Shown piece by piece: positions 1 to 64,000 of a stretch of DNA of 64,000 nt. Source of the stretch: Agrobacterium vitis. Lineage in GTDB: Bacteria; Pseudomonadota; Alphaproteobacteria; Rhizobiales; Rhizobiaceae. Positions within the stretch are counted from its first letter, which is position 1, and each line of letters opens with the position of its first letter. The position numbers were made by a program, and so were the translations under genes. Location of the stretch: positions 1 through 64,000 of the forward strand of contig NZ_CP118260.1 of assembly GCF_013337045.2 (NCBI RefSeq). The letters run 5' to 3'. Under the pieces are notes generated by a model. That model had not been told where the DNA came from. It did not search any database and worked only from the letters and a program-made list of their open reading frames with translations.

Positions 1-1263
1 ATGATCATGGCGGTTGCGTCCAGCACGGCGACTGAACAACAGGAGACGAATTTGCGCCCCGCCGATGAGACCATTGCCGAAGACGCGCGCGCCCTTTCAG
101 CCCAGCTGAAGGCCATGCGGGAGCGTCTGTTTGCCCCAGCGTCGCGCAAAACTCTGCGGACTTTCACGTCCGGTGAGGCGGCGCGTCTCGTCGGAGTCTC
201 GGATGGCTATTTGCGGCAATTGTCGCTTGCCGGTGAAGGGCCTGCGCCCGTCGTTGGGGCAGGGGGGCGTCGCTACTATTCGCTCTCTGATATTGACGCG
301 CTGCGCCATTATCTGGCCGAGCAGGCGATGATAAAAGGCAATGTTTCCAAGGCCCGTTCCTATGTGAAATGGCGTGACGCCGAACGTGGCGAGCATTTGC
401 AGATCATTTCCGTGACAAATTTCAAGGGCGGCTCCGGTAAAACCACCTCGGCCGTTCATCTTGCGCAATATCTGGCCATGACTGGGCACCGGGTACTGGC
501 TGTTGATCTCGATCCGCAGGCGTCGCTGTCTGCATTGTTCGGTTATCAGCCGGAACTCGATCTGGTCGGCAATGATACGATTTATGGCGCCATCCGCTAT
601 GACGATGAAGTCAGGCCGTTGCGGGAGATTATCCGCAAGACCTATTTTCACAATCTCGACCTGCTGCCCGGAAACCTGGAATTGCAGGAATTTGAGCATG
701 TGACGCCGCGTGCCTTGGCGGAACGAAAGACGGGCGATGCCAAGAGCCTGTTTTTCGCCCGAGTGCAGAATGCCTTGCACAGCGTGGCGGATGATTATGA
801 TGTCGTGGTCATCGACTGCCCGCCGCAGCTTGGATATTTGACATTGTCGGCGCTTTGCGCATCGACATCGGTGATTGTCACCGTGCATCCGCAGATGCTG
901 GATGTGGCGTCCATGAGCCAGTTCCTGTTCATGACATCGGATCTTCTCGGTGTCGTGCGCGAAGCAGGCGGCACACTGAATTTCGACTTTCTACGCTATC
1001 TCGTCACCCGGTTTGAGCCGAATGATGGTCCTCAGGCGCAAATTGTCGGTTTTCTGCGGTCGCTGTTCGGGGAACGGGTATTGACCTCGCCGATGGTTAA
1101 ATCCACGGCAATTTCCGATGCCGGATTGACCAAACAGACGCTTTACGAGGTTGGCCGCGAAAATTTCAGCCGTGGCACGTACGACCGGGCGATTGAAGCG
1201 CTGGAATCGGTAAATGCCGAAATCGAACAGTTGATCCACACGGCGTGGGGACGCAAAGAATGA
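1..1263 (+). CDS. repA: Plasmid partitioning protein RepA (ParA-type ATPase)
   Basis: RepA is the Walker-type ATPase of the repABC partition system. With RepB it moves replicon copies apart and it autorepresses the operon. A MerR-like helix-turn-helix lies at about residues 53-105. The deviant Walker A motif KGGSGKTT is at 142-149, the VDLDPQAS box at 168-175 and the VVIDCPPQLG box near 265. The length of 420 aa is normal for RepA of repABC replicons (about 400). The ATG at base 1 is followed by a second in-frame ATG at 7, and either could be the start because no upstream sequence is visible. The stop overlaps the repB start by ATGA, so translation is coupled. The identity is secure; only the exact start is open. 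Confidence 0.97.
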   Translation: MIMAVASSTATEQQETNLRPADETIAEDARALSAQLKAMRERLFAPASRKTLRTFTSGEAARLVGVSDGYLRQLSLAGEGPAPVVGAGGRRYYSLSDIDALRHYLAEQAMIKGNVSKARSYVKWRDAERGEHLQIISVTNFKGGSGKTTSAVHLAQYLAMTGHRVLAVDLDPQASLSALFGYQPELDLVGNDTIYGAIRYDDEVRPLREIIRKTYFHNLDLLPGNLELQEFEHVTPRALAERKTGDAKSLFFARVQNALHSVADDYDVVVIDCPPQLGYLTLSALCASTSVIVTVHPQMLDVASMSQFLFMTSDLLGVVREAGGTLNFDFLRYLVTRFEPNDGPQAQIVGFLRSLFGERVLTSPMVKSTAISDAGLTKQTLYEVGRENFSRGTYDRAIEALESVNAEIEQLIHTAWGRKE

Positions 1264-2342
1264 TTGGAAAAAACCGAAAAAGCGAGTTGCGCGCGCTGTT
1301 TTCCGATCCAGGATCGGGGGCACGTCCAGATACTGCGGAACCCTCTGTTTCGCAACCAACGGTGACCGGCGAACCGCGTAGCGCAGACACTGTTGAAGAA
1401 CAGAGCCCCGCAGCGCCTGTGGCGCGTGCAGCCTCCGGCGCGATAAAGGCAATGGGATTGACCTTGTCCTCTATCACCAGAGAGGCGGAAGAAGCGCGTG
1501 CTTTGCGTCAGGCGATTGATGAGGGCGAAAGGGTCATTTCCCTTGCTACGGATAAGATCGACGCGTCCTTCGTTTCAGATCGCTTGAGTGATGAGGAACG
1601 AGATGATCCCGATTTCGTCGCGCTGGTTGCCAGCATGCGCGAGAGTGGCCAGCAGGTTCCGATCCTCGTGCGTCGGCATCCTGTTGATGCCGACCGCTAT
1701 CAGGTTGCCTATGGTCACCGGCGTTTAAGTGCGGCCAAGCGTCTCGGCATTGCCGTCAAGGCGCTTATCCGGCCCTTGAGCGACGACGAGCTTGTGCTGG
1801 CTCAAGGCAAGGAAAATGCCGAGCGACGCAATCTCACCTTCATCGAGCGTGCCTTGTTTGCCAAGGCATTGGCCGATCGTGGGTTTGATCGAAAAGTCAT
1901 CGGCGAGGCGCTTTCGGTGCAAAAAAGCGAGTTGTCGCGGCTTATCCAGGTGGCAGAGAGTGTCCCTGAGCGCTTTGCTCGCGCCGTTGGCCCAGCTCCG
2001 AAGGCAGGACGCGAGAGGTGGATGGCACTTGGCCAATTGCTCTCGAGCGAGCAGGGGCAGGTGAAAGCGGCTGGTTTGGTGTCTACAGACGGATTTCGGA
2101 TCGCAGCCACCGATGAACGGTTTCAAAAATTATTCGATACTCTGTCCGGCAAGACGCCTGTGGAGCGTCCGGAACCAGAGGACATCAGGGGTCCAGATGG
2201 CCGTGTCTTCGCCCGTATCGGACGGCAGGGGCGGCGGCTGAAGATTGAATTTCTGGCGGAAGCCAATCCGGGGTTTGTCGATCAGTTCGAAGCGCGTCTG
2301 GCGGCTGCTTACGCTGCCTATTTAGACGGCGAACACGACTGA
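1260..2342 (+). CDS. repB: Plasmid partitioning protein RepB (ParB-type)
   Basis: RepB is the centromere-binding partner of RepA and recognises parS sites of the form GTT-N4-GC-N4-AAC. The basic N-terminus is followed by the family motif around residues 59-66 (SGAIKAMG). The ParB nuclease-like domain spans about 90-200, with YGHRR at 151-155 and ENAERRNLT at 185-193, and a DNA-binding helix-turn-helix follows at about 205-232. I place the start at 1260 because it forms an ATGA overlap with the repA stop and gives the usual N-terminus MIGKNRK. An in-frame ATG at 1245 would overlap repA more deeply. Because the junction is only four bases there is no room for a parS site between repA and repB, where some repABC plasmids carry it. 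No parS consensus is obvious beside repABC; candidate sites lie at 23 and 36 kb. Confidence 0.96.
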   Translation: MIGKNRKSELRALFSDPGSGARPDTAEPSVSQPTVTGEPRSADTVEEQSPAAPVARAASGAIKAMGLTLSSITREAEEARALRQAIDEGERVISLATDKIDASFVSDRLSDEERDDPDFVALVASMRESGQQVPILVRRHPVDADRYQVAYGHRRLSAAKRLGIAVKALIRPLSDDELVLAQGKENAERRNLTFIERALFAKALADRGFDRKVIGEALSVQKSELSRLIQVAESVPERFARAVGPAPKAGRERWMALGQLLSSEQGQVKAAGLVSTDGFRIAATDERFQKLFDTLSGKTPVERPEPEDIRGPDGRVFARIGRQGRRLKIEFLAEANPGFVDQFEARLAAAYAAYLDGEHD

Positions 2343-2410
2343 AATCGGTTTGCATCCGGCTTTTGCTGGGTGCTGTAGACCTGCATTTTGCAGGATTATT
2401 GCATGCCACT

Positions 2411-2429
2411 TAAATCCCAAGGGATTTTA
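2411..2429. promoter_or_regulatory. Short palindrome downstream of repB
   Basis: AAATCCC and GGGATTT form a perfect 7-bp inverted repeat separated by two A residues, about 70 bp after the repB stop. It does not match the GTT-N4-GC-N4-AAC parS consensus. It could be a protein-binding site or a weak hairpin in the repC leader. The function is unknown. Confidence 0.3.
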
Positions 2430-2529
2430 AGAGGACACTACGCAGAGGTTACAACGGGTTATGGCGCGTTGTGTTTTATCGAACGCAAGCGCCGTAAAGT
2501 GCAACGAGAAGGAAGCAATACGAGACAAG

Positions 2530-2578
2530 AAAAAAGGCCCCAAAACGTCACCATTTCGGAAGCCCTCTTCTATGTAGC
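2530..2578 (-). ncRNA. Putative counter-transcribed RNA (incA/RepE type) against repC
   Basis: repABC replicons encode an antisense RNA of about 50-60 nt between repB and repC that limits repC expression and determines incompatibility. On the minus strand there is a rho-independent terminator: arms GGCTTC (2564-2559) and GGGGCC (2541-2536) pair with two G-U pairs, and six U follow (2535-2530). Upstream, a TTGACT box (2613-2608) has 17 bp spacing to TTCTCT (2590-2585), a weak -10. A start near 2578 would give a transcript of about 49 nt, the expected size. The terminator is the firmer part of the call; the promoter is weak and the RNA boundaries are inferred. Confidence 0.45.
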
Positions 2579-2609
2579 AATTCAAGAGAATCACTTCTGG
2601 CCATAAAAG

Positions 2610-2661
2610 TCAAGACATGACCGCATATTCGTGGGTCATGATGTATCTTTTTGCGTCTTGA
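2610..2661. repeat. Nested inverted repeats beside the antisense RNA promoter
   Basis: TCAAGAC (2610-2616) pairs with GTCTTGA (2655-2661), and inside it CATGACC (2616-2622) pairs with GGTCATG (2634-2640). The outer left arm overlaps the proposed -35 box of the antisense RNA. On the plus strand the structure would lie in the repC mRNA leader, where alternative folding is known to control repC in this replicon family. The specific role here is inferred. Confidence 0.35.
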
Positions 2662-3263
2662 TTTTGCGGCGTTGGCAGCAGCGCCAGGCCATAATGGTGC
2701 TTAGACAAAATGATGGAATGGTATCGACCACAATGCGGGCGATGCTTGCGGTACCGTGCGTTTTATCAAATGCACATAAGGTGCTGCAAGCTGTAGATCT
2801 GCCGTATAATTTACTCCTTAAGTCGGGTCCGATTTAGGGAGTTATGCAATAGATCGACCGTAGCGTAATATGCTGAATTCCAAGGATTTCAGGTAGGAGC
2901 CGTGTGGATTCTATAAGGGATAAGATTGGCCTTACATGGCGCTTTATCGCGCAAGAAAGGGTCAATTTTGCTTATACACCCCGTTCGTGGTCGATATTGT
3001 GGTGAGTTCACTTGTCTTGGATCCTTGAGATACCAAGCAATGAATTCGTGCGCCCACGGTATCCCTGCGTTTTATCAGTCGGATGCCGTTTCAGGTCAGC
3101 CTGCTGCGAAATAGTCTCCCTGCTTGCGTTTAAAGTCAGGAGTTGCGCAGTCGATTGATGGATTGCCGGAAAAGTAAGCGGTCTTAAAGCCATCCTATTC
3201 CGGTGATCGTTAACCTGTGCTGTCGGGTTGATTGAGTTTCAGTGTTTGTTATTTGGGCCTGCT

Positions 3264-3283
3264 TGTCTCCTTGTAGAGGGGAC
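3264..3283 (+). promoter_or_regulatory. Hairpin that can sequester the repC Shine-Dalgarno sequence
   Basis: GTCTCC (3264-3269) can pair with GGGGAC (3278-3283), six pairs including one G-U, around an 8-nt loop. The right arm belongs to the repC ribosome-binding site (GAGGGGAC, 8 nt before the ATG at 3292). This fits the known repABC scheme, in which leader structure occludes repC translation when the antisense RNA is bound. The function is inferred by analogy. Confidence 0.4.
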
Positions 3284-3291
3284 GCGACATT

Positions 3292-4509
3292 ATGGAACGA
3301 GCTGCAACAACGCCCTTTGGCGGCGGACGGATGTCCGGTCGCGTCCTGGCGCGACAAGCACGCATTGGCGAACGTCAAGCTGAACTACGGCAAACCGAAG
3401 GCGCAAATTCTTCTGGTCGCGCTGACAAATGGCAATTGCTTCGCGCCTTAACAGAAGCGCGTGCTGTCTATGGTCTGGGTGACCGGACTATTTGCCTGCT
3501 TGAAGCGCTTGTCAGCTTCACCACCGAGCGCGAGCTGGATGGCCGTGAACCGGTTATCGTCTTTCCATCCAACCGGGAATTGGCTTTTCGAGCAAGAGGA
3601 ATGGCGCCAGCGACCATACGCAGGCACCTGGCGTGCCTTGTCGATGCAGGCATGATCTTTCGGCGTGATAGCGCCAATGGCAAGCGCTATTGCCGCAGAG
3701 ACGAAACCGGCGAAGTTGAGGATGCATTTGGCTTCGATCTAGCGCCGTTTGTGCTGAAAGCAGAAGAAATCTACAGCGCAGCCGAAAGCGCCCGTGCTGA
3801 AGCCAAGCGGTTCCGTGCGTTGCGTGGGGAAGTCACCGTTCTATCTCGCGACATTTCCAAAATAATTACGCTGGCGCTTGAAGAGGGGCGAGCAGGGGAC
3901 TGGGAAAGCTATTTGCTTTGCTATCAGTCTTTTTGCAAAACACGCTTAAGAATGAAATTCTGCACTGATATGCAAACGCTGGCAGAAGACCTGCGCGCGC
4001 TGTTGTCAAAGGTGGAAAATGATTATCTTTCAAGTCTTTCAGATGAGGAAATGAGCGGCAATGAACGTCAAAATGAGCGGCATCAACAGAATTCAAAATC
4101 AGACCTACAACTTGATAAAAACGGCAACGAACATATAACAGCGGAGCGGGCATCACCTCCCCTCGACCAACGGCGATTGGCTGTAAGCCTGAAAAGGTTG
4201 AAAACGCTTTGCCCACAAATCAACGATTACGCCAAAGATGGGATTTCCGAATGGAACGACTTGATCAGGGCGGCTGACACTGTGCGGACGATGCTGGGCA
4301 TTTCCCCAGATGCATGGTTGAAGGCGAAACAAGCAATGGGTGAACAGGCTGCCGCAATTACCGTCGCGGTCATGCTTGAGCGAGCCGAAACAATTCGTTC
4401 CGCAGGCGGCTATCTCCGGACGTTGAGTGACAAGGCTGAGCAAGGGCAGTTCAGCGTTTATCCCATGCTTCAAGCGCTGGAGAAAAACCTGCCGCGGAGC
4501 AAGTCTTAA
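3292..4509 (+). CDS. repC: Replication initiator RepC
   Basis: RepC is the replication initiator of repABC replicons; in characterised members the origin lies inside the repC coding sequence. The 405-aa length is typical. The N-terminus (ATTPFGGG at 4-12) matches the conserved RepC beginning and supports this ATG, which has the ribosome-binding site GAGGGGAC eight bases upstream. The conserved winged-helix region is clear: FPSNREL at 91-97, ATIRRHLACLVDAGMI at 107-122 and RRDSANGKR at 124-132. The middle of the gene, around 3800-4150, is richer in A and T than its flanks, as expected for an internal origin, though I did not measure it. The identity is secure. Confidence 0.95.
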   Translation: MERAATTPFGGGRMSGRVLARQARIGERQAELRQTEGANSSGRADKWQLLRALTEARAVYGLGDRTICLLEALVSFTTERELDGREPVIVFPSNRELAFRARGMAPATIRRHLACLVDAGMIFRRDSANGKRYCRRDETGEVEDAFGFDLAPFVLKAEEIYSAAESARAEAKRFRALRGEVTVLSRDISKIITLALEEGRAGDWESYLLCYQSFCKTRLRMKFCTDMQTLAEDLRALLSKVENDYLSSLSDEEMSGNERQNERHQQNSKSDLQLDKNGNEHITAERASPPLDQRRLAVSLKRLKTLCPQINDYAKDGISEWNDLIRAADTVRTMLGISPDAWLKAKQAMGEQAAAITVAVMLERAETIRSAGGYLRTLSDKAEQGQFSVYPMLQALEKNLPRSKS

Positions 4510-4791
4510 AGCTGGGTGGAGCTGAGGAAATTTGACTTGGCTGATGCGACAGGAACTTTGTTTACGTCGCAGCCTTTTCAAGTCTCGGTTTCCTCGACTT
4601 GCCCCACGGGCCCTGGAATTTTTCCTCATCGAGGCGGAACAAATATCACTGCAATGCGTTTGTCTATGACGCGAAACCTTATGGTCCTGAAGCGTAAGTA
4701 AACAACTCCGACCGTGAAAATGGTCGTACCTATGCAGCAGGCAATTGAAGCGTAATTCGGGTACGCGGTCATCCGGCTGGGATATAGAAAT

Positions 4792-6345
4792 ATGCAGGGT
4801 TTCGAGAAGGCCATCAGCCATCACCGCATTGGATCCGATCAGGTGATCAGAGTGGGCTATAATGCCTGGAAGACGGGTGTTGCATCTAAGGCGGGATTTC
4901 TGATCGATGGTGCGCAATATTTTCGCGCCCTTGCGGATGCCCTGTCACGCGCTCAGGAACAGATATTTATCATCGGTTGGGATTTTAACCCTGACATCCA
5001 GCTTATACCCGAAGATCCAGCTTCTCCCACATTAGGTGAGTTCCTCCTTTCGCTTGTCGAAGGCAATAGCCGTCTTTCGATTCACATTCTCGTCTGGGCG
5101 ATGGGTCCGATTTATTCTGGAAAATCCCTGCGCATGCTCGGGAAAACCGAACTGAAGTCGCATCCGAGGATCGACTTGCGGCTCGATACGAGGCATGCCG
5201 TTCGAGGTTCTCATCATCAGAAAATGGTAGTTATCGACGATGCACTGGCATTTATTGGCGGCATCGATCTTACGGCCAAGCGGTGGGATACGCCCGAGCA
5301 CCGGGCCGATCAACCGTTACGCTGCACGCCGAAAGGCGAACGCTATGAGCCGGTTCACGATGTGCAAATGGCTATTGATGGTGAAGCGGCCGAAGTAGCA
5401 GCTGAAATCGCCAGGCGCCGGTGGTGGCAGGCGACAGGTGAAGATCTGGTTCGTGCACGCTGCTATTATCATTCTTTTCCATCAGCTGCACTTTATGTCT
5501 TGAGCAATTGTGACATCGCTTTTGCGCGGACCGAACCGGCAATTCGTAGAAGCACATCCGTTCGGGAGACACTTCAACTGACCCTTGACTGCCTTTCACG
5601 GGCAGAGAGGCTCATCTATATAGAAAGCCAATATTTTGCATCGAAAGATGTCGCCGATCTTTTGGCGGCTCGATTGAGTGAGCCGGATGGTCCTGAGGTT
5701 GTGTTGATTTCGACGCTAAATTCGCATGGATTTCTTGAAAGAAAAGTACTGGGTGAAAATCGTGATAGAATGATCCGTAAGCTTAGACAGGCTGATCGAT
5801 TTGGTCGGTTTCGTGCTTTCTATCCAGTTGTCCCAGATGAGAGCAGCGATGATAAGTGCGAGGAGGTTCTGGTCCATGCCAAGTTGATTATTATCGATGA
5901 TGTTTTCATTCGCGTCGGGTCATCGAACTTGAACCAGAGATCGGTGGGCCTTGATACGGAACTTGACGTCGCCATCGAAATGCATAGCGACAAAGAACGT
6001 CAGATCTTGGCCGATATGCGAAATGGTCTGCTTGGTGAGCATCTTGGTCTGCCGGGCACAGATTTGGCAAAAGCCCATCACGAATCTGGATCATTGGTGC
6101 GCGCGTTGGACCGAGTGAACGTTGGACTGCGTGGGCTGCGATCTTTTCCTGTCGGTGACGAGAACGGCAAAACGAGTTTGCATTTTGCTACGGGCCTTGT
6201 TGACCCAAAAGCACCTTGGTGGCCGTTGCAGTTGGTTTCTATTCCATTTTCCCTGCTAAAGAAAATCCGACGCATGGCGATGTCGAAGGCAGGACTGAGC
6301 CAGGCCGATGGACAACAGCAGCGTATGTCTGCCAACAACAGTTAA
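4792..6345 (+). CDS. Phospholipase D / cardiolipin synthase family protein (ClsB-like)
   Basis: This is a 517-aa member of the phospholipase D superfamily with two HKD motifs. The first, HHQKMVVIDDALAFIGG, lies near residues 141-157 and the second, HAKLIIIDDVFIRVGSSNLN, near 362-381. Both carry the H-x-K-x4-D catalytic set, so the enzyme should be active. Such proteins transfer phosphatidyl groups, for example to make cardiolipin, or cleave phospholipids. A YbhN-like membrane protein and a YbhP-like phosphohydrolase follow, as with E. coli clsB (ybhO), which favours a ClsB-type role at the membrane. The start is uncertain because the Shine-Dalgarno match is weak. Substrate specificity is not visible in the sequence. 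Confidence 0.85.
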   Translation: MQGFEKAISHHRIGSDQVIRVGYNAWKTGVASKAGFLIDGAQYFRALADALSRAQEQIFIIGWDFNPDIQLIPEDPASPTLGEFLLSLVEGNSRLSIHILVWAMGPIYSGKSLRMLGKTELKSHPRIDLRLDTRHAVRGSHHQKMVVIDDALAFIGGIDLTAKRWDTPEHRADQPLRCTPKGERYEPVHDVQMAIDGEAAEVAAEIARRRWWQATGEDLVRARCYYHSFPSAALYVLSNCDIAFARTEPAIRRSTSVRETLQLTLDCLSRAERLIYIESQYFASKDVADLLAARLSEPDGPEVVLISTLNSHGFLERKVLGENRDRMIRKLRQADRFGRFRAFYPVVPDESSDDKCEEVLVHAKLIIIDDVFIRVGSSNLNQRSVGLDTELDVAIEMHSDKERQILADMRNGLLGEHLGLPGTDLAKAHHESGSLVRALDRVNVGLRGLRSFPVGDENGKTSLHFATGLVDPKAPWWPLQLVSIPFSLLKKIRRMAMSKAGLSQADGQQQRMSANNS

Positions 6346-6366
6346 ATTATAGTCTTGTGCACACGG

Positions 6367-6404
6367 AAAGCCCTTGTGATTGGTAAATCACAAGGGCTTT
6401 TTCT
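6367..6404. terminator. Strong bidirectional terminator
   Basis: Arms AAAGCCCTTGTGATT (6367-6381) and AATCACAAGGGCTTT (6386-6400) form a perfect 15-bp stem with a 4-nt loop, followed by a T-run on the plus strand; the minus strand also ends in TTT. It lies between the convergent phospholipase-like gene and the YbhN-like gene and can stop both transcripts. Confidence 0.88.
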
Positions 6405-6447
6405 ATGGTGAATCCTATTATTTTTGCGAATGTAGCCTATGACAGCG

Positions 6448-7401
6448 TCAAAGAGTTGCTGCTTTCACCGTTTCATTTGATGCGGAATTATCCCGGCTTT
6501 CCAGGCGCGAATAATACCATTCACTGATGGCAAAGACCGGGATGCCGATTGCCAGGGGTATGAAAAAATACACGACGCGAAACGCGATGAGCGCGCCTAT
6601 CGAGGCGTCTTTGCCCATGATGAACGAGATGGTCGCTTCCATTACGCCGAGCCCGCCGGGAACATGGGCAACCAGCGCCGAGAGGTTGGCCATGACATAG
6701 GCGGTTGTCGTTTCGAAAAAACCAGCGGAAGATCTGGCGAGCCAAAAGAGACAAGCGGCGACTGCAGTAAAATTGGCAATGCCAACTGCGACCTGTGCAA
6801 GGGCTATGTGCAATGTTGGCAGTGAGAAACGCCATTTGTATATGCGTATTTCACCGCGCAGCCAGGTTGAGGCCAGGAGATAGATACCAATTGCAGCCAG
6901 GCATGCAAATCCAATCAGTCGAGCGGCGAAGTTCCCCATGCCGCCGAGCTTGGCCGCACTCTGCGGAAACAGGGCAAGGCAAATGCCGGCCAATCCTATT
7001 AAGCCGATTCCGACGGTTGCGCCGCAAAAGAGAATTACTTTGGCGACTTCCTCGTTTTTCAAGCCCCAGCGCCGGTAATACCGATAGCGAACTGCACCGC
7101 TGGACAGCGCCGCCAAGCCGACATTATGTCCGATAGAGAGGCTGACAAAAGACGCGACTGCGGCTTTGCGCCAGGACAAACGAGAACCGGCATAGCGGAT
7201 GCCAAGATAGTCGAAGCCGGTCAAACAGAGGTAGGACACGGCACAGAAAAATAACGACAGAGCAAAACCTGTCCAAGGGATGGCAGACAATGATGTTTCG
7301 ATATCGTTGAGAGAAAATTTGCTCAGCGCCCGGTAGCTCAGCCAAAGGGCTATTGCTGTTGCGGCAAGAAAAATGCCATTTAGTAAAATCTTCTTCTGCA
7401 T
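6448..7401 (-). CDS. YbhN-like lysylphosphatidylglycerol synthase transmembrane-family protein
   Basis: This integral membrane protein of about 317 aa begins MQKKILLNG and has roughly eight hydrophobic segments. It shows the pattern of the LPG_synthase_TM (UPF0104) family, including the stretch around NVGLAALSSGAVRYRYY and the loop HVPGGLGVMEA, both typical of YbhN/AglD proteins. It lacks the cytosolic synthase domain of MprF, so it is the membrane-only form, whose molecular role is poorly defined. I chose the ATG at 7401 over an upstream one at 7476 because the longer form would run into the divergent neighbour and add a non-membrane tail. It sits head to head with the YbhP-like gene. A role in membrane lipid handling is inferred from context. 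Confidence 0.82.
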   Translation of the reverse strand: MQKKILLNGIFLAATAIALWLSYRALSKFSLNDIETSLSAIPWTGFALSLFFCAVSYLCLTGFDYLGIRYAGSRLSWRKAAVASFVSLSIGHNVGLAALSSGAVRYRYYRRWGLKNEEVAKVILFCGATVGIGLIGLAGICLALFPQSAAKLGGMGNFAARLIGFACLAAIGIYLLASTWLRGEIRIYKWRFSLPTLHIALAQVAVGIANFTAVAACLFWLARSSAGFFETTTAYVMANLSALVAHVPGGLGVMEATISFIMGKDASIGALIAFRVVYFFIPLAIGIPVFAISEWYYSRLESRDNSASNETVKAATL

Positions 7402-7465
7402 CAAACCGTTTCCGAGGTTGCTCTTGGTACAGGGAACGATTTCCCGCCTAAGGTGTTCCCTCGCA

Positions 7466-8203
7466 ATGAGCTCCATATTTCGTCTCCTTACCTACAATAT
7501 TCATAGCTGTATCGGCACAGACAGAAGACTTGATCCAGCCAGAATTGCCGACGTGATCGCAGCCACCAATGCAGATATTGTTTGCCTTCAGGAAGTGGAT
7601 GTCGGCCGAAACCGAACGTCAGGAATTGACCAAGCGGAAGTGATCGCTGGCTATCTCACCATGCAATCACATTTTCATTCCGCCTTGAATGTCGCTGAGG
7701 AACGATATGGCGATGCACTTTTGACCCGGTTTCCGACCCGGATCATCCAGCAGGGCATGTTGCCATCACGCGGTGAGCAAAGGGGTGCGCTGTTGGTAGA
7801 GGTATTGATTGGAGATATTTCGGTTAACGTCTGCGTGACACATTTCGGCCTAAGGGCGGGTGAGCGAGCAGAGCAGGCTAGGGCGATTTTGGGAGGTGAA
7901 TGGCTTGGACCATTGCTGGAGGCAGATGCTCCCATTGCGGTCGCAGCCGACTTGAACGCTGTGCCGAATTCCAAAGCTTTCAAACTCTTGACGGCAAGAT
8001 TGGCCGATGCCACGAAAGCTAACCTCAAGTCCGATAATCTCAGTCGGCCGAAGCCGACATTTCCATCTCGGTTTCCATTCCTGCGGCTGGACCACATTCT
8101 GACATCAGGTGGATTGAATATCCTTGACGCACGGGTCATCGACACACCTTTGGCACGTCAAGCGTCTGATCATCTGCCGCTCCTTGTTACGATGCAAATT
8201 TGA
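7466..8203 (+). CDS. Endonuclease/exonuclease/phosphatase family protein (YbhP-like)
   Basis: This 245-aa protein has the endonuclease-exonuclease-phosphatase fold. The metal-binding motifs are visible in order: LTYNIHSC near residue 7, LQEVDVGRN near 44, an ADLNAVPNS motif near 155, and RLDHILTS followed by SDHLPLLV at the C-terminus. E. coli ybhP lies beside clsB (ybhO), and the partners here (PLD-family and YbhN-like) are the same. The start at 7466 follows AAGGTG and gives MSSIFRLLTYNIH, aligned to the family; an upstream ATG at 7373 would overlap the divergent gene. The substrate could be a phospholipid headgroup or a nucleic acid; family membership is certain but not the reaction. Confidence 0.85.
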   Translation: MSSIFRLLTYNIHSCIGTDRRLDPARIADVIAATNADIVCLQEVDVGRNRTSGIDQAEVIAGYLTMQSHFHSALNVAEERYGDALLTRFPTRIIQQGMLPSRGEQRGALLVEVLIGDISVNVCVTHFGLRAGERAEQARAILGGEWLGPLLEADAPIAVAADLNAVPNSKAFKLLTARLADATKANLKSDNLSRPKPTFPSRFPFLRLDHILTSGGLNILDARVIDTPLARQASDHLPLLVTMQI

Positions 8204-8282
8204 CTGCGCGTCGATTAATACTCCATTAGTTCCATAATGTTGATTATCAATTTTAATAATTTGACCAGGTGGGTTCATCCTT

Positions 8283-8315
8283 GAAATGCGAAGGGATATC
8301 CACCCCTCGCATTTC
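8283..8315. terminator. Terminator-like hairpin between convergent genes
   Basis: GAAATGCGA (8283-8291) pairs with TCGCATTTC (8307-8315), and GGG/CCC extends the stem after one mismatch; GATTTT follows on the plus strand. It separates the YbhP-like gene from the convergent ureidoglycine aminohydrolase gene. Confidence 0.65.
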
Positions 8316-8343
8316 GATTTTCCCAGGCATGAGCTGAGCTCGC

Positions 8344-9168
8344 TCAAGACCACAAACGGGCGTGCCTGTTGACATCCTTGTATAGCAGATAGCGGAACCT
8401 GCCGGGACCGCCAGCGTAGCAGGCTTGTGGGCAGAAGGCGCGCAACCACATGAAGTCACCGGCCTCGACCTCAACCCAGTCGTCGTTCAGTCGATAGACG
8501 GCTTTGCCTTCCAGGACATAGAGGCCGTGTTCCATCACATGGGTTTCCATGAACGGAATGATGCCGCCAGGTTGGAAGCTGACGATATTCAGGTGGAAGT
8601 CATAGCGGATATCATTTGGATCGATGAACCGGGTCGTCCCCCAGGCGCCGCCGGTGTTCGGCATCATGGCAATCTCATGCTCGTCTTCATGGGTGAAGAT
8701 TGCTGGTGGTGGCTCCAATCCGTCTACCGGTTGGAATGTCTTGCGAACCCAATGGAATTTTGTCGGAGCATCGCTGGTGTTGAGAACTGTCCACGTCGAT
8801 CCGGCCGGCAGAAAAGCGAAAGACCCGGCACGAAGATTATGCGCAGCTGAGCCAAGTGTAAGCGTGAACGCACCTTCGACAACAAAAATGGCTGTTTGCG
8901 CATTGGCATCCGGTTCCGGTCGCGTGCTGCCCCCTCCCGGTTGGATTTCCATCACGTATTGCGAAAAGGTTTCGGAAAATCCAGTCATGGGTCTGGCGAT
9001 AATCCAGGCGCGGGTCTTTTCCCAATGCGGAAGAAGACTGGTGACGATGTCGCTCATCACGCCCTTTGGAATGACGGCATAGGCGGTTTTGAAAACGGCC
9101 TTGCCAGAAAGCAACTGGGTTTGAGGCGGCAGGCCCCCGTAATTTGTGAAATAGCTGTTCTCGGTCAT
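8344..9168 (-). CDS. allE: (S)-ureidoglycine aminohydrolase
   Basis: This bicupin protein of 274 aa fits AllE/YlbA, which converts (S)-ureidoglycine to (S)-ureidoglycolate and ammonia in allantoin breakdown. The C-terminal cupin is diagnostic: ETHVMEHGLYVLEGKAVYRL carries the metal ligands, then NDDWVEVEAGDF, and the ending KDVNRHARLW matches the family tail. The start at 9168 is preceded by GAGG and yields MTENSYFTNYGGLPPQ, a normal N-terminus; the frame stays open far upstream without coding character. No other ureide or allantoate gene lies in the window, so it either works with enzymes encoded elsewhere or acts on a related substrate. Confidence 0.87.
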   Translation of the reverse strand: MTENSYFTNYGGLPPQTQLLSGKAVFKTAYAVIPKGVMSDIVTSLLPHWEKTRAWIIARPMTGFSETFSQYVMEIQPGGGSTRPEPDANAQTAIFVVEGAFTLTLGSAAHNLRAGSFAFLPAGSTWTVLNTSDAPTKFHWVRKTFQPVDGLEPPPAIFTHEDEHEIAMMPNTGGAWGTTRFIDPNDIRYDFHLNIVSFQPGGIIPFMETHVMEHGLYVLEGKAVYRLNDDWVEVEAGDFMWLRAFCPQACYAGGPGRFRYLLYKDVNRHARLWS

Positions 9169-9626
9169 GCGATGCGGCCTCGGCTTTGCTCCGGATGGTT
9201 TCCTTTGTCTTGTATCGCATAAACGCAACAACAGGAATCGCGACGCGCTGCCTTTTTCTTCTGAAAACAGGCTTTGCACGATATAGGTCTTGGATAACTG
9301 TCCATTTTCAGACTGAAAATTCCATGAAATCGCCGAATCTGCGCCTTGAAACAGTCGGCTTACGGCGCCATCTTCAGTCCAACCCGTGGTCCGGGCCCCT
9401 CTGGCAGCAGCCGCCGGCGCTTCTGCGATGTCGGACCGTTTTCGACACATGCGCCGGCATAGGATTGTAGCCATGGTCTTGGTTTTGCCAGCTGGTTCAC
9501 GCGCTTATTTTCATTTCAATTGCTTGTCATCGATGGCGATAAACATGTCATACCGCGCCGGGCGTGACTGCCGTTACCGCACCCCCGCCCCTAAGCTTTT
9601 GAATATCGTGCGCTAGGAGCAGGGTT
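9169..9626. other. Non-coding gap upstream of allE
   Basis: This 458-bp stretch has overlapping short open frames on both strands, none with a good ribosome-binding site or recognisable protein. It should hold the promoters for allE (minus) and for the small gene at 9627 (plus). I see no palindromic operator that stands out. Confidence 0.5.
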
Positions 9627-9932
9627 GTGTTTACGGAAATCTTTGCGACTCTGATCAGCTTTTTTCTTATCGACCCGATAGAGGCGGATCTTCGCAGTCG
9701 CCTGGCGTCGATGAATGCATCGGCAACTACAATAGAACAGGCGCAAACATGCGTGCGAGATTCAGCTCCCAAATTATTACAACAGGCGCTCGATAGCCCA
9801 AGCTGGGCTGTGCGTTCTGGCTTACAGATTTCTTTAGGCTGGACTACGCCGGTTGCGGTTGTTTCGGAAATTTCACCGGAGTGTCGGACCGCCCTTTCAT
9901 TGCTTGGATCTGAGACCGGCGGCGATGTATAG
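9627..9932 (+). CDS. Small hypothetical protein with hydrophobic N-terminus
   Basis: This is a 101-aa open frame starting with GTG at 9627, preceded at the correct distance by the strong site AGGAGCAGG. The first 16 residues are hydrophobic (FATLISFFLI), which could be a short signal or membrane anchor. The rest is mixed polar with two cysteines. I recognise no domain. It is 22 bp upstream of the zeta-subunit-like gene and in the same direction, so co-transcription with that gene and exoD is plausible. The real coding status rests on the ribosome-binding site and spacing. Confidence 0.5.
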   Translation: MFTEIFATLISFFLIDPIEADLRSRLASMNASATTIEQAQTCVRDSAPKLLQQALDSPSWAVRSGLQISLGWTTPVAVVSEISPECRTALSLLGSETGGDV

Positions 9933-9954
9933 ACGATTTGAACAAGGACAAGTT

Positions 9955-10293
9955 ATGACAAAACTTCACGACAGAGGACATGCGATGGTTCAGAGCGTTT
10001 CAGGGCCGGATTGGTGCCCAAAGGACGATACCACCTTCACAATCCGTGCCCGTCGGAATGTTCTGGCTGGGTTCTGGGCCGGAGAGCGCCTGGGATTGCG
10101 CGGCCAGGATTTGGTGCTTTACGCCCAGGCGCTGCATGTAGAGGATCATCGATTGCCCGGTGATCTCGATCTTGTTGAAAAACTTCATGCAGATTTCGCA
10201 TCGGCTCAGCTGGCTATCAGCACAGCCGATATTCACGTTGTGTTGCGCTCCTCGCATCAGCAAGCGCTGCGGGATAGCGGTTGTACGGATTAA
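9955..10293 (+). CDS. DUF1476 protein, divergent ATPase inhibitor zeta subunit paralogue
   Basis: This 112-aa protein has the core of the alphaproteobacterial F1-ATPase zeta subunit (DUF1476): ARRNVLAGFWAGERLGL near residues 32-48, an alpha-helical middle with LYAQAL, and a C-terminal LVEKLHADFASAQLAIS segment. In the canonical zeta the N-terminus, starting near FEKKFAHDEELRF, blocks ATP hydrolysis. Here that part is replaced by a different sequence containing WCPKDDTTF, so inhibition may be altered or lost. The start at 9955 has AAGGACAAG in front. It ends 1 bp before exoD begins. A second copy on an accessory replicon suggests a condition-specific paralogue. Confidence 0.75.
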   Translation: MTKLHDRGHAMVQSVSGPDWCPKDDTTFTIRARRNVLAGFWAGERLGLRGQDLVLYAQALHVEDHRLPGDLDLVEKLHADFASAQLAISTADIHVVLRSSHQQALRDSGCTD

Positions 10294-10294
10294 T

Positions 10295-10933
10295 ATGATG
10301 ATGATGTCTCGACAGCAGGGTCCTGCCGCAAGTGACGACATTGTGCGGGGCTCCGGGTTTCTGCTGGAAGTGCTGGAAACTGCTCGTTTGCGTGGTGGTA
10401 TTTCCATCGGTGAACTGATCGGTCGGCGGGGTCGAATTGGGATAGCCTTCACCTTGCTGGTGCTTTGCCTGCCGACCCTTGTCCCCCTGCCCGGTCCTTT
10501 CGGAATGGTTTTCGGCACCTGCCTGGCATTCGTTGCCGTGCAAATGCTGTATGGCGCAGACCGGATCTGGCTTCCGGACTTCATTGCGCGGCAAACCGTG
10601 TCGCTCAAGGTCGTGGAAACAATGGTGCGGCTCGGACGGCCCTGGGTGCTGAAACTCGAGAGCTGGCTGATCGCCGGGCGTCTTCCGTTTCTCACCGGCA
10701 AGACGGCACGAATGATCCTGGCGCTGCCGATTCTCGTGCTGGCGGTTCTGATCTCCCTGCCAATTCCTTTTGGCAATACCGCTCCAGCGCTTGCAATTGT
10801 TCTTATCGCTATCGCTCTTGCAGAACGAGACGGCCTTGTGGTGATTTTTTCACTCTTCGTTGCCGCTGGTGCCGGTGTCGTGACCTATTATCTTGTCACC
10901 GCCGCTGGAAACCTGCTGACCTGGGCGTTTTAG
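10295..10933 (+). CDS. Exopolysaccharide synthesis protein ExoD family
   Basis: This 212-aa membrane protein matches the ExoD family: SGFLLEVLETARLRGGISIGELI-type N-terminal segment, then hydrophobic segments around LLVLCLPTLVPLPGPFGMVFG and a C-terminal pair of membrane helices. ExoD in Sinorhizobium affects exopolysaccharide production and alkali tolerance. The start at 10295 lies in a run of ATG codons, so the exact first residue is uncertain by one to three positions. It directly follows the zeta-like gene with no spacer and is likely translated from the same message. Confidence 0.85.
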   Translation: MMMMSRQQGPAASDDIVRGSGFLLEVLETARLRGGISIGELIGRRGRIGIAFTLLVLCLPTLVPLPGPFGMVFGTCLAFVAVQMLYGADRIWLPDFIARQTVSLKVVETMVRLGRPWVLKLESWLIAGRLPFLTGKTARMILALPILVLAVLISLPIPFGNTAPALAIVLIAIALAERDGLVVIFSLFVAAGAGVVTYYLVTAAGNLLTWAF

Positions 10934-10963
10934 CGGGTCTACCGATGGTGAAGGAGATTACCG

Positions 10964-11431
10964 CTATTTCGCCATCGGTACGAATAGTCCGAGCTTGATA
11001 TCCCGCAGCACGACATTGGTATGCATTCGGCGTATTTGCGGGTTTTCGGCCATGATAAGGGCAGCGATATCGTCGTAATGCTCAACGTCACGGGCGGTGA
11101 TGATTGCAATCAAATCGACCTGACCCGTGACATAGTAAACCTGCTGAATGTGATCCTGCCGTTCCGACCAGGTGCGAAAGCGGGCGAGCGCATCGTAATT
11201 GTCGCGCTCGATCTCCATGCCGACGATAAATACCATAGGATGGCCGGTCATTTTGCGGTCAACCACCGCCACTTCGCTTTTGACGATCCCTTCTTCCCGC
11301 AGCCGTTTCAGACGTCTTTGGACCGCCGATAGAGAAAGCCCGATCTGTTCGGCAATAATCTCTGCCTTCAGCTGACAATTTCGCTGAATGATATCGATGA
11401 TCTGGCGATCGAACCGATCCAAATGGTCCAT
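10964..11431 (-). CDS. Lrp/AsnC family transcriptional regulator
   Basis: This is a typical 155-aa Lrp-type regulator. The winged helix-turn-helix occupies about residues 5-60 (FDRQIIDIIQRN, GLSLSAVQRRLKRLREEGIV) and a RAM ligand-binding domain occupies about 70-150 (VYYVTGQVDLIAIITARD). It is divergent from an amino-acid ABC transporter and homocysteine methyltransferase operon with a spacer of about 160 bp, so it most likely controls that operon in response to an amino acid. The ATG at 11431 is the only sensible start. Confidence 0.92.
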   Translation of the reverse strand: MDHLDRFDRQIIDIIQRNCQLKAEIIAEQIGLSLSAVQRRLKRLREEGIVKSEVAVVDRKMTGHPMVFIVGMEIERDNYDALARFRTWSERQDHIQQVYYVTGQVDLIAIITARDVEHYDDIAALIMAENPQIRRMHTNVVLRDIKLGLFVPMAK

Positions 11432-11593
11432 ATGGCTGATCCTCCAAGGGTGCGTTTCACGCTCTTTTTCCAGGGATTAACCGCTTTATGCAAGGATTTT
11501 CTGCGGTAATTATGCAGTCTGGTTCGAAATTGCGCGCATAAACTGCGCGGATAAGCCATTATTGTGCCAAGCAATTTGAAGACTGGAACCTGT

Positions 11594-12373
11594 ATGACAG
11601 ATGGCGGCGGTTTCGCCCTTGAGGTGGAAGACATCCACAAGAGCTTCGGCGCGCATGCGGTTCTGAAGGGCCTATCGTTGCGTGCCGCAAAAGGCGACGT
11701 TATTTCGATCATTGGGTCCTCCGGGTCTGGAAAAAGCACGTTCCTGCGCTGCATCAACTTCCTGGAAATGCCGGATCGAGGGCGTATCGTTGTCAATGGC
11801 GAAGAGATTGCCATCAAGATTGGGCGGCGTGGTGAGCCACGGCCCGCCAGTTGGCGTCAGGTCGAGCGGTTGCGGACCGGACTTGGGATGGTGTTTCAAA
11901 ATTTCAATCTCTGGGCGCATCGCACAGTTTTGGAGAATGTTATCGAAGCGCCGGTGCATGTGATGGGCGTCAAGCGCGCGGAAGCCATCGAACGTGCCGA
12001 AGCGTTGCTGCATAAGGTTGGTCTTTACGATAAGCGCGATGCCTATCCGGCTTTCCTCTCGGGCGGGCAGCAACAACGTGCGGCTATAGCGCGGGCGCTC
12101 TGCGTTGAACCTGCCGTCATGTTATTCGATGAGCCAACATCGGCGCTCGATCCGGAATTGGTCGGTGAGGTCCTGAAGGTCATTCGGGATCTGGCCGAGG
12201 AAGGCCGCACCATGCTGATCGTCACCCATGAGATGCGCTTTGCCCGCGATGTTTCCAGCCATGTCCTGTTTTTGCATCAGGGCCGGATTGAGGAGCAGGG
12301 ACCGCCTGAACAGGTCTTCGGCAATCCGTTCAGCGACCGGTGTCGAGAATTTACCGGCGGGATCGGCGCCTGA
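11594..12373 (+). CDS. Polar amino-acid ABC transporter, ATP-binding protein
   Basis: This 259-aa ABC ATPase is of the HisP/GlnQ/OccP type. The Walker A motif GSSGSGKS is near residues 40-47, the Q-loop VFQNFNLW near 98, the signature [15 protein letters not shown] near 152-166, Walker [15 protein letters not shown] near 172-185, and the switch histidine is in THEM. The start [14 protein letters not shown] at 11594 is favoured; an in-frame ATG at 11564 would add ten residues. It is the first gene of a five-gene set with a periplasmic binding protein, two permeases and a homocysteine methyltransferase, in the usual order of octopine/histidine-type systems. Confidence 0.93.
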
Positions 12374-12417
12374 CTGCATCTTTGAAAATTTTGAATTCAA
12401 CCTGGAGAAAGTTTTCT

Positions 12418-13188
12418 ATGAAATTCTTCCCGCTGCTGTTGGCCAGCGCTGCCTTTGCCTTTTCCGCTTTTTCGGCGCAGGCCGATGTGCGTTTTGGTGT
12501 TATGAATGAATCCTATCCGCCCTTCTTCGCCAAGGATGCGAGCGGCAAATGGCAGGGTTGGGAAATTGACCTGATGGACGCTGTTTGCGCTGAGATGAAG
12601 GAGAAGTGCTCTATCGTCGAACTGTCCTGGGATGGGTTGATCCCGGCTTTGGGCGCCAAGAAGTTCGACGTGATCTGGTCTTCCATGTCGATTACCGATG
12701 AGCGTAAAAAGGTGATCGATTTCACAGATAAATATTACAATACCCCCAGCCGGCTGATCGGTATGAAGGACATGAAGCCTGGCGCCAGCGCTGATGACGT
12801 CAAGGGCAAGACCATCGGTATTCAGGTATCCACCATTCAGTCTGAATATTACAAAAAGTATTTTTCCAAGGTTGCCTCGGAAAAGACCTACCAAACGCTG
12901 GATGAAGCCTTTCAGGACCTGTCCGCTGGACGGATCGATTACGTCTTCGGCGATTCCATCGTGCTCGACACTTTTGTCAAGAGTGATGCCGGCAAGGATT
13001 GCTGCGCCAATATGGGCGATGTCGCCGATGATGCCGCGGTGCTTGGTTCAGGCGTGGGTGGCGGTTTGCGCAAGGACGATACCGCTTTGAAGGCAAAGCT
13101 GAATTCGGCGCTGGCCGCTGTCCGGGCCAGCGGCAAATATGATGAGATCACCAAGAAATATTTCGATTTCAACATCTATGGTAAGTAA
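12418..13188 (+). CDS. Polar amino-acid ABC transporter, periplasmic binding protein
   Basis: This 256-aa extracytoplasmic solute-binding protein of family 3 (SBP_bac_3) has a signal peptide at residues 1-22 ([22 protein letters not shown]) with cleavage after AQA. Family landmarks are the [11 protein letters not shown] and [11 protein letters not shown] segments, the [15 protein letters not shown] motif and the [12 protein letters not shown] hinge region. GGAGAAAG lies eleven bases upstream of the ATG. The ligand is expected to be an amino acid; the adjacent homocysteine methyltransferase suggests a methyl-donating one such as S-methylmethionine, which is an inference. Confidence 0.93.
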
Positions 13189-13204
13189 ACGGAAACTTAC
13201 GTAA

Positions 13205-13927
13205 ATGGCAGTTTCCCCGAGCATATTCGATCTGCTTTCTCCCTATCCCCCCGGATGGGGCGGAACGCTGCTATGGGGTGCCGGGGCAACGCTTATCATT
13301 TCGGCGGGGGCTTTTCTGATAGGGCTGGTGATTGGGATTGGCGGGGCTTTGGGCAAGCTGTCTGGCAACCGCCTGCTGCTCGGATTGCTCGATGTCTACA
13401 CGACAGCGGTGCGCGCCGTGCCGGAACTGATCCTGATCGTCGGTCTTTATTATGCAGGCACCGATGGACTTAACCGACTATTGCAGGCATTTGGCATGCC
13501 AATGGTTGAAGTCAATGGATTGATTGCGGCGATTGCGGTTCTGGGTGTGGTCCAAGGTGCTTACATGACTGAAGTGCTCAGGGGGGCTATCCTGGCGATC
13601 CCGGTTGGTCAAAGTGAGGCGGCAAAAGCCTTCGGCATGTCGCCGCTTCTGCGGTTTCGTAGGGTTACTTTGCCGGCGCTGCTGCCCAACGCCCTGCCTG
13701 GCCTTGCCAATTTGTGGATGGCTGTCACCAAGGATAGCGCGCTTGTTGCCGTTGTCGGCTATCAGGAACTGGCGCTTGCGACCCGGCTGGCGGGGGCGAG
13801 TACCAAGCATTATTTCCTGTTTTTCCTGGCTGCCGCCCTGCTCTATCTCGCCATCACTCTCGTTTCCAACCTGTTCTTCAAGCTGATCGAGCGCCGGGTA
13901 CGGCGTGGTCAGCCGCTGCTGTCCTAG
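13205..13927 (+). CDS. Polar amino-acid ABC transporter permease 1 (HisQ-like)
   Basis: This 240-aa inner-membrane permease has about five transmembrane segments. It carries the His/Glu/Gln/Arg/opine permease signature: TAVRAVPELILIVGLYYAG near residues 63-81 and the EAA loop GQSEAAKAFGMSPLLRFRRVTLPA near 136-159, which contacts the ATPase. It follows the binding protein by 16 bp and precedes the second permease by 8 bp. Together with that permease it forms the translocation pore. Confidence 0.92.
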   Translation: MAVSPSIFDLLSPYPPGWGGTLLWGAGATLIISAGAFLIGLVIGIGGALGKLSGNRLLLGLLDVYTTAVRAVPELILIVGLYYAGTDGLNRLLQAFGMPMVEVNGLIAAIAVLGVVQGAYMTEVLRGAILAIPVGQSEAAKAFGMSPLLRFRRVTLPALLPNALPGLANLWMAVTKDSALVAVVGYQELALATRLAGASTKHYFLFFLAAALLYLAITLVSNLFFKLIERRVRRGQPLLS

Positions 13928-13935
13928 GAGATGTG

Positions 13936-14625
13936 ATGGATTTCTCCTGGATAGGCAATTACTGGCCGTTGCTGCTCACCGGAGCATGGCAAACGCTTGC
14001 ATTGCTGGTGATTTCGGTCGTTCCCGGATTCGTAATGGCCATTGGCCTCGCCTTTGCGCAGGTCAGCGGCGGACCGGTCGCGCGTGTCCTTGCGCGCGGC
14101 TATTCGACGTTTTTTCGTGGTACGCCGCTATTGATTCAGCTCTGGTTGCTTTATTACGGCGTCGGATCATTGCTGCCGATGATCCCGGGCATTCGTCAAA
14201 GTCTGATCTGGCCGCTGCTACGGGAAGGATTTTTCTTTGCGGCGGTCAGTTTCACGCTCAATTACGCGGCTTATGAGGCCGAAGTTTTGCGCGGCGCATT
14301 GCTGGCCGTGCCTAAGGGCGAACTTGAGGCGGGCCGTGCTTTCGGCATGGGACGCTTCACGCTCATTCGGCGTGTCTGGTTGCCGCGTGCTATCCGCATC
14401 GCCCTCCCCACCATTGCCGGGGAAGTGGTCATGCAGTTGAAGGCGACCCCCCTCGCCTTTACCGTGACGGTTATGGATCTCTATGCGGTTGCCTACAAGG
14501 TGCGCCAGGATACGCTGCTCGTCTATGAGCCGCTGATCGTCGTTACCCTCTTCTATCTCGCTCTTACCGCGATCATTGCCCGTTGCTTCCGGGTGGTCGA
14601 GGCGCAGGTTCCAATCCGGCGATAA
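13936..14625 (+). CDS. Polar amino-acid ABC transporter permease 2 (HisM-like)
   Basis: This is the 229-aa partner permease of the same importer. The STFFRGTPLLIQLWLLYYG segment near residues 56-74 and the EAA loop KGELEAGRAFGMGRFTLIRR near 125-144 are clear. The ATG at 13936 has TAGGAG five bases upstream; a GTG immediately before it (13933) is an alternative start. The homocysteine methyltransferase gene begins 17 bp after its stop, so all five genes probably share one transcript. Confidence 0.92.
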   Translation: MDFSWIGNYWPLLLTGAWQTLALLVISVVPGFVMAIGLAFAQVSGGPVARVLARGYSTFFRGTPLLIQLWLLYYGVGSLLPMIPGIRQSLIWPLLREGFFFAAVSFTLNYAAYEAEVLRGALLAVPKGELEAGRAFGMGRFTLIRRVWLPRAIRIALPTIAGEVVMQLKATPLAFTVTVMDLYAVAYKVRQDTLLVYEPLIVVTLFYLALTAIIARCFRVVEAQVPIRR

Positions 14626-14642
14626 CCAACAGGACTATATGT

Positions 14643-15548
14643 ATGACAAAGGTTCGTATTCTCGACGGCGGCATGAGCCGTGAACTTCTTCGGCTCGGTG
14701 CGGAGTTGAAGCAGCCGGAATGGTCGGCGCTGGCCCTGATTGATGCGCCTGACATCGTTCGCCAGGTGCATGCGGAATTCATTGCGGCGGGTGCGGATGT
14801 GGTGACCACCAACAGTTACGCACTGGTGCCGTTTCACATTGGCGAAGAACGGTTTCGGAGTGAAGGCCCGTCGCTGATTGCCTTGTCGGGTGAGTTGGCA
14901 CGGCAGGCGGCGGATGCCTCGGGTCGAAAGGTGCTCGTGGCCGGGTCTTTGCCACCGATCTTCGGTTCCTATGAGCCGCAGAATTTCGATCCTTCGAGAG
15001 TTGATGCCTATCTCAATGTCCTCGTCGCCAACCTTGCGCCCTTCGTCGATGTGTGGCTTGGAGAAACCCTCAGCCTGATCGCCGAAGGCGAAGCCGTTCA
15101 AAAAGCGGTTGCAGCAACAGGCAAGCCCTTCTGGATTTCGTTTACACTGGCCGATGAAGCGGGACAGGACGCTGGAGGTCAACCGAAGCTTCGCTCCGGC
15201 GAACTGGTTGAGGATGCGGCTCTTTGGGCGGCTGGCTCTGGCGCATCGGCGCTGCTGTTCAATTGCAGCAAGCCGGAAGTGATGAAGGCGGCCGTGGATG
15301 TGGCGGCAGCAACATTCCGGGAAAAAGGTGTTTCTCTGGACATCGGTGTCTATGCCAATGCCTTTGAAGGTGAGCAGGGGGAGGCCGCAGCGAATGAAGG
15401 CCTGCATGAGACCCGCGCCGACCTGACCGACGATGCCTATTGCCGCTTTGCCTGCGATTGGGCCGATGCGGGTGCGACGATGATTGGCGGGTGCTGCGGC
15501 ATTGGCGCGGCGCATATACACCAATTGTCCAAGGCTCTGTCTGCGTAG
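14643..15548 (+). CDS. Homocysteine S-methyltransferase family protein (MmuM-like)
   Basis: This 301-aa zinc-dependent methyltransferase transfers a methyl group to homocysteine, in the well-known cases from S-methylmethionine, giving methionine. N-terminal LDGGMSRELLRLGA (residues 6-19) matches the family. The zinc ligands are the cysteine in LLFNCSKPE and the paired cysteines of MIGGCCGIG near the C-terminus. It lacks cobalamin-binding modules, so it is the B12-independent type even though B12 uptake genes lie convergently next to it. It ends the amino-acid transporter operon, suggesting that the transporter imports its substrate. The start at 14643 gives MTKVRILDGG; the open frame before it overlaps the permease. 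Confidence 0.88.
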   Translation: MTKVRILDGGMSRELLRLGAELKQPEWSALALIDAPDIVRQVHAEFIAAGADVVTTNSYALVPFHIGEERFRSEGPSLIALSGELARQAADASGRKVLVAGSLPPIFGSYEPQNFDPSRVDAYLNVLVANLAPFVDVWLGETLSLIAEGEAVQKAVAATGKPFWISFTLADEAGQDAGGQPKLRSGELVEDAALWAAGSGASALLFNCSKPEVMKAAVDVAAATFREKGVSLDIGVYANAFEGEQGEAAANEGLHETRADLTDDAYCRFACDWADAGATMIGGCCGIGAAHIHQLSKALSA

Positions 15549-15557
15549 ACTAACCGT

Positions 15558-16583
15558 CTACACCCCGGGTCGGGCCTTGCGCATGATCCAGAGAAAGGCA
15601 AGGCATCCGGCGAGACCTGTGACGATGCCAATCGGCATGTCCTCCGGTGCAACGGCCAGTCTTGCCACGAGATCGGCGAGGATCAGCACCAATGCGCCCG
15701 TCAGCGCCGAGAGCGGCAGGACGCGGACATTGTCTGATCCTGCCAGTGCTCGCACCATATGGGGAACCATCAGGCCGACAAAGCCGATGGCACCTGAAAA
15801 AGCGACCATTGTCCCTGTTATCAGGGCCGAGATCACAAACAGCGTCAGGCGAAACCGAGCGACGGGTACGCCCAGGGTCGCCGCCGTCTCATCGCCCATG
15901 GCCAAGGCATTCAGCAAGCGCGCATTGGGCAGGAGATAGCAAAGTCCACCGGCGAGCACGGCGGCGGGGTAAATCAGATGCTGCCATTGGGCAAGGCCGA
16001 GCCCACCCAGCATCCAGAAGGTCACGGTTTGGGTGGCGCGGGGATCTCCGAGAAAGACCAGGAGATTGCCGAGCCCGGTAAAGAAAAACCCGACAATCAC
16101 GCCCGACAGCACCAGCCGGTCGGCCTGAAGGCTGCGGGTCAATCCGGCTACCAGTCCCACCGTGGCGGTGGCGAGCAGCGCCCCGCCAAATGCGAAAAGC
16201 GGTACGGTCAGCAGTCCGAAGACCATGCCGGTATGCAGCAAAGCGAGGATTGCACCGAAGGCAGCGCCGGAGGAGACGCCGAGCAGATGCGGATCGGCGA
16301 GTGGATTGCGGGTCGCTGGTTGTAGCACCGCCCCGGTTAGCGCCAGCCCAGCCCCGACAAGTCCACCGAGTAGCACGCGTGGAAATCGAACATCCCAGAC
16401 GATGCTCACTCGCCCCGCTGGCCAATCCACCGTAAAACTGCCCGGGACCAGATGATTGGCAAGGATCTTCCAGACGGTGGCAACAGGAATGGGAGCAGCG
16501 CCCAGTGAAATACCGGCACTGACGACGATAAGGATCGTCAGTACCAGCAGGATCGGCACACATATACGTCTAATGAAAGTCAA
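15558..16583 (-). CDS. Cobalamin ABC transporter permease (FecCD/BtuC family)
   Basis: This 341-aa inner-membrane protein of the FecCD family has about ten transmembrane segments. RFPRVLLGGLVGAGLALTGAVLQPATRNPLADPHLLGVSSGAAFGA-type sequence, seen in parts near residues 69-113, is the family hallmark. Its stop lies 10 bp from the convergent homocysteine methyltransferase gene. The gene is third in the cobalamin-riboswitch operon, starting 3 bp after the binding-protein stop. FecCD permeases also carry iron siderophores; the riboswitch is what points to cobalamin or a related corrinoid. Confidence 0.86.
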   Translation of the reverse strand: MTFIRRICVPILLVLTILIVVSAGISLGAAPIPVATVWKILANHLVPGSFTVDWPAGRVSIVWDVRFPRVLLGGLVGAGLALTGAVLQPATRNPLADPHLLGVSSGAAFGAILALLHTGMVFGLLTVPLFAFGGALLATATVGLVAGLTRSLQADRLVLSGVIVGFFFTGLGNLLVFLGDPRATQTVTFWMLGGLGLAQWQHLIYPAAVLAGGLCYLLPNARLLNALAMGDETAATLGVPVARFRLTLFVISALITGTMVAFSGAIGFVGLMVPHMVRALAGSDNVRVLPLSALTGALVLILADLVARLAVAPEDMPIGIVTGLAGCLAFLWIMRKARPGV

Positions 16584-16586
16584 GAC

Positions 16587-17546
16587 TTACAGACTTTGCG
16601 GATGAAAGGCTTGGGCCAGCCGGGCGATGGCATCGATATTGCGCGGTCCCGGCGTTGCCTCGACATAGTCAAGCACAACGAAACGATCATTTTTCACGGC
16701 GTCGATATTCTGGAAGGCAGGGTTATGCTTCATATAATCGATCTTCTGCTGCGCGGTCACCTCGCCATAGTTGACGATGATAATCACCTGCGGATTCCGC
16801 TCGATCACCGGTTCCCATGACACTTCCGTCCAGCTTTTCTGCACGTCATCCATGATATTGACGCCGCCAGCAGCTTCGATCATCGCGGTCGGAATGCCGA
16901 AGCGGCCTGATGTGAACGGCTTCTGTTCACCGGAATCATAGACAAAAACGGTTGCTGGCTTGTCGGCTTGACTGATTTTGGCCTGGATTTTCGCCAATTG
17001 CTGGCGATAGCCTGCAACCAATGCGTCTGCCCTGTCTTCGACCCGGAATATCCGGCCCAAATTGATGAGGTCAATGAACATATCGTCCATGGTTGGCTTG
17101 GCCTTGGCCATGATGTGAATGCAGCTTTCGGTCAGTTCATAGACCTTGATGCCCAATGGGCTGAGGGTGTCTGGCGTCACCTCGCCGCCGACCTTCATGC
17201 CATAATTCCAGCCGGCGAAATAGAAATCCGCATTGGCATTGAGCAGGACTTCCTTGCTCGGATATTTCGGCGATAGTTCCGGCAATTGGCTGACGCCGTC
17301 GCGCAATTTTTCGTCCAGCGTCTTCCAGCCGGAGACCCCAGTATAGCCGACCATATGGTCCTGTAATTTCAGCGCCAGCATCATTTCGGTCAGGTTGACG
17401 TCATTGGAAACGGCGCGTTGCGGGGCTGTATCAAAGGTAACCTCACGGTTACAGCTCTTGACGGTCACGGGTTCCGCTGCGGCTGCGGTGAGGTTGACTG
17501 CTGCAAGAAAGGTTGAGAGCGCGAAAGTGAGAAGAGCGTTTTTCAT
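16587..17546 (-). CDS. Cobalamin ABC transporter substrate-binding protein (BtuF-like)
   Basis: This 319-aa periplasmic binding protein of the FecB/BtuF (TroA-like) fold has a signal peptide at 1-22 (MKNALLTFALSTFLAAVNLTAA). Landmarks are the N-lobe RAVSNDVNLTEMMLALKL, the central long helix around residues 130-170, and the C-lobe FVYDSGEQKPFTSGRFG. Two cysteines (KSCNREV and TESCIHI) may pair. I used the ATG at 17546 because it starts the signal peptide; the frame remains open upstream without it. The ligand is inferred from the riboswitch. Iron or siderophore binding is the alternative. Confidence 0.85.
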   Translation of the reverse strand: MKNALLTFALSTFLAAVNLTAAAAEPVTVKSCNREVTFDTAPQRAVSNDVNLTEMMLALKLQDHMVGYTGVSGWKTLDEKLRDGVSQLPELSPKYPSKEVLLNANADFYFAGWNYGMKVGGEVTPDTLSPLGIKVYELTESCIHIMAKAKPTMDDMFIDLINLGRIFRVEDRADALVAGYRQQLAKIQAKISQADKPATVFVYDSGEQKPFTSGRFGIPTAMIEAAGGVNIMDDVQKSWTEVSWEPVIERNPQVIIIVNYGEVTAQQKIDYMKHNPAFQNIDAVKNDRFVVLDYVEATPGPRNIDAIARLAQAFHPQSL

Positions 17547-17568
17547 AAATGGTCCAATGGGTTGCAGA

Positions 17569-18369
17569 TCAGGCACTGAGCGCGAAGGAAAAATTGCGGG
17601 TGGCGCCGCCATCCAGGCTGTGGACATGAGTTTGAACGGTGAAGGCTGCGGACAGATGGTCTGCGGTCAGCACATCGCGCGGACAGCCCTCGGCAATCAT
17701 CTGTCCGTCCTTCAGGATGATTGCTCTTGTGGCAAAGCCTGCGGCAAGATTGATGTCATGCAGTGTGGTGACGATGGTAATGCCGAGACCACGCAGCAGA
17801 TCGAGAATTTCCAATTGGTTGCGAATATCGAGATGGTTGGATGGCTCATCCAGAATGAGCAATTGCGGGTCTTGCGCCAGCGCCCTTGCGACGAGAACGC
17901 GTTGCTTTTCGCCGCCTGACAAAGTTGCAAAACCACGTCGCGCCAGATCGGTGACATGGAGGTGATCCATGGCATGCAGCGCTCTGGCTTTGTCGTCTCC
18001 GGTACCCTGCGACCTTTTCCATGCGCTTTTCTGCCAGGGAATTCGGCCCATCATGACGATATCTTCGACGGTGAAAGGAAAATCTGCTGGCATTTCCTGG
18101 ACCACGACGGCGATCCGGCGAGCGACCGTCCGCGGATCGATTGTCCATAGATCCTGCCCGTCGAGCAGCACCCTGCCCTCACTGGGGCGCACGGCACGAT
18201 AAAGGCAGCGCAGCAGGGATGTCTTGCCAGCGCCATTCGGGCCGATAATGGCCAGACGCTCACCAGCGGCAAGCGTAAAATCTACGTTTTTTATCAGGGA
18301 TCGCGCGCCAGTTGGCCCATAGCTGAGCCCCCTCACCTCAAGTGAGGCACCATGACCGTCACAGCTCAT
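17569..18369 (-). CDS. Cobalamin ABC transporter ATP-binding protein (BtuD/FecE-like)
   Basis: This 266-aa ATPase has Walker A GPNGAGKTS near residues 40-48, the signature LSGGEKQRVLVARAL near 146-160, Walker B LLILDEPSNHLDI near 166-178 and a switch histidine in TLHDI. It is the first gene behind the cobalamin riboswitch. The chosen ATG at 18369 sits in a palindrome, ATGCAGG-AG-CCTGCAT on the plus strand (18368-18383), that can fold over the start codon. A longer frame runs to 18723, but that extension translates the riboswitch itself and is not protein. There is no strong Shine-Dalgarno before 18369, so a slightly different start is possible. Confidence 0.86.
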   Translation of the reverse strand: MSCDGHGASLEVRGLSYGPTGARSLIKNVDFTLAAGERLAIIGPNGAGKTSLLRCLYRAVRPSEGRVLLDGQDLWTIDPRTVARRIAVVVQEMPADFPFTVEDIVMMGRIPWQKSAWKRSQGTGDDKARALHAMDHLHVTDLARRGFATLSGGEKQRVLVARALAQDPQLLILDEPSNHLDIRNQLEILDLLRGLGITIVTTLHDINLAAGFATRAIILKDGQMIAEGCPRDVLTADHLSAAFTVQTHVHSLDGGATRNFSFALSA

Positions 18370-18383
18370 GCAGGAGCCTGCAT
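18368..18383 (-). promoter_or_regulatory. Start-codon hairpin of the btu operon
   Basis: Arms ATGCAGG and CCTGCAT form a perfect 7-bp stem with a 2-nt loop in the message, and the right arm includes the AUG of the ATPase gene. Such sequestering helices are common expression platforms of cobalamin riboswitches that act on translation. The assignment is inferred. Confidence 0.4.
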
Positions 18384-18514
18384 CGCTAAACCGGACATCA
18401 GACGTGACCCGCTTCGGGCCGGATCGTCTGAAAAAGGAACGAATGGCCACGCCTCTCGGCGGACCTGAAGTTTTATCGCTGCCATCGGAACACCCCGTCC
18501 GTTGCGGTTGAACA

Positions 18515-18712
18515 TCTAAATGGCAGGTCTCCTGGCTTGCGGGTCGCTGTTGGCCTGCGCCTTCCCGGCTTATCGCCAGTGGCATCGTGCAGGCCCACTC
18601 GCCGCTCACAGTTGCGGGGGCAGCCACGGTTTCGGTCCCTTTTGGGTAAGCCTCACCGTATTCCCTTTTCAGCCGCAGCCTTCTTTGCAAGGCCACAGCA
18701 CCATTTGGATCT
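18515..18712 (-). promoter_or_regulatory. Cobalamin riboswitch
   Basis: Read on the minus strand, the element contains the conserved blocks in order: GGGAATACGGTGAGG, CCCCCGCAACTGT, GCCACTGGCG, GGGAAGGCG, and the B12 box AGCCAGGAGACCTGCC (plus coordinates 18537-18522). This is an essentially full match to the cobalamin aptamer. It lies upstream of the ATPase-binding protein-permease operon, with about 145 nt between the B12 box and the first start codon as expression platform. The expected action is repression when cobalamin is bound. The outer P1 boundaries are approximate. Confidence 0.95.
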
Positions 18713-18906
18713 ATCACTGACATGGGTTGCGGTTCCGCACAAGTCCGTTTTCAAACTATATCGATATGATGTGTCGTTATAACGTTACCCAAACTGGGTC
18801 AAGCAATAGACTAGGAATTTGTCCGGGTGGCTGGGGGGGCTACGCCGAACAAATCCGAGAAAGCTTTAAGGAGGTAGGCTGATGAAAGAGATCTGGATAC
18901 GGCCTC

Positions 18907-20343
18907 TTACTTACGGCCACCCATTTCAACGATTGGCGGTTCGGCGTCGGCGGGCAAGGGGCTTTGATAGGGCTGGCCCTTGCGACGGGCGACGAGATCG
19001 GCAAGTGCGGCTTCGCGTAACTGTTCGCTTTCGAAGGCGGCGCGGCCTGTGGCGGCCATGACCTTTGCCGCGGCCACCATGCCCTTGTGCGCCAGCGGAC
19101 TTTTCCCCTGCGTCACCAATTGCCAGGTATGGAACGGTGTGCCGATGGCGCAGGTTGGCCCATCGGCCTGGACGGTTGGCACCACCCAGCTGACATCGCC
19201 GACATCGGTTGATCCGGTCAATAGCGGCGTGCGGTCATGGGCGGGCAGGATGAAATCGGCAAGCGGGATATCGCGCTCCGGCAGGCCCTCGAAGCGCCAG
19301 GGCGCCGACTTTTCTTCCGGCGTCAAGACGGCGCGGATTGTTTCTGCAAAAGCCCGGTCCGCCGCATCGAAAGGTGGTGGGCCGAGTTCTTCCCATGCCT
19401 CCTGCATGGCCGCCATCAGCGGACCATTGGTCAGCACGTTGGAAACGGCGCTGATCACCTGTGTTTCCAGCCGGGTTTCGGTCATCAATGCCGCGCCCTC
19501 GCCAATTTTCTTGACCCGTTCCACAAGGGTCTTCATGCCTTGCAGTTCCGGGGCGCGGATCAGATAGCGAACCTTGGCATGGGCCTGGACGACATTGGGT
19601 GAAATGCCGCCTGCATCCAGAATAGCGGCGTGTACGCGACAATCGGACGGCATATGTTCGCGCATATAATTGACGCCGACGCTCATCAGTTCCACCGCAT
19701 CGAGAGCGCTACGCCCCAGATCGGGGTTTGATCCGGCATGAGCCGCCCTCCCCCGGAAAGTGAAATCAACACGGGAATTGGCAAGCGAGGTGGTGCGCTG
19801 CACGCCAGCGAAGGAGTTTGGATGCCAACTGATGGCGATATCGACACCTTCGAACGCCCCTGTCCTGACCATAAAGGCCTTGGCGGCTCCACCCTCTTCG
19901 GCCGGGCAACCATAATAGCGCACCCGTCCGGGCAAGCCCTTTTCCTTCAGCCAGTCTTTCAGGGCAGCAGCGGCCAAGAGAGCTGCGGAGCCGAGCAGGT
20001 TGTGGCCGCAGCCATGGCCGTTACCACCTGCGGCAATTGGCTTATGTTCAGCGACGCCTGCTTCTTGGCTCAGGCCGGACAGGGCATCATATTCGCCGAG
20101 AAACGCAATGATGGGACCGCCCTCCCCTGCTTCGCCCATCACGGCGGTGGGTATGCCGGCTAATTGTTCGCTGACACGAAATCCTTCGGCCTTCAGCATG
20201 GCGACATGCTCTGCGACGGACGATTCTTCCATATAGCAGGTTTCCGGCATGCCCCAGATCCGGTCGCTCAAGGCGATAAAGACAGGCGTCTTGGTATCGA
20301 TGATCGACCAAAGTGCGGCGGATGAATTGGGGGAAACGGTCAT
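18907..20343 (-). CDS. M20 family amidohydrolase, AbgB-like
   Basis: This 478-aa metal-dependent amidohydrolase of the M20D family resembles the AbgB subunit of p-aminobenzoyl-glutamate hydrolase. Motifs are FLGEYDALSGL near residues 82-92, GHGCGHNLLGSAALLAA near 110-126 with the metal-binding histidines, and CPAEEGGAAKAFM near 150-162 with the catalytic glutamate. Near the end TDVGDVSWVVPT matches the family. The start at 20343 is preceded by AAAGGTG. No partner abgA or abgT gene is nearby, so the substrate is unknown; an N-acyl or amide-linked amino acid is likely. Confidence 0.85.
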   Translation of the reverse strand: MTVSPNSSAALWSIIDTKTPVFIALSDRIWGMPETCYMEESSVAEHVAMLKAEGFRVSEQLAGIPTAVMGEAGEGGPIIAFLGEYDALSGLSQEAGVAEHKPIAAGGNGHGCGHNLLGSAALLAAAALKDWLKEKGLPGRVRYYGCPAEEGGAAKAFMVRTGAFEGVDIAISWHPNSFAGVQRTTSLANSRVDFTFRGRAAHAGSNPDLGRSALDAVELMSVGVNYMREHMPSDCRVHAAILDAGGISPNVVQAHAKVRYLIRAPELQGMKTLVERVKKIGEGAALMTETRLETQVISAVSNVLTNGPLMAAMQEAWEELGPPPFDAADRAFAETIRAVLTPEEKSAPWRFEGLPERDIPLADFILPAHDRTPLLTGSTDVGDVSWVVPTVQADGPTCAIGTPFHTWQLVTQGKSPLAHKGMVAAAKVMAATGRAAFESEQLREAALADLVARRKGQPYQSPLPADAEPPIVEMGGRK

Positions 20344-20376
20344 GGGGGCACCTTTGACAATAAACACCCGCCAACC

Positions 20377-20409
20377 ATAAAAGCTTGGCGCTCAGCGGCA
20401 AGCTTTTAT
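20377..20409. terminator. Perfect 11-bp hairpin between the glgA operon and the AbgB-like gene
   Basis: ATAAAAGCTTG (20377-20387) and CAAGCTTTTAT (20399-20409) are exact complements with an 11-nt loop that has a small CGC/GCG stem of its own. It lies downstream of the glgA operon and 34 bp upstream of the AbgB-like start, so it may terminate the former or act as an operator or leader hairpin of the latter. Confidence 0.5.
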
Positions 20410-20478
20410 CCGCTGTTTTACCAGGCAAGTCGATTTTGTGATGGAAAGTTAGCCATCCGGAAGGCCTGCTCTTCTGAT

Positions 20479-20757
20479 TCAGGAGAGCGGTTCTGTGCGT
20501 GTGTCTGCCGCGCGGGCCTTGGCTGCCTGAAGAATATCGCGGGTTTCGCGCGCCTTGGCAGCAGCTTCGGAAAGCGCGCGGTTTGGAACCGCGCCGGGAT
20601 CTTCCTGGCCGTCGCTGAGGTGGCTTTCCTGTTCGAGACTACGGATCAGATCCTTGAATGCCTCAGGTCCTTGCAGGCTTGCCGTCAGAAGTGAAATCAG
20701 CAATTCGCGGTGGGCGTTGATACGCCCCCGCATGGTTTCCGGCGTTGCGTCCGTCAT
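20479..20757 (-). CDS. Small hypothetical protein downstream of glgA
   Basis: This is a 92-aa, highly charged, mostly helical protein with no cysteine and no domain I recognise. Its ATG overlaps the glgA stop as ATGA (20757-20754), which indicates coupled translation and a real gene. It is the last of a three-gene operon with a DUF2934 protein and glycogen synthase. A role connected with glycogen cannot be shown from sequence. Confidence 0.7.
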   Translation of the reverse strand: MTDATPETMRGRINAHRELLISLLTASLQGPEAFKDLIRSLEQESHLSDGQEDPGAVPNRALSEAAAKARETRDILQAAKARAADTRTEPLS

Positions 20758-22331
20758 GAATGCAGGCTCCGAGCCGGCTTGGTCCGCGCCGGGATACGGC
20801 GATGAGTGACGGCATTATAAAGGGCGGCATATTGTTCGGCGCTGCGCTCCCAGCTGTAATGTGCCCGCATGGCCTGAAGCTGCAACCGCCGCCAATGGCG
20901 GGGTACGGCATAGGCGTCCAACGCCCGACGAAGCGCGTGGCGCAGACCGTCGGTGGTGATCTGGTCGAACTGGAAACCGGTTGCCGCCTTCGCAGACATT
21001 GCTGCGTCATTGGCATCGATAATGGTTTCCGCCAGCCCTCCAGTACGTGACACCACCGGCACACAGCCATAGCGCAGAGCATAAAGCTGGGTCAGGCCGC
21101 AGGGTTCGAAACGCGATGGTTGAATGATGGAATCGGCACCACCGTGAATGCGATGCGCGGTTTCCTCATCATAGCCGATCTTGACTGCCATGCGGCCAGG
21201 AAAGCGCTGTGCCGTCTCGATCAGCGCCTGTTCCAGCGCACGATCCCCCTGCCCGAGCACGATCAGCTTACCGCCACCATCAATGATCTCGCTGGCGGCT
21301 TCTGCCAGCATATCCATGCCTTTTTGCCATGTGATACGGGTAATGGCGGCAAAGAGCGGACCATCATCGTTGTCGAGGCCAAACTGGTTTTGCAAGTCCA
21401 CCTTGTTCAATCGCTTGAGGCCGATCGTTTTCTGGTCAAAGCGGGAGAACAGATGCGGATCGGTGGCCGGGTTCCAGATTTCCGGATCGATCCCATTGAC
21501 GATACCGCGCAGCTTGTCCTTGCGCTGCTTGAGAACGCCTTCAAGGCCCATGCCAAAGCGCGGCGAAAGGATTTCCCGGGCATAAGTCGGGCTGACGGCG
21601 GTGATCATGCTTGACGTCATCAGACCACCCTTCAGATAGCTGATATCGCCATAATACTCCATGCAGTCCGTTGACATCACGCTTGGCGGCAGTCCAATCA
21701 AGGGCAGCAGGGCGGCGTTGAACTGGCCCTGGAATGCCAGATTGTGAATGGTCAAAACCACAGGCGTCGTGCAATCCATGTGCCGCAGGTAGACGGAGGT
21801 GAGAGCGGTTTGCCAGTCATGGGTGTGAACGACATCGGGAACCCAGCCTGGCAGGCTACCGGCGGCAATTTCGGCTGCTGCCAGAGACAGGACCGCAAAT
21901 CGCTTCCAATTGTCATGATGGTCAAGGCCGTTCTCGTCCACATAAGGGCCACCCGGCCGGTCGAACAATTGCGGCGCATCGAGTATGAAAAGGTCGAGGC
22001 CGTGGATGCTGGCGGCGTAAAGCGCGGCGGATTCGCCAAGGAGATCTTCGAACACCAAAAGCGGCGGCTGGTCCCGGATCAATCTGCGGACATTGCTATA
22101 GCCTGGAATCAACGTCCGGGTGGCGACACCGAAATTGGCGAGCGCCTTTGGCAGAGCGCCCGTGACATCGCCGAGACCGCCAGTTTTAACGAGTGGAAAA
22201 ATTTCCGATGTGACGGAAAGCGAGCGCAGACTCTGATCGATGACATTGCCTTTCTGCATGCGTTGCGGAAGGCAGCGGATTCCAGCCGCAGCGATCGCCG
22301 TGTCCTGTCGGTCTGAAAAAACAGGTGCCAT
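20754..22331 (-). CDS. glgA: Glycogen synthase (ADP-glucose type)
   Basis: This is a GT5-family glycogen synthase that elongates alpha-1,4-glucan from ADP-glucose. The KTGGL substrate-binding motif is at residues 49-53, the HTHDWQ and HNLAFQGQF segments follow, and the C-terminal IIQPSRFEPCGLTQLYALRYG-type region, seen in parts, carries the catalytic EPCGL and the TGGL motif. At 525 aa it is longer than common GlgA (about 480) because about 35 residues precede the usual start. The ATG at 22331 overlaps the previous stop as TGATG, supporting coupling; an internal ATG at 22259 would give a more conventional length. No glgB, glgC or glgP is nearby, so this may be a second, accessory copy. Confidence 0.92.
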   Translation of the reverse strand: MAPVFSDRQDTAIAAAGIRCLPQRMQKGNVIDQSLRSLSVTSEIFPLVKTGGLGDVTGALPKALANFGVATRTLIPGYSNVRRLIRDQPPLLVFEDLLGESAALYAASIHGLDLFILDAPQLFDRPGGPYVDENGLDHHDNWKRFAVLSLAAAEIAAGSLPGWVPDVVHTHDWQTALTSVYLRHMDCTTPVVLTIHNLAFQGQFNAALLPLIGLPPSVMSTDCMEYYGDISYLKGGLMTSSMITAVSPTYAREILSPRFGMGLEGVLKQRKDKLRGIVNGIDPEIWNPATDPHLFSRFDQKTIGLKRLNKVDLQNQFGLDNDDGPLFAAITRITWQKGMDMLAEAASEIIDGGGKLIVLGQGDRALEQALIETAQRFPGRMAVKIGYDEETAHRIHGGADSIIQPSRFEPCGLTQLYALRYGCVPVVSRTGGLAETIIDANDAAMSAKAATGFQFDQITTDGLRHALRRALDAYAVPRHWRRLQLQAMRAHYSWERSAEQYAALYNAVTHRRIPARTKPARSLHS

Positions 22332-22648
22332 CAGATTATCTTTCGCTTGCGTTTCGTCGCTGCGGCAGGTTTTGGATCTTGCGGCACATCGGCCATCTCA
22401 GCTTCTGGGCTCTGTCTGGTCTTGGCGGCCAGCGTTTTGGTCGTTGGAGCCTTGGCAGTCTGCGTTTTGGCGGCTTGGCTCGCGCGCTTGAGCGCGCCTG
22501 CCTTGGCCTTTTGCGCGGATTGCGAAAGGTCGTGAAATTCGCGATGGGCCTGTTGCCAATGGACGTCGTCTTTCCCGTGCGGCTTGCCCTCTTCTTCCCA
22601 AAGGCTATAGGCTCGCTTTTCGATCCACTCTTTGTCGGATGGCTTCAT
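22331..22648 (-). CDS. DUF2934 domain protein
   Basis: This 105-aa protein has an N-terminal DUF2934 domain: IEKRAYSLWEEEGKPHGKDD and HWQQAHREFHD at residues 9-40 match the family pattern of an aromatic-rich short helical domain. The C-terminal half is a low-complexity Lys/Ala/Thr tail ending KRKRKII, likely disordered and nucleic-acid or polyanion binding. It opens the operon with glgA, with stop and start overlapping. DUF2934 proteins often sit near glycogen or trehalose genes in rhizobia; their function is not established. Confidence 0.8.
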   Translation of the reverse strand: MKPSDKEWIEKRAYSLWEEEGKPHGKDDVHWQQAHREFHDLSQSAQKAKAGALKRASQAAKTQTAKAPTTKTLAAKTRQSPEAEMADVPQDPKPAAATKRKRKII

Positions 22649-22892
22649 CGTCTATCTCCCATTGACCACCCCTCTAACGTGAAATCTGCCGTTTCTGTTC
22701 CCCAAATAGCGGTCGTTTAGTGAAATTTTCATCGCTGACTTGCGGATAGGCAGAACGCAATAATCGCACCGTCGCTCAACACCCTTGGCAGATAAGGATC
22801 TATCGCTTTTTCAGGAACAATAACCCTTGCCCATCTGTTTTCGACCCGAGCGTCAAACGCGAAGAGAAGACAGTGGGTCAAAGGAGAAGACA

Positions 22893-23234
22893 ATGGAATT
22901 GATTGGCACCTTGGTACATCCTGAAAAGGGCGGACGGTCCGGATATAATGTCGAATTCGTTTCCGACAGTGGTGATGTGGTGTCCGTACAGCTGAAACAA
23001 AGCGAGGACCGGCCTCTGACGCGCGAAAATGCGCCGGAAGCAGCCAGGTCGTTGCTGGAGGAAATCAGCACGAAAGAAGTTGTTGAGGGAGGTACACGCC
23101 ACGCCGACCAAGCCCGCCGGGATGAGGGTGACCGCGATCTCAACGATGCGCTGGAAGATACTTTTCCGGCCAGCGACCCTGTTTCAATGGCAACGACCAG
23201 CACGATCGGTGGTACGGGAAATAACGACAACTGA
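22893..23234 (+). CDS. Small acidic hypothetical protein
   Basis: This 113-aa protein starts MELIGTLVHPEKGGRSGYNVEF, with AAAGGAGAAG upstream of the ATG. The first half looks like a small beta-rich domain (VEFVSDSGDVVSVQL). The C-terminal LNDALEDTFPASDPVSM is a short motif seen in many small rhizobial proteins of unknown function. It is divergent from the DUF2934-glgA operon across about 240 bp. I do not know its function. Confidence 0.7.
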   Translation: MELIGTLVHPEKGGRSGYNVEFVSDSGDVVSVQLKQSEDRPLTRENAPEAARSLLEEISTKEVVEGGTRHADQARRDEGDRDLNDALEDTFPASDPVSMATTSTIGGTGNNDN

Positions 23235-23269
23235 TTATCGCATGATGGTGCTCGGCCAAAAGTTGACAG

Positions 23270-23285
23270 GTTGACATCTGTCAAC
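23270..23285. promoter_or_regulatory. parS-like near-palindrome (copy 3)
   Basis: GTTGACATCTGTCAAC differs from the perfect 16-mer found twice at 36 kb by one central base (T for G at position 8). It is directly preceded by a half-site GTTGACAG (23262-23269). The repABC parS consensus GTT-N4-GC-N4-AAC is met except for that central G. It lies in the 86-bp gap between two small convergent genes. RepB binding is inferred. Confidence 0.5.
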
Positions 23286-23320
23286 GCCGACCGGGTCTTG
23301 TGCGGGCAAAAGTATGCGTG

Positions 23321-23914
23321 TCACTCGCGGGTTAACAAAAAGAAGAATGGCCTGTCGAAATCACGATGCTCCATCAATCCGAGACAGCGGCGGTCATCAA
23401 TACGGCGGAAATGGTCAATGATTGGCTTTTCGTCATAGATCATCGCTGCGCTGACAGTGCCGCCCAGTGCGACGGGCCTTAGTCTTGCTTTTGGCCGGCC
23501 AGAGGCAAAAAACCGTCCCAGATTACGAACTACTGTTCTTCCCACCGCGTTATTGAACAACCTGGGTGACGCAAGCAAAAGCCGCAGCGGAATGAAGAAT
23601 GGGTTTAACGGATAAAAACCGAAGCGGTCGCGCATGATAAGCGGATGACCTTCGTCAGCAGAGACGAAATTCTTGCCGTGCCAACCGAAAGGCGGCATCA
23701 GGCCATCTATGGGATGATTTGTCGCTAACTCCTGGCCGACCCACATGCCGATCATGTCATCGACTTCGAGGGCTGGCAGGTGGAGGAACCTGGCGATTGC
23801 TTCTTCGCCCGTTGTGCCATGCTGTTGCCATTGGATCAGCCAGTCCGTATCTGCAAAAACCTGTGTTGTCACGGTAATGTGTTCCCGCTTTCTAGAGTTT
23901 CCGGTCCGGCGCAT
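23321..23914 (-). CDS. DUF4334 (GXWXG) domain protein
   Basis: This 197-aa protein carries the GXWXG motif as IGMWVGQEL near residues 55-63, the paired W in FGWHGKNFVS, and a C-terminal DUF4334 part with AMIYDEKPIIDHFRRIDD. Proteins of this type are small, probably lipocalin-like cytosolic proteins without a settled function. The ATG at 23914 has a poor ribosome-binding site; an in-frame GTG fourteen codons later is an alternative. It is convergent with the small gene before it. Confidence 0.78.
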   Translation of the reverse strand: MRRTGNSRKREHITVTTQVFADTDWLIQWQQHGTTGEEAIARFLHLPALEVDDMIGMWVGQELATNHPIDGLMPPFGWHGKNFVSADEGHPLIMRDRFGFYPLNPFFIPLRLLLASPRLFNNAVGRTVVRNLGRFFASGRPKARLRPVALGGTVSAAMIYDEKPIIDHFRRIDDRRCLGLMEHRDFDRPFFFLLTRE

Positions 23915-24411
23915 TGCATGACGTTTTCCCTTGCCTAATGAGGCTCCTCTTCGGCTGATGGTCCTGGACGGGTTGCTCGTCGTGCCTGGCTTGCTGTCTC
24001 TTTGGCAGATCGCTTTTGAGGCGTTGTCGATGGGTCCAAGAACCCTGCTGCTTTGCTTTCATTGCTGCATTCCTGCGCTTTCTATGCGGCAATTATGCGT
24101 TGCTGCTATCAACATCACTTCACGGCATTTGTTCCTTTTGGGACCGTCACGCTGCGTTGAACTTGGGTGAGGTATTGTGTTTGCGACTATTTCAAGCGTT
24201 TGATCCCTTTGATCCGTCTTCAGAAAACGAGCCGGATGTAAGGCCGGATTTGTTTGAAACGCTGAAAAGTGATGGCAGATGTGCATCAGTGGGGTTTGCA
24301 TCGTCGATATGAATGGCCTACTCCCTAACGCTTGAAATAGTTAACATATGACAATTGCCAAGAGGCGCCATAGCCTTCGCGTTGTCAGTGAAGAATGGAT
24401 GAGCGGCGATC
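23915..24411. other. Gene-poor gap
   Basis: This 497-bp stretch has short open frames on both strands but none with a ribosome-binding site and a recognisable product. It should hold divergent promoters for the DUF4334 gene and the SBF transporter. I see no strong repeat or hairpin. Confidence 0.5.
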
Positions 24412-25404
24412 ATGACGCGGTTTTTACCCGATAAATTCACCCTGATGCTTGTGTGTACAGTGGCTCTGGCTTCAGTCTTGCCGATCAGCGGCCAGCCGGC
24501 GGTTTATTTCGGCTGGGCAACGAAAGTTGCGATTGCAGCGCTGTTTTTTCTGCATGGCGCCCGCCTGTCGCGGGATGTCGTGATTGCCGGCATGTTGCAT
24601 TGGCGCCTGCATCTGTCGATCCTGGCCGTGACCTTCGTGATCTTTCCTTTGCTCGGCCTCGGACTGGGGTTTTTCGTGCAGGGTTTCCTGCCGTCCTCGC
24701 TTTATCTTGGCATTCTTTATATCTGTGTCCTGCCATCGACCGTCCAATCGTCTATCGCCTTTACCTCCATGGCAGGGGGCAATGTGCCGGCGGCGATCTG
24801 TTCAGCCTCGGCATCGAATATTTTCGGCATGATCCTCACCCCCCTGCTCTGCGGGTTGCTGCTATCGGCCGGTGGCCATGGCGGGATTTCGCTCGATGCT
24901 GTCTTGCAAATCTTCGTGCAATTGCTGCTTCCGTTCATTGTGGGGCAGCTGTTGCAACCCTTTATCGGCAATTGGGTCAGGGCGCGCAAATCCTTGCTGT
25001 CGCCAATTGATCGCGGCTCAATCCTGATGGTGGTTTATGCCGCCTTCAGCGAGGCAGTCATCGAGGGGATCTGGAAGCATTTCTCACTCGCGGATATTGG
25101 CGCGGTCGTGGTGGTCGATATCGTCTTGCTGGCATTGGCCCTGAGCATCACCACCTTCGGCAGCCGGTTGCTCGGTTTTTCCAAGGAGGATGAAATCGCC
25201 ATCACCTTCTGTGGCTCGAAGAAAAGCCTGGCCTCCGGCGTGCCGATGGCCAGCGCGATTTTTGCCGGACAAAGCATCGGTGCCATCGTCATGCCGTTGA
25301 TGCTGTTTCATCAGATCCAGCTGATGGCTTGCGCGGTGATCGCCCAGAAATATGCGGAAAAGCGCAAGCTGAAGGAAGCCGAAGTGGTAGTTGCGTCGGC
25401 CTGA
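24412..25404 (+). CDS. Bile acid:sodium symporter family transporter (SBF-like, YfeH type)
   Basis: This 330-aa membrane protein has about ten transmembrane segments and belongs to the SBF-like family. LPSTVQSSIAFTSMAGGN near residues 107-124 and GSKKSLASGVPMA near 264-276 are the two conserved crossing regions that form the ion and substrate sites. Such proteins move organic anions with sodium; the physiological substrate of YfeH-type members is not settled. It is convergent with idnD, 56 bp away, and not obviously part of that regulon. Confidence 0.86.
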   Translation: MTRFLPDKFTLMLVCTVALASVLPISGQPAVYFGWATKVAIAALFFLHGARLSRDVVIAGMLHWRLHLSILAVTFVIFPLLGLGLGFFVQGFLPSSLYLGILYICVLPSTVQSSIAFTSMAGGNVPAAICSASASNIFGMILTPLLCGLLLSAGGHGGISLDAVLQIFVQLLLPFIVGQLLQPFIGNWVRARKSLLSPIDRGSILMVVYAAFSEAVIEGIWKHFSLADIGAVVVVDIVLLALALSITTFGSRLLGFSKEDEIAITFCGSKKSLASGVPMASAIFAGQSIGAIVMPLMLFHQIQLMACAVIAQKYAEKRKLKEAEVVVASA

Positions 25405-25460
25405 TGCCATTTTATACCAAGTCTCTGACATGCTGACGCATCCTCGCCTTCAGAGCCTCC

Positions 25461-26492
25461 TCAGGAAAAGGCAATCTGAGCTTTCATAGCCTTGCTTCTG
25501 TCGGACGCGATGGTGAAGGCGGAAAGCGCATCCTCCAAGGGAACCGTATGGGTAATCAGCGGCTTGACGTCGATCAGTCCCTTGCGCATCAGTTCCACTC
25601 CGACGGCAAATTCACTGTGGAAACGGAATGAGCCGCGCAGGTCAAGCTCCTTGGCGGTAATGGCCATCATCGGCAGGGTCATGTCGCCACCAAGTCCGAG
25701 TTGCATGATGACACCGCGTGGACGCATGGCGGAAATTCCGCCAGCCAGCGCCGAGGCAACGCCGGTGCATTCGTAAAGCACGTCGAATGTGCCTTTACCC
25801 ACAGTGTATTCTGCAAGGCCGTCCGGCTGGGCTGCGGTGTTGATCACCCGGTCAGCACCCGCCGCTTTGGCAAGTGTCAGCGTAAAATCCGAGAGATCGG
25901 TGGCGACGATTTCCTTTGCCCCGGCCCTCCGGGCGGCAATGATCGACAAAACGCCAATCGGACCGCAACCGGTGACCAGAACCCGCTTGCCGAGCATTTC
26001 ACCGGCCCGGCGCGTTGCGTGCAACGTCACGGCCAGTGGTTCGGCCATCGCCGCCTCCCCTGCTGTCAGTCCATCCGCTACCACGCATTGGCTGGCATCG
26101 GCGACAAGGCTTTGCCGGAACGCACCCTGGATATGGGGGAAGGGCATGGCGCTGCCGTAAAACCGCATATTGATGCATTGATTGTGCAGGCCTTCCTGGC
26201 AATAGGCGCAGGTGTGGCACGGGCGTGACGGTGAGACGGCGACGAGCTGGCCGATGTCCAGTCCTGTGACCCCTGCCCCCAATGTCTCGACATAGGCCGA
26301 GACTTCATGACCAAGGATCATCGGCTGTTTCAGTCGGACCGCGCCAAATCCACCGTGATTGTAATAGTGCAGGTCGCTGCCGCAGATGCCTCCGGTGGCA
26401 AGTCGCAGTTTTACCTCGCCGTGACCGGGCTCGACCTCGTCCACCTCTTCAATGCGAACGTCTTTCGCTGCATGGGCAACAATGGCTTTCAT
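25461..26492 (-). CDS. idnD: L-idonate 5-dehydrogenase
   Basis: This 343-aa zinc-dependent medium-chain alcohol dehydrogenase oxidises L-idonate to 5-keto-D-gluconate. The catalytic zinc site is C37 (GICGSDLHYY) with H62-E63 (GHE). The structural zinc cysteines are C92, C95, C98 and C106. The Rossmann motif GCGPIGVL is near 176-183. The sequence pattern is closer to IdnD than to sorbitol or threonine dehydrogenase, and idnO plus gntK nearby complete the pathway. It is 10 bp downstream of the 2-hydroxyacid dehydrogenase and transcribed with it. Confidence 0.88.
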   Translation of the reverse strand: MKAIVAHAAKDVRIEEVDEVEPGHGEVKLRLATGGICGSDLHYYNHGGFGAVRLKQPMILGHEVSAYVETLGAGVTGLDIGQLVAVSPSRPCHTCAYCQEGLHNQCINMRFYGSAMPFPHIQGAFRQSLVADASQCVVADGLTAGEAAMAEPLAVTLHATRRAGEMLGKRVLVTGCGPIGVLSIIAARRAGAKEIVATDLSDFTLTLAKAAGADRVINTAAQPDGLAEYTVGKGTFDVLYECTGVASALAGGISAMRPRGVIMQLGLGGDMTLPMMAITAKELDLRGSFRFHSEFAVGVELMRKGLIDVKPLITHTVPLEDALSAFTIASDRSKAMKAQIAFS

Positions 26493-26502
26493 GGATTTAT
26501 CC

Positions 26503-27450
26503 TCATAGAACCGGGGTTGGCAGAGCCGAACCGGCGAAATGTGCGATCAGATTATCGCGGACCAACTGGCCCATGGCCTGGCGGGTTTCAATCGTGCCGG
26601 AGGCGTGGTGGGGCTGGAGCAGGACATTATCCAGGGCCAGAAACCGTGGATCGAGCCTGGGCTCGCCTTCGAACACATCCAGCGCGGCTGCGCCCAGCCG
26701 TCCGGTTTCAAGCGCGTCCAGCAGGGCGGCTTCATCGATATTCGTGGCACGGGAGATGTTGATCAGCATACCCTCCGGCCCCAGCGCCTCGATCACATCG
26801 CGCCCGACGATATGCCTTGTATCGGCGGATGCGGCCAGCGTGACAAACAGGAAATCGGATGTTCTGGCCAGTTCCACGGGATCGGCAACGAATGTCATGC
26901 CCTCGGCATACGGCTTGGCGGCGACATCGCTGTAGGAAATCTGCATATCGAAGCCTTTGAGGCGCTTGGCGACCTCAAAGCCGATGCGGCCAAGGCCCAG
27001 CACCCCTGCCCGCCTGCCCCAGACCCGACGTTTCAGCGGATAAAGACCCTTTGCAGCCCAGCTGCCATCCTTCACCCAGGTTTCGGCGCCGATCATGCCG
27101 CGCGATTGGCATAGCATCATCGCTACGCCCAGATCGGCAACGTCATTGGTCAACACATCGGGTGTGTTTGTGACGCGGATGCCACGGGCGCGGCAAGCTT
27201 CAAGATCCACGGCGTCATAGCCAACACCGTAGACCGAGATGATTTCGAGCTTCGGGCAGGCGTCTATCATGGCGCGGTCAGCACCGAGTTCTCCCCTTGT
27301 GGCAATGCCGCAGATGCTTGGTCCGACGGTGGTGAGAAAGGCGGCTTTGTCATGTGCTTCGAAATAGCGATGCACGGAAAATTGCGCATTCAAGGGCTTT
27401 TCGTCCCAGGCCGGATAAGGCCCGACCTGCAAAATCTCCGGCTTTGCCAC
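26503..27450 (-). CDS. D-isomer specific 2-hydroxyacid dehydrogenase
   Basis: This 315-aa NAD(P)-dependent reductase has the GLGRIG nucleotide motif at residues 152-157. The conserved catalytic arginine, glutamate and histidine are in ISRATNID, FEGEPRLD and QPHHASGT. It probably reduces a 2-keto acid such as 2-ketogluconate or glyoxylate/hydroxypyruvate. I start it at the GTG at 27450, which has GGGAGGA ten bases before it; the frame is open to 27663, but that would run through the operator and the divergent idnO start. It is first in an operon with idnD and divergent from idnO across a 107-bp spacer that contains the operator palindrome. Confidence 0.87.
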   Translation of the reverse strand: MAKPEILQVGPYPAWDEKPLNAQFSVHRYFEAHDKAAFLTTVGPSICGIATRGELGADRAMIDACPKLEIISVYGVGYDAVDLEACRARGIRVTNTPDVLTNDVADLGVAMMLCQSRGMIGAETWVKDGSWAAKGLYPLKRRVWGRRAGVLGLGRIGFEVAKRLKGFDMQISYSDVAAKPYAEGMTFVADPVELARTSDFLFVTLAASADTRHIVGRDVIEALGPEGMLINISRATNIDEAALLDALETGRLGAAALDVFEGEPRLDPRFLALDNVLLQPHHASGTIETRQAMGQLVRDNLIAHFAGSALPTPVL

Positions 27451-27497
27451 TTTCTCGTCCTCCCATTGGCGAACCCGTCTAAAAAACTTGACAGGCA

Positions 27498-27513
27498 ATG
27501 TTATCGATAACAT
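27498..27513. promoter_or_regulatory. LacI/GntR-type operator ATGTTATCGATAACAT (copy 1)
   Basis: This perfect 16-bp palindrome fits ATGTTA-N4-TAACAT, the element bound by the E. coli gluconate and idonate repressors GntR and IdnR (LacI family). It sits between the divergent 2-hydroxyacid dehydrogenase-idnD operon and the idnO operon, 45 bp before idnO. The identical sequence occurs at 34966 before the ABC transporter. The regulator is most likely the LacI protein encoded at 30166. Confidence 0.82.
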
Positions 27514-27557
27514 AAACAGGTTCAACAAATGTTGTCGAGATAAAAGTGGAGGATGCC

Positions 27558-28316
27558 ATGTCGCTTGGTCTTTTCGATCTGACGGGGCGCCGCGCGCTGG
27601 TGACAGGGTCTTCGCAAGGCATTGGCTTTGCCCTGGCGCAAGGTTTGCGGGCGGCGGGCGCAACCGTGATCGTGAATGGACGCGATGAAGCCAAACTTGC
27701 CGCCGCCGCCGCCCTGATCGGCGATGGCTGTGATATTCTGGCTTTCGACGTCACCGATCATCAGGCGTCTCGCGATGCCGTCGATGGCTTCGAGGCCAAA
27801 AAAGGCCCTATCGACATTCTCGTCAACAATGCCGGGATGCAGTTTCGCGGCCCGCTGGAAGAGTTTCCGGCAGACGCTTTCGAGCGGTTGTTGCGCACCA
27901 ATATTTCCAGCGTTTTCAATGTCGGCCAGGCTGCGGCCCGGCACATGATCAAGCGCGGCGCAGGCAAGATCATCAATATCGCCAGTGTGCAGACGGCGCT
28001 GGCCCGGCCTTCGATTGCTCCTTACACGGCCACCAAGGGCGCGGTCGGCAATCTCACCAAGGGCATGGCGACGGACTGGGCCAAATATGGGCTGCAATGC
28101 AACGCCATCGCGCCCGGCTATTTCGATACGCCGCTGAATGCAGCACTGGTTGCCGATCCTAATTTCTCCACATGGCTGGAAAAGCGCACGCCAGCCGGGC
28201 GCTGGGGCAAGGTTGAGGAATTGGTGGGTGCTTGCATCTTCCTGGCGTCTGGAGCCTCGTCTTTTGTCAACGGCCATGTTCTGTATGTCGATGGCGGTAT
28301 TACCGCCTCGCTCTAG
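27558..28316 (+). CDS. idnO: Gluconate 5-dehydrogenase (5-keto-D-gluconate reductase)
   Basis: This 252-aa short-chain dehydrogenase interconverts 5-keto-D-gluconate and D-gluconate. The cofactor motif GSSQGIG is near residues 16-22, NNAG near 90-93, the catalytic serine in IASVQT, and the YTATKGA (Y-x3-K) motif near 155-161. The C-terminal FVNGHVLYVDGG is typical. The start at 27558 has GTGGAGG upstream. gntK begins 10 bp after its stop. Together with IdnD it forms the two-step route from L-idonate to gluconate. Confidence 0.88.
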   Translation: MSLGLFDLTGRRALVTGSSQGIGFALAQGLRAAGATVIVNGRDEAKLAAAAALIGDGCDILAFDVTDHQASRDAVDGFEAKKGPIDILVNNAGMQFRGPLEEFPADAFERLLRTNISSVFNVGQAAARHMIKRGAGKIINIASVQTALARPSIAPYTATKGAVGNLTKGMATDWAKYGLQCNAIAPGYFDTPLNAALVADPNFSTWLEKRTPAGRWGKVEELVGACIFLASGASSFVNGHVLYVDGGITASL

Positions 28317-28326
28317 GATCAATGCC

Positions 28327-28821
28327 GTGGTGAAACTTGTACTCATGGGCGTGTCCGGCTGCGGAAAATCCTCCGTTGGCGCTGCATTGGCGGCAAGGCT
28401 CGGCGCAGTCTATATTGACGGCGACGATCTGCATCCGCCGCAAAACATTGCCCGGATGCAGGCGGGCATTCCGCTTGACGACGCGGATCGATCGCCGTGG
28501 TTGGATGCGGTCGGAACACGCCTTGCCGGGGAACAAGGCGTGACCATTATCGGGTGTTCGGCGTTGAAGCGGGCGTATCGCGACAGGATCAGGGAAAAGG
28601 CTGGTGGTGCTGTGCGTTTCATCCATCTGGCTGGCAGCCATGCCGTGATTGCCAGACGGGTCACCGAGCGCCCAGGGCATTTCATGCCTGCTTCGCTGCT
28701 CGACAGCCAATTTGCAGCGCTTGAGCCGCCGCTTGCTGATGAACAGGCGGTGACCGTCGATATCGATCAGCCGCTTGACAGTCTGGTCGCGGCGATTGTT
28801 TCGGCCATAGGGGAGGAATGA
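28327..28821 (+). CDS. gntK: Gluconokinase
   Basis: This 164-aa kinase phosphorylates D-gluconate to 6-phosphogluconate for the Entner-Doudoroff or pentose phosphate routes. The P-loop GVSGCGKS is at residues 8-15, DGDDLHPPQNIARM follows near 31-44, and CSALKRAYRD near 78-87 matches GntK. The C-terminus VDIDQPLDSLVAAI is also family-like. It starts with GTG (28327, with another GTG next to it), giving a normal-length protein. Its stop overlaps the next start as ATGA. This is the third step of the idonate pathway. Confidence 0.9.
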   Translation: MVKLVLMGVSGCGKSSVGAALAARLGAVYIDGDDLHPPQNIARMQAGIPLDDADRSPWLDAVGTRLAGEQGVTIIGCSALKRAYRDRIREKAGGAVRFIHLAGSHAVIARRVTERPGHFMPASLLDSQFAALEPPLADEQAVTVDIDQPLDSLVAAIVSAIGEE

Positions 28822-29708
28822 TCATGACCAACACAGTGGCGCTGATCGGCGCGGGCGCCATGGGCGGCGCAATCGGCAGGAGGCTGGTTGAAACCTGCAA
28901 CCAACTGACGGTCTTTGACCTCAATGCTGAAAAGGTGGCGGAGTTGACCGCGCTTGGCGCGACGTCTGCAAAGACGGCGGCGGAGGCTGCATCGCGCTCG
29001 GACTATGTTATTCTCAGCCTCAATGCGCCGCATATCATTCGGGCCGCGGTGTTCGGCAAGGACGGAGTGACTGAGGGCGCAAAACCCGGGACGTTGATTA
29101 TCGACATGTCCTCCATCGACCCGGAGGCAACGCGGCAATTGGCTGGGGATGCGGCGGAAAAGGGTTTGCGCTGGGTCGATAGCCCGCTTTCAGGCGGCGC
29201 ACCCAAGGCGGCGATTGGTGAATTGACGTTGATGGCTGGCGGGACAGAGCAGGACGTGGCCGATGCCCATCAGGTTTTGCAGCATGTCGCATCTAATTAT
29301 ACGCATATGGGTCCAGTGGGTGCAGGCCAAACCACCAAGCTGATCAATCAGGTGCTGTGTGGCCTGAATTTTTTGGCCGTGGCCGAGGCAACGCAATTGG
29401 CGCTGGACGCTGGCGTCGATGCCGCGAAAATCCCGCAGGCATTGAAGGGCGGCCGGGCCGATAGCGCCATCCTCCAGGAATATATGCCACGGTATGTCAC
29501 CAAGGATTATCGTCGCACGGGTCGGATTGACAATATGGTCAAGGACCTGAACGGCGCACAGGATCTGGCGCGGCGCACCAATACGGCCATGCCGCTGACG
29601 GCAGTCTGCGCCGAGGTGCATCGGATGCTGACAGCGGCGGGCCTGGGTGGAGAAGACCAGGCCATGTTGATGGAATTTTTCACCGGAGCAAAAAGGGAGA
29701 CCTCCTGA
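28818..29708 (+). CDS. 3-hydroxyisobutyrate dehydrogenase family NAD(P) oxidoreductase
   Basis: This 296-aa beta-hydroxyacid dehydrogenase has the nucleotide motif GAGAMGGAIG near residues 9-18 and the substrate motif DSPLSGGAPKAAIGELTLM near 119-137. The catalytic lysine lies in GAGQTTKLINQVL near 170-182. The family includes tartronate semialdehyde reductase (GarR) and gamma-hydroxybutyrate dehydrogenase. Placement between gntK and a small protein in the idonate operon suggests reduction of a short aldehyde or keto acid made from a sugar acid. It overlaps the next start as TGATG. Confidence 0.86.
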   Translation: MIMTNTVALIGAGAMGGAIGRRLVETCNQLTVFDLNAEKVAELTALGATSAKTAAEAASRSDYVILSLNAPHIIRAAVFGKDGVTEGAKPGTLIIDMSSIDPEATRQLAGDAAEKGLRWVDSPLSGGAPKAAIGELTLMAGGTEQDVADAHQVLQHVASNYTHMGPVGAGQTTKLINQVLCGLNFLAVAEATQLALDAGVDAAKIPQALKGGRADSAILQEYMPRYVTKDYRRTGRIDNMVKDLNGAQDLARRTNTAMPLTAVCAEVHRMLTAAGLGGEDQAMLMEFFTGAKRETS

Positions 29709-30040
29709 TGATCACACGTTACGCCTTGTTTGAAGGCACGGTAAAGCCAGGGCAGACGGAGGCATTCCGCGCTGCTGTTCTTGAGACCATCTTGCCAAAA
29801 TGGAAGCAGTTTCCAAAGGCGATGGATGTTAGAGTGTCCTTCGCCGAGGCCCGTGATGATGGCGCGCCGGAATTTCCGATGATCCTGGCGATCAACTACC
29901 CGAATCTGGAGGCGGTCGAGGCCGCGCTGGCCAGCCCGGTTCGCGCCGAGGCCCGTGCGGCAACAGAAGCGGTGCTCTCGCAGTTCTTCGATGGACGCAT
30001 CCATCATCACGTGACTCTCGCCAACGAATTTGCCCTTTGA
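29708..30040 (+). CDS. Small protein, possibly of dimeric alpha-beta barrel fold
   Basis: This 110-aa protein begins MITRYALFEGTVKPGQTEAF and ends in a strand-rich tail (IHHHVTLANEFAL). Its pattern of a starting strand, a long helix (FRAAVLETILPKW) and further strands resembles small EthD or antibiotic-monooxygenase-like proteins, but I see no firm family motif. Its start overlaps the previous stop by one base (TGATG), so it is translated as part of the idonate operon. The function is unknown. Confidence 0.7.
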   Translation: MITRYALFEGTVKPGQTEAFRAAVLETILPKWKQFPKAMDVRVSFAEARDDGAPEFPMILAINYPNLEAVEAALASPVRAEARAATEAVLSQFFDGRIHHHVTLANEFAL

Positions 30041-30165
30041 CAAGGGGCTCGTGGGGTCCCCTCTCCTTTTTGGGGTGGGTTGCCGGTTGGAAAAGCTTTT
30101 AGCTGGCTTTTATTCACCTTATAAACGCAGTGTAACACGCTGAAAACCATAGCAAGGGCCATTGG

Positions 30166-31179
30166 GTGACTGATTTCCGCAAACCGCCAACCATGGCCGA
30201 TATTGCCCGCGTCACGGGAGTGTCGCCGATGACGGTGTCGCGGGCCTTCAAGACCGATAGTCTGATCAGCAAGGAAACCCGCGATGCCATTTTACTGGCG
30301 GCGGAGGATCTTGGCTATGTGTTCGATTCCACTGCCTCCAATCTAAGGTCACAGCGCTCCGATTTTGTTGCGGTTACTATTCCCTCGATCAATAATGCCA
30401 ATTTCGCCGATACGGTTGGCGGGCTCTCGGAAACGCTCGCCACCCGGAAGATGCAAATCCTGCTTGGTTATACCAATTACGATATGCAGGAAGAGGAACG
30501 GCTGATCGAGCAATTGCTCCGCCGCAAGCCGCAGGCCATCGTCGTGACTGGTGGCAAGCATACGCCCCGCGCCCGCAAATTACTGGCCAATGCCCATATT
30601 CCAGTGATCGAAACCTGGGATGTGCCCTTCGAGCCGATTGGTCACTATGTCGGTTTTTCCAATGCCGGTGCGGTTTGCGCCATGGTCGATCATTTCGTTG
30701 CCGTCGGCTATCGGCGCCTGGCCTTCATTGGCGGGGATGTCGGGCGAGACACACGCGGTAGTGATCGCCGCAATGGTTTTATTGCTGCGATGAACCGCCA
30801 TGGGCTGGATGCATCGCGGTTGATCGCCGCCGGTCCACCGCCGATCTCGATGCGCGAAGGCGCGAATGCCATGACGCGGCTGCTGGAAACGCTGCCCGAT
30901 ACCGAAGCGGTGATTTGCGTATCGGACCTGTCGGCATTCGGCGCCTTGACGGAATGTCAGCGGCGCGGCATCGCCGTGCCAGAGGGGATCGCCATTGCAG
31001 GGTTTGGCAATTATGAAATCGGCGCGATTTCCGTGCCGACGATTACCACCATCAATGCCTTTTCCCGCGACATCGGCGAGAAGGCAGCACGGCTTATCCT
31101 GGATCTGCTCGACGGGCGGCCATTGGCTGGAAACATCACCATCACGCCCGAACTGATCCTGCGTGACAGCAGTCTGTAG
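30166..31179 (+). CDS. LacI family regulator (GntR/IdnR-like)
   Basis: This 337-aa repressor has the LacI helix-turn-helix near residues 9-30 (TMADIARVTGVSPMTVSRAFK), the hinge around NLRSQRSDFVAV, and a periplasmic-binding-protein-like sensor domain to the end. It starts with GTG at 30166; an in-frame ATG at 30193 is an alternative that begins right at the helix-turn-helix. GntR-type repressors bind ATGTTA-N4-TAACAT, and two perfect copies of that element flank the regulon, so this protein very likely controls the catabolic and the transporter operons. The expected inducer is gluconate, idonate or a related acid. Confidence 0.9.
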   Translation: MTDFRKPPTMADIARVTGVSPMTVSRAFKTDSLISKETRDAILLAAEDLGYVFDSTASNLRSQRSDFVAVTIPSINNANFADTVGGLSETLATRKMQILLGYTNYDMQEEERLIEQLLRRKPQAIVVTGGKHTPRARKLLANAHIPVIETWDVPFEPIGHYVGFSNAGAVCAMVDHFVAVGYRRLAFIGGDVGRDTRGSDRRNGFIAAMNRHGLDASRLIAAGPPPISMREGANAMTRLLETLPDTEAVICVSDLSAFGALTECQRRGIAVPEGIAIAGFGNYEIGAISVPTITTINAFSRDIGEKAARLILDLLDGRPLAGNITITPELILRDSSL

Positions 31180-31187
31180 AGGGTAAA

Positions 31188-31213
31188 GCCATGCGCCGGT
31201 GAAGGCGCATGGC
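31188..31213. terminator. Bidirectional terminator hairpin
   Basis: GCCATGCGCC (31188-31197) and GGCGCATGGC (31204-31213) form a perfect 10-bp stem with a 6-nt loop between the convergent LacI gene and the sugar-binding protein gene. The U-tract is poor on both strands. Confidence 0.7.
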
Positions 31214-31225
31214 AGGGTTATCAGC

Positions 31226-32320
31226 TCATTTGCCCCAGATCTTCTTATAGGCATCCCGATAGCCATTGTCGGGATCGAAGCTGTTTTTCGGTCCGCCATC
31301 GAATTCGACATTGTCGGCAGTCACCACATGCAGTGGCGACATGTAGCCGGACCATTTTTCGCCATTGAGGGCTCGGTTCAGCTCATCCACCAATTGCCAG
31401 CCTTGCAGGTTCAAGGGTTCGGCCACCGTCACCTTCTGGTACTGACCAGCGCGGATGCGCTGATAGGCGGATTCGGAACCATCCCCTGCGGCGACATTGA
31501 TCGGTGCATCGGTTCCCCCCTTCCCTGCCGAGGCGAGCGATGGTCCCATGAAATCGAAGTAAAGGTCGTTGATGGCCAACGTATGGGTCCAGCTGTCGCC
31601 GTATTTCTGCAACAGCGAGGTGGTCAGCTGTGGCATGCGCTGCGAGGTTTCGGCAATCGGCGTATCGACATAGGCCAGAACCTTGCCGCCCAGCCGCTCG
31701 ATTTCTTCCTTCATTTTGTCAGCTTTGGCGATGGCGATCGCATAGGTCGAGTCGGTAAAGATGATGACGCCCGGCTTTCCCTTGGCATCGACATAGGCCC
31801 AGTTGGCGGCAGCTTTCGAAACTTCCATGGCATCGGTGCTGATATTGGCAAACAGGCCGTTCTTTTCGTCCGGTCCGATGGTGGGACCTGCATGCCAGGC
31901 GACCAGCGGTATTTTGGCGACTTTCGCCTGTTCAAGCGCGGGTGCCTGTTCTACAGCATCGAAACCGTCGATAATGATGGCGTCCGGTTTCAAGGCCATT
32001 GCCTGACCGAAGGCTGCGGTACGCCCACCGATCGAGCCTGCGCCATCCAGAACCTTGACCTTCCAGCCGATGGCCTTGGCAGCTTCCTCGACACCATTGC
32101 TGACGCCGAGGATACCACCGTTTTTCAGATCGCCGGCGAGAACAACGATGGTTTTTCCCGGCTGCGGTTTCGGGGCGCTTTTCGGTCCGTCCCAAGTTGT
32201 AACCTTGCTGGCATATTTATCGACCACGGCGTTGGCTTCGGCCATCGGGTCGGCCCAGGCGTTGCCCGCCGTGAGCAGGATCAAGGCGCCGGTTGCTTGC
32301 AGGATATGTCTGCGTTTCAT
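31226..32320 (-). CDS. Sugar/sugar-acid ABC transporter, periplasmic binding protein
   Basis: This 364-aa ribose-type binding protein (Peripla_BP_4) has a signal peptide that ends near residue 23 (GNAWA). The core reads TIVVLAGDLKNGGILGVSNGVEEAA with KPDAIIIDGFDAVEQ further on, typical of the family. I use the second ATG (32320) because GGGAGGA lies too close to the first at 32326. It is expressed from the operon headed by the ATPase gene and its 34966 operator. Shared regulation with idnD, idnO and gntK suggests that the ligand is L-idonate, gluconate or 5-ketogluconate, unlike E. coli, which uses the IdnT symporter. Confidence 0.88.
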   Translation of the reverse strand: MKRRHILQATGALILLTAGNAWADPMAEANAVVDKYASKVTTWDGPKSAPKPQPGKTIVVLAGDLKNGGILGVSNGVEEAAKAIGWKVKVLDGAGSIGGRTAAFGQAMALKPDAIIIDGFDAVEQAPALEQAKVAKIPLVAWHAGPTIGPDEKNGLFANISTDAMEVSKAAANWAYVDAKGKPGVIIFTDSTYAIAIAKADKMKEEIERLGGKVLAYVDTPIAETSQRMPQLTTSLLQKYGDSWTHTLAINDLYFDFMGPSLASAGKGGTDAPINVAAGDGSESAYQRIRAGQYQKVTVAEPLNLQGWQLVDELNRALNGEKWSGYMSPLHVVTADNVEFDGGPKNSFDPDNGYRDAYKKIWGK

Positions 32321-32359
32321 GTCCATTCCTCCCTCTGGAAATTACTGAAAAGGATGCTG

Positions 32360-33418
32360 TTATTGTTGCTTGGGTTGAGGCGTGCTGGTTGGTGCCATGC
32401 GACCTGAAAGGCTGCGCCGCCGTTGGGCGTAGCCAGCAATACCGATGGCGACCAGCAGGGTGACGCCGTTAAACAATGGCTCGACATAGAAGGACCCGCC
32501 AATCTGCTGGATGCCAGCAATGCCGACGGCCAGGATAATCACGCCGATCATCGTCCCCCAGACATTGACGCGGCCAGGCTTGATGGTAGTGGACCCAAGA
32601 AAAGCGCCAACCAGGGCCGGGAGCAGATATTCCAAACCAACGCTGGCCTGGCCGATCCGCAGCTTGGAGGCGAGCAGCACGCCAGCCACCGCAGCAAGTG
32701 TGCCTGACGTGACAAAGGCACCGATGACGAAGCGGCGAACCGGAATACCATTCAGCGCGGCGGCCTTTGGATTGGCGCCGATGGCGTAGACGTATCGTCC
32801 AAGTGGTGTGTATTCGAGCACCAGCCACATCACCACTGCCAGCGCCAGAACATAGAAGCCGGTAATTGGCAGGCCGAAAACCATGGTGCCATTCAGGCTG
32901 TAAAAACCTTGCGGCAACATGCCAACCACCTGTCGCCCGCCGGTATGCCAAAGCGCGATGGCGTAGAGCACGGTGCCTGTGCCGAGGGTAGCAATGAAGC
33001 TGTCGATCTTGGCGACTTCGACCAGGAGGCCGTTGAGAAAGCCGGTAAAGGCACCGAGCGCAATGACGACCAGCACCGCGACTGGCCAAGGCAGGCCGAA
33101 CATGGTTTGCAGGCTGATGGCCAGGACGTGCCAGAGCACGATGCCATAGCCAATGGTGAGGTCAATGCGTCCGGCGGCCATGGGGATCATGGCTGCCAGC
33201 GACAGGATGGCGATGATCGTTTTGTCGGAGATAATCGAGCGTAGGTTCAGAACGGTCGGAAAGGTCTGCGGCAAGAGAATGGAAAACAGCAAGATCAGCC
33301 CCACGGTCAATATGACGAGACCGTAAACAGGTAACAGACGCTGGATTTTCTGCGCTGTGCTCATGCCGGAAAGCTCGGCTCGCGTTGGCTCCAACGCGTT
33401 GGATTCGATGGATTGCAT
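32360..33418 (-). CDS. Sugar/sugar-acid ABC transporter permease (RbsC-like)
   Basis: This 352-aa inner-membrane permease of the BPD_transp_2 family has eight to ten hydrophobic segments. MAAGRIDLTIGYGIVL near residues 79-94 corresponds to the conserved G-x-DLS region, and ATLGTGTVLYAIA near 142-154 and a C-terminal LLPALVGAFLGSTT match RbsC relatives. It lies between the ATPase gene and the binding-protein gene, separated by 16 and 39 bp, and should form the pore as a homodimer. Confidence 0.9.
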   Translation of the reverse strand: MQSIESNALEPTRAELSGMSTAQKIQRLLPVYGLVILTVGLILLFSILLPQTFPTVLNLRSIISDKTIIAILSLAAMIPMAAGRIDLTIGYGIVLWHVLAISLQTMFGLPWPVAVLVVIALGAFTGFLNGLLVEVAKIDSFIATLGTGTVLYAIALWHTGGRQVVGMLPQGFYSLNGTMVFGLPITGFYVLALAVVMWLVLEYTPLGRYVYAIGANPKAAALNGIPVRRFVIGAFVTSGTLAAVAGVLLASKLRIGQASVGLEYLLPALVGAFLGSTTIKPGRVNVWGTMIGVIILAVGIAGIQQIGGSFYVEPLFNGVTLLVAIGIAGYAQRRRSLSGRMAPTSTPQPKQQ

Positions 33419-33434
33419 TGGTTCTCTCCCAGGT

Positions 33435-34931
33435 TCAGGCCGCGTCCGAGGCGGAGGCTGCGGCGATCACCGCTTCTGTGGTTAGGTCCGGCCCGCTCAA
33501 TTCTCGTAGGATCTGGCCGCGAGAAAATACCAGCGCCCGCTGGCAGATATGGGCGATTTCTTCAAAATCGGTGGAGACCACCAGAACGGCCAATCCGCCT
33601 GCGACGGCCTCTGCGATCAGGCGATAGATGTCGGCTTTGGCGCCAACATCGACACCGGCGGTCGGATCTTCGGCCACCAGCAGGCGACGGCCTGTCGCCA
33701 GCCAGCGACCCACCACGACTTTTTGTTGGTTGCCGCCGGAAAGTGCTTCTATGGCAAGGCTCTGGTCGTTGGGCCGCAAGCCGACGCTCGCGCCAATCGC
33801 ATAGGCTTGCGCGGCTTCCTTGGCAGGGGTCAGAAAGGAAAGGAGACGGCGGCCCGAAGCGGCAGGATTGATGAAGGTGTTTTCCCGCAGGCTCAAGGAC
33901 ATGGCGACCGACTCTTCTGTTCGGTCTCGGGCGATCAATCCGATCCCGCTTGCCATGGCTGTTGAGGGGTTGGTGAGATCGACAGGGCGGCCGGAAATCG
34001 TAACGGTGCCTGAGGCGGGCTCGGCGCCGAACAGTGCGCGACCGACCATTTCATGACCCGCGCCACGCAGCCCGACAAGTCCGAGCAATTCACCTTGGCG
34101 GATGTTGAAATTGACCGGCCCTGCCCCGTGGGAGGCAAGATTTCTGACGGTGACGATGGCGGGTCCTGCAGGACTTGTGCTCTTGGTGAAGAGCTGGTCT
34201 GCCTTGCGCCCGACGATCATTCTGATCAATTCGTCAGGCGTTGTTTGGTTTACGGGCTTTTCACCAACCAGTTGTCCGTCCCGTAAGACGGCGACGCGGT
34301 CGGCGATGCGGAAGATTTCATCAAGGCGATGTGAGACATAGATCATCGCCACGCCACGTTCTTTTAATGGGCGGATCGCGGCAAAGAGTTTTTCGACCTC
34401 ATCAGCCGGTAGGCTGGCGGTCGGCTCGTCCAGTACGAGGACGTGGGCTTCGACGGCGAGCGCACGGGCAATAGCCACCAATGACTTTTCTGTCCGTGTC
34501 AGGCTCTGGATACGTGTGGAGGCATCGAAGTTGCAGCCGACGAGCGCAAGGGCTTCGGCGGTCCGCTGTTCGGTTTGTTTCCAGTTGATAAGGCGGTTGC
34601 GTAGTGAATACCCTTGGGCAAGGCCGACATTTTCGGCAACGGTCATCCATTCTATCAGTCCGAGATCTTGATGAATGAAGGCAACAGGCTGGCGCTGGTT
34701 TGGCTTTGGTGGCCGGTGGTTATAAGTCTCTCCACGAAATCTGATTTCACCGGTGTCTGGCTTGTAAATACCTGCGAGGGTCTTGATCAGGGTAGATTTT
34801 CCAGCACCGTTTTCGCCGAGCAGGGCGAGGATTTCACCTGGCCGCAGGTCAAGAGAGACGTTTGACAGGGCGCGTGTTCCGCCGAAGGTTTTTGTGATCG
34901 CACAAAATTCCAGTAGTTTTTCGTCGACCAT
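33435..34931 (-). CDS. Sugar/sugar-acid ABC transporter ATP-binding protein (RbsA-like, two ATPase domains)
   Basis: This 498-aa protein has two ABC domains in tandem. Domain 1 has Walker A GENGAGKS near residues 38-45 and Walker B VLVLDEPTASL near 160-170. Domain 2 has a degenerate Walker A (LVGLRGAGHEM) and a signature LSGGNQQKVVVGRWLA near 395-410 with EDPTAGVDVGAK. This asymmetry is normal for RbsA/AraG proteins. The start at 34931 follows GGAGGAG at good distance. The ATGTTATCGATAACAT operator lies 35 bp upstream. Confidence 0.92.
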   Translation of the reverse strand: MVDEKLLEFCAITKTFGGTRALSNVSLDLRPGEILALLGENGAGKSTLIKTLAGIYKPDTGEIRFRGETYNHRPPKPNQRQPVAFIHQDLGLIEWMTVAENVGLAQGYSLRNRLINWKQTEQRTAEALALVGCNFDASTRIQSLTRTEKSLVAIARALAVEAHVLVLDEPTASLPADEVEKLFAAIRPLKERGVAMIYVSHRLDEIFRIADRVAVLRDGQLVGEKPVNQTTPDELIRMIVGRKADQLFTKSTSPAGPAIVTVRNLASHGAGPVNFNIRQGELLGLVGLRGAGHEMVGRALFGAEPASGTVTISGRPVDLTNPSTAMASGIGLIARDRTEESVAMSLSLRENTFINPAASGRRLLSFLTPAKEAAQAYAIGASVGLRPNDQSLAIEALSGGNQQKVVVGRWLATGRRLLVAEDPTAGVDVGAKADIYRLIAEAVAGGLAVLVVSTDFEEIAHICQRALVFSRGQILRELSGPDLTTEAVIAAASASDAA

Positions 34932-34965
34932 TGTTACTCCTCCCAAAGTCACAGAAACCTAGCGT

Positions 34966-34981
34966 ATGTTATCGATAACAT
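34966..34981. promoter_or_regulatory. LacI/GntR-type operator ATGTTATCGATAACAT (copy 2)
   Basis: This 16-bp perfect palindrome is identical to the one at 27498-27513. It is 35 bp upstream of the start of the three-gene ABC transporter operon. Two identical perfect palindromes of this length, each placed in front of one half of a catabolic gene set, are strong evidence for a shared repressor. Confidence 0.82.
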
Positions 34982-36004
34982 GTCGTCAAGTGACGTTCTG
35001 CGGAGCACTTAAAGGTAGATTTCGAGGAGGGGTTACGTTAGGTAGTGAAGGTATATCGACAACCTATACGCGAAAATAAATGTTCATTGGCTAGGAGGGA
35101 TCAATCTCTGTTTGCCGAAGGGCAAACTGAAGCAAGTGTCCCTAGGAAGGTATTGGTTTAATTTGCCAACCACGAAAGCTTCGGCCTCTCTTCGCCAAGA
35201 ACCTTTGTGGCTGTTTCGCCGTCGTGTCTTGCTTGCGCAGATTGTGCGCTGGGCTAAGAGGTGCTGCGATAAGGGGGGCGAGCCGATAGGTTTTGCGAAG
35301 GCTTTCGGTCTTGCACGGTTTATTTTCAACAAGCCTATGGGGAGAACAGGGGTGCCTTGATGAGGGTGAGCTTTGACATGAAGGTGATGTTGTCAGTTGG
35401 TTTTCAGTATGTCGTCGCTAGGGAGGCGGGAGTGTTGGTGCGTTGAATATTGGTGGGCATTTTAGCGGTCGTCGAAGATCTAAATACGCATAGGTCGTGC
35501 TTCTCTTTATTATTGTCGTCTTATTCGTTTGGGGCAGAACTCAGCGCGCTAGTTTTTGTCACCGGGGCTTTAACGTCGTTCTTGCGATGACGTTTGTGTT
35601 TAACGCGTGAGATGCTTCGATCTTGTTGTGGGTTCATTGCTCCTGACGTTATGGATAGTTTCCTCTTCGCTGTCCTGCCCTGCCCCATGGTCTTGTTGGC
35701 TACAGGTTGGAATATCATGGTCGAGTTTTTGTGATTTTGCGGCCGTTAATTTTTCTGGTCCTTGCTCGTTTGCCTGCAGTGTGTCGAGATTCTTAGCGGT
35801 GAAGGGTTCCTTTTAAACAGGCTCTTATGGGGAGGCTTTATTCTATGGCGTAATGGTTCGCCTAAACGAGTGCGCTGCTAAGGACGTTTGGACTTCGCGT
35901 GCTTCTATTGCCCGAGCGGAGATTTCGACCTTCTGGAAATTAGAGAATGTCATTCGCTTTTTGTCTTGCAGAAGGCGCCTTTTTAAGGCGGCGGTTCTTG
36001 CGCT

Positions 36005-36020
36005 GTTGACAGCTGTCAAC
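36005..36020. promoter_or_regulatory. parS-like palindrome (copy 1)
   Basis: GTTGACAGCTGTCAAC is a perfect 16-bp palindrome that fits the repABC centromere consensus GTT-N4-GC-N4-AAC at every fixed position. An identical copy begins 33 bp later, about three helical turns, which would place two RepB dimers on the same face. It is about 31.5 kb from the end of repC. RepB binding is inferred from the consensus. Confidence 0.72.
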
Positions 36021-36037
36021 GCCAGAAAATGCACGAC

Positions 36038-36053
36038 GTTGACAGCTGTCAAC
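36038..36053. promoter_or_regulatory. parS-like palindrome (copy 2)
   Basis: This is an exact second copy of the 16-bp palindrome at 36005, separated from it by 17 bp. It also fits GTT-N4-GC-N4-AAC fully. The surrounding bases are not repeated, so this is not a simple local duplication. Confidence 0.72.
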
Positions 36054-36461
36054 AGTGATCTTCTTTCTGCCGTAACGTAAATAAACGGACCTCGGCGATG
36101 TAATGAAGCGGATATCCTTGGGGAGTTCTAGTTGAAAAGATGCGACGTCAAAGGCTGCCATTCACTCTAGGCGTTCCGCATAGCATTGGGTGTGTGGCCT
36201 AGGCGTGTGCACAAACTAAAAAATGGTTGGTAGCGCAAAATTCACCACTTCTTTACTCCTGGCAGTGCATAACTCAGCCAAGCGCGAAATGTAGTGCGTA
36301 CGCGCGGTTTTCTTCTGAGCATAAGCAGTTGGCTTCTAAGCTCCAGCATATTGCTCCTTTTCCTCCACGATAAAACATCCCGAGTTTTTTAAGGTCTGCC
36401 TCGACTTTGCCATGCGAATCGTGTCAGCGCACTGCTCCAATAAAAAAACAGGAGTGGGTCC

Positions 36462-36791
36462 ATGGCTCGTTTCGATCATGAAGACCAACTGGCCGATATT
36501 ATGCGGCAATTTTTCGAAGCGCGTGATGCAGCGCGTGCCTTGCGGGTTCGTCTGGAAACTCAGCGACGGGAGATGGGTGTGTCGGTCGCCGCGTTTTATG
36601 ATCCTCGCAGCAATCCGGTCTATGCCGCAGATATTCTCCGTCATCTCGATTTGCGCCAAAGTCAGGCAGATCTTCTTCAGGCTGCTGAAAGGAAAGTCAC
36701 GGGTCCGTCGGCAACGGAGAATGATGACGATCAAAACGGGGTGGTTGCTTCGCTTTTTTCTCAGGACGATGAAAATCTCAGTGCTAAATAG
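36462..36791 (+). CDS. Small hypothetical protein near the parS-like pair
   Basis: This 109-aa protein starts MARFDHEDQLADIMRQFFEARDAARALR, with CAGGAGTG placed upstream of the ATG. It is predicted to be mainly helical and charged; YDPRSNPVYAADILRHLDLRQ in the middle is the most structured-looking part, and the tail is acidic. I recognise no domain. It lies between the parS-like palindromes and the DUF1612-type gene, in the same direction as the latter but 711 bp away. Base usage and the ribosome-binding site suggest a real gene. Confidence 0.6.
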   Translation: MARFDHEDQLADIMRQFFEARDAARALRVRLETQRREMGVSVAAFYDPRSNPVYAADILRHLDLRQSQADLLQAAERKVTGPSATENDDDQNGVVASLFSQDDENLSAK

Positions 36792-37502
36792 TAAACCAGA
36801 TTAGCGAAGGAATCCGCTTGGCCCAGCGATCTCAAATCATATCATTGCAATTCGCTTTCAGTCTCGCGTGGTTCAAGATGCAGCAGCATAGTGCGTGTGA
36901 AAGCCGCATCATACTGTAGGCGCTATAGGCGCATTCGGACTAGGAAGAAGCCCTTCTTTAATCTTATAGCTGACCTGTAAGAGCGCTGAGGATTTCCTGC
37001 GTCCCTTATCACGCCATCTAAGATTTCGCTGTTGTCATGGCGGCAAGGGTAGCTGGTTAGGGTAGGGAGCTATAAATCATTTCGCAGCTATGATGGAGGG
37101 TCTGCTTTGACCCCAAGAAACCAGGATCGCCCAATGCAATTCATAGGTTTCCAGTGAGCGGATAATCGATACCTTAAAATGGATCATGCTCGCGAAGCGA
37201 TATAAACACCCTACTGCATCACTCATGGTTCTCTGTTTTTACTCGTTTCCATGAGGTGAAATCCATTACGGAAAGGTAGGATTTATTCTGCCTTTAGCGT
37301 AATCAACATGAAAAGGTGTAGACATGTGTTTTTCACCATTGCCTGGTGAAAAGCGAAAATGGGCTTTCCATCCGATGCCAGTTGTGGCATAATTAGACAA
37401 TAACAACGTCGGGACGCTAAATTTCTTGGATTTTGGCAATCTACCTGACGAAAGCTAATGTCCCCTTCCCTTTCATTGCCTCATTCGTGTAACGTAAATT
37501 CA
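36792..37502. other. Gene-poor gap
   Basis: Nothing here looks coding. One small hairpin, TTTTCACC (37330-37337) with GGTGAAAA (37345-37352), lies about 150 bp before the next gene. No match to the parS-like 16-mer is present. Confidence 0.5.
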
Positions 37503-38612
37503 ATGCGTTACGTGATCGATTCATTGCCCTGGAAAAAGCTTGTTCTGCCGCTCGCGGCGGCAGGCGAAGCAATTGTGCGTCTGGATGAGCGTGCTGCTCG
37601 CTCGGCTGTCGGAAGCGGATTGCGTGAGCGGCTACATTATGCCGATGCCATTGCCTCGTTATGGGTGGATGGCGAATTGGTTCATATGGAAGATCTGGTC
37701 TTTCATGATGCCCGAATGGACACACGCACGCCCACCCATGAACTGACCATCGCCCATCTGATTTTGCGCAGCCGTCGAGAACTTGTTCAGCATGAGCCTT
37801 CCTGGGCGTTCAGCGCGTTGGGTTTGCTGCGGCTTCGTGGCCGTGACCATTGGCTCTCGCAGGAGATGGCGCTGCCCGTACCGCAGTCCACTCCCATGCA
37901 TGAGGATCCCGTTACGCAAAACAGCGTCGACGATGCCTTTCAAGCAGAACTGGATCGCTTCGATGCTGTTTTGAAGCGAAGCGAAACCGTACTCGATGAC
38001 GTCGGCAAGATGCGGTTGCGACCGCGTGCCGAAGATCCTCAGTCCGTGGTTTATGATCCTGATTGGAATGAGGAGGGGCGGCTTGCGGAATGGCAGACGT
38101 TGCTTGGCGATGTTCAGGCGCTTCCTCCTGTGCTTGCCGCAGCCTGCCTGTTGGATGCTTGGCAGAGCCAGGAGGTCAGCGAGCATAGTCCCTGGCTTGG
38201 TCGTCTTTTGGCCGCCGCTTATTTGCAAAAGGCCGGTGTGGCGCAATTCCATCTTCCGGCACTATCGGTCGGATTGCGGGCTGTGCCGCGTGAACAGCGC
38301 CAATCTCCTAACCGCACCCAGCGTCTGCTCGCCATTCTTGAGGCATTCGAAAAAGGCGCGCAATTGGGCTTGAAGGAACATGACCGTTTGATATTGGCCC
38401 GGGGCAATCTGGAACGGCGGACTATTGGCAAGCGCGGTTCGTCAAAGCTACCCGACCTGATCGATCTCGTCTTGTCGCGTCCACTCGTATCGGCGGGGCT
38501 GGTCGCTAAGTCTCTGGAGGTCACGCCGCAAGGCGCGCTTGGCCTGATCCGGCAATTGCCGCTGCGCGAATTGACCGGACGAGGGCGTTATCGTGCCTGG
38601 GGTATTCTGTAA
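37503..38612 (+). CDS. RHE_PE00001 family protein (DUF1612 with C-terminal HTH)
   Basis: This 369-aa protein belongs to a family found on rhizobial plasmids. The N-terminal part contains RLDERAARSAVGSGLRERLHYADAIASLWVDGELVHMEDLV in overlapping pieces, and DARMDTRTPTHELTIAHLILRSRR is a highly conserved block near residues 70-93. The C-terminus, with LVSAGLVAKSLEVTPQGALGLIRQL near 330-355, looks like a winged helix-turn-helix, so it may bind DNA. The start at 37503 fits the family N-terminus; an in-frame ATG at 37458 has a somewhat better ribosome-binding site. The function is unknown. Location near the parS-like sites and frequent plasmid linkage hint at replicon biology, without proof. Confidence 0.8.
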   Translation: MRYVIDSLPWKKLVLPLAAAGEAIVRLDERAARSAVGSGLRERLHYADAIASLWVDGELVHMEDLVFHDARMDTRTPTHELTIAHLILRSRRELVQHEPSWAFSALGLLRLRGRDHWLSQEMALPVPQSTPMHEDPVTQNSVDDAFQAELDRFDAVLKRSETVLDDVGKMRLRPRAEDPQSVVYDPDWNEEGRLAEWQTLLGDVQALPPVLAAACLLDAWQSQEVSEHSPWLGRLLAAAYLQKAGVAQFHLPALSVGLRAVPREQRQSPNRTQRLLAILEAFEKGAQLGLKEHDRLILARGNLERRTIGKRGSSKLPDLIDLVLSRPLVSAGLVAKSLEVTPQGALGLIRQLPLRELTGRGRYRAWGIL

Positions 38613-38685
38613 TTGTGCAGCGGAAAGTCTATGCTGCAATGCAACATATATAATACTACTAATCAGCTTTACAGCTCTCATATTT

Positions 38686-38729
38686 CTGCTTATGAATTTA
38701 AGCAGACGTCATGGAGGTGACGTTTTTTT
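38686..38729 (+). promoter_or_regulatory. Tandem hairpins with terminator in the ytfQ leader (attenuator-like)
   Basis: CTGCTTA (38686-38692) pairs with TAAGCAG (38699-38705). Directly abutting it, ACGTCA (38706-38711) pairs with TGACGT (38718-38723), followed by six more T. The second hairpin is an intrinsic terminator only 12 bp before the ytfQ start, and the ribosome-binding site GGGAGGA begins right after the T-run. A TATAAT box at 38649-38654 could start a leader that includes both hairpins. It may simply terminate the upstream gene, but its position suits transcription attenuation. Confidence 0.5.
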
Positions 38730-38741
38730 GGGAGGACATCC

Positions 38742-39704
38742 ATGAATAAGCTTTGCAAACTCGCGCTTGGCGTGAGCATGACGGCACTTGCCTGCTCGTC
38801 AGCTGTGGCTGCCAATCTGACGGTTGGTTTCTCGCAGATCGGTTCGGAATCCGGCTGGCGCGCGGCGGAAACATCGGTCACCAAGATGGAAGCCGAAAAG
38901 CGCAAAATCACCTTGAAATTCGCCGATGCCCAGCAAAAGCAGGAAAACCAGATCAAGGCGATCCGTGGCTTTATTGCTCAGGGCGTCGATGCCATTCTCA
39001 TCGCACCAGTTGTTGCGACCGGTTGGGAAGACGTGTTGAGCGAAGCCAAGGAAGCCAAGATTCCCGTGATCCTGCTGGACCGTGGTATCGATGCGCCTAA
39101 AGACCTTTATCTGACATCGGTCGCCTCCGATCAGGTCAAGGAGGGCAAGGTTGCCGGCGATTGGCTGGTGAAGTCCGTCGGAGACAAGCCCTGCAAAGTC
39201 GTCGAGCTTCAGGGCACCGTCGGCTCCACACCGGCCATCAACCGCAAGAAGGGCTTTGAAGAGGCGATCAAGGGCCATTCCAATATCTCCATCATCCGCA
39301 GCCAGACTGGCGATTTCACCCGCGCCAAGGGCAAGGAAGTGATGGAAGGCTTCCTCAAGGCGGAAAATGGCGGCAAGGACATTTGCGCCATGTATGCTCA
39401 TAATGATGACATGGCAGTCGGTGGTATCCAGGCAATCAAGGATGCCGGTCTGAAGCCGGGCAAGGATATCAAGGTCGTCTCCATCGATGGCGTTCCGGAT
39501 ATTTTCCAGGCCATGGTGGCTGGTGAGGCCAATGCTTCTGTCGAACTGACCCCGAACATGGCCGGACCGGCATTTGACGCTCTTGCCGCTTACCTGAAGG
39601 ATGGCAAGCAGCCGGAAAAATTCATCATCACCGAATCCAAGCTCTACACTCCCTCGGATGATCCAAAGGGTGAATACGAGCGCCGCAAGGGCTTGGGCTA
39701 CTGA
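38742..39704 (+). CDS. ytfQ: Galactofuranose-type sugar ABC transporter, periplasmic binding protein
   Basis: This 320-aa binding protein is of YtfQ type, with a signal peptide at 1-23 ending in SAVAA. NLTVGFSQIGSESGWR at 25-40, PVVATGWEDVLSEAKEAKIPVILLDRGID in pieces near 87-115, and CAMYAHNDDMAVGGIQAIKDAG near 215-236 match E. coli YtfQ, which binds galactofuranose and galactose. GGGAGGA is the ribosome-binding site. It heads the operon with the ATPase, two permeases and a GntR regulator. In rhizobia related systems carry arabinose or galactose, so the exact sugar is open. Confidence 0.9.
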   Translation: MNKLCKLALGVSMTALACSSAVAANLTVGFSQIGSESGWRAAETSVTKMEAEKRKITLKFADAQQKQENQIKAIRGFIAQGVDAILIAPVVATGWEDVLSEAKEAKIPVILLDRGIDAPKDLYLTSVASDQVKEGKVAGDWLVKSVGDKPCKVVELQGTVGSTPAINRKKGFEEAIKGHSNISIIRSQTGDFTRAKGKEVMEGFLKAENGGKDICAMYAHNDDMAVGGIQAIKDAGLKPGKDIKVVSIDGVPDIFQAMVAGEANASVELTPNMAGPAFDALAAYLKDGKQPEKFIITESKLYTPSDDPKGEYERRKGLGY

Positions 39705-39717
39705 TATCCAAACGAGA

Positions 39718-39749
39718 CCGCGTCCGGCGCATACCTGTGCCGGACGCGG
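39718..39749 (+). terminator. Intercistronic hairpin between ytfQ and ytfR
   Basis: CCGCGTCCGGC (39718-39728) and GCCGGACGCGG (39739-39749) form a perfect 11-bp GC-rich stem. It is typical of the hairpins after binding-protein genes that stabilise the upstream message and reduce read-through, giving more binding protein than membrane components. A weak T-run follows. Confidence 0.7.
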
Positions 39750-39785
39750 ATTGCTCTTTATCGACAGGCAGAGCCGGGTGAAACG

Positions 39786-41348
39786 ATGACGATCAGCCAA
39801 CAGGCGGTGCTGGCCGCGACGGCCATTACCAAGACATTCGGCGCGCATGTCGCCTTGCACACTATCGATATCGCCTTCCGTCCGGGTGAGGTCCATGCGT
39901 TGCTGGGCGAAAATGGTGCTGGCAAATCGACACTGATCAAGATCCTGACCGGCGCTTATACGCCTGATGGCGGGACCGTGCTTGTCGATGGCGCACCTAT
40001 GAGTTTTTCCACCCCGCAGCAGGCCCAGGCAGCCGGCATTGGCACGGTCTATCAGGAGGTCAATCTCCTGACGAATATGACGGTGGCCGATAATCTCTTC
40101 ATCGGGCGCCAGCCGCGCCGTTTCGGTCTGGTCGATCATCGCACCATGGAGCGTGAAGCGCGCCGCATTCTTTCCGGCTACGGTCTGGACATCGACGTTC
40201 GCGCCGAATTGGCGACCTTTTCCGTCGCGGTACAGCAGATCATTGCCATTGCCCGCGCCGTGGAGCTTTCCGGCAAGGTGCTGATCCTGGATGAGCCGAC
40301 GGCAAGCCTAGACCGTTCCGAAGTGCTGAAGCTTTTCGAGATCGTCCGAGGCCTGAAGGCGAGGGGTCTTGCCATCGTCTTCATCACCCATTTTCTGGAT
40401 CAGGTTTTCGAGCTATGCGACCATGCCACCGTATTGCGCAATGGAAAGCTGGTCGGCAGCCAACCGATCGACACCCTGAACCGGACGACCCTGGTCAGGA
40501 TGATGCTGGGCAAGGACTTGTCCCTGCATCACGATGCCGTCGCCGGGATCGAGGCAGAGGTTGGGGAAAGCCTCATGCAATTTACCGGCTACGGGCTGGA
40601 CGGCAAGGTGCAGCCTTTCACGCTCACCATTCACAAGGGTGAGGTGATCGGCGTGGCCGGATTGCTCGGTTCGGGGCGCACCGAAATGGCCCGGCTGATG
40701 TTTGGCATCGACTCCGCCGACAAGGGTGAGCTTACCCTGAATGGAGCGTCGTTCAAGATCCGCTCGCCGCGTCAGGCCATCGATCTTGGCTTTGGTTTCT
40801 GCCCGGAGGATCGCAAGGCCGATGGCATTTTCGGGGATCTCTCTGTTCGGGAAAACATTATCATCGCCATGCAGGCCAAGCTCGGCTGGTTGCGCACGCT
40901 GAGCTACGACGAGCAGATGGAAATCGCCGGGCAATTCATCGAGGCGCTGGACATTCGCACCGCGTCTGCCGAATTGCCGATCAAGCTTCTGTCTGGCGGC
41001 AACCAACAGAAGGCTATTCTGGCCCGCTGGCTGGCAACCGATCCGCGCTTCCTGATCCTTGACGAGCCGACCCGGGGTATCGATGTCGGAGCCCATGCGG
41101 AAATCGTCCGGATGATCAGCCGCCTGCGGGAGGACGGTCTGGCGCTGATCGTCATTTCGTCAGAACTGGACGAGGTGGTGAGCTATTCATCGCGGATCGT
41201 CGTCATGCGGGACCGGGCCATGGTGGCCGAACTGCATGGCGCTGATATCGCCCCTGACGTTATTGTTCAGACGATCGCCGCCCAATCCAACACGCCCCAA
41301 TCCAACTTACCTGGTCAGCCTGCCCATTCCGAAGGCGCATTCTCATGA
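39786..41348 (+). CDS. ytfR: Sugar ABC transporter ATP-binding protein (YtfR, two ATPase domains)
   Basis: This 520-aa tandem ABC ATPase has Walker A GENGAGKS near residues 41-48 and Walker B VLILDEPTASLDR near 164-176 in domain 1. Domain 2 has GLLGSGRTEMARLM near 296-309, LSGGNQQKAILARWLA near 402-417 and DEPTRGIDVGAHAEI near 426-440. It follows ytfQ after the intercistronic hairpin and overlaps the next start as ATGA, so the permeases are translationally coupled to it. Confidence 0.92.
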   Translation: MTISQQAVLAATAITKTFGAHVALHTIDIAFRPGEVHALLGENGAGKSTLIKILTGAYTPDGGTVLVDGAPMSFSTPQQAQAAGIGTVYQEVNLLTNMTVADNLFIGRQPRRFGLVDHRTMEREARRILSGYGLDIDVRAELATFSVAVQQIIAIARAVELSGKVLILDEPTASLDRSEVLKLFEIVRGLKARGLAIVFITHFLDQVFELCDHATVLRNGKLVGSQPIDTLNRTTLVRMMLGKDLSLHHDAVAGIEAEVGESLMQFTGYGLDGKVQPFTLTIHKGEVIGVAGLLGSGRTEMARLMFGIDSADKGELTLNGASFKIRSPRQAIDLGFGFCPEDRKADGIFGDLSVRENIIIAMQAKLGWLRTLSYDEQMEIAGQFIEALDIRTASAELPIKLLSGGNQQKAILARWLATDPRFLILDEPTRGIDVGAHAEIVRMISRLREDGLALIVISSELDEVVSYSSRIVVMRDRAMVAELHGADIAPDVIVQTIAAQSNTPQSNLPGQPAHSEGAFS

Positions 41349-42385
41349 AAATTCGCTCCATGTCGTCTTTCTTGAAGCCGCAATTTGCAGCGCTCATCGC
41401 CGTCCTGCTGTTGAACTGGATGGTATTTCCCGGCTTCTTCGATATCGCCTGGCGCGATGGCCGCTTGTTCGGCAGCCTGATTGATGTGCTCAATCGTGGC
41501 GCACCGGTTGCCATTCTCGCCATCGGCATGACTGCCATCATTGCAACACGCGGTGTCGATCTTTCCGTCGGCGCGGTCATGGCCGTGGCGGGTGCCGTGG
41601 CCGCCACCTGCGCCGTTGCAGGCCAGCCCTTGGTGGTGACCTTGGCAGCAGCGCTTGCCGTGGCGCTCGCTTGCGGCATCTGGAATGGCCTGCTGGTTGC
41701 CTATCTCGGTATCCAGCCTTTTGTGGCGACGCTGGTGCTGATGGTGGCGGGCAGGGGGCTAGCGCAATTGGTCACATCCGGCTCGATTGTCACCTTCAGC
41801 GATCCGGCTCTGATTTTCGTGGGAACTGGATCACTGCTTGGCTTTCCGATGCCGGTGGTGATTGCCGTGGTGCTGATGCTGTCAGCCCATATCTTCATGC
41901 GCCGCACCGCCATTGGATTGTTTATCGAGGCGATCGGCACCAATCTTTCGGCGGCAAATTATACCGGGCTTCGCAGTCGCGCGCTGATTCTTGGGGTTTA
42001 CGCTTTTGGCGGTCTGTGCGCGGGTATCGCCGGCACCATCGCCGCTGCCGATATTCGCGGCGCTGATGCCAACAATGCCGGGCTATGGCTGGAGCTGGAT
42101 GCCATCCTTGCTGTCGTTATCGGCGGCACGTCGCTTCTGGGTGGTCGATTTTCCATTCCGATGTCGGTTCTGGGCGCAGTGATCATTCAGGCGATGAATA
42201 CCGGCATTCTGGTTTCAGGACTGCCGCCGGAATTCAATCTCATCGTCAAGGCCAGTGTGATCATCATCATCCTGGTCCTGCAATCGGACCGCGTCAGCGA
42301 ACTGGTCAGTTTCTGGAAACACCGGCCCGCCGTCTTGCCCAAAAACACTCAGGCTAAAATCCAGGCTTCGGAGAAAACAGGATGA
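41345..42385 (+). CDS. ytfT: Sugar ABC transporter permease (YtfT)
   Basis: This 346-aa inner-membrane permease of the BPD_transp_2 family contains MTAIIATRGVDLSVGAVMAVAGAV-type sequence near residues 62-82, the conserved G-x-DLSVG motif, and a C-terminal LDAILAVVIGGTSLLGGRF. It overlaps ytfR at its start and yjfF at its stop (ATGA in each case). It should pair with YjfF as a heterodimeric pore. Confidence 0.91.
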   Translation: MKIRSMSSFLKPQFAALIAVLLLNWMVFPGFFDIAWRDGRLFGSLIDVLNRGAPVAILAIGMTAIIATRGVDLSVGAVMAVAGAVAATCAVAGQPLVVTLAAALAVALACGIWNGLLVAYLGIQPFVATLVLMVAGRGLAQLVTSGSIVTFSDPALIFVGTGSLLGFPMPVVIAVVLMLSAHIFMRRTAIGLFIEAIGTNLSAANYTGLRSRALILGVYAFGGLCAGIAGTIAAADIRGADANNAGLWLELDAILAVVIGGTSLLGGRFSIPMSVLGAVIIQAMNTGILVSGLPPEFNLIVKASVIIIILVLQSDRVSELVSFWKHRPAVLPKNTQAKIQASEKTG

Positions 42386-43362
42386 ACCCGCGCTATCGGC
42401 CGCTTGCTGCCACGACCCTGATTTTCATCGTCGCCTATACGCTCTGTGTCATCAGCTATCCCGGCATGTTTTCAACCCGTGTCCTGGGCAATTTCCTGAC
42501 GGACAATGCATTTCTGGGCATTGCTGCTGTTGGGGCGACCTTCGTTATCCTGTCGGGCGGGATCGATCTGTCCGTCGGCGCCGTCATTGGGTTGACAGGC
42601 GTTATCACCGCCCTGCTGATCAGCCATGTGGGGCTTGATCCGATTGTGGTCTTTCCACTGGTGCTGGTGCTTTCGGCCTGTTTCGGCGCGGTGATGGGGG
42701 CGGTTATCCATTTCCTGAAGGTGCCGCCCTTTATCGTCACCCTAGCGGGGATGTTTCTGGCGCGAGGCATCGCCTCGGTTTTGACCCAGGATAGTATCCC
42801 CATCGATCATCCGATCTACCGCACCATTTCGCAGGCCTATTTTCGCCTGCCCGGCGGAGGCCGGTTGAGTGCCATCGGTTTGTTGATGCTGGCGGCGTTT
42901 CTGGTTTGCGGCTTTATCGCTCATCGCACCCGGTTCGGTTCCTATGTCTATGCGATTGGAGGCAATCCCGTTTCGGCGGCGCTGATGGGGGTGCCCACCG
43001 GGCCGGTGACGATTGGCATCTATGGCCTTTCCGCCTTCCTGTCCGGCCTGGCAGGCATCGTCTATTCGCTTTATACCTCAGCTGGCTATCCACTTGCAGC
43101 GGTTGGCATCGAGCTTGACGCCATCGCGGCGGTAGTGATAGGCGGCACACTGCTGACTGGAGGATATGGTTTTATCTTCGGCACTTTGATCGGCGTCATG
43201 CTGCAAGGGCTGGTGCAAACCTATATTGTTTTTGAAGGCACGCTTTCCAGTTGGTGGACGAAGATTGCCATTGGTGCTTTGCTGTTTATGTTCATTCTGT
43301 TGCAGAAGCTGGTATTTCACGCCGGAAGTGGACGGACGAGGACGAAAAAGGCGTCTGCATGA
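42382..43362 (+). CDS. yjfF: Sugar ABC transporter permease (YjfF)
   Basis: This 326-aa second permease has FVILSGGIDLSVGAVIGLTG near residues 54-73 and ELDAIAAVVIGGTLLTGGYG near 237-256. The presence of two different permeases is the mark of the YtfQRT-YjfF type and separates it from ribose and xylose systems. Its stop overlaps the following GntR gene as ATGA, so the regulator belongs to the same transcript. Confidence 0.91.
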   Translation: MNPRYRPLAATTLIFIVAYTLCVISYPGMFSTRVLGNFLTDNAFLGIAAVGATFVILSGGIDLSVGAVIGLTGVITALLISHVGLDPIVVFPLVLVLSACFGAVMGAVIHFLKVPPFIVTLAGMFLARGIASVLTQDSIPIDHPIYRTISQAYFRLPGGGRLSAIGLLMLAAFLVCGFIAHRTRFGSYVYAIGGNPVSAALMGVPTGPVTIGIYGLSAFLSGLAGIVYSLYTSAGYPLAAVGIELDAIAAVVIGGTLLTGGYGFIFGTLIGVMLQGLVQTYIVFEGTLSSWWTKIAIGALLFMFILLQKLVFHAGSGRTRTKKASA

Positions 43363-44087
43363 TCGAACCAGGCAGCCTGCTTCGCTCCCTTTCCGGGCGG
43401 ATCACGGCGCGCAATTTCCACTCTCACGTCATCAACGAAATCGGAGCGGGCGTTATTTCCGGACGCTTTGCGGTTGGCTCCATCCTGCCCAACGATGCTG
43501 CCCTGATGGACGAGTTCAGCGTTTCGCGCACCGTGCTGCGAGAGGCGTTGAAGACGCTGGAAGCCAAGGGCCTGGTGGAAGCCCGGCCCAAGGTCGGCAC
43601 CAAGGTTGCTAAGAAAAGTCGCTGGAACCTCTATGATCGACAGGTGTTGGCTTGGTGTCTCGAAACCCAGCCGGATGGTGAATTTTTGCGCGGGCTTGAC
43701 GAGGTACGGCGCTCTCTGGAGCCGCTGGCGGCAAGTGATGCTGCAAGCGATCATACCTGTGACCAGATCCGCCTGATGCATTATTGGCTGCGGCAGATGG
43801 AGCTTGCCCTGGATGAGCCGCAAAGCTTCAGCTTGGCCGATTTCGAGCTGCACAGGATCATAGCCGAGGCATCCAGCAATCCGTTCCTGCGGGCGTTGCA
43901 GGGCGTGATCGAACTGTCGCATGCGCTCGCTTATTTGCCCGCCGTGCGCGACGGTAAGGTTTGCGATCTTAGCTCTGTGCTGCAAAGCCACCGGGCTCTC
44001 GTCACGGCCATTGAGCGCGGCCTTGCCGAAGAGGCAGCAGCGGCGATGATCGGCACTATCGAGCAGGACCACGCACGGATGTCGTAA
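43359..44087 (+). CDS. GntR family regulator, FadR/FCD subfamily
   Basis: This 242-aa regulator has an N-terminal winged helix (GSILPNDAALMDEFSVSRTVLREALKTLEAKGLVEAR in pieces, residues 39-75) and a helical FCD ligand domain with the metal-binding set around DFELHRIIAEASSNP and the closing SHRALVTAIERG. It starts at 43359, overlapping the yjfF stop. A longer open frame to 43251 lies inside yjfF and is not used. It probably controls the transporter operon in response to a sugar acid such as a galactonate- or arabonate-type metabolite, as related regulators do. Confidence 0.9.
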   Translation: MIEPGSLLRSLSGRITARNFHSHVINEIGAGVISGRFAVGSILPNDAALMDEFSVSRTVLREALKTLEAKGLVEARPKVGTKVAKKSRWNLYDRQVLAWCLETQPDGEFLRGLDEVRRSLEPLAASDAASDHTCDQIRLMHYWLRQMELALDEPQSFSLADFELHRIIAEASSNPFLRALQGVIELSHALAYLPAVRDGKVCDLSSVLQSHRALVTAIERGLAEEAAAAMIGTIEQDHARMS

Positions 44088-44105
44088 TGTGTCCACTCAG
44101 GGGGG

Positions 44106-44137
44106 GATGGCATGCATTTTTGACAATGCATGCCATC
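44106..44137. terminator. Bidirectional terminator hairpin
   Basis: GATGGCATGCATT (44106-44118) and AATGCATGCCATC (44125-44137) form a perfect 13-bp stem with a 6-nt loop between the convergent GntR and aldehyde dehydrogenase genes. Both strands show a short T-containing tail. Confidence 0.78.
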
Positions 44138-44157
44138 TTGTCATTCAATCCAACAGA

Positions 44158-45606
44158 TCAGAACGGGTAATGCTGGTTCGGATCTTCGATTGTGATCCAG
44201 CGCAGGTCGGTGAATTCGTTGATTGCCGCCTTGCCGCCAAACCGTCCGTAGCCGGAGTTTTTCACGCCGCCAAACGGCATTTGCGCCTCATCGGCAACGG
44301 TCGGGCCGTTGATATGGCAAATGCCGGCTTCGATACGGGCCGCAATCGCCAGGGCGCGCTGGATATCGCGGCTGAAAATTGCTGAGGACAGACCATATTC
44401 GCTATCATTGGCGATGCGGATGGCCTCTTCCTCGTCCTTGACCCGGATGACCGGTTTTACGGGGCCGAAGCTCTCTTCGTCAAAGCTGCGCATTCCAGCC
44501 TTGACGTGGTCGAGAAGCGTTGCTTCCACCACGCTGCCCGTGACCTTGCCGCCAGCGGCGAGGGTTGCGCCCTTGCCGACGGCATCATCGATGAATTCCT
44601 GCATCTTGATGGCGGCCTGAGGATTGACCAGCGAGCCCAGCACGACATGGCCGCGCGGATCGCCAGCGGGAAGCGAGGCAGCGCGGGCCGCCAGCTTTGC
44701 GACGAATTCGTCGGCAACCTTTTCATGGACGATCAACCGCTCCGTGGACATACAGATCTGGCCCATGTTCATGTAGCAGCCAAACACCGCCGCATTGACG
44801 GCAGCATCAATATCGGCATCCTCAAGCACCAGAAAGGGTGCTTTTCCGCCCAGTTCAAGCAGAGCGGGCTTCAGGTGGCGACCACACAATTCGCCGATGA
44901 TGCGTCCGACCTTGGTCGAACCGGTGAAATTGACACGGCGTACTTCCGGTGCGCTCACCAGCGCCTCCACCACCTGGGCGGCATCTTCAGGCGCATTGGT
45001 GATGACGTTGATGACGCCATCCGGCAGACCGGCCTCGACCAGCACCTGGCCGATCAGGACATGGACGCCGGGGCAGGCTTCGGACGCTTTCAGGATGACG
45101 CTGTTGCCGCAGGCAATCGCCATGGCAATGGCGCGTGTGCCGAGAATGATCGGTGCGTTCCAAGGCGCAATGCCAAGGCAGACGCCTGCTGCCTGGCGCA
45201 CCGCCATGGACAATGTACCGGGCTTGTCGGAAGGGATGACTTCGCCTTGGATCTGGCTGGTCATGCTGGCAGCTTCTCGCAATATGCCAGCGGCAAGCAT
45301 GGTATTGAAGCCGGCCCAGGGACCGGTCGCACCCGTTTCCGTGATCATCAGCGCGGTGAAATCTGCCGCTTTTGAGGCCATGATATCGGCTGCTTTCAGC
45401 AGCAGTGCACGCCTTTCGCCGGGGCCGGTGCGCGACCAGGCGGGAAAGGCCGCCTGGGCTGCGGCAATCGCTGCCTTGACATCGTCCAGGCCGGAGGCCG
45501 GGGCGCGGGAAGCAACCTCGCCATTGAACGGATCGATCCGGTCGAAGGTCTTGCCCGACAAGGCTCCGACTTTCTTGCCACCAATGATTTGCTGGATTTC
45601 GTGCAT
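44158..45606 (-). CDS. NAD(P)-dependent aldehyde dehydrogenase (aromatic-aldehyde type)
   Basis: This 482-aa ALDH has the catalytic cysteine in NMGQICMSTERLIV near residue 281, the general-base glutamate in LELGGKAPF near 250, the NAD motif FTGSTKVG near 226, and the C-terminal PFGGVKNSGYGRFGG. The IAPWNAPIILGTRAIA stretch recalls salicylaldehyde and vanillin dehydrogenases more than ketoglutarate semialdehyde dehydrogenase. The start at 45606 has AGGAAGAAG upstream; the frame stays open into the neighbouring gene and should not be extended. A close paralogue lies 80 bp upstream on the same strand. The substrate is undetermined. Confidence 0.88.
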   Translation of the reverse strand: MHEIQQIIGGKKVGALSGKTFDRIDPFNGEVASRAPASGLDDVKAAIAAAQAAFPAWSRTGPGERRALLLKAADIMASKAADFTALMITETGATGPWAGFNTMLAAGILREAASMTSQIQGEVIPSDKPGTLSMAVRQAAGVCLGIAPWNAPIILGTRAIAMAIACGNSVILKASEACPGVHVLIGQVLVEAGLPDGVINVITNAPEDAAQVVEALVSAPEVRRVNFTGSTKVGRIIGELCGRHLKPALLELGGKAPFLVLEDADIDAAVNAAVFGCYMNMGQICMSTERLIVHEKVADEFVAKLAARAASLPAGDPRGHVVLGSLVNPQAAIKMQEFIDDAVGKGATLAAGGKVTGSVVEATLLDHVKAGMRSFDEESFGPVKPVIRVKDEEEAIRIANDSEYGLSSAIFSRDIQRALAIAARIEAGICHINGPTVADEAQMPFGGVKNSGYGRFGGKAAINEFTDLRWITIEDPNQHYPF

Positions 45607-45686
45607 GTCTTCTTCCTCCACGTGTGTGCGACCCCTGTCGCAGTTTTTTGTTGGTATGCCTGGGTAATTATGCGGAAGTTGCGCGT

Positions 45687-47213
45687 TCAGATCGGATATT
45701 TCGCCGGCCCTGATGCAAGGCTCACCCACCGCAATTCGGTAAATTCGTCCAGCGCCGCCTCTCCGCCGAACCGGCCATAGCCGGAGGCCTTGACGCCTCC
45801 AAACGGCATGAACGGATCGTCTGCCACGGTGGCGCTGTTGATATGCAGAATGCCGGTTTCCACCCGCTGTGCGACGTCGAGGGCGCGGTGCAGGTCGCGG
45901 CTGAACACTGCGCCGGATAGGCCGTAATCGCAATCATTGGCGGCGGTCACGGCCTCGTCGGCGTCAGCGACGCGAATGATCGACACGACCGGACCGAAAC
46001 TTTCTTCACGGTAGAGCCGCATGCCGGGCAGGACATGATCGACAACAGTGGCATCCATCAACGTGTCGTGAACGCGCCCGCCTGCCAGGACATGCGCGCC
46101 CCTGGCAACGGCATCGTCGATCATGCTGGCAATTCTCCGACCGGATTCCATCGAGATCAATGAACCCAGCGGTGTCAGGCCGAGGGCCGGATCACCGGCC
46201 TTGACGGTTTTCGCTTTGCTGACGAACAGCGACAGAAACTCATCGGCGATGGCATCGACGAGAATGATCCGCTCGGTGGACATGCAGATCTGGCCCTGAT
46301 TGAAAAAAGCGCCAAACGCGGCGGAGTGGGCGGCCTGTTCGAGGTCGGCATCATCAAGCACGATCAGCGGCGCTTTGCCGCCAAGTTCCAGCAGGCAGCG
46401 CTTTAAATGGCGGGCGGCGATTTGCGCAACGATCCTGCCGACCCGGGTCGAGCCGGTGAAATTGACCCGGCGAACAACGGGATGGGCAATCAGGGTCTCG
46501 ACAATCACTGCTGCATCGGCAGGCGCATTGGAGATGATATTCAAAACGCCATCGGGCAGACCGGCTTGCTGGAGCAGATCACCCAGCAACCGCTGCGTGG
46601 CGGGTGCCAATTCCGAGCTTTTCAGGATCACGCAATTGCCGCAGGCCAGTGCCAGGGCAATCGAGCGAACGGCAAGCAGGATTGGTGCGTTCCAAGGCGA
46701 GATGGCAAGGCAGACGCCAGCCGGTTGGCGCAATGAAAAGGACGTTCCAGCGACCAAATCATCCGGGCAAATCGATCCCGGCACATGCAAGGCCATGGCG
46801 GCGGCATCCTGAAAGATCTTTGCGCCATAGTCGATGTTGAATCGGCACCAATCAAGGGTGGCTCCCGTTTCGGCCATCATTGTCCGGGTGAAAATCTCGG
46901 TCGCTTCGATCAGCAGGGCGGCCGCCTGTTCCAAAATATCCTTGCGCATGGCGCAAGGTGATGTTGACCACTCCGGAAAGGCAGCAGCGGCGGCAAGCGC
47001 CGCATCTTCGGCATCTGCAAGACTTGCGGCGGCAGCCACAGTGACGATCTGTGCGCTCAGAGGATTGGCTCTTGTAAAGACCTTGTCTCCTTGCGCGTCG
47101 ACGGACTTTCCTCCGATCAGCAAGGAGGCTGCAAACGGCGTGGGGTTGCCATTTGTCATCTCCATCCAGTGCAGGCTGGACTTTTCAGGTGCTGCGGACC
47201 GCTCCATGGCCAT
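45687..47213 (-). CDS. NAD(P)-dependent aldehyde dehydrogenase, paralogue of its neighbour
   Basis: This 508-aa ALDH has the catalytic cysteine in NQGQICMSTERIIL, LELGGKAPLIVLDDAD as the base region, FTGSTRVG as cofactor motif and PFGGVKASGYGRFGG at the end. These are the same diagnostic phrases as in the downstream enzyme, so the pair arose by duplication or belongs to one subfamily. About 25 extra residues lie at the N-terminus. The ATG at 47213 has GGGAGGAGG at good distance. It is divergent from the AraC regulator, which probably controls both. The substrate is unknown; an aromatic or other hydrophobic aldehyde is likely. Confidence 0.88.
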   Translation of the reverse strand: MAMERSAAPEKSSLHWMEMTNGNPTPFAASLLIGGKSVDAQGDKVFTRANPLSAQIVTVAAAASLADAEDAALAAAAAFPEWSTSPCAMRKDILEQAAALLIEATEIFTRTMMAETGATLDWCRFNIDYGAKIFQDAAAMALHVPGSICPDDLVAGTSFSLRQPAGVCLAISPWNAPILLAVRSIALALACGNCVILKSSELAPATQRLLGDLLQQAGLPDGVLNIISNAPADAAVIVETLIAHPVVRRVNFTGSTRVGRIVAQIAARHLKRCLLELGGKAPLIVLDDADLEQAAHSAAFGAFFNQGQICMSTERIILVDAIADEFLSLFVSKAKTVKAGDPALGLTPLGSLISMESGRRIASMIDDAVARGAHVLAGGRVHDTLMDATVVDHVLPGMRLYREESFGPVVSIIRVADADEAVTAANDCDYGLSGAVFSRDLHRALDVAQRVETGILHINSATVADDPFMPFGGVKASGYGRFGGEAALDEFTELRWVSLASGPAKYPI

Positions 47214-47432
47214 ATGCAATGCCTCCTCCCAAAGGCCTGTTCCCGACAGCGTTTTCACCATTGATCCGAAACAGCTTGTTTCACGCTGTTTTTCTGGAAT
47301 TCTTCATGGTGAGAAAATCCGTCAGACATGTATTGCGGGCAACTCTAACGATTTGCGCGGAAAGAAGAATGTAGATATCTGGGTTCTGATTGTCGATTTC
47401 TGGTCAATTGCCGCAATTTGGAGACTGTCCCA

Positions 47433-48332
47433 ATGGTGGAGGAATTCGCGCTGATGCGGCGGGTCTGGGGGCAGAGCCTGGAGCCAACGCTTTCACAACG
47501 TACACTCGGCATCGGCAACCATCCCTATCGTTGGTTTACCCATCTGGTCTTCATTCGGCTGGGTACGGTCAGGCTTGGCGCGGGCGACACTGCGGGAGTG
47601 CTGCAAGGCCCATGCCTGCTGCTGCTACCATCTTCGGAACTGGCAAGGCTGCGCCTTTCTGCCGGCTCCTGCGGCCATGTCATTGGCGCGGCCATGGATA
47701 TTATCGGCGATGCCATCGGGGATTATCCGGAATCCCAGCCGATTAGACTGTTCATCGCAACGACAACGATCATGACAGGACTGTCGCCGCAGCAGGTAAG
47801 CGGACTGGAACCGCATATGCGTGGTCTCATCGACGAGTTGAACCGGGATGGACAGCCTTCGCATATGGTGGTGTCAGCCTATCTTCGGCTGTTGATCAAC
47901 TGGGTCTGGCGCCACACTATGCCTTCCGGGCCAGCCGCATCGCTCTCTTCCGGCGGCGCTGCGCCCATCCTGCATCAATTCCGGCAATTGGTGGAGGCGG
48001 ACTATCGTCATCACCGGCCTGTTGCTGATTATGCCGCTCGCCTGGGGATATCGACGGACCGTCTGCATGCGCTTTGCCGCAAACATCTCGGACGAGCGCC
48101 GATTGAGCTTGTGCATGAGCGGCTGGCGCAGGAAGGCCGTATCCGGCTGGAGCGTTCCGATAGCAGCGCGCGCGACATTTCAGAAGCGCTCGGTTTTCGT
48201 GATCCCGCTCATTTCAGCCATTTCTTCAAACGGAAGACCGGCCTTTCCCCGGCAGCCTACCGTCGCATGGTCCGGCAATCATCGGCAAATCCTGGCCTCG
48301 GGACCAATATGGACTATCACGACTGGCCCTGA
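47433..48332 (+). CDS. AraC family transcriptional regulator
   Basis: This 299-aa regulator has an N-terminal sensor region and a C-terminal AraC/XylS DNA-binding domain. The first helix-turn-helix is VADYAARLGISTDRLHALCRKHLG near 203-226 and the second is ARDISEALGFRDPAHFSHFFKR near 245-266, followed by KTGLSPAAYRR. The layout resembles PobR-type activators of aromatic catabolism. I favour the ATG at 47433; ATG 47454 or TTG 47418 are possible. It is divergent from the aldehyde dehydrogenase pair across about 220 bp, which makes those its likely targets. Confidence 0.87.
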   Translation: MVEEFALMRRVWGQSLEPTLSQRTLGIGNHPYRWFTHLVFIRLGTVRLGAGDTAGVLQGPCLLLLPSSELARLRLSAGSCGHVIGAAMDIIGDAIGDYPESQPIRLFIATTTIMTGLSPQQVSGLEPHMRGLIDELNRDGQPSHMVVSAYLRLLINWVWRHTMPSGPAASLSSGGAAPILHQFRQLVEADYRHHRPVADYAARLGISTDRLHALCRKHLGRAPIELVHERLAQEGRIRLERSDSSARDISEALGFRDPAHFSHFFKRKTGLSPAAYRRMVRQSSANPGLGTNMDYHDWP

Positions 48333-48376
48333 TTACCGTATTTTGTGCAATTTTCTTGAGTTGCTGGAAACAGCTG

Positions 48377-48417
48377 GAGAGCATTTCAGTGTTTATATTA
48401 AACACTGAAATGCTCTC
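48377..48417. terminator. Perfect 19-bp inverted repeat with 3-nt loop
   Basis: GAGAGCATTTCAGTGTTTA (48377-48395) and its exact complement (48399-48417) are separated by TAT. It lies between the convergent AraC and RraA-like genes and can act as a bidirectional terminator, although no long U-tract follows. A perfect stem of this length with a GAGCATTTCA core resembles dispersed intergenic palindromes of rhizobial genomes, which would have to be checked by a genome search. Confidence 0.8.
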
Positions 48418-48471
48418 TCTTCGTTTTAGGTATTTCTGGACGCCAAACTGGAAAAAAATGGCGGGAATAAT

Positions 48472-49197
48472 TTAGCGCCCATGTTCCTTGCGCCAGGCCT
48501 CGTATTTTTGCTGGTGTTCGTCTTTCGTGCAGGGGTACAGGCCGATAATGACCGCACCGGCCTTCACCTGTTCCAGGACGAAATCCTCGTAGCTTTCCAT
48601 GTCGGTGCATTCGTCGGCCAATTCGTCTGCCAGATGGGCGGGAATGACCATGACGCCATCGCGGTCGCCAACCAGCACATCGCCCGGAAATACGGCGACA
48701 TCGCCGCAGGAGATCGGTACGTTGATATCGATGGCCTCATGCAGAGTCAGATTGGTCGGCGCCGATGGTTTTGCATAATAGGCGGGCATGTCGAGGGCAC
48801 CAATCCCTTCCGCATCGCGAAAACCGCCATCGGAAACCACGCCTGCTGCTCCACGCAACGCCAGACGGGTGATAAGGATCGAGCCTGCGGTGGCGGCACG
48901 GGAGTCCTTGCGCGCGTCCATCACCAGCACATGGCCGGCAGGGCAAATTTCCATGGCGACACGTTGTGGATGCTTCTGATCTCGGAAAACGGTGATCGGA
49001 TTGCGGTCCTCGCGTGCCACGATATAGCGCAGCGTAAACGCCTGGCCGACCATGGTTTCGGCCTTTGGCGCCACCGGCACGACGCCTTGAATGAACTGGT
49101 TGCGCAGGCCGCGTTTAAACAACGCGGTGGCAATCGATGCGGTCGAGATCTTCTTGTATTTGGCGCGGGTCGCGTCGCTCAGCACATAGTCTGTCAT
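48472..49197 (-). CDS. RraA-fold protein (RraA-like / aldolase-like)
   Basis: This 241-aa protein of the RraA/dimethylmenaquinone methyltransferase-like superfamily shows STASIATALFKRGLRNQ near residues 18-34, GHVLVMDARKDSRAATAGSI in pieces near 88-107, the GVVSDGGFRDAEGI motif near 118-131 with the metal- and substrate-binding Arg-Asp, and GDVLVGDRDGVMVIPA near 171-186. Catabolic members are aldolases for 4-hydroxy-4-methyl-2-oxoglutarate-type acids; others inhibit RNase E. Genomic linkage to an IlvD/Edd dehydratase argues for a catabolic enzyme acting on a keto-deoxy acid. It is the last gene of the ABC-dehydratase operon, 17 bp after the dehydratase. Confidence 0.83.
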   Translation of the reverse strand: MTDYVLSDATRAKYKKISTASIATALFKRGLRNQFIQGVVPVAPKAETMVGQAFTLRYIVAREDRNPITVFRDQKHPQRVAMEICPAGHVLVMDARKDSRAATAGSILITRLALRGAAGVVSDGGFRDAEGIGALDMPAYYAKPSAPTNLTLHEAIDINVPISCGDVAVFPGDVLVGDRDGVMVIPAHLADELADECTDMESYEDFVLEQVKAGAVIIGLYPCTKDEHQQKYEAWRKEHGR

Positions 49198-49214
49198 CGT
49201 AGGTCCTTTTTTGC

Positions 49215-50951
49215 TTAATAGATATCCGGCTCACCAGCCGATTTGCCGAAGCTGGTTTCAAGAAAATCGAAATCGCAGCCCTTATCGGCCTGCGTCACAT
49301 GACGGGAGAACATCCAGCCATAGCCGCGTTGAAAATGCGGTTCCGGTGCCGTCCATGCCGCCTTGCGGCGGGCGAGTTCCGCGTCATCGACCAGCATGTC
49401 GAGGCTGCGATTGGGAAGATCCAGCCGCACGATGTCGCCGGTCTGCAACAGCGCCAGCGGGCCGCCGATATAGCTCTCGGGCGAGACATGCAGCACGCAG
49501 GCGCCGTAGGATGTGCCGGACATGCGGGCATCCGAAATCCGCAGCATGTCGCGGTGGCCCTGTTTGATCAGCGCTTTGGGGATCGGCAGCATGCCCCATT
49601 CAGGAAAGCCCGGCCCACCCAGCGGTCCGGCATTGCGCAGCACCAGAACATGATCGGGTGTTACGTCGAGATGTTCATCGTCGATGGCCTTCTTCATCTC
49701 TGGATAGCTGTCGAATACCAGGGCCGGTCCTTGGTGGACGTGAAATTTCGGATCGCAGGCCGCCGGTTTGATGACAGCGCCTGTCGGGCAGAGATTGCCC
49801 CGCAACACGGCGAGCGAACCTTGATGATAGACCGGATTGGATAGCGGCCGGATGACGTCGTCGTTATAGACCTCCGCACCCTCGAGATTTTCGCCCATGG
49901 TTTTCCCGGTGACGGTCAGGGCTGAAAGGTCAAGCCGCTCCTCGAGTTGCTTCATCAAGGCGCGCAGGCCGCCCGCATAAAAGAAATCCTCCATCAGGTA
50001 GTCCTTGCCGGACGGGCGGACATTGGCGATCAACGGTGTCACACGGCCCAGCGCATCAAGATCGTCGAGGGTGAGATCGACACCGGCACGGCGGGCCATG
50101 GCAATCAGGTGGACGACGGCATTGGTGGAACAGCCGGTGGCCATGGCGACGATAGCGGCGTTGCGGCAGGCGGCGTCGGTGATGATCTGGTCCGGTGTCA
50201 GGTCTTCCCAAACCATCTCGACGATGCGGCGGCCACAGGACGCCGACATACGCTGGTGATTGGCATCGACCGCGGGGATCGAGGAGGCACCGGGCAGGGT
50301 CAGGCCCATGGCATCGGCGATTGCCGTCATGGTCGAGGCCGTACCCATGGTCATGCAGGTGCCTGCGGAACGGGCGATACCGCCTTGAATGCCCAGCCAT
50401 TCCGCATCGGAAATATGTCCGGCGCGCCGCTCGTCCCAATATTTCCAGGCATCCGAACCGGACCCCAGGATCTTGCCGGCATAATTGCCGCGCAGCATCG
50501 GGCCGGCTGGTAGGTAAATCATCGGCACGCCAGCCGAAATCGCACCCATCACCAGACCGGGGGTCGTCTTGTCGCAACCGCCCATCAGCACCACGCCGTC
50601 GAGCGGATGCGAGCGGATCATTTCTTCCGTCTCCATCGCCAGCATGTTGCGGTAGAGCATGGAGGTTGGCTTGGTGAAGCTTTCATCGACGGACAGCGAT
50701 GGCATCTGGACCGGAAAGCCACCGGCCTGGGTGACACCGCGCTTCACGTCCTGAACCCTCTCCTTGAAATGGGCGTGACAGGTATTGAGCTCGGACCAGG
50801 TGTCGAGGATACCGATCACTGGCTTATCGCGGAAATCTTCTTCCGCGTAGCCGAGCTGCATCATGCGGGACCGGTGGCCGAAACTGCGCAGATCGTCGGG
50901 GGCGAACCAGCGGGCGCTGCGCAGCGTTTCAGGGTTTTTCTTGCTTGTCAT
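49215..50951 (-). CDS. IlvD/Edd family dehydratase (arabonate dehydratase-like)
   Basis: This 578-aa dehydratase converts a dihydroxy or sugar acid to its 2-keto-3-deoxy form. Iron-sulfur ligand cysteines are visible in TWSELNTCHAHF near residue 54, GGCDKTTPG near 123 and SAGTCMTMGTASTM near 195. The length and the start RSARWFAPDDLRSFGHRSRM match the sugar-acid group (L-arabonate, D-xylonate or related) rather than IlvD of branched-chain synthesis. It stands downstream of a NitT/TauT-type transporter and upstream of an RraA-like protein. The exact substrate cannot be told from sequence. Confidence 0.88.
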   Translation of the reverse strand: MTSKKNPETLRSARWFAPDDLRSFGHRSRMMQLGYAEEDFRDKPVIGILDTWSELNTCHAHFKERVQDVKRGVTQAGGFPVQMPSLSVDESFTKPTSMLYRNMLAMETEEMIRSHPLDGVVLMGGCDKTTPGLVMGAISAGVPMIYLPAGPMLRGNYAGKILGSGSDAWKYWDERRAGHISDAEWLGIQGGIARSAGTCMTMGTASTMTAIADAMGLTLPGASSIPAVDANHQRMSASCGRRIVEMVWEDLTPDQIITDAACRNAAIVAMATGCSTNAVVHLIAMARRAGVDLTLDDLDALGRVTPLIANVRPSGKDYLMEDFFYAGGLRALMKQLEERLDLSALTVTGKTMGENLEGAEVYNDDVIRPLSNPVYHQGSLAVLRGNLCPTGAVIKPAACDPKFHVHQGPALVFDSYPEMKKAIDDEHLDVTPDHVLVLRNAGPLGGPGFPEWGMLPIPKALIKQGHRDMLRISDARMSGTSYGACVLHVSPESYIGGPLALLQTGDIVRLDLPNRSLDMLVDDAELARRKAAWTAPEPHFQRGYGWMFSRHVTQADKGCDFDFLETSFGKSAGEPDIY

Positions 50952-50994
50952 GGAACTGACCTTCTGCGGGGGCGAAAGCGGAATGCGGCAAGTG

Positions 50995-51864
50995 CTATTC
51001 CTTCATGCCCCATTTCTGGATTGTGTGGCGCTCGATCGTCTGGAAGACCAGATTTTCGACGATCAGGCCGATAATGATGACGGTCAGCAGGCCTGCAAAC
51101 ACTGCGGGAATATCCAGCAGATTGCGGTTTTCGAAGATGAACCAGCCAAGGCCGCCCTGTCCCGAGGAGACACCGAACACCAGTTCGGCAGCTATCAACG
51201 TGCGCCAGGCAAAGGCCCAGCCGATTTTCAGGCCGGTGAGGATCGAAGGGAAGGCCGCCGGAACCAGGATGCGCAGCACATAGGAAATGCCGGTCAGGCC
51301 GTAATTGGCGCCGACCATGCGCAACGTGCGCGATACGCCGAGAAAGCCGGAATGCGTATTCAGAGCCACGGCCCATAGGACCGAGTGAACCAGCACGAAG
51401 ACCAGGCTGGAGGCACCGAGCCCGAACCAGATCAACGCCAAAGGCAGCAGCGAAATGGCTGGCAGCGGGTTGAACATCGCTGTCATGGTTTCCAGAAAAT
51501 CGGTGCCGATGCGGGTATTGATGGCAAGCACCGTCAGCAGCGCGGCAAGCACCGTGCCGACAGTATAGCCCATGAACAGGACTTGCAGCGTCGTCCAGAT
51601 GCGGGCGGGCAGGGTGCCGTCGGCAAAGCGGTCGGTCAACGTCACCAATGTGTCGCTCAAGGTGGGAAAAAGCAGCGGATTATCGAGAAAGGAGGCATAG
51701 ACCTGCCAGATGACTGCCAGAACCACGATCAACAGCGTCTTGCGCAAGGCACTGATGCCCCACAGCGTTTCAAAGACGCTCAGTTTTTGTTCGACCGGCT
51801 TGATATTGTCATAGGGCTTGGCCGCCGCGACATCGGCGGCAAGGATGATGTTTGGGGACAGCAT
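50995..51864 (-). CDS. NitT/TauT-type ABC transporter permease
   Basis: This 289-aa permease has an N-terminal cytosolic stretch of about 40 residues and about six transmembrane segments. The EAA loop reads RMVGANYGLTGISYVLRILVPAAFP in pieces near 190-215. The sequence is closest in style to SsuC/TauC permeases. Its gene begins 4 bp after the ATPase stop. I start it at 51864 (MLSPNIILAADVAAAK); the open frame continues upstream into the ATPase gene. Confidence 0.88.
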   Translation of the reverse strand: MLSPNIILAADVAAAKPYDNIKPVEQKLSVFETLWGISALRKTLLIVVLAVIWQVYASFLDNPLLFPTLSDTLVTLTDRFADGTLPARIWTTLQVLFMGYTVGTVLAALLTVLAINTRIGTDFLETMTAMFNPLPAISLLPLALIWFGLGASSLVFVLVHSVLWAVALNTHSGFLGVSRTLRMVGANYGLTGISYVLRILVPAAFPSILTGLKIGWAFAWRTLIAAELVFGVSSGQGGLGWFIFENRNLLDIPAVFAGLLTVIIIGLIVENLVFQTIERHTIQKWGMKE

Positions 51865-51868
51865 GGTT

Positions 51869-52684
51869 CTATTCCTTGTGACCGGGTTCGTTGGAGAACA
51901 GCAGGTTATGGATGTCGCGCTCCAAAGCTGCGGCGCTGCCATCCGCTTGGCTCACCTTGTCGACATCGACAACCTCGGCCTTCACCCGCCCTGGATGCGG
52001 TGACAGCAGCAGAATGCGGTTGGAAATCTTGATCGCCTCGGCAATCGAATGGGTGACGAAAATCACGGTGAATTTGGTGTCTTCCCAAAGCTGAAGCAAT
52101 TCGTCCTGCATCTGCCGTCGGGTCAGCGCGTCGAGTGCGGCGAAAGGCTCGTCCATCAACAGGATATCCGGCTGCATGGCCATGCCACGGGCAATTGCCA
52201 CGCGCTGCTTCATGCCGCCGGACAGCGTATGAGGGTAGCTGTTGACGGCCCGGGTCAGCTTGACTTTGTCGATATAATGGCGGGCCAGTGCCTCGGCTTC
52301 GGGCCTTGGCATTTTACGGGCGACGAGAAGCGGGAACATCACGTTTTCCAGCACGGTCTTCCAGGGCATCAGCTGGTCGAACTCCTGGAACACCATCATC
52401 CGGTCCGGTCCCGGGGCTTTCACTTGGCGGCCATTGATATGGATCGTGCCGGAGACCGGCGTCATATAACCGCCAACGGCTTTCAACAGCGTCGACTTGC
52501 CACAGCCGGACGGGCCGAGCAGCACGAAGCGGTCGGATTCCCGCACATCGAAACTGACATCCTCGGTGGCGGTAATCAGCAAATTAGGCGTTTTGTAACG
52601 CAGCGTAACGCGATCAACGGAAAGAAGCGGCGCTTTTTCGGGGGCCGGCGCAAGGCGCTCAGCGGCAGCGGTTGCCTGCATCAT
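51869..52684 (-). CDS. NitT/TauT-type ABC transporter ATP-binding protein
   Basis: This ABC ATPase of about 271 aa has Walker A GPSGCGKST near residues 57-65, Q-loop MVFQEFDQLMPW near 95-106, signature LSGGMKQRVAIARGMA near 151-166, Walker B ILLMDEPFAALDALTR near 171-186, and a switch histidine in VTHSI. This is the SsuB/TauB pattern. The start at 52684 has GGGAG upstream; an in-frame GTG at 52693 is too close to that site. It lies between the binding-protein and permease genes; the 188-bp gap to the binding-protein gene is non-coding. Confidence 0.9.
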   Translation of the reverse strand: MMQATAAAERLAPAPEKAPLLSVDRVTLRYKTPNLLITATEDVSFDVRESDRFVLLGPSGCGKSTLLKAVGGYMTPVSGTIHINGRQVKAPGPDRMMVFQEFDQLMPWKTVLENVMFPLLVARKMPRPEAEALARHYIDKVKLTRAVNSYPHTLSGGMKQRVAIARGMAMQPDILLMDEPFAALDALTRRQMQDELLQLWEDTKFTVIFVTHSIAEAIKISNRILLLSPHPGRVKAEVVDVDKVSQADGSAAALERDIHNLLFSNEPGHKE

Positions 52685-52871
52685 GATAGTCACTCCCTAA
52701 AGTCCTTCAGATCCTTATTGAACCGGGCAGACTCTCGATCTCTGTGGTGTCGGTTGTTTTTCGGGAAGGTCGAACTCAACGTCTTCCGGCATATCAGGGT
52801 CGGGGAACCCGATGCCTGACAAGCGGGAGCAAGTGCAGCGGCAGGCGATGCCGCTGCAGGGGCTATGAGGC

Positions 52872-53876
52872 TCAATTCCCGTTGAGATAGGCGCTATCGG
52901 GCAGATAATAATCGGTCCAGGCCTTCGGCATGGTCTTGAGCGTACCGACCTTATGGAGATGCGTGGCAAATTTCATCGTGCCTTGTGGATCGGTGCGCCA
53001 CTCGTCCATGCCGGGTTCCTTCATCATGACCATCAGGTCATCAAGGCTGGTCTTGTCGCCTGACACGGTTTTGTAGGCTTCAAGTGCAGCCTTCGGATCT
53101 TTCTTGATAAAGGCGATGGCCTCTTCCGTTGCGACCCGCAACGCCTTGACCAGCTTCGGGTTTGCCTCGGCAAAACTGGTGGTGGTGAAGAATGTCGCCT
53201 GGGTTAGCGCTCCGCCGATGATTTCGCGGGAATCCGTCACCTTGTGGACGCCGGGCTGCTTTAACTCGACATATTGGAAGGGCGGCGCGGAAAAGTGGTT
53301 CTTGACCTCATGCTTTGAATTGGCAATTGCCGCCAGCGCATCCGGATGACCAAGCTGCACAGTGTTCTTGTCGAATTTCTTGACCTGATCGTCGCCATAA
53401 AGCTTGGCCGCCGCCATTTGCAGCAGGATCGCCTGGGTCGAGACGCCGACGGTCGGCACGGCGATTTTATCGCCATCCTGGATATCTTTCAGTGTTTTGA
53501 TGCGCGGGTCGTTGGAGACCATGATTACTGGCTGGGCCGAACTGGTGATAATCCCCTTCACCTTGCCGCGGGTGCGATCCCACAAAAGCAGAAGATTGCC
53601 GGTGCCGGTATTGACGACATCGACATTGCCGGCCAGCAGCGCATCGGTCTGCGCGCCGCCACCGCTAAAGGTGCGCCATTCAACGGTAATGCCTTGAAGA
53701 CCTTCGGCTGCCGCTTGTTTTTCGATGAGCTTCTGGGTCTCCATCACATGGCTTGCGAGGTAAAGAATCCCAGGCTGGCGGGTGATAGACAGGGTGGTTT
53801 TCTCCTGTGCCTGGCTTGGACAGGCCAATCCCAAAGCAAGGGCAATGGCGGTCACTCCGCCGATAAAGAAACGCAT
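52872..53876 (-). CDS. NitT/TauT-type ABC transporter, periplasmic binding protein
   Basis: This 334-aa binding protein has a signal peptide at 1-23 ending PSQAQ. Family features are ITRQPGILYLASHVMETQKL near 31-50, WRTFSGGGAQTDALLAGNVDVVNTG in pieces near 67-90 and VPTVGVSTQAILLQMAA near 142-158. Homologues bind taurine, sulfonates, nitrate or pyrimidine precursors. Linkage here to a sugar-acid dehydratase and an RraA-like protein suggests a hydroxy or sugar acid instead, which would be atypical for the family. It is the first gene of the operon and divergent from a GntR regulator. Confidence 0.88.
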   Translation of the reverse strand: MRFFIGGVTAIALALGLACPSQAQEKTTLSITRQPGILYLASHVMETQKLIEKQAAAEGLQGITVEWRTFSGGGAQTDALLAGNVDVVNTGTGNLLLLWDRTRGKVKGIITSSAQPVIMVSNDPRIKTLKDIQDGDKIAVPTVGVSTQAILLQMAAAKLYGDDQVKKFDKNTVQLGHPDALAAIANSKHEVKNHFSAPPFQYVELKQPGVHKVTDSREIIGGALTQATFFTTTSFAEANPKLVKALRVATEEAIAFIKKDPKAALEAYKTVSGDKTSLDDLMVMMKEPGMDEWRTDPQGTMKFATHLHKVGTLKTMPKAWTDYYLPDSAYLNGN

Positions 53877-53950
53877 GATTCTCCTCCCAAGGATGCAGGT
53901 TTAACGCTTTGCAGCGGGAAACAGGATCGCTTCATCATGCTCGCCCTTTG

Positions 53951-53998
53951 TTGCGCATCAGATGTTCCGAAAACCGGTTCCCATTTTTCAATTCGATG
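53951..53998. repeat. Rhizobial-type intergenic repeat fragment
   Basis: The stretch contains TTGCGCATCAGATGTTCCG followed by AAAACCGGTTCCCATTTTTC, with the palindromic core GAAAACCGGTTCC. Very similar sequence recurs in intergenic regions across Rhizobiaceae and related genomes. It lies between the divergent binding-protein and GntR genes. Assignment rests on memory of the pattern, not on a search. Confidence 0.5.
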
Positions 53999-54106
53999 TT
54001 TGACGCTTGCCGCTCTCTCTCCCAAAGCGGGTAAATGCATTGAAGCACTAAAACATCAGTGCATCAACCCCGAATATGTGCTCTAGTGTTTTTAACGGCG
54101 ACATGG

Positions 54107-54811
54107 ATGGATGGGTGCATGAACGGAACGATCAGGAGCGGACAATTGGACCGCTCGCGACAGGTGGCATTACAGGTTCATGAAATCCTGCGCGACAGGA
54201 TCCTGAAGGTGCAATTGGTGCCGGGCACGATCTTGTCGCGCGCCTCGTTGCAACTGGAATTCGGCGTGAGCCAGACACCGGTGCGCGATGCGCTGATGCG
54301 CTTGCAGGAAGAGGACATTGTCGAAGTCTATCCGCAATATGCAACGGTCGTTGCCAAGATCGATATCGATCACGCCAGACAGGCGCAGTTCCTTCGGCTA
54401 TCGATCGAACTCGAAGCGGTCAGACGCCTGACCGAAGAGGCGCCGGACGAGACCGCCAAGGAGTTGGGCGCTATCCTGGCCAGTCAAAAAGAAGTGGCCA
54501 CGCAAGCGACCTATGACACTTTTGATGGCATAGACCGCGAGTTTCACCGTAAACTTTATGAGAAGAGCGGCATTCTACAGCTATGGGCAAATGTGCGACG
54601 ACAAAGCGTCCATCTCGACCGGCTGCGGCGTCTCAACCTGCCGATGCCCGGCAAGATGCAGACCGTACTCGAGGATCATGAAGCGATTGTTGCAGCGATT
54701 GCATCTGGCAATCCTGAGGCTGCCGCCTCGGCGCTTAGAAAACACCTGTCGGGTACACTTTCGATCATCGATCTCATCAGCGCGGAATATCCGGATTATA
54801 TTCGCAAGTGA
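54107..54811 (+). CDS. GntR family regulator with FCD domain
   Basis: This 234-aa regulator has a winged helix at about 16-80 (VHEILRDRILKVQLVPGTILS, FGVSQTPVRDALMRLQEEDIVEV in pieces) and an FCD effector domain with DREFHRKLYEKSG and the closing DHEAIVAAIASGNPEAA, which carry metal-binding histidines. The start is uncertain: ATG 54107 or 54119, or the GTG at 54059. It is divergent from the NitT/TauT-dehydratase-RraA operon and should regulate it, with the pathway intermediate as effector. Confidence 0.88.
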   Translation: MDGCMNGTIRSGQLDRSRQVALQVHEILRDRILKVQLVPGTILSRASLQLEFGVSQTPVRDALMRLQEEDIVEVYPQYATVVAKIDIDHARQAQFLRLSIELEAVRRLTEEAPDETAKELGAILASQKEVATQATYDTFDGIDREFHRKLYEKSGILQLWANVRRQSVHLDRLRRLNLPMPGKMQTVLEDHEAIVAAIASGNPEAAASALRKHLSGTLSIIDLISAEYPDYIRK

Positions 54812-55180
54812 ACGCTAAGCCATACTCTTTTCAGCCCTTCGCCAACGCCCTGCGGAGCGCTTTACGACTTGCCGGTCGCTCCGTGTCATCGCTGACGTTT
54901 TTTCCGACACTGAGAAAATTGCGACATCGCCTTTAGGCAGCGGCATTTCGCGATCTGTAACCGGATTGACCGGAGCCGACCGCCCTGATGTCTGTGGCGA
55001 TGATGTACAGCCTATAGGCGTTAAATTTGAAGCCTCAGCTCATTGTTACATGGCATCTGTAACCTCTCGTGACTTTTGCAGGCGGTGGCGAAAGCCCATT
55101 AGTCACGCATTAAAACAGGCGACAGCGTTGTTTCAATGAGGATTGAGAGCATCGCATGTCACCGGGCAGGGAGACATTCT
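54812..55180. other. Gap without recognisable gene
   Basis: This 369-bp stretch lies between the GntR gene and the flavin-dependent enzyme gene. I see no coding frame and no clear hairpin or operator; it should hold the promoter of the following gene cluster. Confidence 0.5.
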
Positions 55181-56464
55181 ATGAATTTGGCATCTGCGCC
55201 TCGGCATGAGGAAAACGCCCGGCAACCTTACGCAGCTGTGTCTGTTGGTCCAAGCGAGGCAGGACAGATCATGCGCGACAAAGTGCTGGCGCTGGTGCCT
55301 TTGATCCGACGCGAAGCCGAAGCCGGTGAGAAATTGGGTGCAATGACGCCTGCTGTCGTCAATGCACTGAATGAAGTCGGATTTTTCAAAATCACCTTGC
55401 CCCGCGAATATGGTGGCTATGGGTTTGGCGCCCGTGACATTGCCGAGGTTGTTGGGGCCGCGGCGACCGGAGATGGCTCGACAGCCTGGTCAGGCTTTGT
55501 CTCGGTTGGCCTCAGAAACGCATTTGTTTTTGATGAGCAAACTGTTTCCGAATTGATGGCGGATGCTGGCTCCTGGGTGGGGCCTCTCATGGTCGGCGCA
55601 TCGGTCTTCTCGCAGATTGTCGGCGATGCAAGACTGGTCGATGGCGGTTTTATGGTCCGCGGCAAGTGGAGCTTCGGCAGCGGTTGCAAACACGCGAAAT
55701 GGGCATTTGTCGGAATCCAATGGGAAGAGGGGGGCGTTCCTCACCGCGGGATCGCCCTGCTTTCCCGGGACCAGTATGAAATTGTCGACGATTGGCATGT
55801 CATGGGTCTTCAGGGTACATCGAGCAACAGTATCACCGCCCCTGATGAAGTATTCGTACCCACGCGCCGCACGATGGCTTCGGCTGAGATGCCGATCCGC
55901 CTCGCGAAAATCCGCAATCGGTTCGAGGGGGTCGGCTACCAGACCGGTGCCTTTGGAATGATGTTGACGGTGACCATTTCCAACGTGGCGATCACGCTTG
56001 GCATGGCAAAAGGCTGTTTGCAGGAGTTTTCTCAGCAGGCGAATGCCCGCAAGCCCTTTAATCTTCCCTATGACACCGTTGCGCAAACGCCTTCGACCCA
56101 GGTTGTTGCCGGACGGGTGAACGCAATGATCAATGCAGCGGAAACACTGATCCATGGTGTGGCCGATGAAGTGGACAGGCGAGCGGCTTCCGGTCGCGAT
56201 TTCGAGCCGCGCGAAGAGTCTTTGAATACCATGAACCTGGTGTTTGCTGCCCGCCTGTGTGCAGACGCTATCGATATGATGCAAATCTGCCTCGGTTCCT
56301 CGACGGTCACATTGAAGAATCCTATTCAGCGGTTTGCGCGTGATGCACGCGTTCTTATCTCGCACGGGGCTATCCGTCAGGATCCGGCTGCCGAAATCGC
56401 CGGCCGGCACGTGCTGGGCCTGCCACCCTTCAATATGTTCGCGGGCGGTCTTCCGCAAAAATAA
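55181..56464 (+). CDS. Acyl-CoA dehydrogenase-fold flavin oxidoreductase/monooxygenase
   Basis: This 427-aa protein has the acyl-CoA dehydrogenase fold. An N-terminal helical domain contains GFFKITLPREYGGYGFGARD, a middle beta domain contains GGFMVRGKWSFGSGCKHAKW and GLQGTSSNSI, and a C-terminal helical bundle follows. This pattern (RGKW-FGSG, G-x-x-GTGS-like loop) is that of two-component flavin monooxygenases and related enzymes such as HsaA, DszC and SfnC rather than true fatty acyl-CoA dehydrogenases. The start at 55181 follows CAGGGAGAC. A nitroreductase-fold flavoprotein gene 70 bp downstream could supply reduced flavin. The substrate is unknown. Confidence 0.82.
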   Translation: MNLASAPRHEENARQPYAAVSVGPSEAGQIMRDKVLALVPLIRREAEAGEKLGAMTPAVVNALNEVGFFKITLPREYGGYGFGARDIAEVVGAAATGDGSTAWSGFVSVGLRNAFVFDEQTVSELMADAGSWVGPLMVGASVFSQIVGDARLVDGGFMVRGKWSFGSGCKHAKWAFVGIQWEEGGVPHRGIALLSRDQYEIVDDWHVMGLQGTSSNSITAPDEVFVPTRRTMASAEMPIRLAKIRNRFEGVGYQTGAFGMMLTVTISNVAITLGMAKGCLQEFSQQANARKPFNLPYDTVAQTPSTQVVAGRVNAMINAAETLIHGVADEVDRRAASGRDFEPREESLNTMNLVFAARLCADAIDMMQICLGSSTVTLKNPIQRFARDARVLISHGAIRQDPAAEIAGRHVLGLPPFNMFAGGLPQK

Positions 56465-56534
56465 CAGCGACGAACTCTGCGCATCGGCTGATCGTGGCGC
56501 AGTGCTGTGTCAATAGTCCAAGGAGAATACTCAG

Positions 56535-57134
56535 GTGTCCATTTCTTCAAATAATCGCTCTTCGGATTACGATATCGATCAGATTTTTCTGGATCGCTGG
56601 TCTCCTCGGGCGCTTGATCCCCAGGCAATGTCAGAGGAAGATCTGATGACGATTTTGGAGGCGGCTCGTTGGGCGCCGTCCTCATTCAATGCCCAGCCCT
56701 GGAGATTCATTTACGCGCAGCGCGATACGCCGGAATGGCAGAATATTTTCGGTCTGCTCGCGCCGATGAACCAGGCGTGGGCATCGCGTGCTTCGGTACT
56801 GGTGGTGATTGTTTCTGCAAATACAGCGATCATGCCAATGCAGACTGAGCCGGTTCCCTCTTACAGCCATTCCTTCGACGCAGGCGCTGCCTGGGCCTAT
56901 CTTGCACTGCAAGCAACGCGTCTCGGCTGGTATGCTCATGGCATGGCTGGGTTCGATGTTCCACGCAGCTACGAAGTGCTTGGGGTCCCAGACAGCTTCC
57001 GGGTTGAAGCCGTCATCGCGATCGGCAGGATCGGCGACAAGAGCTTGTTGCCACCACCTCTGCAGGAGCGCGAGCAGCCAAACGGGCGCCGTCCGCTCCA
57101 GGAATCAGCGATGAAAGGACGTTTCGTCGGCTGA
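56535..57134 (+). CDS. Nitroreductase family flavoprotein
   Basis: This 199-aa FMN protein of the nitroreductase superfamily has RWSPRALDPQAMSEEDL near residues 21-37, EAARWAPSSFNAQPWRF near 42-58 (flavin binding) and HGMAGFDVPRSYEVLGVPD near 135-153. It starts with GTG at 56535, with AAGGAGAATACTCAG before it. It probably reduces flavin or a nitro or quinone compound with NAD(P)H, and may serve the preceding flavin-dependent enzyme. The gene order with an NTF2-like protein suggests a small detoxification or degradation cluster. Confidence 0.87.
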   Translation: MSISSNNRSSDYDIDQIFLDRWSPRALDPQAMSEEDLMTILEAARWAPSSFNAQPWRFIYAQRDTPEWQNIFGLLAPMNQAWASRASVLVVIVSANTAIMPMQTEPVPSYSHSFDAGAAWAYLALQATRLGWYAHGMAGFDVPRSYEVLGVPDSFRVEAVIAIGRIGDKSLLPPPLQEREQPNGRRPLQESAMKGRFVG

Positions 57135-57247
57135 AAGGCTCGTCTCTCTGTCGAGTGAGATATGCGCAGCAGCGCCAGTCTTGGTCAGTTGCTGCGCATT
57201 TAAATTTTTACCAACCCACTCTCAAATGACATCGATTGGGGTATGCC

Positions 57248-57643
57248 ATGAGCGAAGATCGCACCACTGCCAACAAACGCCTGGTGCTTGACTTCTTCCG
57301 CTGTGTCTTCGAGGCGCGCAACCCGGACGCCGCGCGCGATTTCGTTACCGAGGATTATATCCAGCATACCGATCAACTTCCGAGTGGCTTGGCTGCGCTG
57401 GAAGCGTTTGTTCGCAATATTTTTCCCGACGGCCCGGTGCCGACACCACCCCAACTCCAGCATCCGCCGGAATTTATCGTCGCAGAAGGCGACATGGTGG
57501 TTCTGTCGGCCCTCATGCCTCAGCCTGATCCAGAGCACCCCGGTGAGATGTGCTTGCGGTATGTTTTCAACGCGTTCCGCATCTCTGATGGAAAGCTCGC
57601 CGAGCATTGGGGAAGCGCCGGTAAGGTGCATCGATCCGTCTAA
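57248..57643 (+). CDS. NTF2/SnoaL-like polyketide-cyclase-fold protein
   Basis: This 131-aa protein of the SnoaL-like/NTF2 fold has KRLVLDFFRCVFEARNPDAARDFVTEDYIQH in pieces near residues 9-40, and a C-terminal YVFNAFRISDGKLAEHWGS with the family Tyr/Phe-x-Phe and Glu-His-Trp set. Members are isomerases, cyclases or small-molecule binders. I prefer MSEDRTT at 57248 over an ATG four codons earlier. It probably belongs to the same cluster as the two flavoproteins. Confidence 0.83.
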   Translation: MSEDRTTANKRLVLDFFRCVFEARNPDAARDFVTEDYIQHTDQLPSGLAALEAFVRNIFPDGPVPTPPQLQHPPEFIVAEGDMVVLSALMPQPDPEHPGEMCLRYVFNAFRISDGKLAEHWGSAGKVHRSV

Positions 57644-58052
57644 GGCCGCGATCCTATCGTTTTCACCGATTGGTCATGACGTGCTGGTTCTCAATGAGAC
57701 ACGTTAGCATGCCTGCTCGTGGCGTCAAAAACAACACATATGTGTCTTGCAATCCGCAAGATTTTGTAGCAGTAATTTCCCTGCATCGGACTCGTTTTGA
57801 CGAGTGGCTTCTCCGGGCGCCTATCCCCCGGCCACAGTTAACTCACTAACGTCATTTTAGGCGTGATGAGCTATCCGTTGATTAAACCCATGAAAATGAA
57901 AATTTCTTGATATCTGTTGGGATCGATAGCCGTCTCTACAGAGCGGCTTGATCATGTCTAACGTTATCAGTCTGCGCTGATCAGCCCGTATAGGGGTTTT
58001 CAGTTCTCTGGCGCATGTTTTCAGGGTACGACGACGCATTTCAGGATATTGA
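57644..58052. other. Gap upstream of the Cfa-type gene
   Basis: This 409-bp stretch is moderately AT-rich and carries no convincing gene on either strand. It should hold the promoter of the cfa-SulP-Usp group. I see no strong inverted repeat. Confidence 0.5.
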
Positions 58053-59309
58053 ATGTCTTCGTTTTTCACTCGTTTCATGTCTCACCACATCAAGGTGGGC
58101 AACCTCATTGTCATCACCTGCGATGGTCAACATACGCGTATCGGAGACGAAAGCGGCAAGCCGATCGTTATCCGTTTCGCAGACCGCGCAACCCAATGCT
58201 ACATTATGTTCAATCCAGAGCTCGCGCTTGGCGAGGCGTTTATGGATGGCAAGTTGCGCATTGAGCAAGGCACCCTCTATGAACTGCTTGAACTGGTATT
58301 TCAGAACACGGGCGTGGATCGTCTGACGGGCGTCGCCCGATTTATGCGCCGGTTCACGCGCTTGAAACGGCGTATCCAGCAATATAATCCGGTCGGGCGC
58401 TCAAAGAGCAATGTGGCGCACCATTACGACCTCGATGGCTCGCTCTATCGGTTATTTCTCGATTCAGACAGCCAGTATTCCTGTGCTTATTTCGAGGGGC
58501 GGGGCAGTTCGCTGGAAGAAGCGCAGCTTGCTAAAAAACGGCATCTGGCTGCCAAGCTGTTGATCGAGCCGGAGCATCGTGTTCTCGATATCGGATCAGG
58601 ATGGGGTGGACTTGGGCTCTATCTGTCCGAGATGACCCAGGCGGACGTCACGGGCGTCACGTTGTCGCAACATCAGCATGCAATTTCGAATGGTCGTGCC
58701 AAGGACATTGCATCCTCGCGTCGGCCTCGATTTTTGCTGCAAGATTATCGGGATATCAAGCAACAATTCGACCGGATCGTTTCCGTCGGCATGTTTGAAC
58801 ATGTCGGGATTGGCCATTTCGATGAGTTTTTTGCGAAAATCCGGGCTTTGCTCAAGCCTGACGGGGTGATGCTTTTGCATTCCATCGGCGTATTCGATGG
58901 GCCCTCCCATACCAATCCCTGGATACAGAAATACATCTTTCCAGGCGGCTATATTCCATCTCTTTCGGAAGTGCTGGCGGCAATCGAACGGCAAGGGCTG
59001 GTGGTCTGCGATATCGAGATATTGCGCCTGCACTATGCCGAAACCTTGAAAGCTTGGCGCGAGCGGTTCCTGGCCCGGCGGGACGAAGCGGTGGCCCTTT
59101 ATGACGAGCGGTTTGCCCGCATGTGGGAATTTTATCTCGCGTCATCGGAGACCGCATTTCGGTATCAAGGGATGATGGTTTTTCAAATTCAGCTGGCGCG
59201 CGATCAGTCGGCAGCTCCTCTGCGGCGCGATTATATTCATGCCGCTGAAAGCCGCCTGCGGGAGCTGGAGATCTGCAAGCCCGTTCCGTTGAGCCATGTC
59301 GCGGAATAG
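58053..59309 (+). CDS. cfa: Cyclopropane-fatty-acyl-phospholipid synthase family protein
   Basis: This 418-aa SAM-dependent enzyme methylenates the double bond of unsaturated phospholipid acyl chains to form cyclopropane rings, which harden membranes against acid and other stress. The SAM site VLDIGSGWGGLGLYLSE is near residues 177-193. Family motifs SNVAHHYDLDGSLYRLFLD and YSCAYFEG lie before it, and RIVSVGMFEHVGIGHFDEFF follows near 245-264. The C-terminus with LHYAETLKAWRERF matches Cfa. Length is normal. The following SulP gene begins about 95 bp downstream. Confidence 0.92.
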   Translation: MSSFFTRFMSHHIKVGNLIVITCDGQHTRIGDESGKPIVIRFADRATQCYIMFNPELALGEAFMDGKLRIEQGTLYELLELVFQNTGVDRLTGVARFMRRFTRLKRRIQQYNPVGRSKSNVAHHYDLDGSLYRLFLDSDSQYSCAYFEGRGSSLEEAQLAKKRHLAAKLLIEPEHRVLDIGSGWGGLGLYLSEMTQADVTGVTLSQHQHAISNGRAKDIASSRRPRFLLQDYRDIKQQFDRIVSVGMFEHVGIGHFDEFFAKIRALLKPDGVMLLHSIGVFDGPSHTNPWIQKYIFPGGYIPSLSEVLAAIERQGLVVCDIEILRLHYAETLKAWRERFLARRDEAVALYDERFARMWEFYLASSETAFRYQGMMVFQIQLARDQSAAPLRRDYIHAAESRLRELEICKPVPLSHVAE

Positions 59310-59403
59310 GCGCGGTCATTCATCCATTCATCATCACAGCTGCAGGGCATTCAGCGCCCTGCTCAAGATTGGCCGGACTATTTTGCGGTCAGGAGAAATA
59401 TCA

Positions 59404-60894
59404 TTGTCTAGCAATAGTTTACATCAAGCTCGAACAGAGTGGTTCGGCAATATCAAAGGCGATGCGCTGGCTGGCGTCGTTGTGGCCCTGGCGCTTATCC
59501 CAGAAGCCATCGCCTTTTCCATCATCGCTGGCGTCGACCCCAAGGTTGGCCTTTATGCGTCCTTCTCCATTTCGGTGCTGATCGCGTTTGTGGGTGGCAG
59601 GCCCGGGATGATCTCTGCCGCGACCGCCGCCACCGCCGTGTTGATGATCACGCTGGCCAAAACACACGGCGTCGAATATCTGCTGGCCGCCACCATATTG
59701 GCCGGCGTCATCCAGATTATCGCCGGTCTGCTGAAACTCGGCCGCCTGATGCGTTTCGTGTCGAAGTCCGTTATGACGGGCTTTGTCAATGCATTGGCAA
59801 TATTGATCTTTATGGCCCAGTTGCCGGAGCTGGTCCATGTCCCCGCGCTGACCTATGTCCTGGTGGTTGCGGGTTTGGCAATCATATATCTGTTCCCTTA
59901 TGTGACGAAGGCCATTCCGTCGCCTCTCGTCTGTATTGTGATATTGACGGCGATTTCGATCTATTTCGGGTTGGACATTCGAACTGTCGGCGACATGGGT
60001 GAGTTGCCCTCGACATTGCCGGTCCTGCTCCTTCCCAATATCCCTCTGAGTATTGAAACCTTTCTGATCATTCTGCCCTATTCTGCGGCAGTTGCCGTTG
60101 TCGGCCTGCTCGAAACGCTGATGACCGCTGCCATTGTTGATGAGCTGACGGATACGCCGAGCAACAAGAACCGCGAATGCATCGGCCAGGGCGTTGCCAA
60201 TACGATAACCGGGTTTTTGGGGGGCATGGCAGGCTGCGCGATGATCGGCCAGTCGATGATCAATGTGAAATCCGGTGGGCGCGGCAGATTGTCGAGTTTG
60301 TGCGCCGGTGTTTTCCTGCTGTTCATGATTCTCGTGCTTGGGCAATGGGTGCGTCAAATTCCCATGGCCGCCCTTGTGGCGATCATGATCATGGTTTCTA
60401 TCGGCACCTTTTCCTGGTCATCGATCCGCAATCTGAAGGATCACCCGCGCTCATCCTCCTTCGTGATGATCGCGACGGTGATCGGCGTCGTCGCCACCCA
60501 TAATCTGGCCGTCGGTGTCCTGGTTGGCGTGCTGTTATCGGCGGTTTTCTTCGCCTGGAAAATCGCCCAGATATTCCAGATAACCTCGATCCTCTCACCG
60601 GATGGCAAAACGCGCACTTACAAGGTCGAAGGTCAAATCTTCTTCGCCTCCGTCGAGGATTTCAACCAGGCATTCGAATTCAAGGAAGCCTTGGAGAATA
60701 TCATCATCGACGTATCCCACGCCCATATCTGGGACATATCCAGTGTCGCGGCACTGGATATGATCGTGCTGAAATTCCGCAGAGAGGGAGCCGAGGTGTC
60801 TATCCTCGGACTGAACCGGGCAAGCGAGACAATCGTTGACAAGCTCGCAATTCACGACAAGCCCGGCGCTATGGAACGCCTTATGGGGCATTGA
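59404..60894 (+). CDS. SulP family inorganic anion transporter with STAS domain
   Basis: This transporter of about 496 aa has ten to twelve transmembrane segments and a C-terminal cytosolic STAS domain (about residues 405-490: [36 protein letters not shown]). [29 protein letters not shown] in pieces near 22-50 is the SulP signature. I start it at TTG 59404 because AGGAG lies eight bases before it; an ATG at 59296 would overlap cfa and add a basic tail without signal character. Substrates in the family are sulfate, bicarbonate or other anions. It is followed 11 bp later by a universal stress protein gene, a frequent pairing. Confidence 0.87.
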
Positions 60895-60905
60895 GGGAGA
60901 CAATC

Positions 60906-61760
60906 ATGATCAAGATCATAGGACTGATAGACGGTTCGATATATGCCCAGAGCGTCTGCGATCATATCGCATGGATTGCCGGCCGATCCGAGGTGTCCGT
61001 GGACATTCTGCACGTCATTGGCCGTCGCGACCTTTCCACGGAGCCGGTCAATCTCAGCGGCAATATCGGCTTGGGCGCCCGAACGGCGCTTCTGGCGGAA
61101 CTGGCGGAACTGGACGCGCAAAAAGCAAGAACCGCCCAACACCGTGGACGGCTTTTGCTGGAAGACGCAAAGGCGCGCCTTCAAGCCATGGGGATCGATA
61201 GCGTCAACACCATGCTGCGCAATGGCGATCTGGCTGAAACCCTGCAAGAGCTGGAGGAAAGCGCCGACCTGATCGTGATTGGCAAGCGTGGCGAAGGCGC
61301 CGATTTTGCGCAATTGCACCTTGGCTCGAATCTCGAACGGGTAGTCCGCTCCAGTCACAAGATGATCGCCATCGCATCACGTGCCTTCAAGCCGATCCAC
61401 AAAGTGCTGATCGCCTATGACGGCGGCGCAATGGCGATGAAGGCGGTTGACTATATATCAGGAAATCTGATGTTTGCCGGGCTCTCTATCAAACTGGTGA
61501 CGGTGGGGGATGATACGCCGGAAGCCCGTCAAGCCCTTGCTGAAAGTAAGCTTAGGTTTACGGATGTGAGCGTGCCGGTTGAGACCGCCATCGTTGCGGG
61601 GCAACCGGATAAGGCGATTTCTGACATTGTCGAGCGTGAGGCATATGACATGCTCATGATGGGCGCCTATAGCCATTCCAGGCTGCGCACACTTTTCCTC
61701 GGGTCAACGACAACGGAAATGATCAGGGCCTGCAAAGTGCCTGTGTTGATTTTCCGCTGA
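60906..61760 (+). CDS. Universal stress protein with two UspA domains
   Basis: This 284-aa protein has two tandem UspA folds. Domain 1 starts MIKIIGLIDGSIYAQSVCDHI and contains ADLIVIGKRGEGADF. Domain 2 starts VLIAYDGGAMAMKAVDYI and ends with YDMLMMGAYSHSRLRTLFLGSTTTEMIR, the ATP-binding G-x2-G-x9-G(S/T)-like motif. GAGGGAGAC precedes the ATG. The tight spacing to the SulP gene suggests that it modulates that transporter or shares its stress response. Confidence 0.9.
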   Translation: MIKIIGLIDGSIYAQSVCDHIAWIAGRSEVSVDILHVIGRRDLSTEPVNLSGNIGLGARTALLAELAELDAQKARTAQHRGRLLLEDAKARLQAMGIDSVNTMLRNGDLAETLQELEESADLIVIGKRGEGADFAQLHLGSNLERVVRSSHKMIAIASRAFKPIHKVLIAYDGGAMAMKAVDYISGNLMFAGLSIKLVTVGDDTPEARQALAESKLRFTDVSVPVETAIVAGQPDKAISDIVEREAYDMLMMGAYSHSRLRTLFLGSTTTEMIRACKVPVLIFR

Positions 61761-61866
61761 TCTCGAATCGAACACTCTCTTCTGTGCGGTTTTTAAAACG
61801 CACAGCGCTGTCATGTAACATGCAGGAATTCTGGCTTGCGCCATTGTCCTTGCTTGAAAGTCCAGA

Positions 61867-63069
61867 ATGATCAAAAACTATTGGGAATTTTCCAGCCGCA
61901 ATTGGCAGCATCTGACATTTGGCGCAATGCTTCTGGCCATTTCCAGCTTCGGCCAAACCTATTTCATTTCGATCTCGGGGGCGCATTTTCGCGAGGCTTT
62001 TCGTTTAAGCGACGGCGGCTTGGGAACTGTCTATGCAATAGGCACGTTTTTAAGCGCCCTGACCCTCACCTGGGCTGGACGCCTGATCGATTATACAACG
62101 GTAAGAGCGTTCAGTTGGGCCGTGGCCGTTCTGCTGGCTTGCGCATGTGGACTGGTGTCGTTCAGTCCCAATATCTATATGCTCCTGCTTGCATTCTACC
62201 TGCTGCGGCTGGGCGGCCAGGGTTTGATGGTTCATACGGCGCTGACTGCTACAGCCCGCACGTTTCCAGCAGATGCGGGTAAAGCGCTCGGCATAATCGC
62301 TCTGGGCATGTCTGTCGCGCAGGCAATTTTTCCACTGGCCGGAGTGACGATGAACGACATGTTCGGTTGGCGTGCATCCTGGGCTATCAACGCGCTCTTT
62401 GTCATCGCCGGTGTCGGCGTAGCACTCACGGTCTTGCCAAGGGCGGGCGATCGGCCTTTGCGTCAGCGCCAGCCCAAAGGACAGGCTTCAACCGAGCCCC
62501 GGCAAACATCCCTGTTGATCAACCGACGGTTGCTGATGACACTGCCAGCTGTTCTGGCAAGCCCCTTCATCGTCACTGGCTTCTTCTTCCATCAAGGCCG
62601 TCTGGCCGAGCAGAAACATTGGGACATCGCATGGCTCGCTGCCGGATTTGTGGTCTTTGCCATTGTACAGGCGGTGTCCGTCGTGGTGATTGGTCCCGTC
62701 ATCGACCGTTTTGGGACGAAGCGAATTCTGCCGTATTTTCTGTTGCCGCAAGCCATTGGAATGCTTGCGCTAGGATTGCTTTCATCGTCATGGGTTGCGC
62801 TGGTCTATATGGTTCTGATGGGCATATCCTCTGCCTTCGGGTCCACGCTTGCCACCGCCCTTTGGGTCGAGCTTTTTGGAGCCACTGAGTTGGCGCGAGT
62901 TCGCTCTGCGGTCGAAGCCGGATCCGTTATAGCAAGCGGGGCTTCACCTGTTATCATGGGATTGCTGATTGATGCCGGCTTTCCTTTGTCTTGGCAGGCA
63001 CTGGTTTGCTGTGTCTACACAGTGCTCGCCTCCATTATCGCAATCGGCGTGCAGCGTGTGAAAGTCTGA
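61867..63069 (+). CDS. MFS transporter
   Basis: This 400-aa major facilitator superfamily protein has twelve predicted transmembrane segments. The signature after helix 2 is visible as WAGRLIDYTTVRAF, and the matching motif in the second half is VIDRFGTKRILPY. The central loop near residues 197-215 is basic. I cannot name the substrate; the sequence is not close in pattern to well-known drug, sugar or nitrate carriers. It stands alone between the Usp gene and the convergent TPR gene. Confidence 0.87.
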   Translation: MIKNYWEFSSRNWQHLTFGAMLLAISSFGQTYFISISGAHFREAFRLSDGGLGTVYAIGTFLSALTLTWAGRLIDYTTVRAFSWAVAVLLACACGLVSFSPNIYMLLLAFYLLRLGGQGLMVHTALTATARTFPADAGKALGIIALGMSVAQAIFPLAGVTMNDMFGWRASWAINALFVIAGVGVALTVLPRAGDRPLRQRQPKGQASTEPRQTSLLINRRLLMTLPAVLASPFIVTGFFFHQGRLAEQKHWDIAWLAAGFVVFAIVQAVSVVVIGPVIDRFGTKRILPYFLLPQAIGMLALGLLSSSWVALVYMVLMGISSAFGSTLATALWVELFGATELARVRSAVEAGSVIASGASPVIMGLLIDAGFPLSWQALVCCVYTVLASIIAIGVQRVKV

Positions 63070-63238
63070 TCGAAAGGATTTTTATATCATGGGGTTGTGT
63101 ATCATTGACGTCTGCTTGAACATGGATCTTGGTGGAATGCGCCAGTGAGAGGGGCACAGTGCTATTGCCCCGTCGCAGCATGACCGTGTTCCTGTGGTTG
63201 ATAGTTGCTCACACGGCTCTGTTGCCGAGATCCTGGGC

Positions 63239-64000
63239 TTAATGTGCCAGCTCCATCTGGTGTTGAATTTTTGAAAAGCGGCTGTCACTCCGAATGGGAT
63301 CGAAAACGGCATTTGCCAGAAACAGCCCTGGTGTGCCTCTTCGTGTTACCGCTAGCTCCAAAGCGCTAATGGCTTCATCGCGAGCGCCGAGCCCGAGATG
63401 GATCATCGCTTCCGCATGCACAGCCTGGCCTCGCAGATTCGGTGACTGCTTCACTCTGGAAAGAAGACGACCCGCCTCTGATATTTCGCCTGAAAGTCCA
63501 TAGGCAAGTCCTAGCAGCCCACAGGCCGTGGCATCTTCGGTCATGATGTGTGAGGCAGCGGTAAATTCTTCAATAGCGCTATCAATCTGACCCATATTGA
63601 GCTTGGCCTCTCCATAGGTAAGTCGTAACTTAACAAAGCCGGGTTCGGCTTCAAGTGCGTCGCGTGCGACTTTCGCCGCCTCCCTGAAACGGCGGGCTGC
63701 ATTCAGGGTCAGCGCATAGACATTGGCGACCATGGGAGAATAAGGATCGAGATTGATCGCTTCCTCCGCTATTTGCAGCGCAGAAACGATCTGTCCGCTT
63801 TGCAGATAGGTCAATGCAAGCAATATGTAGGGCGAAGGATCGAGCGGGGTGATGGCGATGGCCCGGCGGCACGCGCGTTCGGTCTGGGGCCAATCATAGG
63901 CGTAGCTCGAAGCCCAACCCAAGATCAGCCAGACGTCGCTCAGGTTGCCATTCAGCGACAAAGCGCTGTGGGCAGAGGCGGCCAGCTTGGGCATCACCCT
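63239..64000 (-). CDS. TPR-repeat protein, C-terminal part (cut by window edge)
   Basis: Only the last 254 codons are visible; the frame is open to the window edge, so the start lies beyond. It consists of tetratricopeptide repeats, for example WLILGWASSYAYDWPQTERACRRAIAITPLDP in pieces and YSPMVANVYALTLNAARRFREA. The end DPIRSDSRFSKIQHQM is typical of the C-terminus of TPR modules fused to adenylate/guanylate cyclase or CadC-like winged-helix domains. Which N-terminal domain it carries cannot be seen here. Confidence 0.8.
   Translation of the reverse strand, partial: RVMPKLAASAHSALSLNGNLSDVWLILGWASSYAYDWPQTERACRRAIAITPLDPSPYILLALTYLQSGQIVSALQIAEEAINLDPYSPMVANVYALTLNAARRFREAAKVARDALEAEPGFVKLRLTYGEAKLNMGQIDSAIEEFTAASHIMTEDATACGLLGLAYGLSGEISEAGRLLSRVKQSPNLRGQAVHAEAMIHLGLGARDEAISALELAVTRRGTPGLFLANAVFDPIRSDSRFSKIQHQMELAH

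Follow-up and report, generated by a model that had tools for sequence, protein, structure and literature searches.

Paired parS palindromes distant from repABC as probable centromere of a chromid in the Allorhizobium/Agrobacterium vitis group, and the polarity of KOPS around them

Results and discussion

Two identical perfect palindromes of 16 bp, separated by 17 bp and located 31.5 kb behind the end of repC (position 4509), are very probably the parS centromere, away from the origin, of a 1.148-Mb repABC chromid that appears to be laid out around parS. The host of the chromid is a bacterium of the Allorhizobium/Agrobacterium vitis group. The window, i.e., the whole stretch of DNA analysed, presents the first 64 kb of contig C2 (1,147,840 bp) in a genome of 6,084,750 bp on five contigs. 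KOPS, the sequences that orient the FtsK DNA pump toward dif, are directed outward on either side of parS and meet at a dif-like site at 8.23 kb. This site and parS divide C2 into two arms, one short (28 kb) and one long (about 1.12 Mb). The features of the window are compiled in Table 1.

Table 1 Features of the window with coordinates, strand and basis of the assignment
Feature	Position	Strand	Basis and remarks
repA (ParA-type ATPase)	1..1263	+	Pfam AAA_31, 7.8e-38; contig begins at repA start codon
repB (ParB-type centromere-binding protein)	1245..2342	+	Pfam RepB 6.4e-17 and ParB_N
Antisense ctRNA-like sequence in the repB-repC gap	2525..2568	-	RF00489, 30.9 bits, E 1.3e-4; below gathering score 50
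repC (initiator)	3292..4509	+	Pfam RP-C 4.4e-56 and RP-C_C
dif-like site, candidate XerCD site	8228..8248	+	18/21 to SL42-derived motif; between ORFs ending at 8203 and starting at 8344
Short arm, KOPS GGGNAGGG mostly minus, pointing from putative parS to dif-like site	10485..35685	-	One exception, 26137
Putative degenerate parS GTTGACATCTGTCAAC	23270..23285		One mismatch; in 86-bp gap between ORFs, 18.8 kb after repC
Putative centromere region, non-coding and AT-rich, 1509 bp	34953..36461		GC 48.5 %; right boundary is the ORF at 36462
Putative parS copy 1, perfect palindrome GTTGACAGCTGTCAAC	36005..36020		Sequence match
Putative parS copy 2, perfect palindrome GTTGACAGCTGTCAAC	36038..36053		Sequence match
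Start of long arm, four plus-strand GGGCAGGG after putative parS	41749..55171	+	At 41749, 50292, 51607 and 55164

The repABC operon and the distant palindromes

The contigs C2, C3, C4 and C5 carry one RepB gene each, near the contig start. On C2 the repB gene, which has a further ATG at 1260, encodes the sole RepB found. In repABC replicons, oriV is located within repC according to the text of PMC9040568 (Czarnecki et al. 2022). The gap between repB and repC (2343-3291) measures 949 bp, compared to 175-342 bp in four annotated relatives, and yielded just one match to ctRNA_p42d, at 2525-2568 and below threshold. The RNAs of the window scoring above the Rfam gathering scores were a cobalamin riboswitch (18505-18720), a terC RNA (9383-9443) and a sul1 RNA (57785-57837).

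The initial annotation had proposed an operon devoid of parS. This was borne out: copies of the 16-mer with up to three mismatches were absent from repABC and from the DNA upstream of repA at the contig end, and near-palindromes of the type GTT...AAC (at least 14 of 16 positions) were absent from -3 kb to +5 kb around repABC. A better parS upstream of repA, outside of the window, had been named there as an objection, and none was present at the C2 contig end. The palindrome pair itself was located at the coordinates given before, and the 16-mer fits the consensus GTTN4GCN4AAC. Its surroundings, described as 1.5 kb poor in genes, comprise 1509 bp in which two overlapping ORFs of 82 aa are the only ones wholly inside; the GC content is low relative to the 57.4 % of the whole replicon. 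The initial annotation was right about paired sites, but had overlooked the third copy with its one mismatch. At up to three mismatches, the window contains four matches to the 16-mer, shuffled sequences on average 0.17. As a genome-wide search pattern, the loose consensus GTTN4GCN4AAC was discarded as noise, since its 97 matches were fewer than the 153 of the reversed control pattern. A gene with DUF1612 and HTH_13 domains (Pfam) adjoins the region at 37458-38612; a tRNA-Ala called by ARAGORN at 37521-37612 lies inside this gene and was set aside.

Assignment of the palindromes to parS

In repABC and FtsK systems, RepB binds parS, RepA moves parS, and FtsK follows KOPS to dif. Scattering of the 16-mer over all replicons, which had been considered a sign against a centromere, was not observed in the genome-wide scan: with no or one mismatch, the 16-mer is confined to C2 in the 6.08-Mb genome, and two mismatches add a single site (C5:51138). 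Near its own repB, C5 has other palindromes (GTTGGGAGCTCCCAAC), located just before the gene. The presence of the pattern GTTGACANCTGTCAAC was compared with that of a close RepB (55-98 % identical) in 60 genomes: the genome itself, 35 congeneric ones and 24 from the same order. All 19 same-genus genomes with a close RepB, two of these matches (G023, G031) being read through one stop codon, contained the pattern; so did 2 of 16 without, namely G008 (one-mismatch forms) and G013 (Fisher 5e-8). The exact 16-mer was present in 18 of the 19 and in one of the 16, and none of the 24 order relatives had GTTGACANCTGTCAAC. The single exact copy without a close RepB in its genome (G013:C45:55217-55232) lacks a KOPS polarity. 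Among named replicons picked from the match lists for a related RepB (eight) or RepA (one), GTTGACANCTGTCAAC was found in nine of nine. In comparison to A. taibaishanense, the 18-bp stretches with the palindromes are identical, and most of the surrounding non-coding DNA is unalignable. For the plasmid pAMI4, binding of RepB to the same 16-mer, incompatibility and plasmid loss after deletion of 3parS are reported in the text of Czarnecki et al. 2022 (PMC9040568).

In favour of an operator for a transcriptional regulator with a similar recognition sequence are the perfect dyad symmetry, the pairing of copies, which operators often show, and the ORF that begins at 36462, some 410 bp downstream of the palindromes. 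A constant position at a regulated promoter was not found, however: number, spacing and position of the palindromes vary among species, the copies are confined to C2 and track RepB across genomes, and the polarity of KOPS flips at the palindromes. The operator, brought forward as an alternative in the initial annotation, is thus very improbable. Still less credence is given to the other alternative raised there, sites left by a second, lost or co-resident replicon that fused into C2. The distance from repABC and the low GC content of the locus would suit such a relic, but a search for RepB revealed one gene on C2 and the other three on C3, C4 and C5, the palindromes of C5 are different, and the arrangement recurs over the Allorhizobium clade.

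A centromere displaced from the origin, the preferred reading, is supported by the restriction to one replicon, the co-occurrence with RepB, the conserved islands and the published case of A. vitis chromosome 2. RepB from the repABC operon would bind the palindrome pair 31.5 kb downstream of repC and, as expected from the protein families, RepA would pull the RepB-parS complexes apart; segregation would then begin at a point away from the replication origin.

Remote parS in related replicons

Copies of the 16-mer at a considerable distance from repB were located in S. meliloti Rm41 pSymB (about 105-123 kb), S. medicae pSMED01 (about 114-115 kb, plus a variant about 103 kb away), SL42 (153-158 kb, besides one copy just after repC), CC-CFT758 (213 kb), NCHU2750 (about 89 kb; already in PMC9040568) and E. 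adhaerens pCasidaAA (about 365 kb). In N. galegae pHAMBI1141a, Shinella H4-D48 and S. sumterensis, copies lie directly upstream of repA. A tree of 31 RepB proteins (16 classed as displaced, 13 as near and 2 as outgroup) requires four changes for the displaced state, at least three of them forced by well-supported branches.

Polarity of KOPS

On C2, KOPS are found 118 times in forward and 35 times in reverse direction. From the dif-like site to parS (8.26-36.0 kb) 11 are on the minus and one on the plus strand, the rest of C2 has 117 on the plus and 24 on the minus strand. The sequence GGGCAGGG is reverse in seven of seven cases between 10.5 and 35.7 kb, and the next four, from 41.7 kb on, are forward. 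The flip occurs at the parS of the window: the KOPS at 35678 is on the minus strand and the one at 37060 on the plus strand; a further minus KOPS at 37463 is followed by plus ones. Gene direction does not account for this polarity, because the minus-strand genes alone, as assigned by crude ORF-based calls, show opposite biases on the two arms (long arm +56/-6, short arm +1/-8, p 2e-6). The segregation layout of the replicon would accordingly be organised around parS, if the pattern has its cause there.

The same polarity was observed in other replicons. Within 8 kb of a remote or separately assembled parS, 134 KOPS pointed outward and 10 inward in 22 replicons, which share descent, were picked for a parS away from repB or on another contig rather than at random, and are in part also among the 80 named loci (the best 80 of 178 RepB relatives). 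For five of the 22 (G004, G018, G023, G028, G031) parS and repB are on different contigs. Of the 80 loci, 17 have an exact parS near repABC; about this parS, within 8 kb, 133 KOPS were directed outward and 13 inward. Around repABC, 57 outward and 100 inward KOPS were counted at the 63 loci without an exact parS nearby, several of which have a one-mismatch site within reach, with approximate limits of repABC. At two of the 17 loci (L145, L148), the only site is located approximately at the repC end, with no KOPS outward and three inward.

The best change point of KOPS direction overlapped the parS cluster or was at most 1 kb away in 19 of the 22 replicons, three of which (the window, G026, G031) tie with a second change-point interval; G007, which lacks the exact 16-mer, was left out of this set. 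Exceptions were pSymB and pSMED01, with change points about 11-19 kb from the parS pair, and G013, which gave no fit. On pCasidaAA the change point is inside the parS cluster. A flip at the parS of pSymB, suggested by GGGCAGGG alone, was rejected, as all KOPS place it 11.6-17.1 kb away.

KOPS with only C or T at N (GGG[CT]AGGG) and the corresponding mirror motif were counted in 19 replicons, leaving out G012, G015, G013 and the left half of pSymB. GGG[CT]AGGG was directed outward 60 times and inward 4 times, outward prevailing in 18 replicons with one tie, and the mirror motif with only C or T at N gave a ratio of 9:6. A first mirror control, GGGANGGG, yielded 69:16 outward and was contaminated, because GGGAAGGG fits both patterns; with the stricter mirror GGGA[CGT]GGG a bias remained (44:11). 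Part of the outward bias may be common to other G-rich motifs.

At 15 loci, parS is upstream of repB. There, KOPS are +7/-67 upstream of parS and +37/-3 from parS to about mid-repC, which identifies parS as the turning point and not the origin inside repC. On pAMI4, a minus KOPS at -13267 is followed by the three parS (-13101 to -12643) and by plus KOPS from -11661; no turn was present at repABC, and one plus stands among the minus KOPS further left. S. meliloti 1021 pSymA has a different palindrome, GTTCCCCGCGGGGAAC, upstream of repA, with perfect palindromes at -363, 481 and 1169; KOPS are minus at -487 and plus from 670, again with one plus among the minus on the left. Overlapping GGGCAGGG form a short tandem array in another replicon (G015:C2:742410-742447), some 330 bp from its parS pair. 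In the literature searched, mainly open text without figures and supplements, no statement on a divergence of KOPS at parS was found; a turn of KOPS at parS rather than at the origin may be a new observation.

A dif-like site at the convergence of KOPS

KOPS converge at the dif-like site of the window, with a plus at 257 and minus from 10485 on. The 21-bp motif was built from convergence-zone matches of SL42 and A. taibaishanense, the 21/21 of SL42 thus being by construction; on C2 the best match reached 18/21 and the next best 15/21. The motif is present where KOPS converge in the window (8228), G012, G015, A. taibaishanense and SL42; the core is conserved where the flanks differ (window compared with G012, G015 and G011). 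By its position at the convergence and its ATAA-N6-TTAT core, the core of E. coli dif, the site at 8228 is a candidate dif. The E. coli dif consensus revealed nothing convincing in the window, and the motif (at least 18/21) was not detected in stretches of the convergence zones of Shinella H4-D48 and A. terrae.

On pSymB, the KOPS convergence (624-627 kb) is a long way from the position opposite repABC, which agrees with the text of PMC13342612, where the dif of pSymB is described as offset from ter. A dif opposite parS was rejected for this replicon, the convergence not being near 837 kb. In SL42 (172.9-212 kb) KOPS converge 30-35 kb from parS, in Shinella H4-D48 (88-98 kb) 6-9 kb from parS. 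Also in SL42 and Shinella H4-D48, dif seems to lie beside the centromere.

GC skew and mode of replication

The cumulative GC skew increases along the circular C2. Both GC skew and T-over-A skew have a positive sign in almost every 50-kb bin, with one slightly negative bin each, and the GC skew is positive on both sides of the window parS (0.073 and 0.034 over 8 kb). This composition suggests a C2 replicated by one fork. Strain S4 of A. vitis is the same as A. ampelinum S4. The text of PMC13342612 describes, for chromosome 2 of A. ampelinum and for pAMI4, profiles in keeping with unidirectional replication; the skew of C2 fits the former. These two replicons are the two remote-parS cases in the text of PMC9040568. 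The main text of PMC13342612 names parS three times, in no case together with KOPS or the replication mode.

The GC skew also bears on the main rival for the KOPS part of the explanation, a parS that is the centromere combined with a KOPS polarity that is a historical trace: repABC would have left, while parS and the polarity stayed at the old origin. A change from minus to plus GC skew across parS was present in 4 of 19 replicons (pSymB, pSMED01, pCasidaAA, G026), and a translocation is supposed by Czarnecki et al., there of the region upstream of repA (PMC9040568, text). The other 15, however, keep the sign of the GC skew across parS (11) or turn from plus to minus (4), and on the RepB tree at least three changes are needed for the displaced label. 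The density of KOPS is higher near parS (nominally 0.41 per kb) than on C2 (0.13) and at the 63 loci (0.16), and dense short KOPS arms stand beside parS in SL42 and Shinella H4-D48. Where parS is upstream of repA, the KOPS between parS and mid-repC are already directed outward. A mere trace of the former origin is a possible, but rather unlikely explanation.

Implications

It is reasonably probable that in repABC chromids the centromere and not the origin is the centre of polarity, that selection maintains KOPS directed from parS to dif at whatever position parS has, and that oriV, dif and parS are separately movable. In our reading of these patterns, parS rather than oriV would set the segregation axis: parS would be the anchor of segregation, and selection would keep the KOPS pointing from this anchor to dif. 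If so, oriV, dif and parS of the A. vitis chromid are all within 36 kb, and the divergence of KOPS shows from sequence alone which parS copies work as centromere. With parS usually beside the origin, it is difficult to decide which of the two, origin or centromere, orders the DNA for FtsK; the text of PMC6199493 has parS as invariably near the origin and not movable far. Replicons with a remote parS are natural experiments separating both. If the relation is causal, the layout of these replicons serves segregation from the centromere, independent of the direction of replication. This causality can be tested with published data, Hi-C and marker frequency for chromosome 2 of A. ampelinum and for pSymB, and marker frequency for pAMI4.

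Comparison with known systems

The usual, though not defining, place of parS in repABC replicons is in or beside the operon; the pair in the window differs from it by its 31.5 kb to repC. P. aeruginosa PAO1-UW shares a decoupling of the segregation, KOPS and skew landmarks from the replication landmarks, but there the decoupling is at the dif/terminus end, the origin side is unseparated and parS is treated as always close to the origin (PMC6199493, text). With 3parS of pAMI4 (Paracoccus aminophilus) the window has in common the same 16-mer, an AT-rich non-coding locus downstream of repC and the divergence of KOPS; pAMI4 differs in one parS kept between repB and repC, another order, a distance of 11.5 kb after repC and the experimental proof. 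The pSymB-type chromids (S. meliloti Rm41, S. medicae WSM419) and E. adhaerens pCasidaAA have a RepB of 56-57 % identity and the same distant 16-mer. Among named RepB genes, the nearest belong to A. vitis CG118 and NCPPB 3554 (98 %) and to chromosome 2 of strain CG78 (96 %).

For chromosome 2 of Allorhizobium vitis S4 and its relatives, the text of PMC9040568 describes an operon without parS, two parS in an AT-rich non-coding region of 1.5-2.4 kb, 30-90 kb downstream of repC, and a degenerate parS 15-20 kb downstream of repC, located either inside a gene or in a gap of about 100 bp. The window agrees in all of these: no parS in the operon, two parS in 1509 bp with a GC content of 48.5 % at 31.5 kb, and a one-mismatch parS at 18.8 kb in a gap of 86 bp. 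The layout is without difference, KOPS and dif not being discussed in that text. The displaced centromere of the window is a further example of the arrangement already described there (PMC9040568).
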